A DNA stretch of 64,000 nt from Arenicola marina (taxonomy: Eukaryota > Annelida > Polychaeta > Arenicolidae). The notes under the pieces were generated by a model, which worked only from the letters and a program-made list of their open reading frames with translations, made no database searches and had not been told where the DNA came from. The position numbers and the translations under genes were made by a program. The stretch covers positions 11,601,574 to 11,665,573 of the forward strand of contig OZ025248.1 in NCBI GenBank assembly GCA_964019135.1, in the 5' to 3' direction. Below are positions 1 to 64,000 of the stretch, in pieces (positions within the stretch are counted from its first letter, which is position 1; each line of letters opens with the position of its first letter).

Positions 1-690
1 GCAAAAGCAAGGCGTGTTACCTGGAGCCGGCTGACCCAAACGACCAAGCTCCCCGCACGGTGGCGCTACACAAGCTAGGTTTTACCGCTGCTGTCGGCCG
101 GGGGCAAATTTCAAGGGTGAGTTCGGGTATGCTAGCGGTGTAGTCGGACTCCGCGGAGTGCATAACCGTAATTTCTGTAATTTCTTGCAACGATATAATT
201 TTCAAGAATAAAACATAAAAATAACGAGCTTTGCGTATTTAATACAGCTAGAAACATCCAGTACCCTGTCGAAATTATAATTGTGACAGAACTCTTTCTT
301 TTCATCACCTGATTTCATGTATTATTAGGCTTAGGCTGTGCTGGGTGCAGCGCCGCCCTGGCGAATGAGTGTGCAAATGCATTGTGGACGTAGGCGACAA
401 CAGAGATATAATGGAGCCCTAGCGGAGGGAGTCGAAGGCAGAGAGTGCCAAACGACAAGACAGAAAGTGCCAGAGGTCAAGAGGCCTCAAAAAATAACCA
501 TTCGCCAGGTGTCGCCACATCATCCACTTGGAGTGAGTAATCGGTGCATATATTTGGCGCATGCGCATTAATATTCTCCGCTTGTGTGCGGATCAAGATA
601 ACACCCTGTGAGGGTGGTGCGCAACAAAGCACGGAAAAAGCGTTAGGAGTGCTTTCTGACATATCTGATTCATAATCATAACGCGTCTGG
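1..690. repeat. Mosaic dispersed repeat, first copy
   Basis: This stretch is built from modules that recur elsewhere in different combinations. Bases 47-338 match 30,700-30,965 and 59,163-59,425 (shared start CTCCCCGCACGGTGGCGCTA). Bases 340-450 recur inverted at about 13,860-14,065. Bases 448-600 recur directly at about 34,205-34,443. Bases 596-690 recur at about 35,999-36,088. I see no convincing reading frame and no clear terminal inverted repeat. It may be a non-autonomous element family or nested insertions. Confidence 0.7.
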
Positions 691-726
691 CCGACTAGCA
701 TGCCAGCCTTCCACCACCACCATCAG

Positions 727-877
727 TAGGGCCCCATAGGGGCTTTTTCGACACGGCGATTTTTAAAATCGACAACGCGACATTGGGGTTGTCTTAGAAT
801 CGACATGTGACATAAGACTTAGCGACACGCGACATGGACCTTTTCATAAAATCGACACGCGACATGGAGGGGCCCTA
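727..877. mobile_element. Small MITE-like element with 9-bp inverted ends
   Basis: The ends are TAGGGCCCC (727-735) and GGGGCCCTA (869-877), exact reverse complements. TCAG stands directly outside each end, a plausible 4-bp target duplication. The interior repeats GACACGCGACATGGA-like words. It has no coding capacity. The family is not recognised, although the interior vocabulary (GTGTCG, GCGACA) resembles the element at 35,258-35,476. Confidence 0.5.
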
Positions 878-2055
878 TCAGTGTGCGCACAAACAAGTCC
901 ATCCATACATCGAATCTTATATCAATAACACCAAAGGCATCGGGTAAAGAAGCCAGTTGTTGCACAGAAAGCATCTTAAAGCCACTCTTTCAAGCTGCGT
1001 ATACAGTAACGTTAATTATATCATGGTTTTCAAGTGTTGTGCGGTAAAAAGTCAGGACTTATCACACCCTCAAGACGTATACATGTATCTACCTATTAAA
1101 ACAGTATTCATCCGAGGTTGGGACCACTTGATAGGGAAGGAACAAATCTGGTCATGGTTCTTGGTATATAGTGGTAATTTGATGGTCGTGTTGTGCTTGG
1201 ACAAAAATCGTTCTTTTTCACGTGTTGCCCGCGAGTGATAATTATACATTTCACCACTGCCGTGTCTGTAATTGTTGTGTCGTTCGCGGTCGAGTGATAA
1301 CTGCGACGATGCTTTAAGCTCAGCGGCAACTCTGTGTCTTTTTATTTCTTAAGGTAGCACCCCAGTAAATCCTCAACATATATTACAGCACCCTTTCTTT
1401 CACAAAAAAAAGGAGATATACATAAACTGCTGAAGTTCTGATAAAACAGTTTGCTAAACTTAAGATGATATATCATATATTGTATACCATTAGACTGAAA
1501 TCTTACAGGTTATATAATGATAGGAAATATTAGCGGAGATAACACTTGTGCTTATATTGCTTTGTAGAAACCCAAAATGACTGACAAACTCCTATAAGCA
1601 ATATAAACCCATCTTGTGTTTGAACCATACAACCCAATTACGATATCTTTCGACTAGCAATAACAGTAGACTTATATAGATAATGCTAATTATGAGTTCA
1701 AAGTACTTTCTCTTCTACATATTGTTCAGATGGACTAGCACACATCTAGTTATATGTCGCCGTAGCATACCTTTTTTTACTCACTACTTCTACTTTTTAT
1801 TACTTTTTTTGTTTGAAATTCTACAACTTACAAATAAAACAGAATTGATTAAAAGTGCATACCAACTACTAATATCAGACAAGAATTATTACTCTTAATC
1901 CTTTACTATAATATTATGCGATTGAAAGTTCACACATGAAACACACCTACATATTTCTTACTCTGGGACGCTGTACCAAGCGGCTCCTAAAAAAAAAATG
2001 TCCCTCACTTGGTACGGCAGACCCTCTTTCTTCAGAGGACACTCCAGTCCTGACC
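878..2055. other. AT-rich intergenic stretch with one dispersed repeat
   Basis: No gene is recognised here. About 1,270-1,390 is a diverged direct copy of about 23,780-23,900; both contain the word AGCACCCCAGTAAATCCT. The rest is AT-rich DNA without visible protein similarity. Confidence 0.5.
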
Positions 2056-5000
2056 CTATGTTCGTGCTACCACAAAATCCCTGTACTTAGCAGGCATGAC
2101 CACCCTGCACCCTCTGACTGTGGTGGTTACAGGATTGCCTACAGTACTGCTGACCTGGCGTCCTGGCCTAGCTGGTTGGGTAGGGGTTGGAATGAGCGTT
2201 GCCGTCATGGGTCTGGGAGTATTTACTAATGCATTTTTTTGGACCCGGTGGAGCTGAATTAGCAGTCGCTGGTGGAAAAATTCGTGGTTCTCGCATAGTG
2301 GTCCTGCACTCCGGCCTGACCCTCGGCACATAGGTAAGTCCCATCGTACTGCCTGTCCACTGATTCGGCTGGGAATGATCCTTGGCTCTGTCAGTTCTGG
2401 TGGCAAACCGAACGTGTCCGACACTACCTCTGTTGTCTTGAGTAGATGGGCGCGGTTTCGGCGGTATACCCTGTTGCCTTTCGTTAGCAATTGGTACGTT
2501 CTAAGCTCCGGTCCAATGCCTACTATTTTTGCGAGCTCCCACCCAGAATCTGTCTGCACTCTTACCGTGTCATGGATGCTCAACTGGGCTTAGTCTTTTG
2601 CGCTGCGGTCGTGATAGCATTTCTGGGTCCGTGTGTGCTGTTCTATCTGAGTTTTCACAGCTTGTGGCTCTATGACAGCTGGTTTCAGCAGCGTCTCGGC
2701 AGTTGGCAGTAGCGTCTTCGTTCGCCGGCTGAACAATCTCTGCGCTGGAGATCCAAGCACGTTGTCTCTGGGCACATCTCTGTTGTCTAGCAGTGCCAAG
2801 TATATATCGGTTCCATCTGCTTTGCACTTCTGCATGTTGTTCTTGCAGATTCCGACACTCTTTGCTGCTAAGCCATTCGCTTGGCTGTGGTTCGGGCTTG
2901 CCATCGTGTGCCGGAATTGGAATGCACTGCTAAACTTCGCAAACTCTTCACTGGAGATTTAGCTTGCCCCGTCGGTTATCATTTCGTCCACCAATCTGTG
3001 TCTTGCCAGTTGCTGCTTCATGATGAGGATCACACAGGCGGACGTCGTGTTGGGCAAATTCTCTACTTCAAAGAACTCCGAGTAATAATCTACCACGATA
3101 GGGTAGTCATCGCCATCAAACGTGAAGACATCTGCTGCGACCTTACACCAAGGCCGGCTCAGGATGGCTGTCGGGATCAGTCTCCTTCTATTGGAATCTT
3201 CTGTATCGCTGGCACACTTCGCAAATCGCTACATTGTCCTCAATTTGGCTGCAAATCCCTGGACAATAGATGACATCTCTGGCTCGGCGCGTACACTTCT
3301 CCATGCCGACATGCGATTCGTGGATGAGTTCCAATATTCGTGGCCACATTTTCTGTGGGATGACAACCCTCTCACCCCGGTACAAAATTCCGTCATCATA
3401 GGTCAACTCGTCACGGTAGTCCCAATATGGGTGCACCTTTGCTCGGACTTGCTCCCTACCGCCAGACCATCCTGTCATCGCGATACGGCTTAGTGCTTGT
3501 AGTACCACGTCTTTCGCAGTCTCTTCTTGCAATTCCTCTTTCTTGCTGCTGGTGAAGCAGATGTCCGCCACCGACGCCATGGCCTCATCATCTACGAGTG
3601 TCTCTCCGTCTCCGGTCACTGGTAGGAACATCCTGGAAAGTGGTATTGGGATGTCCTTTCCTTTCTTATATATGATGTCTATATCGTATGGCTGCAGACG
3701 CAGCATCATCTTCTGTAATCTTATCGTTGCTTTCAGGAGCGATTTCCTCCAGATACTTTCCAGTGGTTTGTGATCTGTTTTAAGGGTGACGTCCTGTCTG
3801 CCATATACGAGTTTGTGAAATGCCTTACATCCAAACACGATAGCCAACATCTCCTTTTCTTTTTGGGCGTACCTCTGCTCAGTCTCAGTGAGTGCCTTTG
3901 ATGCGTACGCAACAGGTTTCCCACTCTGCAGTAGGACGGCCCCCAGTCCTTTTGACGAGGCATCGCAACCGACGATCCCCGGTTCTCTTAGGCTGTAGTA
4001 AGGGAGGACTGGTACTTCTGTCAGCAGTCTCTTGCAGTGGATGAAGTTCTTTTCCTGTTCGGCGCTCCACCTAAACGCTTCTTCCTTCTTCAGCAGGAGA
4101 CGCAGTGGTACTGTAACGTCGATCATGTTTGGGATGAACTTGCTCATGTAGTTCAGCATTCCCAGGAATCGCGTCACGTCTGACTTGTCTTCGGGACGCG
4201 GCATGTCCCTCACTGCGTGCACTTTCTCCGTAGCTGCCTGGACTCCTCTGTCAGACAACCGGTGGCCCACCCAGTCAACGTCGGGGACGCCGAGCTTAGT
4301 CTCTTCCGGGTTGAGCGTGATGCCGTTGTCTCTGCATCGTTGGAGGACTTGCATCAGGATACCTTTGGATTTGTCCATACTGTCTGTGTGTAGGAGGATG
4401 TCGTCCATTATGACCTCAACTCCGGCAATGACGCTCATTATCGTGCTCATGGTCCGTTGGTAGATCTCGGGACTTGACTTGAGGCCCATCGGCAGACGCT
4501 TGTATCAATATATACCCCACGGTGTGTTAAAGCAGGTCAGTCGTGACGATTCGCCGTCTAGCTGGATCTGGAAGAAGCCCTGGTTGGCATCAAGTGCTCC
4601 GAATATGTTTGAGCATTTCATGCGTCTGATGGCCTCATCAATCGTGGCTATCGGGTAATGGGAGCGCTTGATAGCTCTATTCAAATCTTTTGGGTCTATG
4701 CAGATCCTCACTTCGTCTTTTCTTGTCACGGCCACCATGTTGTTCGCCCAGTCTGTCGGCTGATGTTACTCTCTCGATGATGTTACGGGATTCAAGCCTG
4801 TCTATCTCCGCTTTTACCCTGTCCCGTATGGCAGCTGGGACCTTTCTCGGTGGGTGCACGACTGGTGGGACGGTCGGGTCCACCTCTATTGTTGAGACTC
4901 CGGGGATTTTTCCCAACTCTCCGTATCTATCCGATCTTCACGCTGTCTCGGTCGCCTATCAGGTTTGGCGCGTTGCCTGAAATCACCTGGAAACACACAA

Positions 5001-6286
5001 TATACACCTTGCCCTTGTGCATACATGCACTGGTTCAGTTTCTCCTAGAGGTTGGATGAGGGTCCCCCCTAGAGCCCGTATCCTGATCTTGCTAACCCTC
5101 AATTCGGGGGATCTTAGCTCCCGGAATTTGACTTCGCTCATAAAATTGCACTGTGACTGTGTGTCAATTTTAAACTTTAGACATTTCTCTGTAGCACATT
5201 CATCACTACATCCCATGTGTCTGACTGGATCCCATTATCATTAGTTACAGAATACACATGAAAATCACCATAATCATAATCACGGTACCCATCAGAAGAA
5301 TAACAAGCCAAGGGAGATAGCGCACATCTCGCACTTCATTTTCTCCATTATACTCTTCACCGTACTCTACCCCATCTGCTTGCTCAGCTACCCTGACGGC
5401 CCTCATCATGGGTCGCCTACTACTGTGACCAAAACTCGCTGGTTGGCCTCTGGCAGGCCCCCCAGCACTCATACCTCTTCTAGTATTCATTGTCATACTG
5501 GGATAGTAGTTCCCCAACTGTCCAGATTGTCTTTGACCATATTGATATGGGCCATAGTCATAGCCATATGGTTGCACTGGCTGATACTTCGGGTGTTGAG
5601 TAAAGTATCCTGGTGGCGCTGGACCTGGATAACCATGACCTTATTGCCTTGGACCGGTACTCATCTGCGGCTGACCTCCAGTGTTCGCTGGTGCAGTTGA
5701 TCGGGCAGCTGGGGTGCTTCGACCGCCTTTACCCCGGTTGCCAGCTCCACGACAGCACTTTGCGTAGTGGTTCGCCTTCCCACAGCTCCGACATTGTTGA
5801 CCATATGCTGGGCAGTGGTCCCGTCCGATGTGGTGGTTCAGCCAGCAGTACTTGCAGGCCTCAACTTGCCGTGGTTGCTGCTTCCCTGGCCCCTTTTCGC
5901 GACGGTTACTCTGCGACTGAGGTTTTTTTGTGTTGACTACATGCACGAACTTGTCCTGCCCCAAGTGCTCCTCCGTCATTTTGTGCATGTTACACTATGG
6001 CCATATCTAATGTGAGAGCCTATTCACCGTATTCCGCTTCGCATAACCTCTCCTGCAGCTTCACGCTGCTCACGCTGCTCACTATCATTTTCCTTTTCAA
6101 CCGGTTTATAAACTCCAGTACGCTCCCTCCGCCGTCCTGCTTCATACGGTTAAATTCCCGTCTCACTTGCCTCACTCTTTTCTTTACATTAAAATATTCA
6201 TCAAACTTCGTAGTAACTTGTTCTAGATTCACTTGTTCAGCCATTTCAAAAGTGTCAAACAGCAAGCTACACTCTGCCCATACACC
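2056..6286 (-). mobile_element. Ty3/Gypsy LTR retrotransposon fossil (broken)
   Basis: Minus-strand pieces in the order expected of a Ty3/Gypsy element: gag with a zinc-knuckle segment (about 5,245-6,286), a protease-like stretch (about 4,983-5,216), reverse transcriptase (about 4,200-4,916), RNase H and the integrase zinc-binding region (about 3,188-4,200), and integrase core and tail (about 2,056-3,188). The element is broken, with several interruptions, and no pair of LTRs could be recognised. Its gag end stops where the inverted-repeat transposon at 6,287 begins, so it was probably cut short by, or lost sequence at, that insertion. The long readable stretches suggest moderate rather than great age. 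Confidence 0.88.
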
Positions 6287-7069
6287 CAGCCAGCATGGCA
6301 ACCATCTGCCAACCGTGAAACAACGTTGTCGGCAATGTTGGCTCAATGTCGGCAAAGAACATTGGGCCAACGAGTGGGTGCTCATTGGGGAATGATTGTT
6401 TCAACGTTGTCTGCCAACGATGGCCCAACCATGGGCCAACAGTGGGCCAATGTGCGCCGCCGACGTTCTACCGATATTAATCCACTATTGAACCACTGCA
6501 AATGTTGTTCACTAATGTATTGACAAAAACCTTAAAAAGTGCAATACATGAAAAAATCGCTCGTGACCGCTCATATACAGGTGCATGGCCGCTCATAGAG
6601 GTGGCCGCTCGTAGATGCGGTCGCTTCCACTCATTCCTGATTCTTGCGTTTGCCAGCTGTCACGCTCTCGTCGCCCGCCATCCCGCTTCCCAGCAAATCG
6701 CAGCCACTTCTTCACCACCTCTGAATTTGTGGCGCAACTGGCAGTCGGGTTGCTGCGAGTACAGTACCCCCTGACTCAATGGCAAAGCTGTTTAAAATAT
6801 CATGCTGGTCCGATAATATGCATGAATAGCATTTACCTATACTGGTATACTTAACACATGTTTTTTGTTAGCTTAATATTTCTGGAACCCTGTTAAAGGC
6901 AATACAGTGGTAGCCACATACAAACTAATGATACTGTTCATAATTTGCAGTTGGCAGGATTTTTTGACAGATCTGTCATATCACGTTGAATAGGTAACGC
7001 AAATGAGTTAAGTAGACAGTGGGAAAAGTGGAAATCCTTATCTTATCAGAAGAATACAGCCACACTTAC

Positions 7070-7810
7070 CACACACCACCTGGCGTAAGTTTAGGCGAGG
7101 GAATGGCACTTTCCCACTCTTCCATTGCCAATGTATTTGCTTTGCCACACTGATTGACTGCACTTAGTCCATCAAACGCTGCACTGCCTTGTCGAAAGTG
7201 GATACGCCCATCAAGGTGATGCTGCTAACCTAATTGGACATATGCAAAATAAAGAGTCAAACTGAAGATAAAATAGACATAAATTAAATTACACAAAGCA
7301 ATACAAAAACATGGACAAACCTATGAGAACTGAAAATGCTGGTCTCTTATTCGTGCATACTTGACTAAAATTGGGTCAGTGGAAGCTTTTGGGGCAACGA
7401 AATGATGATGAATGAAATATGCCCCATATGGGGACCGTCCACTAAACCATGGATGCCTTGATCTCTAGTCCAGTACACTGACCAATAGACTAAGGGGGTT
7501 CTCTGAGACTTATATATAGCTGTGTTTTGTGTGGCCAGGCCTTAACAGCAAAAAACAGTAATCGTTAAATATTACAGCATACCGTTTTCCACATGGTCTC
7601 GTCATTAGCGAGGACCTCGTCCAATCTGTGTAGGGTGTCTACGGTCAGGATGGGGAAGGGCATTCCATCTGGCGGAGGGGTAGGCGTGCAAGTCATGTTG
7701 AGATGCTGGCAAATTTTGCCAAGCATCACACCATTGTGCTCCTGCTGCTGTTGCACGCGCTCCAAAGCGTGCAGGAGGGCAATATCATACTCTGTCACTG
7801 TCAATGACAT
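7070..7810 (-). pseudogene. Two-exon DUF4806-like gene remnant
   Basis: Exon 1 (7,810-7,583) starts at an ATG and encodes MSLTVTEYDIALLHALERVQ, a Gln-rich stretch, then the segment MPFPILTVDTLHRLDEVL, and ends in a GTATGC donor. Exon 2 (7,229-7,070) follows an AG acceptor in the same phase (0), reads VSSITLMGVSTFDKAVQRLM and later WKSGKVPFPRLNLRQVV, and ends before a GTAAGT donor. The pattern (an FPI-T-L-L-L segment, a short conserved loop, then W-x-GK-F-x-L-x-L) resembles DUF4806, a domain of unknown function in many invertebrate proteins. Exon 2 has one in-frame TAA, at about 7,166, and no further exons were found, so it is probably dead. It lies inside the inverted-repeat element and may be its cargo. 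The family call is from memory of the pattern. Confidence 0.42.
7425..7505 (-). repeat. tRNA-like SINE head
   Basis: Read on the minus strand, TTAGTCTATTGGTCAGTGTA followed by CTGGACTAGAGATCAAGG resembles the D-arm and anticodon-arm half of a tRNA of the GTTAGTATAGTGGTCAGTA type, including an A-box-like segment. A clear B box is not obvious, so this is a degraded tRNA-derived SINE or a chance match. Confidence 0.3.
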
Positions 7811-8901
7811 TTAAACAGACTGTAAAACAAACTGTGAACAGCATATTGTTATAGGTAACACTATAACCACTTGGCCTAACTAAATAAAATGATCTCTTAG
7901 TTCCACGAGAAAATGATTCATATCAACATAGAAGTTCAGAATGCATCGGCAGATATATGGTTCTGACCACCCACCCAGATACATGTTCTCTATATTTGTC
8001 TACACTCTTCTTCTTTTGGACCAATAGGAATAATCCATTTATATTTTCCATAATTATGTGCCTTGTTTCATAAGAGGCGGATACATGATATAAATTGGCC
8101 ATTTCCCAATTCAGAGTTATTTAATATTAAAATTCCCAGTTTACAATTAATGAAAATACTCAATCACTGCGGTCGGCTAATATCCCATTCCCAGTTCACG
8201 AAGAATTATTTTCCTTATTCCCAGTTCACAGTGAAATGAAAAGCCCATTCCCGAGGAACGGAAATATCCCTTGCCCCATCCCTAATAAGTTTAATGACAT
8301 CAAAACCTTCAGCCAGGGGCAGGCTAGCTAGTCAAACACTGTGGTAAGATTAAATTAAATCGTTTGAAGGGCTATTCAAGCCTTCACCTGCCCATGGCTA
8401 AAGGTTTTGCACTGGTTTGACAGTGTTTGATTTTAAGAAAAAGAGCTCCAAAAGAGCTAGGCACTCGTGTGAGCGATAATGCAGGATAGGCCAGAAACTG
8501 CATACTCAGTGACCGTTTTCTTCCGCTGTACCATTATATTACAGTTCTAATTAAGTCAGTGCATAAATTACATAATCCGATACTATAAAACAGACCGACG
8601 AGACAATAATAATGCGCCAAATGAATCAAAATCTCAAAATTCACGATAACTTACAGTCACTTGGAAGATCGCCGCATGAAAGTGTCGCTTCAAAAACTCG
8701 CTAGATGGCGCTGTGTTTTGCGCTAACGGCACTACGCTGGTACGTAGGCGCAATGTTGGGCCAACATTCCATTGCCAACGGTTGGGTGCAGAGCGCAGAT
8801 GACGGTCGGTATTACGTTGCGCCTATGTATACTAGCAAACGGTTGCGTTGCCTACCTAAAAACAACGTTGGGCCGATAATGCCATGCTGGCTGAGCTCCA
8901 T

Positions 8902-9223
8902 GAAGTTGGAAAGACAGAAAGACAGAAAGATAGAAAGACGAAATAGTGAAGTTGGAAAGACAGAAAGACAGAAAGATAGAAAGACGAAATAGTGAAGTTG
9001 GAAAGACAGAAAGACAGAAACATAGAAAGACGAAATAGTGAAGTTGGAAAGACAGAAAGACAGAAAGATAGAAAGACGAAATAGTGAAGTTGGAAAGACA
9101 GAAAGACAGAAACATAGAAAGACGAAATAGTGAAGTTGGAAAGACAGAAAGACAGAAACATAGAAAGACGAAATAGTGAAGTTGGAAAGATAGAAATATA
9201 GAAAGACAGAAAGATATTTATTG
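8902..9223. repeat. 46-bp minisatellite, left foldback arm (7 units)
   Basis: Units begin GAAGTTGGAAAGACAGAAAG at 8,902, 8,948, 8,994, 9,040, 9,086, 9,132 and 9,178, exactly 46 bp apart. They differ mainly at a GATA/CATA position. The strand is purine-rich. Reading frames through it only translate the repeat. Confidence 0.95.
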
Positions 9224-9238
9224 TTATTTTCGGAATAC

Positions 9239-9383
9239 ATCAATGTGTAAACTGTAACAATGGGTGTACATCTGTACATTTGGGGTTGGGTGTCTCTTCT
9301 GTGTTTGGTCTGTCTGAATTGCATTTATCTTACTTCCCGCATGGTGGCGTCCCATTCCACACTGTTACAGTTTACACATTGAT
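9239..9383. repeat. 145-bp unit with 21-bp inverted ends, left
   Basis: A 21-bp word starting ATCAATGTGTAAACTGTAAC at 9,239-9,259 is repeated inverted at 9,363-9,383, enclosing 103 bp. The same unit occurs inverted at 22,107-22,251. It sits exactly between the 46-bp minisatellite and the 176-bp satellite, so it may be a MITE-like seed or a structural end of the arm. Confidence 0.85.
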
Positions 9384-12300
9384 CTTTCTGGTGTACACCT
9401 TTTTCTCTACGGCACATGGCCAATCAACCTTTACGTATTTGAATAGCCCTACTCCTGCCCCATCTACGCTATAACTTTCATCGTGTCACAGAATCTACAA
9501 ATAGGGTAACCATTTCATTTTTTAATAGACCTTAATTAAATATATATTTTTTTAAACGTCTTTCTGGTGTACACCCTTTTCCCTACGGCACATGGCCAAT
9601 CAACCTTTACGTTTTTGAATAGCCCTATTCCTGCCCCATCTACGCTATAACTTTCATCGTGTCAGAATCTACAAATAGGGTAACAATTTCATTGTTTAAT
9701 AGACCTTAATTAAATATATATTTTTTAAAACGTTTTTCTGGTGTACACCCTTTTCCCTACGGCACATGGCCAATCAACCTTTACGTTTTTGAAATAGACC
9801 TACGCCTGCCCCATCTACGCTACAACTTTCATCGTGTCACAGAATCTACAAATAGGGTAACCATTTCATTGCTTAATAGACCTTAATTTAATATATATAA
9901 TTTTAAACGTCTTTCTGGTGTACACCCTTTTCCCTACGGCACATGGCCAATCAACCTTTACGTTTTTGAATAGACCTACTCCTGCCCCATCTACGCTACA
10001 ACTTTCATCGTGTCACAGAATCTACAAATAGGGTAACTATTTCATTGTTTAATAGACCTTTTTTTTTTTTTTTTTTTTAAACGTCTTTCTGGTGTACACC
10101 CTTTTCCCTACGGCACATGGCCAATCAACCTTTACGTTTTTGAAATAGACCTACGCCTGCCCCATCTACGCTGCAACTTTCATCGTGTCACAGAATCTAC
10201 AAATAGGGTAACCATTTAATTGCTTAATAGACCTTAATTTAATATATATATTTTAAAACGTCTTTCTGGTGTACACCCTTTTCCCTACGGCACATGGCCA
10301 ATCAACCTTTACGTTTTTGAACAGACCTACTCCTGCCCCATCTACGCTACAACTTTCATCGTGTCACAGAATCTACAAATAGGGTAACCATTTCATTGTT
10401 TAATAGACCTTAATTAAATATAATTTTTTTAAAACGTCTTTCTGGTGTACACCCTTTTCCCTACGGCACATGGCCAATCAACCTTTACGTTTTTGAATAG
10501 CCCTACTCCTGCCCCATCTAAGCTATAACTTTCATCGTGTCACAGAATCTACAAATAGGGTAACCATTTCATTGTTTAATAGACCTTCATTTTTTTATTT
10601 ATTTTTAAAACGTCTTTCTGGTGTACACCCTTTTCCCTACGGCACATCGCCAATCAACCTTTACGTTTTTGAATAGCCCTATTCCTGCCCCATCTACGCT
10701 ACAACTTTCATCGTGTCACAGAATCTACAAATAGGGTAACCATTTCATTGTTTAATAGACCTTAATTAAATATATATTTTTTAAAACGTCTTTCTGGTGT
10801 ACACCCTTCTCCCTACGGCACATGGCCAATCAACCTTTACGTTTTTGAACAGACCTACTCCTGCCCCATCTACGCTACAACTTTCATCGTGTCACAGAAT
10901 CTACAAATAGGGTAACCATTTCATTGTTTAATAGACCTTAATTAAATATAATTTTTTTAAAACGTCTTTCTGGTGTACACCCTTTTCCCTACGGCACATG
11001 GCCAATCAACCTTTACGTTTTTGAACAGACCTACTCCTGCCCCATCTACGCTACAACTTTCATCGTGTCACAGAATCTACAAATAGGGTAACCATTTCAT
11101 TGTTTGATAGACCTTAATTAAAAATATATAAATTAGAACGCCTTTCTGGTGTACACCCTTTTTCCTACGGCACATGGCCAATCAACCTTTACGTTTTTGA
11201 ATAGACCTACTCCTGCCCCATCTACGCTATAACTTTCATCGTGTCACAGAATCTACAAATAGGGTAACCATTTCATTGTTTAATAGCCCCTAATTAAATA
11301 TATATTTTTTAAAACGTCTTTCTGGTGTACACCCTTTTCCCTACGGCACATGGCCAATCAACCTTTACGTTTTTGAACAGACCTACTCCTGCCCCATCTA
11401 CGCTACAACTTTCATCGTGTCACAGAATCTACAAATAGGGTAACCATTTCATTGTTTAATAGACCTTAATTAAATATAATTTTTTTAAAACGTCTTTCTG
11501 GTGTACACCCTTTTCCCTACGGCACATGGCCAATCAACCTTTACGTTTTTGAATAGCCCTACTCCTGCCCCATCTACGCTATAACTTTCATCGTGTCACA
11601 GAATCTACAAATAGGGTAACCATTTCATTGTTTAATAGACCTTAATTAAATATATATATTTTAAAACGTCTTTCTGGTGTACACCCTTTTCCCTACGGCA
11701 CATGGCCAATCAACCTTTACGTTTTTGAATAGCCCTACTCCTGCCCCATCTACGCTATAACTTTCATCGTGTCACAGAATCTACAAATAGGGTAACCATT
11801 TCATTGTTTGATAGACCTTAATTAAAAATAAATAAATTAAAACGTCTTTCTGGTGTACACCCTTTTCCCTACGGCACATGGCCAATCAACCTTTACGTTT
11901 TTGAATAGACCTACTCCTGCCCCATCTACGCTACAACTTTCATCGTGTCACAGAATCTACAAATAGTCTAACCATTTCATTGTTTAATAGACCTTAATTT
12001 TTTTTATTTTTTTTAAAACGTCTTTCTGGTGTACACCCTTTTCCCTACGGCACATCGGCAATCAGCCTTTGCGTTTTTGAATAGCCCTACTCCGGCCCCA
12101 TCTACGCTATAACTTTCATCGTGTCACAGAATCTACAAATAGGATAACCATTTCATTGTTTAATAGACCTTAATTAAAAATAAATAAATTAAAACGTCTT
12201 TCTGGTGTACACCCTTTTTCCTACGACACATGGCCAATCAACCTTTACGTTTTTGAATAGACCTACTCCTGCCCCATCTACGCTATAACTTTCATCGTGT

Positions 12301-12740
12301 CACAGAATCTACAAATAGGGTAACCATTTCATTGTTTAATAGCCCTTAATTAAATATATATTTTTTAAAACGTCTTTCTGGTGTACACCCTTTTCCCTAC
12401 GGCACATGGCCAATCAACCTTTGCGTTTTTGAATAGCCCTACTCCTGCCCCATCTACGCTATAACTTTCATCGTGTCACAGAATCTACAAATAGGGTAAC
12501 CATTTCATTGTTTAATAGACCTTAATTAAATATATATTTTTTAAAACGTATTTCTGATGTACACCCTTTTCCCTACGGCACCTGTCCAATCAACCCTTAC
12601 GTTTTTGAATAGCGCTACTCTTGCCCCATCTATGCCATAACTTTCATTGTGTCACAGAATGCATGAATAGGGTAACCATTTCCTTTTTGAAATATGCCAT
12701 AATTAAGTATATGCTTTTTAAAACGTCTTTTTTTGTGTCC
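9384..12740 (+). repeat. ~176-bp satellite array, left arm (~19 copies)
   Basis: Monomers of about 174-178 bp each contain CTTTCTGGTGTACACC, CCCTACGGCACATGGCCAAT, CCCCATCTACGCTA and TCTACAAATAGGGTAACC, and end in a variable AT tract around TTAATTAAATATATA. The spacing of CGGCACATGG (9,410, 9,586, 9,760, 9,937 and onward to 12,576) gives about 19 copies. The last copy is more diverged, as expected at an array edge. There is no coding capacity. Confidence 0.95.
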
Positions 12741-13260
12741 CTCACACCCCAAACCCCACACCTCACCACGGCCACTCACCCCCACATCTCACACCTACAC
12801 CCACCCCCTAAACCCTAGGTGCGGATCCAGACAATGTGGATAGGGGGGCCCGTTTCTGGGTCGGATCCAGATATGCTGGATAGAGGGCGGGGTGGGGGGG
12901 GGGAGGCGGCGGGCGGTTTTGGTTTTCGTATGTTAAATGGTATAAATTTCGGCCTCTAAAAATTCGGCCCACCCCCTGCGCGAACACTGTTCCGTGCGCT
13001 CTCCCTCTGCCGCCCCTCAGCCCCCGGCCCCCTACCCTCTTACTTAACACCCCCCTACCCCATCCCCTCACCCCTAATCCCACCTCACCCCCTATCCCTC
13101 CCTCCCCTTAACCCGCCCCCTGACCCCTACTCCCACCTCACCCCCTACCCCCCCTCCCTAAATCGGACCCGCTTTCCGTGCACTGTTTCGTACGCTCTCC
13201 CTCTCCAGCCACCTGCCCCGTACCCCGTTATACGAACACCCCACCCCTGACCTTAAATTA
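12741..13260. repeat. C-rich low-complexity tract
   Basis: The strand is dominated by short C-rich words such as CACCCCCTA, CCCCTCACC and CCCCTACCC, with a G-run near 12,890. It lies immediately inside the left satellite. No gene is present; the short minus-strand frame is a translation of the repeat. Confidence 0.75.
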
Positions 13261-15814
13261 ATTATTAGTAATAGTAATTAATAGTCCGGGCAGCCTGTGC
13301 TAAATAAACGGTCAACCCCAAACAAATGGCAATGGTCATCAAACCAGTTATTTCTCCCTATCTTCATGTTCAGAATCTTCCAAAATCTATTGATTGGACA
13401 ATATTTTTAGGGGGTGGTTTACCCTACTCCTGTAACACCAGAATGAATCACGTATTTGTTCTAACACAAAGTGGCAGAGAAGCGTTTCAATTGAGACCCA
13501 TACTACAAATTATATAATCTACGTATCGATTCGCCTTCTATATGTAATGGAATGTTTACTTATTTAATCCACCAAATACAACAAGAGTTAAAATATAATA
13601 TCTTCACTATTAAAGAGTTTGTATAATTTTTATTGAGAAACTACTGTCGAGGTTTTCCGGCTGTGGATCGACACCGTGTATTTTGCACAGCGCTCCGGAT
13701 TGGTCTCAAGTTTGACAGACTGTAACTTTGATAAATTGTCCGATTTCCACAATTTAGTCGACTATATGCGCGTCTTATCTTTGGGCAGATCTACCGCCGT
13801 GCCGGTATAGATAGGCATTGTAAAGCAAAACTAGAAAAAAAATGTAATTGGGGGAGTGGGGCACTCTCTGGCTTCGACTCCCTCCGCTAGGGCTCCATTA
13901 TATATCTGTTGTCGCCTAAGTCCTCAATGCATTTTCACACTCGCTGGCCAGGGCGGCGCTGCGCAAATTGATAGGAAAAATGCGTCGCGCATTTGTACAA
14001 TTAGTGCTGGGATCCAGCCTAAGCCTAATAACACATGAAATCCGGTGAGGAAAAGAAAGCGTTGTGCCACATTTATAACTTTTTCGAAAGGGTACAAGAT
14101 GTTGTTTGCTCGAACTTGGCTTTTCCACTCCCACTCCCCGGCGTGTCGGCCTGCGACCCCCTAACTGACCTCTCCACAGTAGTAGGAGCGGATCTAGCAA
14201 TTTGAAAACTGAGGAGGGCTACACTTGGGGCACCACCCATAATTTTGGGTGTCTCCCCTCCCCTAAAGAAGGTTGTCTCTCCGTCTCCTATATTGGGGTA
14301 CCAGCCGAATTGTGTATGTCTCACTGCCCCATAATTTAGGCTAACCCGCCAACTTTGGGCGTCTTTCCTCCCCTGGCTTGGGGTGTCTCCCCTTCCCTAA
14401 TTTGGCGTGCGTCCTCTCTTCTAACTCAGGCTGTCTACCCTCTCCTAAGTTGGCAAGGCCCAAACTAGTGCACCACCCCTCCCGGGCGTGTCGGCTTACA
14501 ACCCCCCTGCCAGATAGTTTAAAGTTTTGTAGGGGCGTATATAGGAATTTGAAAAGGATGTAGGTCACCGATAACTTGCGATGGAGGAGGGGGTGTCTGG
14601 AAATTACCGGCAATGATGTCCACCAATGTTTTTTTTACGATCGGGGGGGGGGGGGGGGGGTTAACTCCTAAACACCCTACCCCGTTGGATCCGTTGCACA
14701 AATTGTACTGATTAAATGTCGCATTCGATGGAGCTGAAATAATCCATTACTCGTTGTGGTAGAAGAAGAAATTGTTATTTCTTAACCCCTCTCCCCCTCA
14801 TACGTATTTCATTTATATGACCAGGATAAACCACGTCAACAAGCGATTGAATTGTGAATATGGGACCGTGCATGGAAAGATTCTGTCAAACTTGAAGCCC
14901 ATCCGCCTCGCTATGCAAACACACTGTCAATCGACTGCCGGAAAACAGGGAAACCTTAATCGAGAAGCTAAACCCAAGAAAGGGCAGAGAGGCGAAGCAG
15001 TTGAGACCCGCACTACGAACTGTGCGTTTTTTGAGAGCATTTACTGATGGTTGCAGCCCACGGTAGTCACTTTCTGGAGAACAATCCTCGATCGTAATCA
15101 GTTATTCTAAGACTAATCAAAACACTAGTATAAAAGTGTACATATAAAGTATAATAGTATAAAATTATATTAGATATATTAAATAGGAAAATTTTAATAT
15201 AAAAACACAATAATATTTTTGATACATATCTGCTGCAATTATGGTTATCATCCTTAGAAGGGGGTGTGGTGGGTAACAGAACTGATGGCCACTATGTTAC
15301 ATGGCAGGTAAAACAAGGTAGCCACAATATAGGACACGGGATTATGCGTACCATACGTTGCCGCGCCCCACTGCTGAACCCAGTCGAGTTCGTTTTATAG
15401 CAACACTTCGTCCAATCCATCTATGCAGAGAACAATAAAACAAAACCATCCCATCACAGCCCCCACCCACCCTCTCCCAACAATATAGGTGGCTCTGAAC
15501 CATTCCTAGTTGTCCAATACAAACAAGATAATTATGAGATTAGAAGGTGGTCCAATTTCGGGTACCCAGCCGCCTTCATTTGTTATATATGGTTATGTCT
15601 CGGAGTGGGGCACAAAAGACTGGAAGGGTAGGGTTGGTTGGGGAGGGGGGGTGGTGTATCTCTACAGAAGGACTCCAGTGGCCAGTTTTCATTTATGATA
15701 CTGGCGACATGGAAAGCGTGACGCTCAGTTTGGAGACTAAGACAGCGTGATTGAACATAGTCAAGTAATCATCAAAAGTAATCAACCTCTAAGCACGGTA
15801 GAGACGTCTCGATA
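13261..15814. other. Foldback core, left part: spacer with an inverted mosaic-repeat copy
   Basis: About 13,860-14,065 is the reverse complement of the module at about 340-450 plus its flank (shared word GACTCCCTCCGCTAGGGCTC). About 14,200-14,470 carries a degenerate repeat of roughly 34 bp built on TGTCTCCCCTCCCCTAA-like words. An uninterrupted G-run of about 20 bp lies near 14,643-14,660. No recognisable gene was found in the rest. Confidence 0.55.
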
Positions 15815-18449
15815 TTGTCTAAGAAGGGTCTAAGGTTAGAAATAGCGGGTAAACACAATGATACTGAAGGGAGGAGGGTACTAGCGAATGTTAAGATAGA
15901 CAGCCAGCTTTTGTGTCTAGTTTGTTCGTATGCGCCAGATAAGCAACAAATTCAATTTGTTAAACGGTTATCCTCATGGGTTATGCAACATACTTGCGGT
16001 AAAATCAGTATCCTTATCGGATGTGACTTAAACACTGTGAAGTCAACGACTGACAGATCGTCTGCAAATCTAGACTATAGCTCTAAGCAGTTTGTAAAAT
16101 TGTAAGACTTTATTGGGGATCCAAATATCCACATTCAAGAGATTACATAAGCCCAGCAGGGAATGGCAGCATGAGTCGTATTGATTACATTCTGGTGTCT
16201 GAATGTCTCATTTAGAAAGCAGTTACTGTCGGCATTGTAACAGTCCCGGTACCAGACCACAAACTGTCTCCGTAGCGGAATGTCGAGTTCGCGGTAGAGG
16301 TTATTGGAAACTCAATAATTTATACTTAAATGATGAAGAATATGTTGCCCAGATTAATGCTATTTTAACTGATACAATGAAAGGGTATCAAGGTTTGATA
16401 CCGGAGCGTTATACATAGGATGTATGCAAAATACGCATAAAAGAGTTCCTTATCAGGTATGGAATTATTCGTAAAAAGTAAAGTAAAAAGCAAAGAGACA
16501 GATATGTAAAAAAAGGATTAAGGAAATTAGTTAGCACAGATCAATCTGGATAATTATATGAAAATAGGTATATTGGCAACAATGTGCGGCTTGTTGAAGA
16601 CGTAATAGATCATGCCAAACGACATAAGACAAAAGGGGTTCTACTATTTCTGGACTTCAAAAAGGCCTTTGACACGGTTGAGTGGGATTACATGTATAAG
16701 GTCCTGATGGCTTCTGTAAAGATTTCAAGAACTGGATTAAAACCCTGTCCAAAAGTCCAAGTGCACAGATAAAAAAAAATGGTTATTTGTCAAAGTCATT
16801 CATTTTGAATCGCAGAATTAGGCAAGGTTATCGGCTCTCTGCTCTACTTTTCATTATGGTGGTAGAATTATTAGCCCTGAGAATTAAACACAACAATGCA
16901 ATCGAAGGATATAAGATGAAGATAAGGGCTTCCAGAAAAGATGTAATAGTATCTCAATATGCCTATGGTGCGACTCTTTTGTTAAGGGATGCAGACCAAA
17001 TAAGTGAGGCCCTTAAGGAAATTAATCTGTTTTCTATGGCGATGGGCCCCGAACTTAATATAATTAAAACTATAGGAATGTTTCTTGGCGCGGAAGGGAA
17101 TAAAGGAGACGAAACAGAAGGTGTTTAATTCACAACAAAACCCATAAGATGTCTCGGAATATATGTCGGGTATGATGAGGGAAGGTGCAACAGCTTTAAC
17201 TGGTACGGTAAGTTGGACAGGATCGATGCAAACTATTGTGCTTTTCATTCTCACATACGTTGCAAGTAACTGTACCGCCCCAGAAGGTTCTTTACGGGAA
17301 GGTGAACAAGCTTTTTTTTTGTATCTGGCGATCGAGAGATATAATTAAAAGAAATGTTTAATCCAGAGGTGTGAAGATGGCGGTGCTGAAATGATTGACG
17401 TTGAATCTCATTTTCGGGTTGTTAATGTCATGTGGCTAAAAGGCATTCTTTGCAGATGGTAGTGAAAGCTGGCCGCAATATAAACGCTTGCTAAGGCACA
17501 GTTCAGAAGTTTTACGATTCAAAGCGATAGACGAGAAGAAAGTATCTGATCTCATGAAACTACCACTAGTTTATGGAAACATATGCATGGATAACAGCAT
17601 CCTAAACTCCAGTCTACAACCGACCAATACAGCAGACCTACTCGAAGAGATAATTTGGGGGAATTCAAATATCGCAATCGTTGAAGGAAAAAACAATTGA
17701 GCTCATTATTTAATTTTTTTATGAACTGTGGTTCCATTTTTGTATAAGATTTGATGTTTAATGAAGGGCGCATAAATAATGAATATCTGTTTAATATCAT
17801 TGTATCGAAAATGAATATTTTGGCAGAACTGTCTATGTGGAGCAAAGCATTTACCCGCTATAGAATGATTTTAGGCGATCATATACGACAAAGTTCGCCA
17901 GTAAACGAGAGTTGTATTATAAGAGGTACAGCCAGTTTTACATGATATTATAGTGGCGTTTTGGACATAAAAAGCGTGAGATGGTTTTATCGGAGCGCAA
18001 ACTATGTGCTATATTTAAAAAGGACTTAATGGAAGTTAGTTTCCATGACGTTTACCGTATATAGATAAAAAACAATGAAGGATAAGACATTGGCTGACAA
18101 AGTTTTACACCTGACCCTAACATACAAGAAACTCATAATGCGATGGGATAAGTCTGACTGTCATCAATGCACGATTTGTGATAGTATACATGATATAACC
18201 CATCCCTTATATGAATGCCCTACAACAAATATTATCCGGAGTTTAATAGAAACAGCTTTGACTATAAATACAACAGCTTTCGATATATTCATTAGTAGCA
18301 CTAGTCATGATATTGATGTCATTCTATCTTTAACATCTTACCTTATATACAAAGATTGGTTATTGCAAAATAGTCATCCAAACGAACGCAATATTGTTAT
18401 GTTCTATAATGCCGAAATTAATTTTAGAGTGAAGTTTTTAGAATATTAA
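15815..18449 (+). mobile_element. LINE relic (L1/Tx1-like), endonuclease plus reverse transcriptase
   Basis: Plus-strand fragments fall in LINE order. 15,815-16,105 resembles the APE-type endonuclease (SYAPDKQQIQF, then ILIGCDLNTV). 16,584-16,772 holds the reverse-transcriptase block with GVLLFLDFKKAFDTVEW. 16,787-17,128 has FILNRRIRQGYRLSALLFIM and the catalytic loop as QYAYG in place of the usual YADD. 18,075-18,449 resembles the C-terminal zinc-knuckle-like segment (CHQCTICDSIHDITHPLYEC). Frameshifts, stops and the degraded catalytic motif show it is dead. Clade assignment is by resemblance only. Confidence 0.82.
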
Positions 18450-18584
18450 AGCAATATATCACATTGCTACTTTACTTGAACGAATAATAGCATATACCTG
18501 ATGATGTAATGTTTTAATATTTGTTGAAGCTCAGTTTGTGTCTACCAGAACTTCTTTTTTGAAATAAACGTAAAAAAAAAAGAT

Positions 18585-18811
18585 TTAAAAGTAACCAGGA
18601 TTACGATTACTTTAGCAATGTAATCAGGATTACGATTACTTTAGCAATGTAATCAGGATTACGATTACTTTAGCAATGTAATCAGGATTACGATTACTTT
18701 AGCAATGCAATCGACTTTTCTTACGATTACATTGCTTTTAAAAATAATGTAATAGATTATGATTAGAAAATGTAATCGATTACGATTAGAAAATGTAATC
18801 GATTACGATTA
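18585..18811. repeat. Short tandem repeat of GATTACGATTA type
   Basis: About four units of roughly 30 bp containing CAGGATTACGATTACTTTAG are followed by shorter units around AATCGATTACGATTAGAAAA. The array runs up to the TA next to the following element. Confidence 0.85.
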
Positions 18812-19614
18812 CAGTGGTCCCTGCGTTATACGACTTTTGTTCTGCCAGCCCGAAAAGACCGCATAACGGAGGGAGTCGTATAATAGAGGGATGGCCCGAG
18901 AATGGGCAGTTTTTCGCTCTCGTAAACACCAATCAACAATCGTCTTCGAGTTAACTTCGGCAGACTCTCCACTCATCACTGATGCTTATATTGTGGCGTC
19001 GCTGGAAGCTTTACAACCACCACTTGCAAGCGTTGAAATCATTTAAGTCTAGGTCCAGTGAGAAGAGCAATATATAAGAGCTTTTTCGTCAGAGGAATGT
19101 TTTTACTCTGTACTGTGCTGAATCAGTCAAACGTCAGTCTGTAAAGCTCATCGTACACTACTTTCCTAAGCTTCAGTGTTTGTGGTGCAGCTCTGGCTCC
19201 TCTTTCCCACTTATCCATGATAGCATCAGCATTCAGTCTAACAAAGCTGCTATGCTGAATATGTTTTTTTTTCGCCTCTGTGCCTTTAAATTGCATTGAC
19301 ATGCTGCTCTAAAGTTAAAAAAAACTTGCGTGCATATTCCAGCCAATGTGCACGTGTGCACCATAGGTGTGAATAGCAATAATGCGCTCTTAGAAATCTG
19401 CTCCTACGCAACGCCGCGCCGCCATGTAGCGAGTTAACAAAGAGATTAAATTGCGTGCAGCTCGTATAACAAGCCGAAATGTCGCTCGTAAGTCCCGTTA
19501 GTGAGGGAGTCGTATAAAGGGGCTTTAACATGTAAAAGTGTTCCGTGCACAGCGAAAAGACCGGATAACGGAGGAGTCGTTTAATGGAGGGACCGTATAA
19601 TGCAGGGACCACTG
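18812..19614. mobile_element. TA-flanked non-autonomous element, pogo/Tc1-like ends
   Basis: It begins CAGTGGTCCCTGCGTTATAC and ends with a near-complementary ...GTATAATGCAGGGACCACTG, with the dinucleotide TA directly outside both ends, as expected of Tc1/mariner/pogo-type insertion. Further inverted homology occurs inside (GACCGCATAACGGAGGGAGT near the left, GACCGGATAACGGAGGAGTC near the right). No transposase was recognised. A minus-strand stretch near 19,135-19,255 reads DKWERGARAAPQTLKLRKVV, origin unknown. Confidence 0.75.
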
Positions 19615-19639
19615 TACTGATCATGATTCTACCATGTCT

Positions 19640-20150
19640 GGGGACCTATTAGCCCAAATTGACTAGTTGACTAGGCGCTATTCAGCCCAAATTGGCCGTT
19701 GAAGGCGCTACATTTAGTCCAAATTTCCCATTGAAGGCGCTCTATTTGCCAGTTCAAGTTGCCAGCTGAAGGCCCTTATCCGACATTGGCCGTTAGAGGC
19801 GTCTTAGCAAAATAGCTAAATAGCAAGCTGAACGCCATGAAATCATGATCGAAACCCTCAGATCCAGATTTGATCCTTCAGATTGACCCTCAGATTCAGA
19901 TTTTTCCTTCGAGATCCAGCATATCTACTCAGATCTAGATATGACACATATTGGTCATATTGACCACCTTTATTCAGATTTAACCTCTCAGATCCAGACC
20001 TGACCAATCTGATCCAGATTTGATCCATCAGAAACAGATTTGACCCCTCAGACCCAGATTGATCCCTAAGATCCAGATGTTACCCCTCAGACCCAGATTG
20101 ATCCTTCAGATCCAGATGTTACCCCTCAGATCCAGATTTGACCACTCAGG
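19640..20150. repeat. Degenerate tandem repeats of the foldback core
   Basis: Two adjoining families are present. 19,640-19,815 has roughly 34-bp units around AGCCCAAATTGGCCGTTGAA and AGGCGCTA. 19,845-20,150 has roughly 17-25-bp units around CAGATCCAGATTTGACC. The second abuts the right satellite array directly. There is no coding capacity. Confidence 0.75.
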
Positions 20151-22106
20151 AAAAGGGTGTACACCAGAAAGACGTTTTAAAATATATATATTTAATTAAG
20201 GTCTATTAAACAATGAAATGGTTACCCTATTTGTAGATTCTGTGACACGCTGAAAGTTATAGCGTAGATGGGGCAGGAGTAGGGCTATTAAAAAACGTAA
20301 AGGTTGATTGGCCATGTGCCGTAGGGAAAAGGGTGTACACCAGAAAGACGTTTTAAAAAAATTAAAAAAAATTAAGGTTTATTAAACAATGAAATGGTTA
20401 CCCTATTTGTAGATTCTGTGACACGATGAAAGTTGTAGCGTAGATGGTGCAGGAGTAGGGCTATTCAAAAACGTAAAGTTTGATTGGCGATGTGCCGTAG
20501 GGAAAAGGGTGTACACCAGAAAGACGTTTTAAAAAATATATATTTAATTAAGGTATATTAAACAATGAAATGGTTACCTTATTTGTAAATTCTGTGACAC
20601 GATGAAAGTTGTAGCATAGATGGGGCAGGAGTAGGTCTATTGAAAAACGTAAAGGTTGTTTGGCGATGTGCCGTAGGGAAAAGGGTGTACACCAGAAAGA
20701 CGTTTTAAAAAATATATATTTAATTAATGTCTATCAAACAATGAAATGGTTACCCTATTTGTAGATTCTGTGACACGATGAAAGTTGTAGCGTAGATGGG
20801 GCAGGAGTAGGTCTATTCAAAAACGTAAAGGTTGATTGGCCATGTGCCGTAGGGAAATGGGTGTACACCAGAAAGACGTTTTAAACATTAAAAAAAAATC
20901 AAGGTCTATTAAACAATGAAATGGTTACCCTATTTGTAGATTCTGTGACACGATGAAAGTTATAGCGTAGATGGGGCAGGAGTAGGGCTATTCAAAACCG
21001 TAAAGGTTGATTGGCGATGTGCCGTAGGGAAAAGGGTGTACACCAGAAAGACGTTTTAAAAAATATATATTTAATTAATGTCTATTAAACAATGAAATGG
21101 TTACCCTATTTGTAGATTCTGTGACACGATGAAAGTTATAGCGTAGATGGGGCAGGAGTAGGGCTATTCAAAAACGTAAAGGTTGATTGGCGATGTGCCG
21201 TAGGAAAAAGGGTGTACACCAGAAAGACGTGTTAAAAAAAATTAAAAAAATTAAGGTCTATTAAACAATGAAATGGTTACCCTATTTGTAGATTCTGTGA
21301 CACGATGAAAGTTGTAGCGTAGATGGGGCAGGAGTAGGTCTATTCAAAAACGTAAAGGTTGATTGGCCATGTGCCGTAGGGAAAAGGGTGTACACCAGAA
21401 AGACGTTTAAAAAAATATATATTTAATTAAGGTCTATTAAACAATGAAATGGTTACCCTATTTGTAGATTCTGTGACACGATGAAAGTTATAGCGTAGAT
21501 GGGGCAGGAGTAGGGCTATTCAAAACCGTAAAGGTTGATTGGCGATGTGCCGTAGGGAAAAGGGTGTACACCAGAAAGACGTTTTAAAAAATATATATTT
21601 AATTAATGTCTATTAAACAATGAAATGGTTACCCTATTTGTAGATTCTGTGACACGATGAAAGTTGTAGCATAGATGGGGCAGGAGTAGGGCTATTCAAA
21701 AACGTAAAGGTTGATTGGCGATGTGCCGTAGGGAAAAGGGTGTACACCAGAAAGACGTTTAAAAAAATATATATTTAATTAAGGTCTATTAAACAATGAA
21801 ATGGTTACCCTATTTGTAGATTCTGTGACACGACGAAAGTTATAGCGTAGATGGGGCAGGAGTAGGGCTATTCAAAACCGTAAAGGTTGATGGGCGATGT
21901 GCCGTAGGGAAAAGGGTGTACACCAGAAAGACGTTTTAAAAAATAGATATTTAATAATTGTCTGTTAAACAATGAAATGGTTACCCTATTTGTAGATTCT
22001 GTGACACGATGAAAGTTATATCGTAGATGGGGCAGGAGTAGGGCTATTCAAAAAGATAAAGGTTGATTGGCGATGTGCCGTAGGGAAAAGGGTGTACACC
22101 AGAAAG
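20151..22106 (-). repeat. ~176-bp satellite array, right arm (~11 copies, inverted)
   Basis: This is the same monomer as in the left array, now as its reverse complement (GGTTACCCTATTTGTAGATT, AAAGGGTGTACACCAGAAAG). About 11 copies are present. Several carry CGATGTGCCG where left copies have the complement of CATGTGCCG, and these variants are scattered, so homogenisation is incomplete. Confidence 0.95.
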
Positions 22107-22251
22107 ATCAATGTGTAAACTGTAACAGTGTGGAATGGGACGCCACCATGGGGGAAGTAAGATAAATACAATTCAGACAGACCAAACACAGAAGAGACAC
22201 CCAACCCCAAATGTACAGATGTACACCCATTGTTACAGTTTACACATTGAT
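22107..22251. repeat. 145-bp unit with 21-bp inverted ends, right
   Basis: Inverted copy of the unit at 9,239-9,383, with the same 21-bp inverted ends at 22,107-22,127 and 22,231-22,251. It again lies between satellite and minisatellite. Confidence 0.85.
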
Positions 22252-22590
22252 GTATTCCGAAAATAACAATAAATATCTTTCTGTCTTTCTATATTTCTGT
22301 CTTTCCAACTTCACTATTTCGTCTTTCTATGTTTCTGTCTTTCTGTCTTTCCAACTTCACTATTTCGTCTTTCTATGTTTCTGTCTTTCTGTCTTTCCAA
22401 CTTCACTATTTCGTCTTTCTATGTTTCTGTCTTTCTGTCTTTCCAACTTCACTATTTCGTCTTTCTATCTTTCTGTCTTTCTGTCTTTCCAACTTCACTA
22501 TTTCGTCTTTCTATGTTTCTGTCTTTCTGTCTTTCCAACTTCACTATTTCGTCTTTCTATCTTTCTGTCTTTCTGTCTTTCCAACTTCAC
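22252..22590. repeat. 46-bp minisatellite, right foldback arm (7 units)
   Basis: CCAACTTC recurs every 46 bp from 22,305 to 22,581. The copy number equals that of the left arm, and the innermost unit on both sides is the same variant (ATATTTCTG, or its complement). The array ends at CCAACTTCA at 22,589, mirroring TGAAGTTGG at 8,901. Confidence 0.95.
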
Positions 22591-22618
22591 GCCGCCTGCT
22601 GGCTGGGCAATGTAACAT

Positions 22619-22834
22619 CTAGCCCCGTTTGATGGCGTTAAAGGTTACGGCAGACTGATAGGCCGTCCTTACCGCCACGGCGTAGGTCGCCATATTCAGT
22701 CTAAAAAACGGTGAGATGTCCAATTTACAAGTTGCTGGAGGTTTTGACACGAAACACTTACCTCTCATTTTTAGTTGTTTAAGTTCAGGAGCATTATCCT
22801 CAAGGAGTGTCTGACTGAAATACGTTTCATGCAA
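22619..22834 (-). pseudogene. Coding-like segment, left arm of the palindrome
   Basis: The family is not recognised. This frame reads LHETYFSQTLLEDNAPELKQ, then KMRGKCFVSKPPATCKLDIS and NMATYAVAV. Its counterpart on the plus strand of the right arm reads QETYFCQTLLEYNVLEPKQ, KGECFVYKLLATYKVDLS and NMGTYAAV. Conservation at the protein level across two diverged copies suggests it derives from a real exon. An in-frame GTAAGTG after ...KMR could be a splice donor, and the right arm has GTGAGTG at the same place. There is no evidence that it is expressed. Confidence 0.35.
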
Positions 22835-23424
22835 CTAACACTAGCTGAACTCATTCATTTTGTTCACTAACAAGTTTTCCTGGCTGGCGTTGCCATCTTC
22901 TTGTGTTGTCTCGTCCCACGAGATCGCTAGATGTCGCTAGTTCCTTCCGGTCAACGCCCTCTAGCGAACTGGCTGCGCATTTCCCAAAGACCTGGTTCCC
23001 GTTCTGTTTATCAACAGTGACAAGTATCTACTCACCTGTTTTCTGTACACCTGACAGAAAAACACGTGTCACTGTTAATAAACAGAAAGAGTGTTGGAAC
23101 CAGGTCTTTGGGAAATGCGCAGCCAGTTCGCCAGAGGGCGTTTACCGGAAGAAACGAGTGACATCTAGCGGTCTCGTGAGACGACACAACACAAGACAAC
23201 AAAACTTGTCAGCAAAAGTTGTTAACGGACCAAATAAAAGAATTGAGTAAGTATTAGTAGCAGGAAACTTATTTCTGTCAGACACTCCTGGAATATAATG
23301 TTCTGGAACCTAAACAAGTAAGAATTAAAGGTGAGTGTTTTGTATATAAACTTCTAGCAACTTATAAAGTGGACCTCTCACGGTGATTGGGACCAAACAT
23401 GGGGACCTACGCCGCGGTGTGGCT
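22666..23424. repeat. Long imperfect palindrome, ~357-bp arms
   Basis: The left arm (22,666-23,022) and right arm (23,067-23,424) are reverse complements with substitutions and short indels, around a 44-bp spacer. The inner 120 bp or so is best conserved (CTGGCTGCGCATTTCCCAAA against TTTGGGAAATGCGCAGCCAG). The outer parts are more diverged but keep the coding-like frame. It could be a foldback MITE that captured an exon or a head-to-head inverted duplication. Confidence 0.8.
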
Positions 23425-23440
23425 GTTATGGACATAGAAC
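23261..23440 (+). pseudogene. Coding-like segment, right arm of the palindrome
   Basis: This is the plus-strand partner of 22,619-22,834, reading outward from the palindrome centre. It is open from 23,261 to a TGA at 23,384-23,386 and then continues as LGPNMGTYAAV. No family was recognised. Confidence 0.3.
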
Positions 23441-23598
23441 AATATAAAATCCATAACAAGCCATCTGATGGGGCTATGTAACATCATATTTACTTGCCGC
23501 TTGTTTGATTCTTCATCAAGTCCTGTGGCATACTGGTAGACCTCCAAATCACTCTTCCAGTCTAACCAATTTGCGAGAATGTTTCCTTCGAATTTCAA
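23407..23598 (-). mobile_element. Possible gag fragment of an LTR retrotransposon (fossil)
   Basis: A minus-strand frame beginning MKFEGNILANWLDWKSDLEV and continuing YQYATGLDEESNKRQV resembles the start of Gypsy-type gag proteins. Only this short piece is visible, with no pol and no LTR nearby. It is a fossil scrap. Confidence 0.4.
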
Positions 23599-24422
23599 GT
23601 TAATTACTCGTTTTCAGGTCGTATATTCCATTTAATCGTCTTGAGTTAGACGAAGTATTTTCTTCACAAAACTCACGGTTTCAAGGCGAGAATTGCACAG
23701 CGTAGGTAAAAGCGTCTATCTACAACTACTTCTCGTTCTTGGTGTTCATTATTTCACGAGAAACCCCACTTCTGACACCGTGTTTTGTCGTTCGTGGTCG
23801 AGTAATAACTACGACGATGCTTTATGCCCAGCGGCAACTCTGTCTCTTTTTTTCTTAATGTAGCACCCCAGTAAATCCTTAAGATATGTTACAGTAATAT
23901 AGGGGTCAGGAAGGGGGGTCCAGTGCCCATGCAGTGTCGAGTTTTCAAACAGCTCAGTGGCGAATGTCGATTTTTCACGACAAACACGGAATTACTCGAA
24001 ACCGGAATAATGAAACCGGAATCACGCCTTTGCGCAAAAAATCTAAATGGCCTGGCCGACACGGGAAACCCGATGCGGCGCGAGGCAGATATAGCAGGCC
24101 GAAGTTGTTTTTGGCAACCCCGACCCACGCGAGTTTAGGCTCATGAGCAGTGGCTAGGCCGGAGTTGTCCGTGGCAATTCCGGCCAGTCGCTGTCAACCA
24201 TTCGCTTACATGATTTACAGCCCTACATTTGAATGAATATCAATTACTGACAATAATGCACACTGTTTCCTTCGAAATACTTCATATGGGTTGGATGCAT
24301 AACGGGTTAGGTGGTAGTGATGCGTGCGGTTAAACAAATGCAAGGATATGATATACACGGTCTGATTTAAGACAATCATACTTTATTTCGATGAACAAGC
24401 GGTCTGGGATCTGTATCAAAAG
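23599..24422. other. Intergenic stretch with dispersed repeats
   Basis: About 23,780-23,900 is a direct diverged copy of about 1,270-1,390. About 23,905-24,000 uses the GGGTCCAGTG / GTGTCGA vocabulary of the element at 35,258-35,476. No gene was found. Confidence 0.5.
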
Positions 24423-24454
24423 TTCTCAAAACCAAGCAATTATCTATCTTACAG

Positions 24455-24632
24455 ATACGCCTGGACTATTGTACAGTGTCGGCACTGCAACAAACACATG
24501 GGGTGGAAGTTCACGGCTGTAAACCAGAAGCTGAAGCCCGAAAAAATCTGGGGATTGTGTCGCACAGCGCTCCTGCCGGGCTTTCTGGGAACCGACGACG
24601 AGAATACGGACGAATGGAAGCCAGCCGTCTGA
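24455..24632 (+). pseudogene. Orphan last exon of cereblon (duplicate)
   Basis: Preceded by an intact CTTACAG acceptor, this exon reads [20 protein letters not shown], continues through FWGL-equivalent [13 protein letters not shown] and ends EWKPAV-stop. It is open and close to the true last exon at 52,897-53,074. It keeps the CxxC pair and two of the three pocket tryptophans, but no upstream CRBN exon lies within reach on this side. It is a fragment carried by the duplication rather than a gene, unless an upstream exon of another gene splices into it. Confidence 0.88.
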
Positions 24633-25040
24633 TTGGTCACTGTGTGGCGCCTTGTAACTGACGTATTTGATAGGTGAACGTGTATTCGTTGCAAACAGAC
24701 GCATCTTATTGCCGAACATGTGTCGCTCGAAAATTGTTCACCATGTGGCGGTTGGCAACAGGCATGTCTGATTGGTCAACGTGTTATGTCTAAAAAAAAC
24801 AGGCTCTTCTGTTCGGTCACTGTGTGACGAATGGAACCGGCGCATCTGAATGGTCAGCGGGTGAGTTGGAAACAGGCGCATCTGATTGGTCAGCCAGTGA
24901 GTTAGAAACAGGCGCATCTGATTGGTCAACGGGTTAGTTGGAAACAGACGCGACTGATTGGACAGAGGGTTAGTTGAAAACAGGCACCTCTGCTTGGTCT
25001 AGGTTTGAATGTTGGCCACAGACCAGTCTAATTGGTCAAC
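24630..25040 (+). promoter_or_regulatory. Array of inverted CCAAT boxes, copy A
   Basis: CTGATTGGTCA-type words (complement TGACCAATCAG, the NF-Y site) recur in a tandem repeat of roughly 35 bp containing GAAACAGGCGCATCTGATTG. Exact ATTGG cores lie at 24,632, 24,771, 24,884, 24,921, 24,956 and 25,031, with degenerate ones between. The array starts in the CRBN stop codon and so would be 3' UTR or downstream DNA. Its function is unknown; it could be just a minisatellite. Confidence 0.5.
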
Positions 25041-26562
25041 ATTTGACTGTTGCAAACAGGCGTATATACATGGTAACATATTTTCGACAAGAGGCGAACA
25101 AAGTTACTGAGCAGTGAGTGTTAGTGATCAGTGTGGTATTTGTCATCAGTCCGGCCCTTCTATGAGACGAGCTTGTTATTGGAGACACTACTTAGCTGGA
25201 GCTTTCGTACTGTTGAAAGACTCTTTGTGTGGACTAAACCTGCTTGGCATATTATTCGATGTCGTGGCATTTGCTTTGATTGGATATTGAAAACGCGCAC
25301 ATGTGTAAAGATAAATATATGAGGTCCAAGTGATTAAACAGCTTCGTTATATGGATGGTTATCGTGTTGACTATTATTTTATCCTAGAATTTAGCATGTA
25401 ATGTTTATCTTGTAGATACAGATACAGAAGGCGACACCATACAGTTTTATCATTTTGGTAAAATTTATTTAAGCCGGTTATCAACACAAGCAATGGCAGA
25501 AATACATTTTATAAACAATATACAAAACAGTCCAGTTAATAAAGAGCTCGGTCCGCACCTTAAGGATCTGGAAAGGTGAACTCTTGCGACAGGACATCAA
25601 TTGGGCGTTTAGGCATGTAGGGAAAGTAGCTGAAAATCATCAATTTATTTAAATTTGTAACGTTTCTGCCATCAATCTATGGCTATTCTTAGGGGAACAC
25701 ACATGACGTAATTGCTCTTGCATATTATTAATACATGATATAAAAGTCTTGAATATTAATGGCTAGTCTTCCATAAAATTAGTGCGGTCGTTTTACTGAA
25801 CGCATGTTTCAACACCAAATATAAACAGCATATCGATATATATAAGCAAGTCGATAAATGTCTACCACATAGCTTGTCAGATAACGCATACTCTAAGCCG
25901 TTACGCATCCACCCGAGCCTCTTCATGGTCGTCTTTTGGTTTATATATGTATATTTATAACCAAAGTAAGCAATATTATGGATATTTATATTACCGGTGT
26001 GTTATATATGGTCACCAGTTGAATTATTGAATATATGCTATGGGTTAAACCAGCCTCAGTGACATAGCGAACATCATTGACGAATAACTATTGATGGATA
26101 TATATATGCCCACAAATTACTGATCATAGCACGTCTCATTGTTAGGCCTATAGTCACACATTTGGTTATCATTCGTCTGTAAATAAAGCACATTAATGAC
26201 ATTAAATTTCACAACTATTCCACCAATCTACATACTTCAAAATCGAAAACAAAACGTAATAGTCTAAAAGTACATTCCTGAAAATTATCATGTTGTGGGC
26301 CATTAACTATATTATATATTTCTTAATCTTCACGTAACCTGTCCTGAAGCTGGATGTCTCCATTACAGTTCATGTGGCGACACCGTGGTAAGACTGATGT
26401 CTGTTGTTCTGTTCTGCCGGTCAATAGGATCGTCGTTCGTGCGGTTAATAACCAAGCATCAATGCTAACTGAAGCTTCGTCTTAGAGAACACATTTCTGC
26501 TACACATGGAGTTTCCTGTTCATAGCCTACAGGTCTCCGGTTTCATTAGTGGCGTCAGTTAT
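25041..26562. other. Convergent intergenic region, copy A
   Basis: No gene is recognised. This is AT-rich DNA shared with 53,411-55,018, between the downstream side of CRBN and the 3' end of the minus-strand double-BTB gene. It probably holds the 3' UTRs of both. Confidence 0.5.
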
Positions 26563-29500
26563 TTATTGTCCGACAAAAAGCCATGAAATACAGTACATTG
26601 CACCGGAAGCCCCATTTGCTGTCTGCCACGTAGCCGGCAGTTTAACCTGGGAGGCGCTGGTCACATTCTCCGCTCTGGTCGCTATGTGAGTCGGCATAGC
26701 AGCGCCGTTGTCACCCACAAAGACAACATCATTGCCGATCAGCCACATCCTGGGAGCGTGAGACAGACACTGCTGCTCTCTCTGTTCCCAGCGCCCGTTC
26801 GTCTTCTCCGACGTGATGTAGGTACAAGCCGCGCGCACGCCGCTCATGGTCACCAAGGCAACGCCTTGGCCTTTCCACTCAATAACCCGTATGGACGATA
26901 CGGGCTGAGCAAAGGCCGGACATGGCGTCACGGCGGTCATGCCACACGAAGGAATCTCCATTTCTACGACGGCGTGCTTGCGAACCGCGCCTGTGATTTG
27001 GTAGGAGACAAGGAGCAGCAATGTGTTGTGGACAATGCAGCCTCCGTGCTGCCCGATGCGCACGGTCGACGTCACAGTCGCGACATCTGCCAGGCGCTTC
27101 TGTATGTCAGAATCTAATTCCGCAGCCAATTCCCAAATTCTAGATGGCATATGAAGTCTAGATATCACCAGTTTCTGTGTACCATTCAGGTGTGTCACAC
27201 AGTACAGGAACCCATTATGGCCCCCTAGAATGCAAGCCAATTGCCCGTCTGGTGATTCTTCGGTCTGGGTCACCTTCCAAGTGTTACCATCAACTTCATA
27301 TTCATGCAGCCGAGAAGAATAATTGCAAACACCTTACCTGCTACCTCATATGGTACATGACTTAACAAGGATTTGTTTACATTCACCCACGTAGCATTGT
27401 CGCCGCATGTGTCCAGAATTCCTACCACATTGGACTGAGAGTGGATCAGCACCTGTAACATCAAGTCAAAATGCGTTATGTAGATTCTGTATATATATAA
27501 ACCCATTAACCTAAGTATTTTTATGCTGGGTACTGATCCTAATATAGACATGGGAAAATGTAGCAAATGAGCCAAGTATAAACTTTCGACCTCATCCTGA
27601 TATCACCACTGAAACTGCCAACACGGAATATGGTATTCATTACTTGTAGACGGTATACTAACACCCACGTTACACACTTTTATATCACATAATATGCACA
27701 CTAATGCTACATACGCAATATTATGTGAGGAAAGTTTCGCATTGTAGCCTTGTTGGATAATGCAGTTGAGGTGCTGTCACAATAGTGATAGGCCTATTCC
27801 TGGGTCGAAGTTGCAAGCTCGTTGCTCAATTTTCTGGATGTAGTTGCCTCTCGTCCCTACCTCACCAAACAACTCCACACAAGGTAAACCATGAGTAGAA
27901 TTACTATCGTACCTATATCAATATACACAGCTGAGTGAGCTTACCTTTCTCCAGACAGCTTTCCTTGCCATAAATATGGTTGGATGTTCCATCTTCAGGT
28001 ACTCTCCCCCCTCTGGATCCTGCTTCCGTGCCATGGCTCTCATGAGGATTGCGCTGCTTTCTGCGGACTGCGAGATAACCTCGAAATCGACATTTCTGTT
28101 TATAGTGGCCACTTGGACGTGCCATATTCGCACCAGCTCAAGCAGTTGCCCTAGATGTGTCATTCGCTGCTTATCGTGACGCAGCCAGGCGAGCGCTGCC
28201 AGGAAGACCACGTCTTCACTGCTGACGGTCAACTCCTCACTGCACAGCAACGAGAGTAGGTCATCCAACGGTAGCAGGGACACGAACTCCTCACTCTGGG
28301 AGACCTTTTCGAAGTTGCGAAGGATGCCATTGAAGGCCATGGTGGTGATTGGCTCGAGCTGTTGCTTCTTTGCCTGGCAATATAAACCGATGAGGTCTCC
28401 TCCTCGTATAGTATCGCAGTACGAAGCCAGCGTCTGACTGCAATAGGACTCCAGCAACGTCACTGCGCTGTTTATTTGAAGGTATCTTGCAGACGACAGC
28501 AGGTCGCATATGTTTTCTGGCGTAATGGGCAGTTCTCCCTTGTACATCCAATCTAGAAGAAGGCTGAACGCCTCCGCCGTTATACCCTCTCCCTGGACAT
28601 GAACATCTAGTTCTGGGGACTTGTCCGACACAAGCATCCTGTGAAAGTAATCGCTCCAACCAACGAGCGCCCGTATGTGACAGGGAAAGTCTTGCGCACC
28701 CACTTTCACAATGACATCTGAAGGAGCATTTCGCAACCTTTTGGAGATCTTTCTCACGTTTTCTGCGAATAACGCTGGCTCAGACACCGGCATAGATGTA
28801 ACGGGCGCACTTGCATTTCTGGAAAAAGAAAAAAAATAGGTCACTCACCTTCTTTTCCATGTGGCATATACCCTATATACTTTCACACCGCTCCTGGAGA
28901 TGGGTGGGGGGTGGGGTTCACTTGTCTTTAGCCCAATATTAGAAGGGGGGTACACCTCGTATATATTTCAATAATGACTATTTAGGTCCCAGGCTAGACT
29001 CAATCAACACGACAATAAACCAAGTGAAATTTACTTTCTCATGACCCATTCACTCCCACGATTATTTCGAAAACTGTTTCCGAGGTTTTATGAAGGTAAA
29101 CTGGCCCACAGCCGTCGTGCTCCATTATTGTGACATCTCTAATGGTCCGATTTGACAAAAGACAGGGTTGGAAATAACAGGCAGTCCGGGACGGGAATTT
29201 TGTGCCGATCGGGATCGTCTTAAAAGTTTCCAGTGTCGCGTGGTCGTTAACTATCTTGGCCCATTGGTATTGTTATCTTAGCTTATTTAGCTGCACTTCG
29301 TCTCGGCAATCACAAATCGAATTTCAGACACATTTGAAACCGTGTCTGACGCCAAGATCTTGATGTAGGCCTATATTATTATTGGATAAACAGGACTGGA
29401 CTTTTGGGCTAGGCCAGCAACTATATCAGAATTTACCAGTCCGGCTGTCTAGCAACTTTGTGGATGAATTTCCAACCCTGCGATAAGGGGATAAAGATGC

Positions 29501-30471
29501 ACAGAAACTTATCCATAACTCTACATCACGGACCAGGCACAAAATACTTACTTATTCACAGGCTGCCTGGGAGTGAACATATATGGACGGCTCTCTTTCA
29601 TCCTCTGCATGCTGGCCGCGTCAGTCGTCCGAAACAGGGCATCTTGGAGAAGCCCAAAGCCATGCTCGCTGTGCGACATGACAGTGTAGTCAAGTTTCCG
29701 GATGGTGGGGATAGTCACCAACCCAAGTCGAATTTTATCCAGAATGACATCAAGTTGCTCCAGACGATCTCTACCACCATGTAGAATCCAGGTAATGGCA
29801 GTTTCAAGGACGAAGTCCTCACTGCAGCTCGCCAATTCGTCGTGTTTCAAAATGGCGGGCATTTCCTTAACTTCCACGTTGTCAAGGAACTTCTCGTTGC
29901 GACATAGGTCTTCGTAATGTTGCGCGATGCTTTTGAGTATTACAGTTTGCAAGTCCCTGAATTCGTATTTAATGGCCATGCATAGATCGTCAACTATGCT
30001 GTCCAATGGAACTTGATCCGCATTATAGCAAGACTTGATGTGGTCTACGCACAGGTCTATGATGTTATCTATCAGTAAATAATGAGCTGCCGGTAACAAT
30101 TGCCTTACATTATCCAAAGTTAGCTCTAATTTACCCTTGTATATCCAATGATGGAAGCTTCGGAAAACTGCCGAAGTGAGATATTCAGTTTCTTCCATCT
30201 TAATTTCCCCATCACCTGTTTCTTTCCATTTGCCTTCAAGCATTTTGTCAAAGTAGCCACTCCACGCTGTGAGAATAAACTTATGGCAGGCGAATTTGTC
30301 ATCGCCAATAGCGACACTAATGTCAGAGAAAGAAATATTCTCAAAAAGTAGAGAGAATGCACATTGAGCTGCTTGGTTGAATGTTAGAAGCATCTCCGAC
30401 TTGGGGAAAGCCATGTTGCATATCGACGCCTCAATTGAACAGTTGAAGACTGAAAAGAATTTAAGCGACAT
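26563..30471 (-). pseudogene. Double BTB-BACK/Kelch-like gene, copy A (frameshifted)
   Basis: Exons are 30,471-29,552, 28,818-27,945 and 27,452-26,563, with the same splice sites and phases as copy B. Exons 1 and 2 are fully open and each encodes one BTB-BACK pair. Exon 3, the propeller exon, lacks one base relative to copy B near 27,320 (ATTATTC against ATTACTTC), which shifts the frame and ends it at 27,270, about 61 codons into the exon. A second, in-frame 3-bp difference lies near 27,115. The expected product keeps both adaptor modules but loses almost all of the propeller. It is either a recent pseudogene or a truncated adaptor; a sequencing or assembly error is also possible. Confidence 0.85.
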
Positions 30472-33400
30472 TATAGTTCATGCGAGGTAGGCTATATGGT
30501 ACGACAATGCGATTTGCATGTAGGCCAAAGATCGAGCTGTTGCAGTCAACACAATATCAATAAGGGATCCAGGGTTGTGGTTGAGGGTGGAGGGTCTTCA
30601 AACTCCCCCCACCCCTATTTTCGTGCGAGGACGCATGTTCATATGTACGCCATCTGCCTTAACCCTTTCTGCTTTATCTCTTGTGAAACAGCAATTATAA
30701 GCTCCCCGCACGGTGGCGCTAAGCAAACTCAGCCTTTACCGTTGCTGTCGGCCGGGGGCACACTTCAAGATTCTTGAGAAACGGTCAAATCAGCTGTAAA
30801 TTCTTGCAACCTTATATTTTTCAAGAATAAATCATAAAAATAACGAGATGTGTGCATTTAATACAGCAAAAAACATCTTGCACCATTTCGAAAAAGTTAT
30901 AATTGTGACTGAACTCTTTCTTTTCATCACATGATATAGTGTGTTATTAGGCTTAGGCTGGGTCCCCGGTACTAATTTGTAAAAATGCGAGGCTCATTTT
31001 CTAGTCTGCTTCACGCTTTTTTGTAATTCACACCCGTTTGGCGCCTCTTGTTTCTCAATTTTGCATATTTTAATTAATCATGAACACTGATAAATATTCA
31101 GTACATCACCGCAGGCAGGAAAGTTAGGCTAACTGCTCTCCACCGGAAACTGCCAGTAACAGTGTGTAAACTGGCCACTTCGACGGAATCTTTACCCTGT
31201 TCGGAATTATCTGACCAGCAAAAGGAAAGCCGAAAAGAATAGTGATACAGACAGGGAGGCTGAAGCTGTCAAGAAGGTTGATGTGCTTTTAGAGACCATG
31301 ACAGGGGCGAAGTGGAGACTGACAAAGCGAAACAGCCATGCAGGCGGGCAGCAGCGAAGTTGGCTGTGAATCACAGTAAGGAAGTAGGCCTGGCGAGAGC
31401 TGGGCCTGGGCTCGAGCCAGGACTGACTTGCAAGCGACACTTCATTGCCTTCATTCTTCAAATAAGTTGCTTTTCGACTTGACCCTCGATCAAATTTTCC
31501 TCAAAGCAATTTACCCAGCGCATATCGATAAGTGCATTAATTAGGCCGGTCTTATTTAGGAAAGAGGTGAATGCCAGTTTTTGAACACATTATAACAAAG
31601 AAACCAATATTTATTTAGCAACTTTATTTAGCAACTAAATTTTTTTCTTATCTCGCCCAAATTATATGAATCAATTAATTTAATATTAATCTTGAGAATA
31701 ATTTTAATTAAAGCTCTTCGAGAAGTTGGACCCACTTAGGATCTACCAATTTTTGAACGACCGGGGGGGGGGGGGGAGGGCACGCCTGAGATGGCCTATA
31801 TTCTGCATTGAAAAATGGCATTCTTCCTCAAAAAGGGCCCCGCCCCATCAGTTCTCATTTTGTTATTATTGTGCCCCCCTCCCTAGGGTTCCTGCACACG
31901 CCACTGTGCTTATAGTTTATATTTTATACATCTGATCATGCATGTGAATGCTGCCCGACCCACGATTCACTGACAGCGCAGTCTGCGTGGACAGACGACA
32001 CTCTGGCCCTGACAGTCTCTGCAATCACACTTCACAGTCATTGACCAGACACTCTCAGTGGCGTTTTGACACATATTATTACTGAAAAACAGTTTACGTT
32101 TACTGTTTCCGCCCGCATGCAGATATATGTTTGAATAATCATAAGAACTGCATAATCCCGGAACCGGAAGCTCTAACCGGTTGTGAATACACGGGTTAAC
32201 ACTTTGCCTTATAAGGTAGTCGCGCTGATTACACAATCGGTAAAAGGCTGGTAATCCCGATCTGGTAATACGACATATTATCAGATTATAGGGAGGCATA
32301 TGGTCGAAATCGCCAGGCTATTAGAGACATTAGTAGATTGGTTGAGTGGGGGGGGGGGGTATTTTACGGGCGTAATTAAGTGGCGTGATAAGAAGGGCTC
32401 CGAAACTGGCGATGGGGTCTCGGGAGGTTGAGGAAAGTGACCACCTGTACAAAAAGGCCGTTCTTCGAATTGCACCACCCCGCCTTGACTAAATGGTCAC
32501 CCCCACCATGCACCCTTGACGATATCGTCAACGTCAGTCGCCCCCCCCCCCTCGTCCTTGACGATGTCCTGGACCATGCAGAGCCTTCACCGCTTTGGAG
32601 GCAACAAGCTGTCGGTCGAAGGCGGCGGTTGTAAGGCCCTTTTACACTATGTATGGTAAGGGGTTATACCCAGAAAGTTTGCTGGAATATACTCTCCCCA
32701 AGCAATGAAGGTTCAAAAATATAATGCATATATGTTTTATTTTAAAATCCCATTTATAAGCAAGAGTAAAGGTCTGAAAAACTTGACACTTTACCGTTAT
32801 ATACTACCTACCCCTACCAGTAGTTATACCTAAATGGATTTTATAATACAAACATACATATGAAATTATGCAGTGCAGCTCACATAACAAACAAGGCATC
32901 TATTGGAAAAATAAAGGAACGTAGCTTTAGTATACATAAATTGTGAAGGGAAACACAGCTTGTGCATATTGTGTATATATTGACATATATTACCACATAT
33001 GTATCTTCCATGAGGCTGAACTTTTTTCAAATAATATTAAATATGTAGAATTAATAAATTGCATTGGTATTTTATAATACTTAAGTTTTGTTTTGTGAAA
33101 GTTGCATTTATCGTTATAGATAAAGTGAAATTCACTTATATCTACTTCTAACATACCAGATGCGTAGAAAATAATACCAATATTAGTATCTCACACTATG
33201 ATTTCCATATCTATAATAAATGATGAGGTCAACAATATCAATGCAATAATACACCGATCAACTTAGTCATGAAATAAATTTATTAATGAAATAAATCATT
33301 ATGAATTTAATAATGAAAACAAATATATATTTATATAATAAAGCAATATACCTGGCAGCTAGTTCATCAAATGGGCCAGCATTCGGCTTGCTCCTTAATC

Positions 33401-33987
33401 TGTGACAGTTAACGTTATTGAGAATGTTCTTCCCCTTTCCCTTGTTTTTACTCTAACCTGTCGGCATGGTGCCAAGACAAGTATATATCCGGCTAAAGGG
33501 CAAAATATACATGATTGCATAAGAAGTTTGGCTACCAATTATGTATTATTGGCTAGATCTGCTTGCAAAATAGCTTTCACATTACAACATTAATTTGCTC
33601 TATGTGAAGTAGATCCAGTGTATACAGGTGTATAATATTGGAATGCCTTTAATAGCTTGTCAGCGATGCATGCTGAAGGTACGTCTCTTACACTCCCGGC
33701 TTGTCATGCAGTGATATATAACTTCGCGAGACCGTTTCCTGAGTGGGTCTACCGAGGCTAACACTGCCTTCATAACTCCAAATTAAAGCTTAAAAAATAG
33801 ATAGATGGCTGTATATCTATTCTGAAACCATTGGCAAAACATTTTAAACACTAATTGTTCAAATAATGCAAAAGTAAGTCACATTAAACACGTTTACATG
33901 CAGAAACACTTCGAAGCGCACTCACTTCAAACTGACGTTCAATGGCACACGTACTCTTGTTTACTCACCATCTAAAAGTAGGTCAAA
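30472..33987. other. Upstream region of the double-BTB gene, copy A
   Basis: No protein gene is recognised. 30,700-30,965 is a mosaic-repeat module. 31,018-31,700 is a second module also found at 34,444-35,200 and 59,480-60,170. 32,095-32,170 is a third (TTACTGTTTCCGCCCGCATG). G-runs occur near 31,764 and 32,350. A possible 51-bp minus-strand micro-exon (33,351-33,401) lies between an ACAG acceptor and a GTATAT donor and is also present in copy B; it could be a 5' exon, but support is weak. Confidence 0.45.
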
Positions 33988-36690
33988 ATGGCCAATTTCG
34001 GTCCAACTCAGTGGCGGATCAAGGTGCTGGAGGCCAGGGGCACAGGAGTTAATTATGTAATATTCTAATACTCTTGTTTGCTGCTCACATCTACTGGATT
34101 CATTGACGTTTACCGACTGCTACCATGTTTAAAGAAACCTTTATAAAGCATACGGGACTAAAACATGACTTTTGAACAAAAGGAAGGCGTGTTACTTGGA
34201 GCCGGCTGACCCAAACGACAAGACAGAAAGTGCCAGAGGTCAAGAGGCCTCAATAAGCTGGTACCGCCGCTCAAACTCATACAAGTAGCGAGCGAGCGAA
34301 GGTGGGACCGCGGAACCAGGCTAGAGGCCTCAACAAAATCACCATTCGCCAGGTGTCGCCATATCATCCACTTGGAGTGAGTAATCGTCGCATATATTTG
34401 GCGCATGCGCATTCATATTCTCCGCGGATTGTGTGCGGATCAAGATGCGTTTTTGTAATTCACACCCGGTTGGCGCTTCCGGTTCCACAATTTTGCATAT
34501 TGTAATTAATCATGAACACTGATGAATATTCAGTACGTCGCCGCAGGCAGGGAAGTTAGGCCAACTTCTCTCCACCGGAAACTGTCAGTGACAGTGTGTA
34601 AACTGGCCACTTCGAAGGAACCTTCACCCTGTCCGGAATTATCTGACCAGCAACAGGAGAACCGAAAGGGAAAGTGATAGAGACAGTGTAGCTGAAGGTG
34701 TCAACAAGGTTAATGTGGTTTTAGAGACCATGACAGGGGCAAAGCGGAGACTGACAAAGCGAGACAGCCAGGCGGGCAGCGGAGTTGGCTGTGAATCACA
34801 GCCACAAAGTAGCAAGAGCTGGGCCTGGGCTCGAGCCAGGACTGGCTTGCAAGGGACACTTCAATATACACACTTCTTCATTCTTCAATTAAGTTGTTTT
34901 TGGACTTTTCGACCTTCAATCAAAATTGCCCAAAGCAGGTTACCCAGCTGACGTTGTTAGTAGTATGCATTGGCTTACTGGGGGGGGGGGCGGTCAGTGT
35001 AGGGGTGTGCATGGTGATGTGCCGTCATACTTTTGTTTATCAGCGACATATCAATATGTGCATTAATTACGCCGGTCTTAATCAGGAAAGAAGGGGTTAA
35101 TGCCAGTTTTTGAACACAATATAACAAAGAATAAACCAATGTTTATTTAGCAACTTTATTTATCAACTAAAATGTTATCTTGTCGTAATTCACCCAAATT
35201 ATATCAATCAACTAATTTAATAATAATCTTGAGAACAATTTAAATTAAATCCGTAGGGGTCTGGAAGGGGGCGTCCAGTGTCCAGTCTCAATTTTTCAAA
35301 ATTTTCAAAATTTGCAGTGTCAAATGTCAAAAGCGTCGCTTTTTTCAGTGTCGTGCCACTAACCGTGTCGATGGGTTTTTTTTCAAGTCCTCGGTGTCGG
35401 AATTTGAGGCTCAATGCCAAACGTCGATTTTTTAAATATGCCTGTGTCGCGTGTCGCCATTCAACCCTTCCAGACCCTTGGCTATATATGCAGCAACGAG
35501 TGGATCTAGCAAATACCGGACAAAAAACGGGGGGGGGGGCGGGGGGATTCATTGCTATGACGTAACAGGCACAATTTCAGCGGACACTCAGGTCTTTCCA
35601 GGAATCTGCTGCTCGCTGATACCTTGACTGTATCACCTACCTTCACTTTCATGTGAAACTGAATTTTTCAGATAAGAAAACGTTCTTTAAACCGCAGAGA
35701 AGACGTTTTGAAATACGAGCCTAAAAGTATTACACCTCCGTTTACGTTTTAACGTATTTATATGGTAATAAAAACGTTATGATTTATTATAACCAAATAA
35801 GAACCAAAAAAAGTTATAAAAAGGTTCTAAAAACGTGTTAGCTGGCAAACCCCTGGTGATGCAAATTTCCGAAAACAACGCACCGAAACGTTTACGTTTA
35901 CTGTTTCCGCCCGCATACAGATATCTGTTTGAATATTCATAAGAAACTGCATAATCACTTAACCGGAAGCCCCAACCGGGTGTGAATTACAAAAACGCGA
36001 TCAAGATAAGCCTTGTGAGGGTGGTGCGCAACAAAGCACGGAAAAAGCGTTAGGAGTGCTTTCTGACATATCTGATTCCTAATCACAGGAGATATTCGAC
36101 CATAGGTCGAGGACGAAAATCTATAAGTAAATTTGGAAGCTGTATTAATGGCCACGTTACGAGTCGTCAGGGCCAATGTCCGCTAAAGGGCCTTATAGGG
36201 GCAATTTGGGCTAAATGCTGCCTTCAACAGGCAGTGTGGGCACTGTAGGCGGAGCTTAAATGAACATCCAGTTTGAAGCCAAGAGCGCTTTTCTTGAAGT
36301 GTTATTAACGGTACTTTCGTATCTTTTATTTATTATGTCTGGGTGACGTCATTTGATGGTCACGACAATATTCGCGATGGCTTCTATTTTGCTAAATATA
36401 CCTACTTATGAACTCATGGGTGAACTCATGAACTTATGGGTGATGTTAGCTATTGACAAATTAGCTAAACATCAAGCTGGCTCAATCTTTCTTAGGAGAA
36501 TGTTACCTATGACGTTGACGCACACTTATCACCCTCGCCATAAGGTGTCTTTGAAGACGACGTGTAACGTAAAATACACCGGAAGCCACCCTACCGTATA
36601 ATAAATGATAGTCCTGCGCAAGTGCGAAACAATCGTGCATGTTGTGGTAAAAGCATGAATTTGGCACACATGTTCGAAATTCCACCATGG
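33988..36690. repeat. Mosaic dispersed-repeat cluster
   Basis: 34,170-34,443 repeats modules of the window start (GGCGTGTTACTTGGAGCCGG, then GCCAGAGGTCAAGAGGCCTC), with an 80-bp insert not present at 1-690. 34,444-35,250 matches 31,018-31,700. 35,890-35,970 and 35,999-36,088 are further shared modules. The modules occur in different orders at different sites. No gene was found. Confidence 0.65.
35258..35476. mobile_element. MITE with GGTCTGGAAGGG inverted ends
   Basis: GGTCTGGAAGGG at 35,258-35,269 is the exact complement of CCCTTCCAGACC at 35,465-35,476. The 219-bp interior is full of GTGTCG, CAGTGTC and AATTTTTCAAA words. A partial relative starts at about 52,471 (GGTCTGGAAGGG) inside the last CRBN intron. 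Non-coding. Confidence 0.65.
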
Positions 36691-37020
36691 CTAGCCGATG
36701 CCGCTGGCCCAGGGCATCAGCCGAGGCCCCTAAACCAGGCCTAGCCCTGGCCGCTAGTCCAGGCTGCTGGCTCTGGGCGCTACCCCCGTAAGCTACCCTA
36801 GGTTGCTAGCCTAGGCCGCTAGCGCAGGTTTACCCCAGTATGCTAACCCAGGCCGCTAGCCAGGGCGCCAACCCAGGGGGCTAGCCAGGCCATCAATCTA
36901 GGCCTTGCCAAGGCCGCTACCTCAGGCCGCTAGCCCAGGCCCCTGGCTCAGGCAGCTTTGCCCAGGCTGCTAAGCCAGGCCGCTAGCTTAAACCGTTAGC
37001 CCAAGCTCCTAGCCCAGGCT
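36690..37020. repeat. ~17-bp degenerate minisatellite (GGCCGCTAGCCCA)
   Basis: Degenerate tandem units of the form CAGGCCGCTAGCCCAGG cover about 330 bp and are GC-rich. The array passes directly into the next one. Confidence 0.85.
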
Positions 37021-37860
37021 GATCGAGGAAGCATTGTGTTAGGGGGGCGGGGGCATGGGGTTGACCAAGGGAGTATTGTCTTGGGGGGCAGGGGGCATGG
37101 GGCTGACCGAGGGAGTATTGTCATGGGGGACGGGGGGGGGATTGGGCTGACCGAGGGAGTATTGTCTCGGGGGAAAGGGGGCATGGGGCTGATCGAGGGA
37201 GTATTGTCATGGGGGGCAGGGGACATGGGGCTGATCGAGGAAGTATTTTCATGTGGAGGGAGGCGGCATGGGGCTGACCGAGGGCGTATTGCCATGATTG
37301 AGGAGGAGGAATGGGCTGATCAAGGGAGTTGTCTCGGGGGAGGGGGGGGGGGAGTGGGAATGGGGCTGACCGAAGGAGTATTGTCTCGAGGGGGGGGGGG
37401 GGTGTATTGTCTTGGGGATGGGGCTGACCGAGGAAGTATTGTCATGAGGAGGGAGGAGGCGTCGGGCTGACCGAGGGAGTATTGTCATGGAGAGAGAGGG
37501 CATGGGGCTGACCCAGGGAGTATAGCCTTAGGGTGTGTGGGGCGGGATGAAGCATGGAGCTGATTGTCAGGAGTATTGTTATGGGGAAAGGGGCATAGGG
37601 CTGACTGAGGGAGTATTGCCATGAGGGAGGAAGGGCGTGGGGCTGATTGAGGGAGCATAGCTTTAGGGGGCGGGGGGGGGGGTATGAGGCATGGGGCTGA
37701 TCGAGGGAGTATTGTCATGAAGGGGACAGGGTGATTGTCAAAGGGGGAGGGGAGTGGCGGTAGAAAGCATTGTGTGTGTGTGGGAGGTGGGGGGGCACGG
37801 TCTGTGAGGGAATTGTGGGGATTTGCCCGGGGTGGGGGGGGGGGCAGTTGTCCGGGGATA
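37020..37860. repeat. G-rich ~60-bp minisatellite
   Basis: Units contain CATGGGGCTGACCGAGGGAG followed by TATTGTC and a G-rich spacer of variable length with runs of 8-13 G. Two further units appear near 37,995-38,080. The minus-strand frames (PPHDNTPSISPMPP and similar) are translations of the repeat. Confidence 0.85.
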
Positions 37861-38140
37861 ATTTAGCCGGTAGGGAGGGCGTCTTTAAGACACAGATTGA
37901 CAGATTGCAGATCGGCAGATTGCAGTTTCACGCAATTATTCGTTAAATCAGTCCACCAATGCAATACCATGTCATCCATATGTACTCTAACATACCAGAT
38001 ACCATGGGGCTGACCGCAGGAGTATTGACATGAGGGGGGAGGGGGCGTGGAGCTGACCGAGGCAGTATTGTTTGGGTTTTCCCAAAAGACATAACGTTGT
38101 GTGGTTATGCCCTTCGCTTTGCCGTCTGTCTGTTATAGTA

Positions 38141-38557
38141 CTGTGGCCCATAGGTACAACGGTGGCCCTGAGGGTATTTCTGCGCTCCGCAAGGTGAAAC
38201 GGCTCCGCGGAGGTCTGGCGAAATGTACCGAGCGGAGCGGAGAAATAGACTGCGCGGAGCGAAGAAATGTACTGCGCGGAGCGGAGAAATGACCTACGCG
38301 GAGCCGTTTCACCGCACGGAGCGGAGAAATATACTGCGCGGAGCGGAAAGATATACTGCGCGGAGCGGAAAGATATACTGCGCGGAACGGAGAAATGTAC
38401 TGCGCGAAGCGAAGAAATGTACACGCGAAGCGAAGAAATGTACACGCGGACCAAAGAAATGTACTGCGCAGAACGAAGAAATGACCTCTGCAGTGCCGTT
38501 TCACCTCGCTGAGCGGAGCAATACCCTCAGCGCAACCGTTGTACCTATGGGCCACAG
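38141..38557. mobile_element. TA-flanked MITE with internal minisatellite
   Basis: CTGTGGCCCATAGGTACAAC (38,141-38,160) is the complement of the right end GTTGTACCTATGGGCCACAG (38,538-38,557), with TA outside both ends. Homology of the arms continues to roughly 60 bp. The middle (38,220-38,470) is a tandem repeat of about 20-23 bp built on GCGCGGAGCGGAGAAATGTA. The 417-bp element is non-coding and of mariner-type target preference. Confidence 0.85.
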
Positions 38558-38559
38558 TA

Positions 38560-40860
38560 TAAAAGCGACCGCGCTGCGTGCCTGCGTCCCATTGAAAGAA
38601 ACCACCTGGTTGACTGTGGGTTTTCTGGGCCATGGATTCCGCCACCAGCGAACTCAACCCCTCTACCAGCGGTGTAGTGTATGATTCTGACGAGTGAGGG
38701 TGAAGAAGGTGGGAGGGAATGACTGCAGGAGCCTGGTGGATGGGAGTGGGGAGCAGGGACATGAGTCCTTGAGGCCATGGGCGGCTGCGGGGGCGATTCA
38801 TTCCTGGTTCCTGTTCTTCTTTCCCACGAGTGTGCCCCCCCCCCCCCCTCCCGCCTCTCCCAATATATCACGTCACAATATATCAACAATACGGTGCCTT
38901 ATCGCGAACCAGCTCCGGCGCCGACTTTAACATGGAAAACCCCATAAGCAATGTTTGGCCCTCTAGCGGGAAAAGTAAAATAGAAAGTCTCTTTTTTTAA
39001 CTAAGAAACAACTAGGCGGTAAAATTAGACGTTCTGTGACCCGAATCCGATCTCTCTATTCCTAATATTAATTATACAGTGAATTTACTTCGTATTTAAA
39101 TATTATATTTTTTTGACGTCATGTGACGTCATTGACGGCAAACTTTTCTTCGGGAACTGGGTCATACCGACTCCATTAATACATCTTTGGAGGTTGAGGA
39201 CGATTGAGAAAGTTAAAGTGGGAAAACAACGTGCATCTAGTTTGAACATAAGGACAAGGTGAACTATGACGTCATTTTGCGCGAAACTTCTTCCTACGCG
39301 CCAAAAAATTGTCCATATTAAAGTTGTGTCCCCTAGTCAGTGGAACATTTTGACGCTGGTCGCATCTCTTTAGGACAAATATTAAGCAAGCCTTAGCACT
39401 TTTACGTTTTCCCTTTAATCGGATGGCCTTGACCTGTGACCTTTGACATTGGGACGTCCGTCACTTGAAAATTGTAGAGGCTCGGACATGCCATACTTCC
39501 ATCAAAGTTGGTGAACGATAGCTGTTGTCGTTAGGACAGTAAGATGATACGAAAAAAAATATATATACATACCTCGAGATTAAAGTGGCTAAAAGTCCTA
39601 GTCCAAGTTACATAAGACGAAATATTGATATTTCGTCTTAACAAACACGACCAACCGACATATGCCGAAAATTGAAAATTGAAAATTTTCGTCATAACAA
39701 GTTCAATATGTCTCTCCATTCCCAGTCTTCATATTTTCATATGCTATGTTAAATCCTAATCTTGTATCTAAGTCGAGAAAATCCCTCTGTATGTATATGT
39801 AATATGTATAAATAATTGGACATACATGTATGTCTAAATAATATAATAGGACATATGTCCAACTTATTTAAAGATGAATGCAACAATTTTACGTTTAATT
39901 TCTTGAATGCATGTTTAATACTATATGAAAGTCCACTTTGACTTTGCCATAGCATATGCAGGACTAATGGCACTCAGCCAATCCCGGGGGTTTAAAAATT
40001 ACCCGTTATCGGCCTAGTATGCTGAGAGCCGCTCCAGGCCGGTTCCCAGCCTAGCACACAAGGGGATGATTCATCAACCAGTGGATAAGTCTATTGGTCT
40101 GGATATATTGCATAGATACATTCAAGTAAATAAATAGTGACTTACCAGCGGGTTTCAATCGAGGTGTCTCTCCCTGCGTCTCTCCGTCAGGTATTGACGT
40201 TGACGCTACACGATGGTTTACAAATGAGGAGTCTACGTGACCATGCGCATGTATAGGCGGCGGCTAGAGCTTTCTTCGTTGGTGAAGTGGTCTTGTGGTC
40301 AACTGCTCATGCACATGACACATGCACACGCTTACGCTGTACTAGCAGCGTGGTGAACAAATCCTACTGGGGGTGTTTTTCTGAAATAAAGGCGAGGGTC
40401 AAAGGTAGATGAGCCATATCTCCGGGCTTAGCCCAAATGGAACCCATGGGATTGTCCTTTTACTTGGCATCGTCACCCCATTGGCGAACTCGTCACCCCC
40501 TTCGACCCCCCCCCCCCCCTCCTCCGCGCTTGACGAATCTTCCCCCCGCCCCACTGGAAGAAAAACCTATTTATATGAGTGGAAATAAGCGAGGACGTGC
40601 GCGAGCCAAATTGCAAAAACAAACCTCGACCGGAGTATTCTTTCCCGGTTAGACAATGAATCAGTGACCGTAAATCACGGAGGTCGACCTGCTACAGTAC
40701 CTAGGACTTACCGTGGAATCTAGACTCTAAACAAATTTAGAGCAAGGTCCTCCCTAGGAATGGCCTCATGAAGAGACTCAGAGACACTAACTAAAAAACA
40801 TTACGAGCATGGCATAATGAAGATACTAAGACGTAAGCCTATTTGCACTTCATCTGTTGC
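38560..40860. other. Intergenic, no gene seen
   Basis: Mostly unique AT-rich sequence with C-runs near 38,837 and 40,508. Short frames show no recognisable protein similarity. Confidence 0.5.
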
Positions 40861-40865
40861 CAGTG

Positions 40866-41361
40866 TGAATGAATGAATGACTGAATCTCCTTTATTCCAC
40901 CACCTCCTGGTGAGCATTGGAACAGGTCAATTAACACCTAACCAAATTAGAAAACAAAAGCAACAAAAAACACACATAACAAAGTAATTAAACAATCGGT
41001 CACAAATCTAATTTCACGGTCAGCAACATGTGAACATTTTGTCGTATGACATTCTTTGCCAAGCGTTGCCACATATATTGGTTAAAAGGCTAAGCTGCTC
41101 TGGGGTGGTGTCATTGTCAGGAGGCTTGCCTGCAATTACTCGAGTTAATTCACTCTCTTTCATATTGTATAGATATTCGCTTGTTGGCACTTCACATGTA
41201 TTTACAATTAGTACCCAGAAGTATTCACGGGCCTCACGGTATGCCACGCAATGATGTAAATTGTGATTGAGAATACCCGTATATGCACGGTCACAATGTA
41301 CGCATACGTATGTCTTGGTGTCGTGTATGACACAGTTCAAACGAGTGTTGCCTGTGACCAC
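40866..41361 (-). mobile_element. 3' end of a non-LTR retrotransposon (LINE)
   Basis: The minus-strand frame 41,361-41,020 carries a CxxC-H-C pattern (YVCVHCDRAYTGILNHNLHH, then C) followed by a helical tail (LTNICGNAWQRM), as in LINE C-termini. It is followed downstream on the same strand by a short tail ending AATAAAGGAGATTCAGTCAT and ATTC microsatellite repeats at about 40,870, typical of a LINE 3' end. The element is 5'-truncated. Confidence 0.6.
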
Positions 41362-41914
41362 GCGTACGGTATTCTAAAGTCCATATAGACTTTACGCCAA
41401 AGACTCCCCCTCTGATCTTTTCAAGGCGTCTGTATTCCGACCAGCGGCGCGCGGCCGTTCTCACCAGCTATTTCATCAGGTTATATTTTTTCAGGATTTC
41501 CATGATGTCGCTAATATACAAAAACTTTGCCCTGGGCCCTGGGATCGATAAGGACCCTCCACAAATATGCGTTTCGCTAATGCGTTTTTTGTTGAGCCGA
41601 GCGAGCCGGGCGAGCTGAGTTGAGCTAGCTGGTTTGATCTTGTCAGAACTTGCAAGTTTTTGGTTTCATGGAAGTTAGACGACTTGCCCCTTGACGCTAT
41701 CGCGTCTCGTGCTTTATTTTGGCCCATGAACTCCAGCTCGTTCTTTAATTTGGCCAATGCACTCCAGCTCATTCTTTACCTCGTACTTCTTCCACACGCT
41801 CGTTATACAGTGCAACCTGACATGCATTTGCCTTTTTATCTCTTCGTAATTTGCTATCAAAAATATTACCTTCGACTTGGTTGGATTATATGTGAACTGC
41901 CACCTTCGGCTGTA
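41362..41914. other. Intergenic stretch with short GAGC/CCAATG repeats
   Basis: Contains a short direct repeat (GCTCGTTCTTTAATTTGGCC near 41,738 and a related word near 41,768). No gene was found. Confidence 0.4.
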
Positions 41915-42270
41915 GTAATAAAAGGGGTACACCTTTAATTACTTAAGCGGTATCCCTTAATTAATTAAGCGATATTCCTTATATATTTAGGAGGTACCAC
42001 TTAAATAATTAAGGGATACCCCTTAAGGGGCACCCGTTAAACATTTAGGGTTAGGATTTTAACGCTTACTTAATTATTTTAATTATTTAAGCGGTACCCC
42101 TTAATTATATAAGGGATATCCCTTATATAGTTAGGAGGTACCACTTAAATAAGAAAGGGATACCCCTTAACATTAAGCGATCCCTCTCTACCTTAAGGGG
42201 TACCCGTTAAACATTTTAGGGGTAACGCTTAAATACTTAAGTGTTAACGCTTAAATAATTAAATGTTAGC
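41915..42270. repeat. AT-rich tandem/palindromic repeat (TTAAGCGGTACCCCTTAA)
   Basis: Degenerate units of about 20-40 bp combine TTAATTAATTAAGCG, GGTACCACTTAAATAATTAA and GGGATACCCCTTAAGG. Many are themselves palindromic. Non-coding. Confidence 0.8.
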
Positions 42271-43700
42271 CCGATGTGCTGTCATAGCATTTATTCCGCT
42301 TCCGACCCTCTTGTGTGTGAACTTGTGTGTCTGGTACAAGAGGAGTTGCCACGCGAGCCTGACGAAGGCGTACGGCTGGCTCCATCTACTGGGCGGAGAA
42401 ATAGAAGTTATAATAGGTTTTTTTTGAGTAATCGGCCAATGAAGTTTTAGTGTGATTAAAACTGTAAAGCAATCGCTATGACTACATGAATGCAAGTAGA
42501 TGATCCACATGTGGTGTAATATGCACCAATGTTAGTGACATGTGTACCAAATGGCATCAAAATCGAATCTGTAGTTTGGACGCTAGAAAATAATAACACT
42601 TTAACATGGTCAATCCCATTATGAAGCCTCGATACGCCAAATGACGGACGGCGCGGTGATGTTTCGGCCTATTACTCGGCCGATATTGCATGTACAGAGT
42701 CGTAATCGGTACTAAATTGTTCAAGTTGCACCATTGGCATCCTAGATGGCCCATATGTTGTGGAATATGTATCAATGTTAGTGATATCATGTGTGCCAAA
42801 ATTGCATCGAAGTGAGAGAAATAGTTGACATCAACCCGGCGTTTTGAATTTTAGGGGGCCATAACTCGGTTAATATTTGAGCTAGGGAGCCCAGATTTGG
42901 CATGAAGCTGAAGAAAATGTGATCTAGATGCAGGCAAATCTCCATGGAATTACCATAGGATGCTTAGTTTGGCGGTTAGAGCGCTCGCAAGAGATGCCCC
43001 CCCCCCGTCCTACTGACGTTCTCATTATGAGTCAACGGCGATATTGCCCGGCGCTCCTTTAGGCTGCGATGGCCGCGTTGGCTTAATAGCGACGCTAGAG
43101 AGTCGGGATTGGTTGCAAAAGACGGGAAAACGTCCACTTAGGGAACGAATCCGCATTTGCCTTTAGCCTAGTACGCTTAGTTTCGCCGCTAGAGGGCTCT
43201 ATTCAATTCAATTCATTGCTCTTTCAGCGATCCATTTGGGCTCAATACAGCTTTTAATGGGCAACTTCGGGCTTGAACGCCTTCAGAGATCGACTTCCAA
43301 ATTATCAAGAGTTTCGGAATGGCCATCATCAGTTCGTTCGTAGATGGGCGATGCAGGTCAAAGGTCAGGCTCACCGGATTTTTTTTAAGCAGCCAACATA
43401 GCGCTATGTAGCCGCGATACGATGAACAACGAATGAGCGACGTTTGCATGCAAGATATCGCATGCGAATTCTCGCGATGTCAGCCATGTTTGCTCAATCT
43501 GTTCCGGAGTCGGTTGTTGTCGTTGCATAATTCTTTATTTGTCGCGACTACACAGCAGTACATGTCTCGTTTACATTTTAATGAAATAAATAAATTACTT
43601 AGAAATCGCATTTACGGGGCCTGTCAAGCGCGGTAACGATGCGATATTGGGGGTTGAAGCGGGTGCCTGTCGCTCAGTTCCAGCGGGAGTTGGACACCTT
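42271..43700. other. Intergenic with an internal ~240-bp diverged direct repeat
   Basis: About 42,495-42,590 and 42,745-42,830 share GTGGTGTAATATGCACCAAT / TTGTGGAATATGTATCAATG followed by GTTAGTGA and TGTGTACCAAA/TGTGTGCCAAA, so a unit of roughly 250 bp is duplicated. No gene is recognised. Confidence 0.5.
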
Positions 43701-44560
43701 GTGTGTTTAGTATGCGTTGTGGGGCCCCCTACCCCCCCCTACCCCCCCCCCCCCCCCCGGCCTCCCCCCTCCACTGATTTACTGTGCCTGTGGTGGCGAT
43801 GGTGTTTGTGGTAGGCGTTGGAGATGGGGTTGAGGGGAAGGAAGGGGCACATTGGGTTTGGGGTGGAGGGATAGTAGTCTGGTCCAGATCATAACCGGAT
43901 AGGGTGGGGTGGGGCGTGGTGGATGAGTGGGTAACGTCCTACCCGTGTCACTTGAAGGTAAGTATATTTTGTGCCGTCGACAGTTTGGCGCCCCTTCAAT
44001 CTTTTTTTGCGCGCAAACACTATTTATTTTTTACACAAATAAAGCCTCTCCCCCTTTTGCCACTTCCCCACCACTTCTCGGCCCTCCATGCCTGGCCAGC
44101 GGCCCCCACCCGTCCTCCCAACGCCACCCCACCCCTCACGACCGGGCGGCCGGCCAGAGACGCAAGGTACGCCGGCGTCAGTAATCGATAATGGCGGAGA
44201 CGCAAGGTACGCCGGCGTGAGGAGTCCATAATGGAAGGCACGGCAAAGTCCCGGGTTACGCGCCCCCAAACACGGACTAAATATAGTGACCGTAGATACG
44301 CTCAAGTGTCAGGTACCCGGGAGGCGGTGGGGAGGGTCTAGCATATCTGAGGCCGGTTGGTTGGCCCGGGGCCAGGAGAGGCGAGGCCCGCTCCCCTCCG
44401 TCGCCCTTTGTACCCCCTCCCCTCCCCCCCCCACTCCCACCTCCCGCTCCCCGCGCCTCCAGTAGGTACGTACACCCGGAGGACGCGTGGGGTGGAGGAA
44501 GGGATGGGTCAAGGGGGGGGGGGGGGTAGGAGGAGGTGATCACAAGAACGCTCGACGCCA
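43701..44560. repeat. GC-rich low-complexity region
   Basis: Long C- and G-runs (near 43,735-43,760 and 44,511-44,526) sit among C-rich tracts. A 34-bp direct repeat containing GAGACGCAAGGTACGCCGGC lies at about 44,157 and 44,196. The GC content differs strongly from the neighbourhood. It could be a CpG-rich regulatory area, but no gene start was identified. Confidence 0.5.
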
Positions 44561-44819
44561 AGACTTGAGATAAAAAAAAATCTCAAAAATAGCTGTTTCT
44601 TCTTTATAGCTGCTTTGGGTCTCTAAATCAACTGATCTGGAGGTCCAGGGTGGGAGGGGTGATTGCGGGCTTGAGTGCGGTGGGCGGGGGAGGGAGGTGT
44701 GGGCAAGATGACCTAAAGGAGGCTACCTATTTGCAGTCGATCTATATTTTATGGCTTAGGGACCGTTTTGCAAGGGATCGTAGGTAAAAGCACAAAAGTC
44801 TCTTTCATGGAAGTAAACA

Positions 44820-45905
44820 GTGTCGTTCTGTGGTCTCCACTCAGACCTGTAGAGCCGAACACGGTTCATGAGAGTGAACTCTGTTACTCTTTGGTCTGGG
44901 AGAGTGAACTGTAACACTCTGATTCATGAGGGGGAACTGTGACTGGTTTGTGAGAGTGAACTATCTGGTCCGTAAGAGCAAACGCTCTGTTCCACGAAAG
45001 TCAGCTCTGTGACTATCAGGTCCGTGAAGGTGAGCACTGTCTTTTAATCGCAGGTCCGTGAGAGTGAACTCAATCCGTGAGAGTGAACTACGAAAGTAGG
45101 CTTTGTGACTCTCTTGTCTATGAGACTCTATGTGCACGCTCTGTGACACTCTTGTCGGTGCGAGTGAACACTATGACTCTCTATGGTCTGTGAGGGTGAA
45201 CAGTATCTGAGACTCTGGTCTGAGTGGGTGTACACTATCTGTGACTTCCTTGTCGGTGCGAGTGAACACTCTGTGACTCCCTGGTCCGTGAGATTGAAAA
45301 TTGTGACTCTGTAGTCCATGAAGGTGAACAGTGTGTGTGACTCTCTAGTCCTTGAGAGTAAACGCTCTGTTCCACGAAAGTCAGCTCTGTGACTCTCAGG
45401 TCCGTGAAGGTGAGCACTGTGTTACTCTCAAGTTCCTGAGAGTGAACTCAGTAACTCTCTCGTCCATGAGAGTGAACTCAGTAACTCTCTCGTCCGTGAG
45501 ACTGAACTCTCTGGTCTGTAAAAATGAACTATCTGAGACTTTCTGATCCGTGAGGGTGAACACTCACTGTGACTCTCTGGTCTTTGAGGGTGTACACTCT
45601 CTACCTCTGGCCTAAGAGTGAACACACTCTGTGACTCTCTGGTCCGTGAGGGTGTACGTTGTGACTCTCTGGTCCGCGAGGGTGTATATTGTGACTCTCT
45701 GGTCAGTGAGGGTGTACATTGTGACTCACTGGTCAGTGAGGGTGAACACTCTCTGTGACTCACTGGTCCGTGAGGGTGAACACTCACTGTGACTCTCTGG
45801 TCCGTGTAGGTGAACACTCTCTCTGACTCGTTGGTCCGTGAGGGTGAACACTCTCTGTGACTCTCTTGCCTGTGAGGGTGAACACTCTCTGTGACTCTCT
45901 GGTGA
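44820..45905. repeat. ~32-bp minisatellite (GTGACTCTCTGGTCCGTGAG)
   Basis: More than 25 degenerate units of about 30-45 bp have the form GTGACTCTCTGGTCCGTGAG followed by GGTGAACACTCTCT. Units are most alike towards the right end (45,600-45,900). The minus-strand Ser/Arg/Glu-rich frames are translations of the repeat. Confidence 0.93.
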
Positions 45906-45959
45906 CACAATAATACTATCTGAGTTTTGACTCCACTATGAGTATTCTAATGGAAATGA

Positions 45960-46065
45960 ACTTGGTTACATCAGATACCCAGAATTAATGCAGGTGCCAG
46001 GGTTTGAACCTACGACCTGTAGTTCAGCCGGCTTGCCAATAGACATGTGGTAAAAAGGGTCTCCC
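45960..46065 (-). repeat. tRNA-derived SINE head
   Basis: On the minus strand TTGGCAAGCCGGCTGAAC fits an A box, and GTAGGTTCAAACCCTGGC, about 25 bp later, fits a B box (consensus GGTTCGANTCC). No full cloverleaf with a sensible acceptor stem was found, so a SINE is likelier than a tRNA gene. Confidence 0.45.
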
Positions 46066-46404
46066 ACGTGCCTTATGTCGGAGTGAAGCAACCCACACTC
46101 TGACATTAAGGCTCGCCCACCCGTGAGTCATTTTTCTATGAAGTTTGAAATAATTGCTAATAGTAGTTACAAGTGAGCAGTAAACATCTCCTGCTGCTTT
46201 GTTTGTCCGACTTGTTTGTCCGACATGACGCACATGGAAGACTTTTGTTCGCCACATGATTGGATAAAAAACAACAGTGATGTCAATGAATAATTGACAG
46301 CTTGGATCGGTCTATTGAGCTAGGAATTGGATCTGCACATTAGGCAATAACATAAACCAAAGCTTGTATATGCCATGACAATTGGAAGCAAAGCTGAAAA
46401 TTGG

Positions 46405-46510
46405 CCCAAGATATGGGTGGGTGTGGGCTTTGAACCCGTAACCCAATGTTCTGCAGTGGACTGACACCCACCAGACGCATGCTCTGCTGACGCTTCCACC
46501 CACCACCCCG
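46405..46510 (-). repeat. Second tRNA-like SINE head
   Basis: On the minus strand, AGCGTCAGCAGAGCATGCGT (A-box region) is followed by GGGTTACGGGTTCAAAGCCC, a good B box. The longer spacing could reflect a long variable arm or decay. It is not obviously the same family as 45,960-46,065. Confidence 0.38.
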
Positions 46511-46597
46511 CGTCCTAACAAAACCTGCCTGCCAAGACTGAGTACCTCCAATCTCTACGTGACGTGCTTTGCCTCACGTGACAGATAGTTCCGGGGT

Positions 46598-46770
46598 AAG
46601 ATAATAACCTGTCCGGCCGTGATAACCTGTCTGAGCACGCTTCTGTCATGCCACTAACCCTAACCAGAACCCTAATACTAATCCTAACCTTGACCATAAC
46701 CTAACTTAACATAACCCGAAACCTAACACGTCACCCGGACACTTAATACGGCGGCCAGGTTATTACGCTC
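46598..46770. mobile_element. MITE with CCTAACC-rich core, copy 1
   Basis: The left end GATAATAACCTGTCCGGCCG is related to the complement of the right end (GGCGGCCAGGTTATTACGCT). The core is CCTAACC/CCCTAA-rich. It is the same family as 47,827-48,065, with the core in the opposite orientation. Confidence 0.5.
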
Positions 46771-47826
46771 CACATGACCGACCTTTTGAACTTACGTCTA
46801 TACAAATTCAGGGAGAGGAACGACAGTTTGGGAAGAGCAACATACCGGCGGCATCTAGAACGTAGCATGTGACATCAAGTTTAAGCAAATAGAGTATTTG
46901 CTCTCATAAATATATCAGTTGACCTATTTGTGGTTGTAGTATAAAAGTATAACAATGTGAAAAGCTAACTATACTAATGGTGCATTGGTGACAGACGTAC
47001 ATGCCCTATGTAAATCGGCTGTTCTTGACATTTTGCTGGGTGAGCAAACCCGAAAAAGTTGTAAAGAATTACTTTTCCTTTTCTGACCCCCCCCCCTCCC
47101 ACTAATGCCCTATACAATACTGCCACTCCTACACTTACCCACTGCCTCTCCACTTTGGTCCTACTTCATCACATCACACGTCACACGCTTCACGCACGAG
47201 TTTACGATCTCCCCTCAGAGCGTGTTACGCTTACGCCGTAGTCCCTCTGCCCCACGTCAAATTTTACCATCAGAATTATCCTTCATACGCAAAATTTTTA
47301 ATGAATCCAATCGAACGTAGATTCGCAGTTTGCCATTAAATACACCAGGGAATAGCATTAACTGTGTTGCTGGTGAGGTACGAGAGTAATTCATTACGTT
47401 ACTTTTTGCTTAACTCTTCCGTTGTGATAATTCGACAACAGAATGTTGATATTTTTCAAATTCTGCATAGAAAATACAATTTTTTGATAGAAAGAATATT
47501 TTTAAAGCCATTTGTGACCACAATACCAGACTAATACCGTTGAAGTCAACCGTGAGGCGGGCAGTGACGTGGGACAGAGGTGATGTGAGGAACGAGCTCC
47601 CTCTGCTGCCAGAGTGGTGAGTTTACTGTCGTTCACGACCGGTCAGGTGACACCCTTTGGTCTTGGCCCATCACTTCAAAAACAATCCACCGCCCGTATT
47701 GCCTGTCATATCATATTAGTGCCTTGTAGCCCGTTTCTCATGGACAAGGGGCGAGTCCCATTCCGTATGTTTGTCCAAAAGACAATACACGACACACATT
47801 AAAACGTGTTGGGACGTGAATACGTC
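46771..47826. other. Intergenic, no gene seen
   Basis: Mixed sequence with a C-run near 47,088. The frames at 47,105-47,320 and 47,614-47,802 show no recognisable similarity. Confidence 0.45.
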
Positions 47827-48065
47827 CGGTGTAACATGGTAACCTGTCTGGCGTGATAAAGTGTTCGGCCGACGTATGCGCATGCGCGGCGAATGGGGTT
47901 GCTATATAAATAGCGCATGTATGTTAGGTTTATGGTTAGGTTAGGATTAGGTTAGGGCCAGGGTTAGGGTTAGTGTTTGGATTCGGGTTCTGGTCAGGGT
48001 TAGTGACATGAAAGAAGCGTGGCCGGACAGGTTATCACGGCCGGACAGGTTATTATGTTACACCG
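47827..48065. mobile_element. MITE with telomere-like TTAGGG core, copy 2
   Basis: The left end CGGTGTAACATGGTAACCTG and the complement of the right end (CGGTGTAACATAATAACCTG) match except at two positions, giving TIRs of about 22 bp. The core near 47,935-47,975 reads GGTTAGGATTAGGTTAGGGC and GGGTTAGGGTTAG, close to the animal telomere repeat. It is short and internal, so an element core rather than a chromosome end is the simplest reading. Confidence 0.65.
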
Positions 48066-49387
48066 AACGTGTGTGGTAGTCAAGTCTGACTTGCCTTGTC
48101 AATTGTGACGCGACCCCGTATACACATAAGGAACATTCTTTCTGTGGTCACGCTGTGGCTATTTCTTCTTCATTGACATCTCCACTAGCGTAATAAATTA
48201 TCATTAACTCATAATCAAAATGTAGATTATGAAACTATATTGGGGTACAGACAATGTAAAAAATGTACGCGAAAATGAACGCTCCCCATCCCCACAGAAA
48301 ATAAGACCTTAAATAAAATGTCGTTGTTCATTTCTCATTTAACTATGGTGGTATCAATCAATATATAGCAAATTATTCATGTTACTAATGTTGTGAGATT
48401 GTTGTATGTCCTTGACCCTTCTAAACTTCAATTCTCTCAACAGCAGTTTCGACAAAAATGGGGAGAAGTTATTTTTTGACTACCTTCGAGTCAGAATTTG
48501 AAAAGAGGTCAGAATCGACGACAACAGAGGTGAATGTATGCAATGGTTTTCCCACTGACGTCCCGGCGTCCGGAAGTGAAAACAGTTGATGGTTTTGATG
48601 ACGCCTCTGCGTTCGGACGGGAGAACGTCCATTTTCTTCCACCCAGTAGAGCTCCAAGAAGAGGGGGGGGGGGGGATCCACCCCTTAGATGGCCTAAATT
48701 TTGCATTAAAAAAAACATCATTCTTCCTCAAAAGAGAGGATGGGGGGGATGTTCATGGGTTCCGGACATGCCCCTCTTGGATCCGCCCAGGAGTTGCGAT
48801 GCACATTAGTACAATGTTTTTATCATATTCAGAAGTTTTGCGGCGCTTGCTTCCGGAGGATATTGGCGCGTTGACCTGTCAACCACGCGGTCTAATAATG
48901 AAGACGTTGAAGATGTTAAAAGGTTTTCTGCTTCATTTCTGTGAGTGCACCATCATGTTCGTTTAATGTTCTGGATAGGTTCGCTCGTAATATTCGCAAA
49001 AAACATTCCCTGAATATTAAGAAAACTTTCCTGAAGAAAGGAAAAAGAATAAACCGAGCGGTGTCTGCATGTAACTACGACATAGAGAGGGTCAACGAAA
49101 AAAATATCCCTTCCGAGTGGGTGTTGGCGGTAAAACGACCCGACCTAGCGGCTTTAGGCGGTAATGAAACGCCCCGACCGAGCAAATTTTCGAGGTGTAA
49201 AGGGGGCCGCCCCCCCCCCCTCCCCAAAAAAACCCCAGCAATGTATTAAGTACCTGCCCCCCGGGCACTTGCTGTGTGGTGAAGGAGACTGAAAATGTTC
49301 GAACGAAAGTAGGTCATATTCCACCAAGTTCATTTTTCCCCATAGGATCCAATGTTACACGATTTCGACTCCGCGTCTAATAAATAG
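48066..49387. other. Region upstream of the visible CRBN exons
   Basis: About 48,655-48,790 is a G-run repeat also seen near 31,760-31,880 and 60,215-60,310 (shared word AGATGGCCTA). An open plus-strand frame at 48,941-49,249 is Lys/Arg-rich (NIRKKHSLNIKKTFLKKGKR) and not recognised. I could not find the first CRBN exons (acidic N-terminus, and the start of the Lon domain with its PGQTLPL-type motif) here or further upstream. Confidence 0.4.
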
Positions 49388-52300
49388 ATACTTGGGGCAT
49401 GACTTCGGTCAAACATTGGCTAAGATTGGCACGACGGCTGAAATCCTGGCCTTCAAAGAGGAAAGCGACGACAGCACCGGCATCACGACGGTCAGGGTCA
49501 AGGCCATCGGAAGACAACGCTTCAAAATCAAAGAATCCAGAAGACAGGGCGACGGGTACGCATCCTTCTGCTGTCTTTACCTAGTTTACCATGACGATCC
49601 CACTCGTTGAGTATACATTTGTTAGTAATATAAATTCCCCCTACATTATCTTGTCTCATCTGTTTTTTCTTTACTTACGAATGTGGTTCCAACTGTAGTT
49701 CGAAAAATATTTGGAAGTCACGCCGTTAAGCGAACCGCAGTCAACTTCGTCGCTTTCGGTTTATAATATATAGTGTAGCTCGTAATTAAGAGGCATGCAT
49801 CATTTTTGGCAAGGATTAATCTTTACCTATAACCTTTTTTGTGTAAAACATTTTGTGGTTAGACACCAAACTTTATGAACGTCATTGCTTGCTTCACGTA
49901 GACATTCGTTTTAATTTTTTCGTATTTTTTTCAGTGTATCATCCAAATTGTTCATTTTGTTTCTTTTATGGCGTATTTATGTTTTTCGAGTGTAGCAGTA
50001 TAATAGTATGGTGACTATGTTTGTGATATAGGACGCTCATAGCTCAAATCCGGATCTTAGCCGAGCGAGAACTTCCGCCAGCGCTTGAGGGCGCCACGCC
50101 CGCCTCTCATCGGAAGTTGATAGCGTATCGCGAGGAATCCAGCTTTCCGAATGCTTCACCAATAGGAGCAGATGTCATGCAGCGGCGTCAACCCAACAAG
50201 AGACCCAAAGTGAGATTTCAGAATTTATGTTTATCTGGCCCAGTGAGGCCTCAATTGGCTCCGGGGGAGTCTCCGTAGCTCAAATCCGGATCTTAGTCGA
50301 CCATTACCGAGGCCTCTAATTCATCAAAGTGAAACGACGGTGTCGGGTACAGTACCAGTAGCACAGTAAATGTGGTGCACTAGATGACAAACTAAGGGAT
50401 ACATTTTGATGGGGGTGGGGGGCATACTTAACACGGGCCTCTAGTGAAAAAACAGAGGCAGATGATGCTCTCAGTGATAACAGATGCTGTACTAAATGAG
50501 TGGTCGTTATTATCTTTCAGCTGGATCGACTGTCAAGCGCTAACTTCACCTGGTGGCCACCCTGGGTATATAAGCAATATTACGCGGTGAGTGGCCGTAA
50601 CCTACCTGTTAGTATGTAAATGAGCGGTGCACTCTGTATTCTATTCCTTGTGAAGAAGAGACCAAATTCATCATTATCGCTAATCTATGGCCATGCCATG
50701 TATCGCCTCCGTGCAGGGTGCAATAACTTTGTTCACATTGACTACGAGACAGCCTCAGACAGGACCCAACAACAGGGCATCGATATGACGATTGCGACAA
50801 TTAGCTTTGCTAGTCTCGAATAATCGCTTAGCCGTAAGCGTAGGTGACGCAAAATCAATCGACACCTAAATTACAACGAAATCAGTTGTAAATCCATCGC
50901 CTTACGCGGAAATACGGAAGCCAACCGGTGATATTGCAGATACTTCATACGCCTTTGCCACATTGCAGCACATCGGTTTACCTTTAAACTTACACACACC
51001 TGTTTACCTTTAAACTTACATCTCTTTACCTTTAAATTTACGCACATATCTTTACCTTTAACCTTAGCCACACCTCTTTACCTGTAAATTTACTCACTTA
51101 TCTTTACCTTTAAACTTACCCACACCTGTTTACCTGTGAACTTACTCACATATCTTTACCTTTAAACTTACCCATATCTCTTTACTTTTAAACTTACCCA
51201 TATCTCTTTACCTTTAAACTTACTCACATCGCTTTACGTCTAAGCTTACCCATCTGGATATCTTTACCTTTAAACTTACCCACATCTGTTTATCCTTAAA
51301 CTTACTCACATATCTTTACCTCTAAACTTACCCAGATATCTTTACCTTTAAACTTACTTACATCTGTTTACCTTTAAACTTACATCTCTTTATCTCTAAA
51401 CTTATCTACATCTCTTACATGTAAACTTACCCAGATCTCTTTACCTGTAAACTTACTCACATCTCGTTAACTCTAAACTTACCCACATCCCTTTACCTTC
51501 AAACTTACCAACATCTGTTTGCCTGTAAACTTACCAACATCTGTTTGCCTGTAAACTTACCCCGCTGTCGTCACTCCACAGCACCTCTGTATGCGGCGAG
51601 TGGTTGACGAACTGCAGAGCTGGAACGACACGCTGAAGCAGGAGAGCATGCCACGTGACCCCATCGAGTTCTCGTTCTGGGTGACGAGCAATCTCCCGTT
51701 GGACGACGGCTTGAAGCTCCATCTGTTAAAGATGGACTGCGCCGTCCAACGTTTGCGATGTGAACTAAGTCTCATGCAGAAGGTTAGCGATTGGGATAGT
51801 TAGTCATAGATGGAACTCTATTAAATTTTATTTGATTTATTTTCTTATATCGCTGACTTAAATATAACTAATTTTGTCACATACCGTTAATATTTAGATC
51901 TGACGAAATCGCGACGTTTGTGGCAACACGTTAGATATCACATATAGGATGGCTACGAGTACTTATTTTCATTTACTGAATTTGCTTCTTTTTTTCTCCA
52001 TAATAATGTTACAGTACAAAAAATATATATATTTCAGATCCATAATCCATAAAGCGACCTTATAGGATGTATGACTTTGTTTGTTAAGCTATATTAACCC
52101 AGCGCTGCCATGTGATATCTCATTGTAGTGGTCAGTCCTGTGTTGCAAGGAATGCGAGCTGCTGATCGCCAACAAGAAGGACGTCTTCAGCATGGCCCTG
52201 GAGGGTCCTATGGGTGCTTACGTCAACCCCGGCGGCCACGTGCATGAGACATTCACCGTCTACAAGGCACAGGGTCTCAACCTCATAGACAGAGCTCGCA

Positions 52301-53074
52301 CAGAGAACAGCTGGTTCCCTGGGTACGTCGCGGGCTCACCCGTACACCAGCCCATACACAGATTCTGACCCCAGAATGCATTGATGTTGAATTTATGTGT
52401 TTTAATTAAATAATGTAAACCAACGCCCGGCAACCTATATTTTGTGAAATAAATTATTATAGCTATAGGAAGTGGTCTGGAAGGGTTTTTGACTGTAAAA
52501 GTGTGTCGGAATTTGAATGCTAGGATGTCGGGTGTCAATTTTGCGCAAACGGCATTTCGCGTTTCGCCATTTAAGACTATATGACCCGATCTGAGCGATT
52601 ATTGGGCAAGAATCTGTAATTGGTCACCTCTTTTGCCAAGACTTGTTTTCCTGATAATAATTATGTGTGTTACATGGTCACCCGAATGGCCTTCATGGCG
52701 TTCGGCTTAATCGAGTGAACTCTTCACTGAGCGAATGGCCGTGCATGCATTCTCGGGTTTACGCAGCACCCATGTTATCCATGGTGAAAAAAGAAAACCT
52801 ACCAATCATGTTTGAAACTAGCCGCAGATAACCCCGACATTACATCACGGGTACAAGTATAAGCTTCTCAAAACCAAGCAACTATCTACCTTACAGATAC
52901 GCCTGGACTATTGTACAGTGTCGGCACTGCAACCAACACATGGGGTGGAAGTTCACGGCTGTGAACAAGAAGCTAAAGCCCGATAAATTCTGGGGATTGT
53001 GTCGCACAGCGCTCCTGCCGGGCCTTCAGCGAACCGAGGACGGGAATACGGACGAATGGAAGCCAGCCGTCTGA
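49388..53074 (+). CDS. CRBN: Cereblon, substrate receptor of CRL4 ubiquitin ligase (N-terminus not found)
   Basis: Exons 49,388-49,555, 50,032-50,209, 50,521-50,586, 51,582-51,782, 52,129-52,322 and 52,897-53,074 join in phase with GT-AG introns. Exon 1 of this set has the Lon-domain run [10 protein letters not shown] and [13 protein letters not shown]. The next gives [20 protein letters not shown]. The third has the CRBN-type [16 protein letters not shown]. The fourth ends in [14 protein letters not shown], within the DDB1-binding helical bundle. The last two form the CULT domain: CCKEC and CRHC supply the four zinc cysteines, and [13 protein letters not shown] and MGWKF supply the three pocket tryptophans, followed by [12 protein letters not shown]. 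Human CRBN has 442 residues and about 290 are covered here. Start and N-terminal exons are missing, and the acceptor of the first listed exon is weak. CRBN presents substrates to CUL4-DDB1; its pocket binds C-terminal cyclic imides and thalidomide-type drugs. Confidence 0.95.
50032..50209 (+). CDS. CRBN: CRBN exon (end of Lon domain)
   Basis: AG acceptor at 50,030-50,031. The first G completes the glycine codon begun by GG at the end of the previous exon. The 59 further codons end at a GTGAGA donor. The N-terminal part aligns with human [20 protein letters not shown]; the later part ([20 protein letters not shown]) is poorly conserved. A 21-bp word from its start recurs in the following intron. 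Confidence 0.9.
50210..50520 (+). other. CRBN intron with a 21-bp echo of the previous exon
   Basis: Bases 50,276-50,296 repeat exactly bases 50,040-50,060 of the preceding exon (AGCTCAAATCCGGATCTTAG plus one base). The surrounding DNA is different, so it is a short templated copy rather than a whole-exon duplication. It has no acceptor of its own. Confidence 0.8.
50975..51565. repeat. 26-bp minisatellite in a CRBN intron
   Basis: About 21 units have the form CTTTACCTTTAAACTTACCC followed by ACATCT. The array ends within 20 bp of the acceptor of the exon at 51,582, so its pyrimidine-rich strand lies over the region where branch point and polypyrimidine tract are expected. CTTTAAACTTAC also contains the complement of a GTAAGTTT donor in each unit on the other strand. 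Confidence 0.93.
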
Positions 53075-53411
53075 TTGGTGTGTGACGCTTTGAAACTGAC
53101 GTATTTGATTGGGTAACGTGTATTGGTTGCAAACAGACGCATCATATTGGTGAACATGTTGGTGAAAATTGGTCACCATGTGGCGGTTGGCAACAGGCAT
53201 GTCTGATTGGTCAACGTGTGATGTCTAAAAACAGGCTCTTCTGTTCGGCCAACGTGTGACGAATGGAACCGGTGCATCTGATTGGTCAGCGGGTGAGTTG
53301 GAAACAGACGCGCCTGATTGGTCAGGGGATGAGTTGAAAACAGGCGTCTCCGCTTGGTCAAGGTTTGAATGTTGGCCACAGACGAGTCTAATTGGTCAAC
53401 ATTTGACTGTT
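53072..53411 (+). promoter_or_regulatory. Array of inverted CCAAT boxes, copy B
   Basis: ATTGG cores occur at about 53,074, 53,108, 53,122, 53,146, 53,168, 53,205, 53,281, 53,316 and 53,390, several in full CTGATTGGTCA context (NF-Y type). The first overlaps the CRBN stop codon. The tandem unit GGAAACAGACGCGCCTGATT is about 35 bp. It could be a bidirectional or downstream promoter, or a neutral minisatellite. Confidence 0.5.
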
Positions 53412-55018
53412 GGAAACAGGCGTATGTACATGGTAACATATTTTCGACAAGAAACGAACAAAGTTACTGAGCAGCGAGTGTTGGTGATCAGTGTGATATT
53501 TGTCATCAGTCCGGCCCTTCTATGAGACGAGCTTGTTATTGAAGACACTACTTAGCTGGAGCTCTCGTACTGTTGAAAGACTCTTTGTGTGGACTAAACC
53601 TGCTTGGCATCTTATTCGATGTCGTGGCATTTGCTGTGATTGGATATTGAAAACGCGCACATGGGTGGAAATAAATCTATGAGGTTCATGTGATTAAACA
53701 GCTTCATAATATGGATGGTTATGATGTTGACTATTGTTTTATCCCAAAATTTAGCATGTAATGTTTATCTTGTAGATACAGATACAGAAGGCGACACCAT
53801 ACAGTTTTATAATTTTGGTAAAATTTATTTAAGCAGGTTATCGACACAAGCAATGACAGAAAAACAATTGTTTAAACAATATACAAAACAGTCCAATTTA
53901 ATAAAGAGCGGAGACTTATATCGAAATCGAGTGTTATTTGTAAACGTTTGAACTCCAAGAACTATTCCTAACCTTGCTATTGATCAGCATTTCGGTTGGA
54001 TTGTGCCTGATGGTCTGAACATGACTAGCGAATAATCCGTTCCCTCGGTCTGCACCTTAAGGATATGGAAAGGTGAACTATTGCGACAGGACATCAATTG
54101 GGGCGTTTAGGCATGTAGGGAAAGTAGATGAAAATCATCAATCTACTTAAATTTGTAACGTTTCCGCTATCAATCTATGGCTATATATTCTTAGGGGAAC
54201 ACACATGACGTAATTGCTCTTGCAATATATGATATAACAGTCTTGAATTTAATGGTTAGTCTTCCATAAAATTAGCGCGGTCGTTTTACTGAACGCATGT
54301 TTCAGCACCAAATATAAACAGCATATCGATATATATCAGCAAGTCGATAAATATATACCACATAGCTTGTCAGATAACGCATACCCTAAGCCGTTACGCA
54401 TCCACCCGAGCTTTCATGGTCGTCTTTTGGTTTATATATGTATATTTACAACCAAAGTAAGCAATATATATGGTCACCAGTTGAATTATTGAATATATGC
54501 TATGGGTTAAACCAGCCTCAGTGACATAGCGAACTTCATTGACGAATAACTATTGATGGATATATATATTCCCACAAATTACTGATCATAGCACGTCTCA
54601 TTGTTATAGTCACACATTTGGTTATCATTCGTCTGTAAATAACGTACATTAATGACAATAAATTTCACAACTATTCCACCAATCTACATACTTCAAAATC
54701 GAAAACAAAACGTAATAGTCTAAAAGTACATTCCTGAAAATTATCATGTTGTGGGCCATTAACTATATTATATATTTCTTAATCTTCATGTAACCTGTTC
54801 TGAAGCTGGATGTCTCCATTACAGTTCATGTGGCGACACCGTGGTAAGACTGATGTCTGTTGTTCTGTTCTGCCGGTCAATACGATCGTCGTTCGTGCGG
54901 TTAATAACCAAGCATCAATGCTAACTGAAGCTTCGTCTTAGAGAACACATTTCTGCTACACATGGAGTTTCCTGTTCATAGCCTACAGGTCTCCGGTTTC
55001 ATTAGTGGCGTCAGTTAT
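53412..55018. other. Convergent intergenic region, copy B
   Basis: Counterpart of 25,041-26,562. It is AT-rich, with no gene recognised. It separates the converging ends of CRBN and the double-BTB gene by about 2 kb. Confidence 0.5.
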
Positions 55019-58000
55019 TTATTGTCCGACAAAAAGCCATGAAATACAGTACATTGCACCGGAAGTCCCATTTGCTGTCTGCCACGTGGCCGGCAGTTTA
55101 ACCTGGGAGCCGCTGGTCACATTCTCCGCTCTGGTCGCTATGTTAGTCGGCATAGCAGCGCCGTTGTCACCCACAAAGACAACATCCTTGCCGATCAGCC
55201 ACATTCTGGGGGCGTGAGACAGACACTGCTGCTCTCTCTGTTCCCAGCGCCCGTTCGTCTTCTCCGACGTGATGTAGGTACAAGCCGCGCGCACGCCGCT
55301 CATGGTCACCAAGGCAACGCCTTGGCCTTTCCACTCAATAACCCGTATAGACGATACGGGCTGAGCAAAGGCCGGACATGGCGTCACGGCGGTTATGCCA
55401 CACGAAGGAATGTCCATTTCTACGACGGCGTGCTTGCGAACCGCGCCCGTGATTTGGTAGGAGACAAGGAGCAGCAATGTGTTGTGGACAATGCAGCCTC
55501 CGTGCTGCACGATGGGCACGGCCGACGTCACAGTCGCGACATCTGCCAGGCGCTTCTGTATGTCAGAAAACTCTAATTCCGCAGCCAATTCCCAAATTCT
55601 AGATGGCATATGAAGTCTAGATATCACCAGTTTCTGTGTACTATTCAGGTGTGTCACACAGTACAGGAACCCATTATGGCCCCCTAGAATGCAAGCCAAT
55701 TGCCCGTCTGGTGATTCTTTGGTCTGGGTCACCTTCCAAGTGCCACCATCAACTTCATATTCATACAGCCGAGAAGAAGTAATTGCAAACAACTTACCTG
55801 CTACCTCATATGGTACATAACTTAACAAGAATTTGTTTACATCCACCCACGTAGCATTGTCGTCGTATGTGTCCAGAACACCTACCACATTGGACTGAGA
55901 GTGGATCAGCACCTGTAACATCAAGTCAAAATGCGTTATGCATGTAGATTCTGTATAAATATAAATCCATTACATTAGTATTTTCATGTTGAGTACCGAT
56001 CCTAATATAGACATGGGAAAATGTAGCAAATTAGCAAAGTATAAACTTTCGACCTCATCCTGATATCACCACTGAAACTGCCAACACGGAATATGGTATT
56101 CATTACTTGTAAACGGTATACTAACACCCACCTTACACACTTTTATATCACATAATATGCACAATAATGCTACATACGCAATATTATGTCAGGAAAGTTT
56201 CGCATTGTAGCCCTGTTAGATAATGCAGTTGAGGTGCTCAATAGTGTCACAATAGTGAGAGGCCTATTTCTGGGTCGAAGTTGCAAGGATGTATTTGCCT
56301 CTCGTCCCTACCTCACCAAACAACTCCACACAAGGTAAACCATGAGTAGAATTACTATCGTACCTATATCAATATACACAGCTGAGTGAGCTTACCTTTC
56401 TCCAGACAGCTTTCCTTGCCATAAATATGGTTGGATGTTCTGTCTTCAGGTACTCTCCCCCCTCTGGATCCTGCATCCGTGCCATGGCTCTCATGAGGAT
56501 TGCGCTGCTTTCTGCGGACTGCGAGATAACCTCGAAATCGACATTTCTGTTTATAGTGGCCACTTGGACGTGCCATATTCGCACCAGCTCAAGCAGTTGC
56601 CCTAGATGTGTCATTCGCTGCTTATCGTGACGCAGCCAGGCGAGCGCTGCCAGGAAGACCACGTCTTCACTGCTGACGGTCAACTCCTCACTGCACAGCA
56701 ACGAGAGTAGGTCATCCAACGGTAGCAGGGACACGAACTCCTCACTCTGGGAGACCTTTTCGAAGTTGCGAAGGATGCCATTGAAGGCCATGTTGGTGAT
56801 TGGCTCGAGCTGTTGCTTCTTTGCCTGGCAATATAAACCGATGAGGTCTCCTCCTCGTATAGTATCGCAGTACGAAGCCAGCGTCTGACTGCAATAGGAC
56901 TCCAGCAACGTCACTGCGCTGTTTATTTGAAGGTATCTTGCAGACGACAGCAGGTCGCATATGTTTTCTGGCGTAATGGGCAGTTCTCCCTTGTACATCC
57001 AATCTAGAAGAAAGCTGAACGCCTCCGCCGTTATACCCTCTCCCTGGACATGAACATCTAGTTCTGGGGACTTGTCCGACACAAGCATCCTGTGGAAGTA
57101 ACCGCTCCAACCAACGAGCGCCCGTATGTGACAGGGAAAGGAGTCTTGCGCACCCACTTTCACAATGACATCTGAAGGAGCATTTCGCAACCTTTTGGAG
57201 ATCTTTCTCAAGTTTTCTGCGAATAACGCTGGCTCAGACACCGGCATAGATGTAACGGGCGCACTCGCATTTCTGGAAAAAAACAAAAAAATAGGTCACT
57301 CACCTTCTTTTCCATGTGGCATATACCCTATATACTTTCACACCGCTCCTGGAGATGGGTGGGTGGGTGGTGGGGGGGGGGGGGGTTCACTTGTCTTTAG
57401 CCCAATATTAGAAGGGGGGTACACCTCGTATATATTTCAATAATGACTATTTAGGTCCCAGGCTAGACTCAATCAACACGACAATAAACCCAGTGAAATT
57501 TACTTTCTCATGACCCATTCACTCCCACGATTATTTCGACAACTGTTTCCGAAGTTTTACGAAGGTAAACTGGCTCACAGCCGTCGTGCTCCATTATTGT
57601 GACATCTCTAATGGCCCGATTTGACAAAAGACAGGGTTGGAAATAACAGGCAGTCCGGGACGGGTAATTTTGTGCCGATCGGGATCGTCTTAAAAGTTTC
57701 CAGTCCGGTGCTCGTTAACTATCTTGGCCCATTGGTATTGTTATCTTAGCTTATTTAGCTGCACTTCTTCTCGGCAATCACAAATCGAATTTCAGACACA
57801 TTTGAAACCGTGTCTGACGCCAAGATCTTGATGTAGGCCTATTGTTGTTGGATAAACAGGACGGGACTTTTGGGCTAGGCCAGCAACTATATCAGAATTT
57901 ACCAGTCCGGCTGTCTAACAACTTTGTGGATGAATTTCCAACCCTGCGATAAGGGGATAAAGATGCACAGAAACCTATCCATAACTCTACATCACGGACC

Positions 58001-58937
58001 AGGCACAAAATACTTACTTATTCACAGCCTGCCTGGGAGTGAACATATATGGACGGCTCTCTTTCATCCTCTGCATGCTGGCCGGGTCAGTCGTCCGAAA
58101 CAGGGCATCTTGGAGAAGCCCAAATCCATGCTCGCTGTGCGACATGACAGTGTAGTCAAGTTTCCGGATGGTGGGGATAGTCACCAACCCAAGTCGAATT
58201 TTATCCAGAATGACATCAAGCTGCTCCAGACGATCTCTACCACGATGTAACATCCAGATCATGGCACTTTCAAGGACGAAGTCCTCACTGCAGCTCGCCA
58301 ATTCGTCGTGTTTCAAAATGGCGGCCATTTCCTTAACTTCCACGTTGTCAAGGAACTTCTCGTTGCGACATAGGTCTTCGTAATGTTGCGCGATGCTTTT
58401 GAGTATTACAGTTTGCAAGTCCCTGAATTCGTATTTAATGGCCATGCATAGATCGTCAACTATGCTGTCCAATGGAACTTGATCCGCATTGTAGCACGAC
58501 TTGATGTGGTCTACGCACAGGTCTATGATGTAATCTATCAGTAAATAATGAGCTGCCGGTAACATTTGCCTTGCATTATCCAAAGTTAGCTCCAATTTAC
58601 CCTTGTATATCCAACGATGGATGCTTCGGAAAACTGTCGAAGTGAGATATTCAGTTTCTTCCATCTTAATTTCCCCATCACCTGTTTCTTTCCATTTGCC
58701 GTCAAGCATTTTGTCAAAGTAGCCACTCCACGCTGTGAGAATAAACTTATGGCAGGCGAATTTGTCATCGCCAATAGCGACACTAATGTCAGAGGAAGAA
58801 ATGTTCTCAAAAAGTAGAGAGAATGCACATTCAGCTGCTTGGTTGAATGTTAGAAGCATCTCCGACTTGGGGAAAGCCATGTTGCATATCGACGCCTCAA
58901 TTGAACAGTTGAAGACTGAAAAGAATTTAAGCGACAT
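55019..58937 (-). CDS. Tandem BTB-BACK-BTB-BACK protein with Kelch-like propeller (intact copy)
   Basis: Exons are 58,937-58,018 (306 codons plus AA), 57,272-56,396 (A plus 292 codons) and 55,912-55,019 (297 codons and stop). Donors are GTAAGT and GTAAGC, acceptors CCAG and ACAG. The first junction makes AA+A (Lys) and the second is phase 0, so all three join into one 896-residue protein. Exon 1: BTB (SDISVAIGDDKFACHKFILT) and BACK (SCSEDFVLESAMIWML). Exon 2: a second BTB (SDVIVKVGAQDSFPCHIRAL) and BACK (SSEDVVFLAALAWLRHDKQR). Exon 3: about 295 residues, propeller-like but with weak Kelch repeats (VPYEVAGKLFAITSSRLYEY, LACILGGHNGFLYCV). The family recruits substrates to CUL3 ubiquitin ligase. 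The start may be Met1 or Met20 (MAFPKSEM). Two overlapping genes are the alternative, but exon 2 lacks its own clear promoter or start. Confidence 0.85.
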
Positions 58938-61900
58938 TATAGTTCATGCGAGGTAGGCTATATGGTACGACAATGCACACGACTTGCATCTACGCCAAAG
59001 AGCTGTTGCAGTCAACACAATATCAATAACGGATCCAGGGTTGGGGTTGGGGGTGGAGAGTCCTCAAACTCCCCCCACCCCTGATTTCGTGCGAGGACGC
59101 ATGTTCATATGTACGCCATCTGCCTTAACCTTTTCTGCTTTATCTCTTGTGAAACAGCAATTAAGCTCCCCGCACGGTGGCGCTACGCAAACTCAGGCTT
59201 TACCGCTGCTGTCGGCTGGGGGCACACTTCAAGATTCTTGAGAAACGGTCAAATCAGCTGTAATTTCTTGCAACCTTATATTTTTAAAGAATAAATCATA
59301 AAAATAACGAGCTGTGTGCATTTAATACAGCAAAAAACATCTTGCACCATTTCGAAAAAGTTATAATTGTGACTGAACTCTTTCTTTTCATCACATGATA
59401 TAGTGTGTTATTAGGCTTAGGTTGGGTCCCCGGTACTAATTTGTAAAAATGCGAGGCTCATTTTCTAGTCTGCTTCACGCTTTTTTGTAATTCACACCCG
59501 GTTGGCGCCTCTTGTTCCTCAATTTTGCATATTTTAATTAATCATGAACACTGATAAATATTCAGTACATCGCCGCAGGCAGGAAAGTTAGGCTAACTGC
59601 TCTCCACCGGAAACTGTCAGTAACAGTGTGTAAACTGGCCACTTCGACGGAATCTCTACCCTGTCCGGAATTATCTGACCAGCAAAAGGAAAGCCGAAAA
59701 GAAAAGTGATACAGACAGTGAGGCTGAAGCTGTCAAGAAGGTTGATGTGCTTTTAGAGACCATGACAGGGGCGAAGTGGAGACTGACAAAGCGAAACAGC
59801 CATTCAGGCCGGCAGCAGCGGAGTTGGCTGTGAATCACAGTAAAGATGTAGGCCTAGCGAGGGCTGGGCCTGGGCTCGAGCCAGGACTGGCTTGCAAGCG
59901 ACACTTCATTGCCTTCATTCTTCAAATAAGTTGCTTTTCGACTTGATCCTCGATCAAATTTTCCTCAAAGCAATTTACCCAGCGCATATCGATATGTGCA
60001 TTAATTAGGCCGGTCTTATTTAGGAAAGAGGTGAATGCCAGTTTTTGAACACATTATAACAAAGAAACCAATGTTTATTTAGCAACTAAAATGTTATCTT
60101 ATCTCGCCTAAATTATATGAATCAATTAATTTATCATTAATCTTGAGAACAATTTTAATTAAAGGTCTTCGAGAAGTTGGCCCCACTTAGGATCGACCAA
60201 TTTTTGAACGACCGGGGGGGGGGGGGGGGGGTCCACGCCTGAGATGGCCTATATTCTGCATTCCTCAAAAAGGGCCCCGCCCCATCAGTTGTCATTTTGT
60301 TATTATTGTGCCCCCCTCCCAAGGGTTCCTGCACACGCCACTGTGCTTATGTTTTACATTTTATACATCTGATCATGCATGTGAATGCTGCCCGACCCAC
60401 GATTCACTGACAGCGCAGTCTGCGTGGACAGACGACACTCTGGCTCTGGCAGTCTCTGCAATCACACTTCACAGTCATTGACCACACACACTCACTCAGT
60501 CAGTGGCGTTTTGACACATATTATTACTGAAAAACGTTTACTGTTTCCGCCCGCATGCAGATATATGTTTGAATAATCATAAGAACTGCATAATCCCGGA
60601 ACCGGAAGCGCTAACCGGGTGTGAATACACGGGTTAACACTTTGCCGTATAAGGAAGTCGCGCTGATTACACAATCGGTAAAAGGCTGGTAATACCTATC
60701 TGGTAATACGACATATTATCAGATTATAGGGAGGCATATGGTCGAAATCGCCAGGCTATTAGAGACCTTAATTGATTGATTGAGTTTGGGGGGGGGGGGG
60801 GGTCTTTTACGGGCGTAATTAAGTGGCGTGATAAGAAGGGCTCTGAAACTAGCGATGGGGTCTCGGGAGGTTGAGGAAAGTGACCACCTGTTCAGAAAGG
60901 CCGTTCTTCGAATTGCACCACCCCCGCCTTGACTAAATGGTCAGCCCCACCATGCACCCTTGACGATATCGTCATCGTCCGTCGCCCCCCCCCCCCCCTC
61001 GTCCTTGAAGATGTCCTGGACCATGCAGAGCCTTCACCGCTTTGGAAGCCACAAGCTGTCGGTCGAAGGTGGCGGTTGTAAGGCCCTTTTACACTATGTA
61101 TTGTAAGGGGTTATACCCAGTAAGTTTGCTGGAATATCCTCTTCCCAAGCAATAAAGGCTCAAAAACATAATGCATATATGTTTTATTTTAAAATCCCAT
61201 TTATAAGCAAGAGTAAAGGTCTGAAAAAATTGACACTTTACCGTTATATACTACCTAGCCCTACCAGTAGTTATACTTAAATGGATTTTATAATACAAAC
61301 ATACATATGAACTTATGCAGTGCAGCTCACATAGCAAACAAGGCATCTATTGGAAAAATAAACCAACGTAGATTTGGTATACATAAATTGTGAAGGGAAA
61401 CACAGCTTGTATATATTGACATATATTACCACATATGTATCTTCCATGAGGCTGAATTTTTTTCAAATAATATTAAATATGTAGAATTAATAAATTGCAT
61501 TGGTATTTTATAATACTTAAGTTTTGTTTTGTGAAAGTTGCATTTATCGTTATAGATAAAGTGAAGTTCACTTATATCTACTTCTAACATACCAGATGCG
61601 TAGAAATTAATACCAATATTAGTATCTCACACTATAATTTCCATATCTAGAATAAATGATGAGGTCAACAATATCAATACAATAATATACCGATAAACTT
61701 AGTCATGAAATAAATTTATTAATGAAATAAATTATTATGAATTTATTAATGAAAACAAATATATATGTATATAATAAAGCAATATACCTGGCAGCTAGTT
61801 CATCAAATAGGCCAGCATTCGGCTTGCTCCTTAATCTGTGACAGTTAACGTTATTGAGAATGTTCTTCCCCTTTCCCTTGTCTTTACTCTAACCTGTCGG

Positions 61901-62407
61901 CATGGTGCCAAGACAAGTATATCCGGCTAAAGTGCAAAATATACATGATTGCATAAGAAGTTTGGCTACCATTATGTATACTTGGCTAGATCTGCCTGCA
62001 AAATAGCTTTCACATTACAACATTAATTTGCTCTATGTGAAGTAGATGCAGTGTATACAGGAGTATAATATTGGAATGCCTTTAATAGCTTGTAAAGTCA
62101 GCGATGCTGAGGGTACGTCTCTTACACTCCCGGCTTGTCATGCAGTGATATGTAGTTTCGCGAGACCGTTTCCTGAGTGGGTCTCCAGAGGCACTGCCTT
62201 CATAACTCCAAATTAAAGCTTAGAAATCGCTGTATATCTATTCTGAAACCATTGGCAAAACATTTTAAACACTAATTGTTCAAATAATGCAAAAGTCAGT
62301 TACCTTAAACTGGTTTACATGCAGAAACACTTCGAAGCGCACTCACTTCAAGCTGACGTTCAATGGCACACTCTTGTTTACTCACCATCTAAAAGTAGGT
62401 CAAAATC
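58938..62407. other. Upstream region of the double-BTB gene, copy B
   Basis: Counterpart of 30,472-33,987, with mosaic-repeat modules at 59,163-59,425, 59,480-60,170 and 60,535-60,610, and G-runs near 60,217 and 60,789. No protein gene is recognised. Promoter elements could not be pinpointed. Confidence 0.5.
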
Positions 62408-62610
62408 ACAGGCACAGCAAATCGGAGCTGGGTAATACTGCGTCCGGAGCCGTGGACTTGTGGGTCCACAAGCAGTCTCCGACGGCAGGGGGCGCCCCTA
62501 AACGTCGCACACGACCAACTGTGACTTAACACCGGAAACATTTTTCTGCTGTTTGATGCAGTGACGGGCAACCACAGGCACAGTATATCAGTTGGGGGGG
62601 GGGGGAGACT
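62408..62610. other. Junction segment between duplication B and the satellite
   Basis: Contains GTGGACTTGTGGGTCCACAA, related to the GCTTGTGGACCCAATGTCCA word of the satellite, and a G-run near 62,596. CACAGGCACAG occurs at both 62,408 and 62,571. No gene was found. Confidence 0.4.
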
Positions 62611-64000
62611 ATCAGGCACTGGCCTGTAATATACGGCCCCAAGCCCACGCCGTGACGCTCAGCTAAGGCTTGTGGACCCAATGTCCACAACGGCCTCCGG
62701 GCTGTGGTTTCTTTATTAATTCACATGTTATATCACATGAGGTGTCCTACGAAAGGTCTACATCACGACAAGACAGGTAGATCTGTTGCAATATAAGGAG
62801 ACATCATTTACATGGCAAAATTAGTTGGCGAAGTGGGTCCCTGTCGGGCACTGGCCTGAAATATACGGCCCCAAGCCCACGCCGTGACGCTCAGCTAAGG
62901 CTTGTGGACCCAATGTCCACAACGGGCTCCGGGCTGTGGTTTCTTTATTAATTCACATCTTATATCACATGAGGTGTCATACGAAAGGTCTACATCCCGA
63001 CAAGACCAGTACATCTTTTAAAATATAAGGAGACATCATTTACATGGCTAAATTAGTTGGCGAAGTGGGTCCCTGTCGGGCACTGGCTTGAAATATGCGG
63101 CCCAAAGCCCACGCCGTGACGCTCAGCTAAGGCTTGTGGACCCAATGTCCACAACGGGCTCCGGGCTGTGGTTTCTTTAATAATTCACATATTATATCAC
63201 ATGAGGTGTCATACGAAAGGTCTACATCCCGACAAGACAGGTAGATCTTTTAAAATATAAGGAGACATCATTTACATGGCTAAATTAGTTATCGAAGTGG
63301 GTCCCTGTCGGGCACTGGCCTGAAATATACGGCCCAAAGCCCACGCCGTGACGCTCAGCTAAGGCTTGTGGACCCAATGTCCACAACGGGCTCCGGGCTG
63401 TGGTTTCTTTATTAATTCACATATTATATCAAATGAGGTGTCAGACGAAAGGTCTACATCCCGACAAGACCAGTACATCTTTTAAAATATAAGGAGACAT
63501 CATTTACATGGCTAAATTAGTTGGTGAAGTGGGTCCCTGTCGGGCACTGGCCTGAAATATACGGTATCTAGTCAACTCGACCCAAAACCAACTCGACCCA
63601 CGACATGCTCGACCCATCACCGTTCCAAGCCCACGCAGTGACACTCATTTTAGGCTTGTGGACCCAATGTCCACAACCGGCTCCGGGCTGTGGTTTCTTT
63701 ATTAATTCACATCTTATATCACATGAGGTGTCATACGAAAGGTCTACATCCCGACAAGACAGGTAGATCTTTTAAAATATAAGGAGACATCATTTACATG
63801 GCTAAATTAGTTGGCAAAGTGGGTCCCTGTCGGGCACTGGCCTGAAATATACGGCCCCAAGCCCACGCCGTGACACTCAGCTAAGGCTTGTGGACCCAAT
63901 GTCCACAACGGGCTCCGGGCTGTGGTTTCTTTATTAATTCACATCTTATATCACATGAGGTGTCATACGAAAGGTCTACATCCCAACAAGACCAGTACAT
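62611..64000 (+). repeat. 232-bp satellite array, at least six units, open at window end
   Basis: GGCACTGG recurs at 62,615, 62,847, 63,079, 63,311 and 63,543, exactly 232 bp apart, and then at 63,833 (290 bp). The long unit carries a 58-bp insertion at about 63,566-63,624 composed of ACTCGACCCA-like words. Units share GCTTGTGGACCCAATGTCCA and ATAAGGAGACATCATTTACA. Two variants alternate (ACAGGTAGATCT against ACCAGTACATCT), hinting at a higher-order dimer. Confidence 0.95.

Follow-up and report, generated by a model that had tools for sequence, protein, structure and literature searches.

Can one gene carry two complete BTB-BACK modules ahead of a further domain, and would both modules then contact CUL3? 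This question is raised by a three-exon feature on the minus strand of a 64,000-nucleotide stretch of the Arenicola marina genome (assembly GCA_964019135.1, contig OZ025248.1, positions 11,601,574 to 11,665,573), here called the window. CRL3 ligases are understood as dimers with two CUL3 arms. What makes this dimer necessary, and in what way, has been described as elusive (PMC11074293), and a 2005 survey describes the BTB domain as typically present in a single copy per protein and the BTB-BACK-Kelch proteins as a family of their own (PMC1257465). The original prediction, made from the letters of the window, had joined three exons into an 896-residue protein of the order BTB-BACK-BTB-BACK-propeller.

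The exon join was read from genomic sequence rather than from transcripts, and the exon ends, splice sites and phases proved to be exactly those predicted. The three exons join in an open frame, and both introns are of the GT-AG type (Table 1). Exon 1 ends at a phase 2 donor (AATAA/GTAAGT), exon 2 lies between the acceptor TTTTTCCAG/A and a phase 0 donor (AAAG/GTAAGC), and exon 3 runs from the acceptor TTACAG/GTG to a TAA stop. The frame of 2691 nt, including the stop, is indeed open for 896 aa from ATG 58937, but a protein of 877 aa starting at ATG 58880 is likelier, because a sequence resembling a 3' splice site, TTCTTTTCAG, sits between the two start codons and because two relatives, L064 on C6 and L081 on C19, have their MAFS start at the position of ATG 58880. 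As predicted, Pfam places a BTB and a BACK domain in each of exons 1 and 2, all far above cut-off. The two modules share approximately 30% identity, and for both the closest PDB sequence is the BTB-BACK region of KLHL3 (4hxi; 4.1e-14 and 5.9e-19). tRNA and Rfam scans of the whole window gave no matches.

Table 1. Features of the double-module gene and its tandem copy in the window.
Feature	Position	Strand	Basis or detail
Exon 1 coding part, module 1 (BTB1-BACK1); likely start MAFPKSE, alternative ATG 58937	58018..58880	-	Open frame, Pfam, MAFS start in L064 and L081
BTB1, residues 22-128	58497..58817	-	PF00651, E=1.7e-18
W63-K64-E65, putative phi-x-E CUL3-contact motif of module 1	58686..58694	-	Aligned to KLHL3 M83-S84-E85; motif as described in PMC3616122
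BACK1, residues 146-238	58167..58445	-	PF07707, E=3.7e-14
Intron 1, phase 2	57273..58017	-	Phase 2 recurs in paralogues
Exon 2, module 2 (BTB2-BACK2)	56396..57272	-	Open frame, Pfam
BTB2	56882..57187	-	PF00651, E=2.7e-18
K355-S356-P357, phi-x-E position of module 2, not conserved	57065..57073	-	Alignment to KLHL3
BACK2	56543..56842	-	PF07707, E=6.2e-21
Intron 2, phase 0	55913..56395	-	Phase recurs in paralogues
Exon 3, encoding a 297-aa C-terminal domain and the stop; might be a highly diverged beta-propeller	55019..55912	-	No Pfam match; C6 homologues at 26-31% identity; beta-rich low-confidence model
TTCTTTTCAG, candidate 3' splice site for a 5'UTR exon lying upstream	58916..58925	-	Identical in all five array copies
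Second tandem copy (copy B)	26563..30414	-	Exon 1 30414-29552, exon 2 28818-27945, exon 3 27452-26563

The gene is not a one-off but belongs to a large, tandemly arrayed family with a double BTB-BACK module. In the 867 Mb of host genome searched, merging three sets of listed matches gave at least 283 distinct module loci. At least 90 pairs of same-strand neighbours with a gap of under 7 kb, counted irrespective of module type, were found on C1, C3, C6, C11, C14 and C19; in 80 of these pairs the spacing was below 3 kb, and at least 51 had a module-1 match followed by a module-2 match. Outside the array regions none of the 33 loci listed was paired, while within the broadly drawn array regions 70 loci were unpaired among the matches listed, from which their partners may be missing. 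On C1, five tandem copies, each with the three exons in order, lie between 11.548 and 11.660 Mb, and a partial copy is found near 11.846 Mb. Every exon is open in copies A, C and D; exon 3 is frameshifted in copy B, and exon 1 of copy E is interrupted by two stops. The second copy within the window lies 28.5 kb from the first gene and is 94.5% identical to it over 8.5 kb; this copy and the size of the family (at least 90 pairs) go beyond what had been noted before. Some copies on C6 are near-identical, and the subfamilies have diverged to about 30-40% identity with intron phases that mostly recur among them. The literature searched, mostly non-subscription and partly echinoderm-oriented, yielded no description of BTB-BACK-BTB-BACK-propeller proteins or of such an expansion.

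A simple splice-site score was applied to 15 loci after module 1, 23 loci after module 2 and 21 scored loci before module 2. After module 1 the top donor was in phase 2, one base before the frame end, in 12 of 15 loci (scores of 1.5 to 7.0 bits), a sample that includes four near-copies on C1; of the remaining three loci, one had a phase 1 donor at -8, one a weak phase 2 donor at -7 and one none. After module 2 the top donor was in phase 0 in 22 of the 23 loci, where a few were weak and that of L028 was at a doubtful place; L073 was the locus without a donor. The top acceptor before module 2 was in phase 2 in the window's gene and in 14 of the 21 loci (one tie); a phase 2 acceptor ranked second in three more, and in the other four the acceptor was in another phase or absent. 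With a stricter cut, the exon 3 acceptor was in phase 0 in four of nine genes (L064, L036, L041 and L078) and four had none, while in the window's gene the true-looking TTACAG/GTG fails and an upstream phase 1 AG passes. The exon 3 frames of the C1 and C6 arrays share the in-frame start ..Q/V[LI]. in 19 of 20 cases. Splice phases and module order are kept in diverged paralogues and in the five tandem copies on C1, which is more than chance would give.

These data bear on whether exon 1 might be a BTB-BACK-only gene, with a TAA within its donor, that is followed by a separate gene for the second BTB-BACK module and the C-terminal domain (exons 2 and 3). Such a pair of genes would account for the clean end of exon 1 at a TAA, for the ATG well before BTB2 in most of the C6 second-module exons examined and in L060, L073 and L024, and for the four of 21 scored second modules that lack a good phase 2 acceptor and the three more in which it ranks second; moreover, the exon join is known here from DNA and not from RNA. 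The TAA is uninformative, however, because every phase 2 GTAAG donor creates one. Furthermore, in L021, L078 and L082 the stretch from the predicted acceptor to the BTB2 core is free of ATG codons, as is that from the start of the open frame in L029, and therefore exon 2 cannot start a protein of its own in these four loci; L028, L079 and L080 have a single ATG within 2-6 residues of that core. Together with the prevailing phase 2 acceptor and the many same-strand neighbouring pairs, this makes two genes very improbable. Even less probable is that most copies are either non-functional products of recent duplication or assembly duplicates, with the architecture as a by-product. The broken exons in two of the five C1 copies and the near-identity of some C6 copies are what would be expected in that case, but the diverged subfamilies have retained frames, order and phases, and in the C6 array the pooled dN/dS is below 0.5 for all three exons: 0.41 for module 1 (4 sequences), 0.37 for module 2 (11 sequences) and 0.49 for exon 3 (14 sequences). 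The ratio is not uniform along these exons, as it reaches 0.74-0.98 in two windows of C6 module 1, and in C6 exon 3 it is 0.94 over the first 30 columns, falls to 0.24-0.60 further on and rises again to 0.80 in the last window. In exon 3 of the C1 array, pN/pS was 0.86-1.00 for copy A versus the other four and 0.21 for C versus D; the few changes and the mixed ancestry between copies limit dN/dS in this array.

To place the two modules, 45 modules of this genome (11 first, 18 second and 16 ordinary KLHL modules) were put into a maximum-likelihood tree. Second modules (branch support 99/98), ordinary modules (100/100) and first modules (87/70) form separate groups, so that both module types of the family are set apart from the ordinary ones, and the first-module and second-module sets both contain the C1, C6:34, C19 and C3/C11/C14/C6 lineages. 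This separation points to one old internal duplication before the arrays split, and a single ancient internal duplication of the BTB-BACK exon would be the simplest reading of the tree. The support of just 87/70 for the first-module branch counts against it. Recurrent intron phases, paired arrays and the module tree argue well for a single gene with two non-identical modules, as had been proposed.

We then considered whether both modules are equipped to contact CUL3. The contact of adaptors with CUL3 is made by a phi-x-E motif of the alpha3-beta4 loop, which in KLHL3 is M83-S84-E85, and the KLHL3 substitutions A77E, M78V and E85A are described as severely disrupting CUL3 binding (PMC3616122); the motif is also described in PMC10564622 and PMC11074293. 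When the modules of the tree set (11 first, 18 second and 16 ordinary) were aligned to KLHL3, phi-x-E was present in all 11 first modules as W, F or C-x-E (cysteine in one of them) and in 15 of the 16 ordinary modules, but in none of the 18 second modules. At the residue equivalent to KLHL3 M78, methionine is found in 11 of 11 first modules, while the second modules have M in one of 18, V in eight, R in six, L in two and C in one; leucine at this position also occurs in 4 of the 16 ordinary modules. In the second modules the phi-x-E loop has either been rewritten or is filled by a long low-complexity insert, the latter in seven of the 18 (L078, L024, L028, L079, L080, L082 and L029). By this alignment, the main CUL3 contact has been lost from module 2 and retained in module 1. 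Since the genes counted are related, the figures reflect a consistent state rather than many independent losses, and one or a few events are possible. CUL3 binding by module 1 is not assured either, since the KLHL3 A77 position is R in five, S in five and K in one of the 11 first modules (A in 9 of the 16 ordinary modules) and the 3-box has diverged, as it has in module 2.

The third exon was less readily classified. The propeller assigned to it is not visible in the sequence: exon 3 of the window's gene has no Pfam match up to E=1, and a profile of its family has no match among PDB sequences up to E=1. The observation that it lacks clear canonical Kelch repeats was right, and the profile likewise failed to align with the C-termini, presumed to be Kelch, of ten ordinary genes (probability 1.2%) and found no support in local NHL-like regions. 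Among ten exon 3 relatives, Pfam matched one to a KIB1-4 propeller (0.022) and one to an ATRN-LZTR1 propeller (0.044); the weak match seen most often, in 5 of the 10, was to a zinc-finger model (best 0.1), and the propeller matches are therefore taken as noise. An AF2 model from two window sequences was beta-rich but poor, with a pLDDT of 43.7. The 50 Foldseek matches listed for it, none at E<=0.001 and with query TM-scores of 0.13-0.34, are nearly all to what we take to be propeller proteins, so that a propeller fold is only tentatively suggested. In three genes of other arrays, L078 (C3), L079 (C11) and L029 (C6), the third exons all match the NHL model PF01436 (best 8.1e-04; 15.5 bits versus a cut-off of 20 in the first of these members), and their PDB profile gave weak matches including TRIM71 (0.014) and TRIM2 (0.05). 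As these NHL-like exons differ from exon 3 of the window's gene, the C-terminal domains carried by the double-module stem are of two or more kinds.

Comparison with known systems helps to narrow down how such a protein might work. RhoBTB and IBtk carry their BTB domains, two of them in IBtk, in GTPase or ankyrin/RCC1 contexts. RhoBTB, which also has two BTB domains, can assemble CUL3 ligases (PMC4931677), and IBtk is described as a CUL3 receptor (PMC4447969). Both resemble the present family in having two BTB domains, but neither is known to have two BTB-BACK modules ahead of a further domain. LZTR1 has two BTB-BACK modules and a Kelch propeller that is N-terminal, a placement said to set it apart from all other BTB-Kelch proteins (PMC8154269). 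It thus shares with our gene the presence of two such modules plus a further domain in one chain; it differs from the large family described here, in which that domain stands at the C-terminus. No N-terminal Kelch was seen in exon 1, where BTB and BACK alone exceed cut-off and BTB1 begins some 22 residues from the likely start, although an upstream coding exon is possible. The KLHL and KBTBD adaptors are alike in having BTB followed by BACK, phi-x-E (here in module 1 only) and a C-terminal domain after BACK; they differ in that our gene has two modules per chain, if the exons are joined, the second without phi-x-E, and no recognisable Kelch. Some modules also gave weak matches to KLHL33 (PF21536; best 4.6e-05, 23.7 bits), all under the curated cut-off of 27 bits. 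In its working the window's gene would thus come closest to a KLHL adaptor, yet with neither the single module and Kelch repeats of that group nor the domain order of LZTR1.

The reading that we favour, and consider probable, is that of one gene in an arrayed family of likely CUL3 substrate adaptors that arose by an old internal duplication. From the residues kept and lost we infer that module 1, which keeps phi-x-E, would dock CUL3; module 2 would be a CUL3-blind partner that either pairs with module 1 of its own chain or scaffolds chains together; and the C-terminal domain, unrecognisable as Kelch here and NHL-like in the sampled sister arrays, would bind the substrate. Such a division of roles between the modules had been offered as one option in the original prediction. 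Another was that each chain binds two CUL3 molecules, one per module, as a bivalent ligase without dimerisation. Both modules do have BTB and BACK, and LZTR1 has been described as possibly touching CUL3 with both of its modules (PMC8154269), but the absence of phi-x-E from every sampled second module, along with the long loop inserts, disfavours this in comparison with one docking and one CUL3-blind module, and we regard it as improbable. A weightier alternative, which we hold to be quite possible though not the likeliest, is a dimer between chains through module 1, with module 2 put to some other use; it might, for instance, hold the C-terminal domain in position or bind a further partner. 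In line with this, LZTR1 BTB1-BACK is stated to be needed for dimerisation (PMC8154269), and the KLHL22 dimer relies on alpha1 and the swapping of a beta1 strand (PMC11074293). More tentatively, and with some doubt, modules 1 and 2 might form a BTB pseudo-dimer, in keeping with the intramolecular BTB dimer named as a third option in the original prediction, giving a single-chain asymmetric CRL3 adaptor with one CUL3 and one substrate domain instead of a symmetry of two CUL3 and two substrates; the arrays, with some hundred genes or more and interchangeable propeller-like C-termini, could then constitute a diversifying recognition repertoire.

If module 1 does dock CUL3 and module 2 does not, fused modules from one of which the CUL3 contact has been removed, consistently so in the sampled genes, would amount to a natural experiment on the requirement for the CRL3 dimer. 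In the genes sampled, each protein resembles an adaptor that brings its own non-docking partner, and the family as a whole would be a large expansion of likely ubiquitin adaptors in which one double-module stem is joined to differing C-terminal domains. An AF2 model of exon 2, built from four window sequences, had a pLDDT of 56.4, falling below 50 over residues 30-79, with hardly any strands. Foldseek placed the BTB-BACK chains of KLHL11, KBTBD2 and A55 on top, with eight matches at E<=0.001 and rmsd values of 11-14 A; the model agrees with membership in the BTB-BACK family and is uninformative on the interface. The window has a G+C content of about 0.44. Finally, the intron 1 donor GTAAGT itself provides the in-frame TAA that closes the unspliced exon 1 frame, and retention of intron 1 would yield a module-1-only protein as a possible isoform.

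Both copies of the gene in the window lie inside a segmental tandem duplication, the two units of which are about 88-95% identical, piece by piece. Elsewhere in the host genome, on contig C6, the gene copies at 34.32-34.39 Mb and 34.41-34.48 Mb are near-identical, with their order kept and a spacing of about 83-86 kb. This is a block duplication, genuine or assembly-made.

A long low-complexity insert at the CUL3-contact loop was found in the second BTB of the sister genes L078, L079, L080, L082, L029, L024 and L028, which are located on contigs C3, C11, C14 and C6. In those sister genes whose third exon was read (L078, L079 and L029), this exon is NHL-like. In the family array near 34 Mb on C6, dN/dS was near-neutral (0.94) in the first 30 alignment columns of exon 3 and 0.24-0.60 in its middle windows; these first columns are possibly a variable recognition segment.

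The window also contains two inverted arms with 94.9% identity over the longest aligned piece (2,444 bp). The arms are built from a satellite with a 176-bp unit, in 19 and 11 copies, and a minisatellite with a unit of 46 bp. Together with the ~7.4 kb between them, which includes a reverse-transcriptase-like ORF recognized by eye, they resemble a foldback-type element.

Coordinates of duplicated and repetitive features in the window
Feature	Position	Strand	Remark
Segmental duplication, units	24423-33989; 52865-62406
Inverted arms	8901-12730; 20149-22589
Reverse-transcriptase-like ORF	16700-17128
Gypsy-like pol ORF	3188-4504	-	judged by eye to resemble reverse transcriptase and RNase H
Tandem array, 42-bp unit	37017-37719
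Tandem array, 26-bp unit	50969-51562
Tandem array, 232-bp unit	62615-64000
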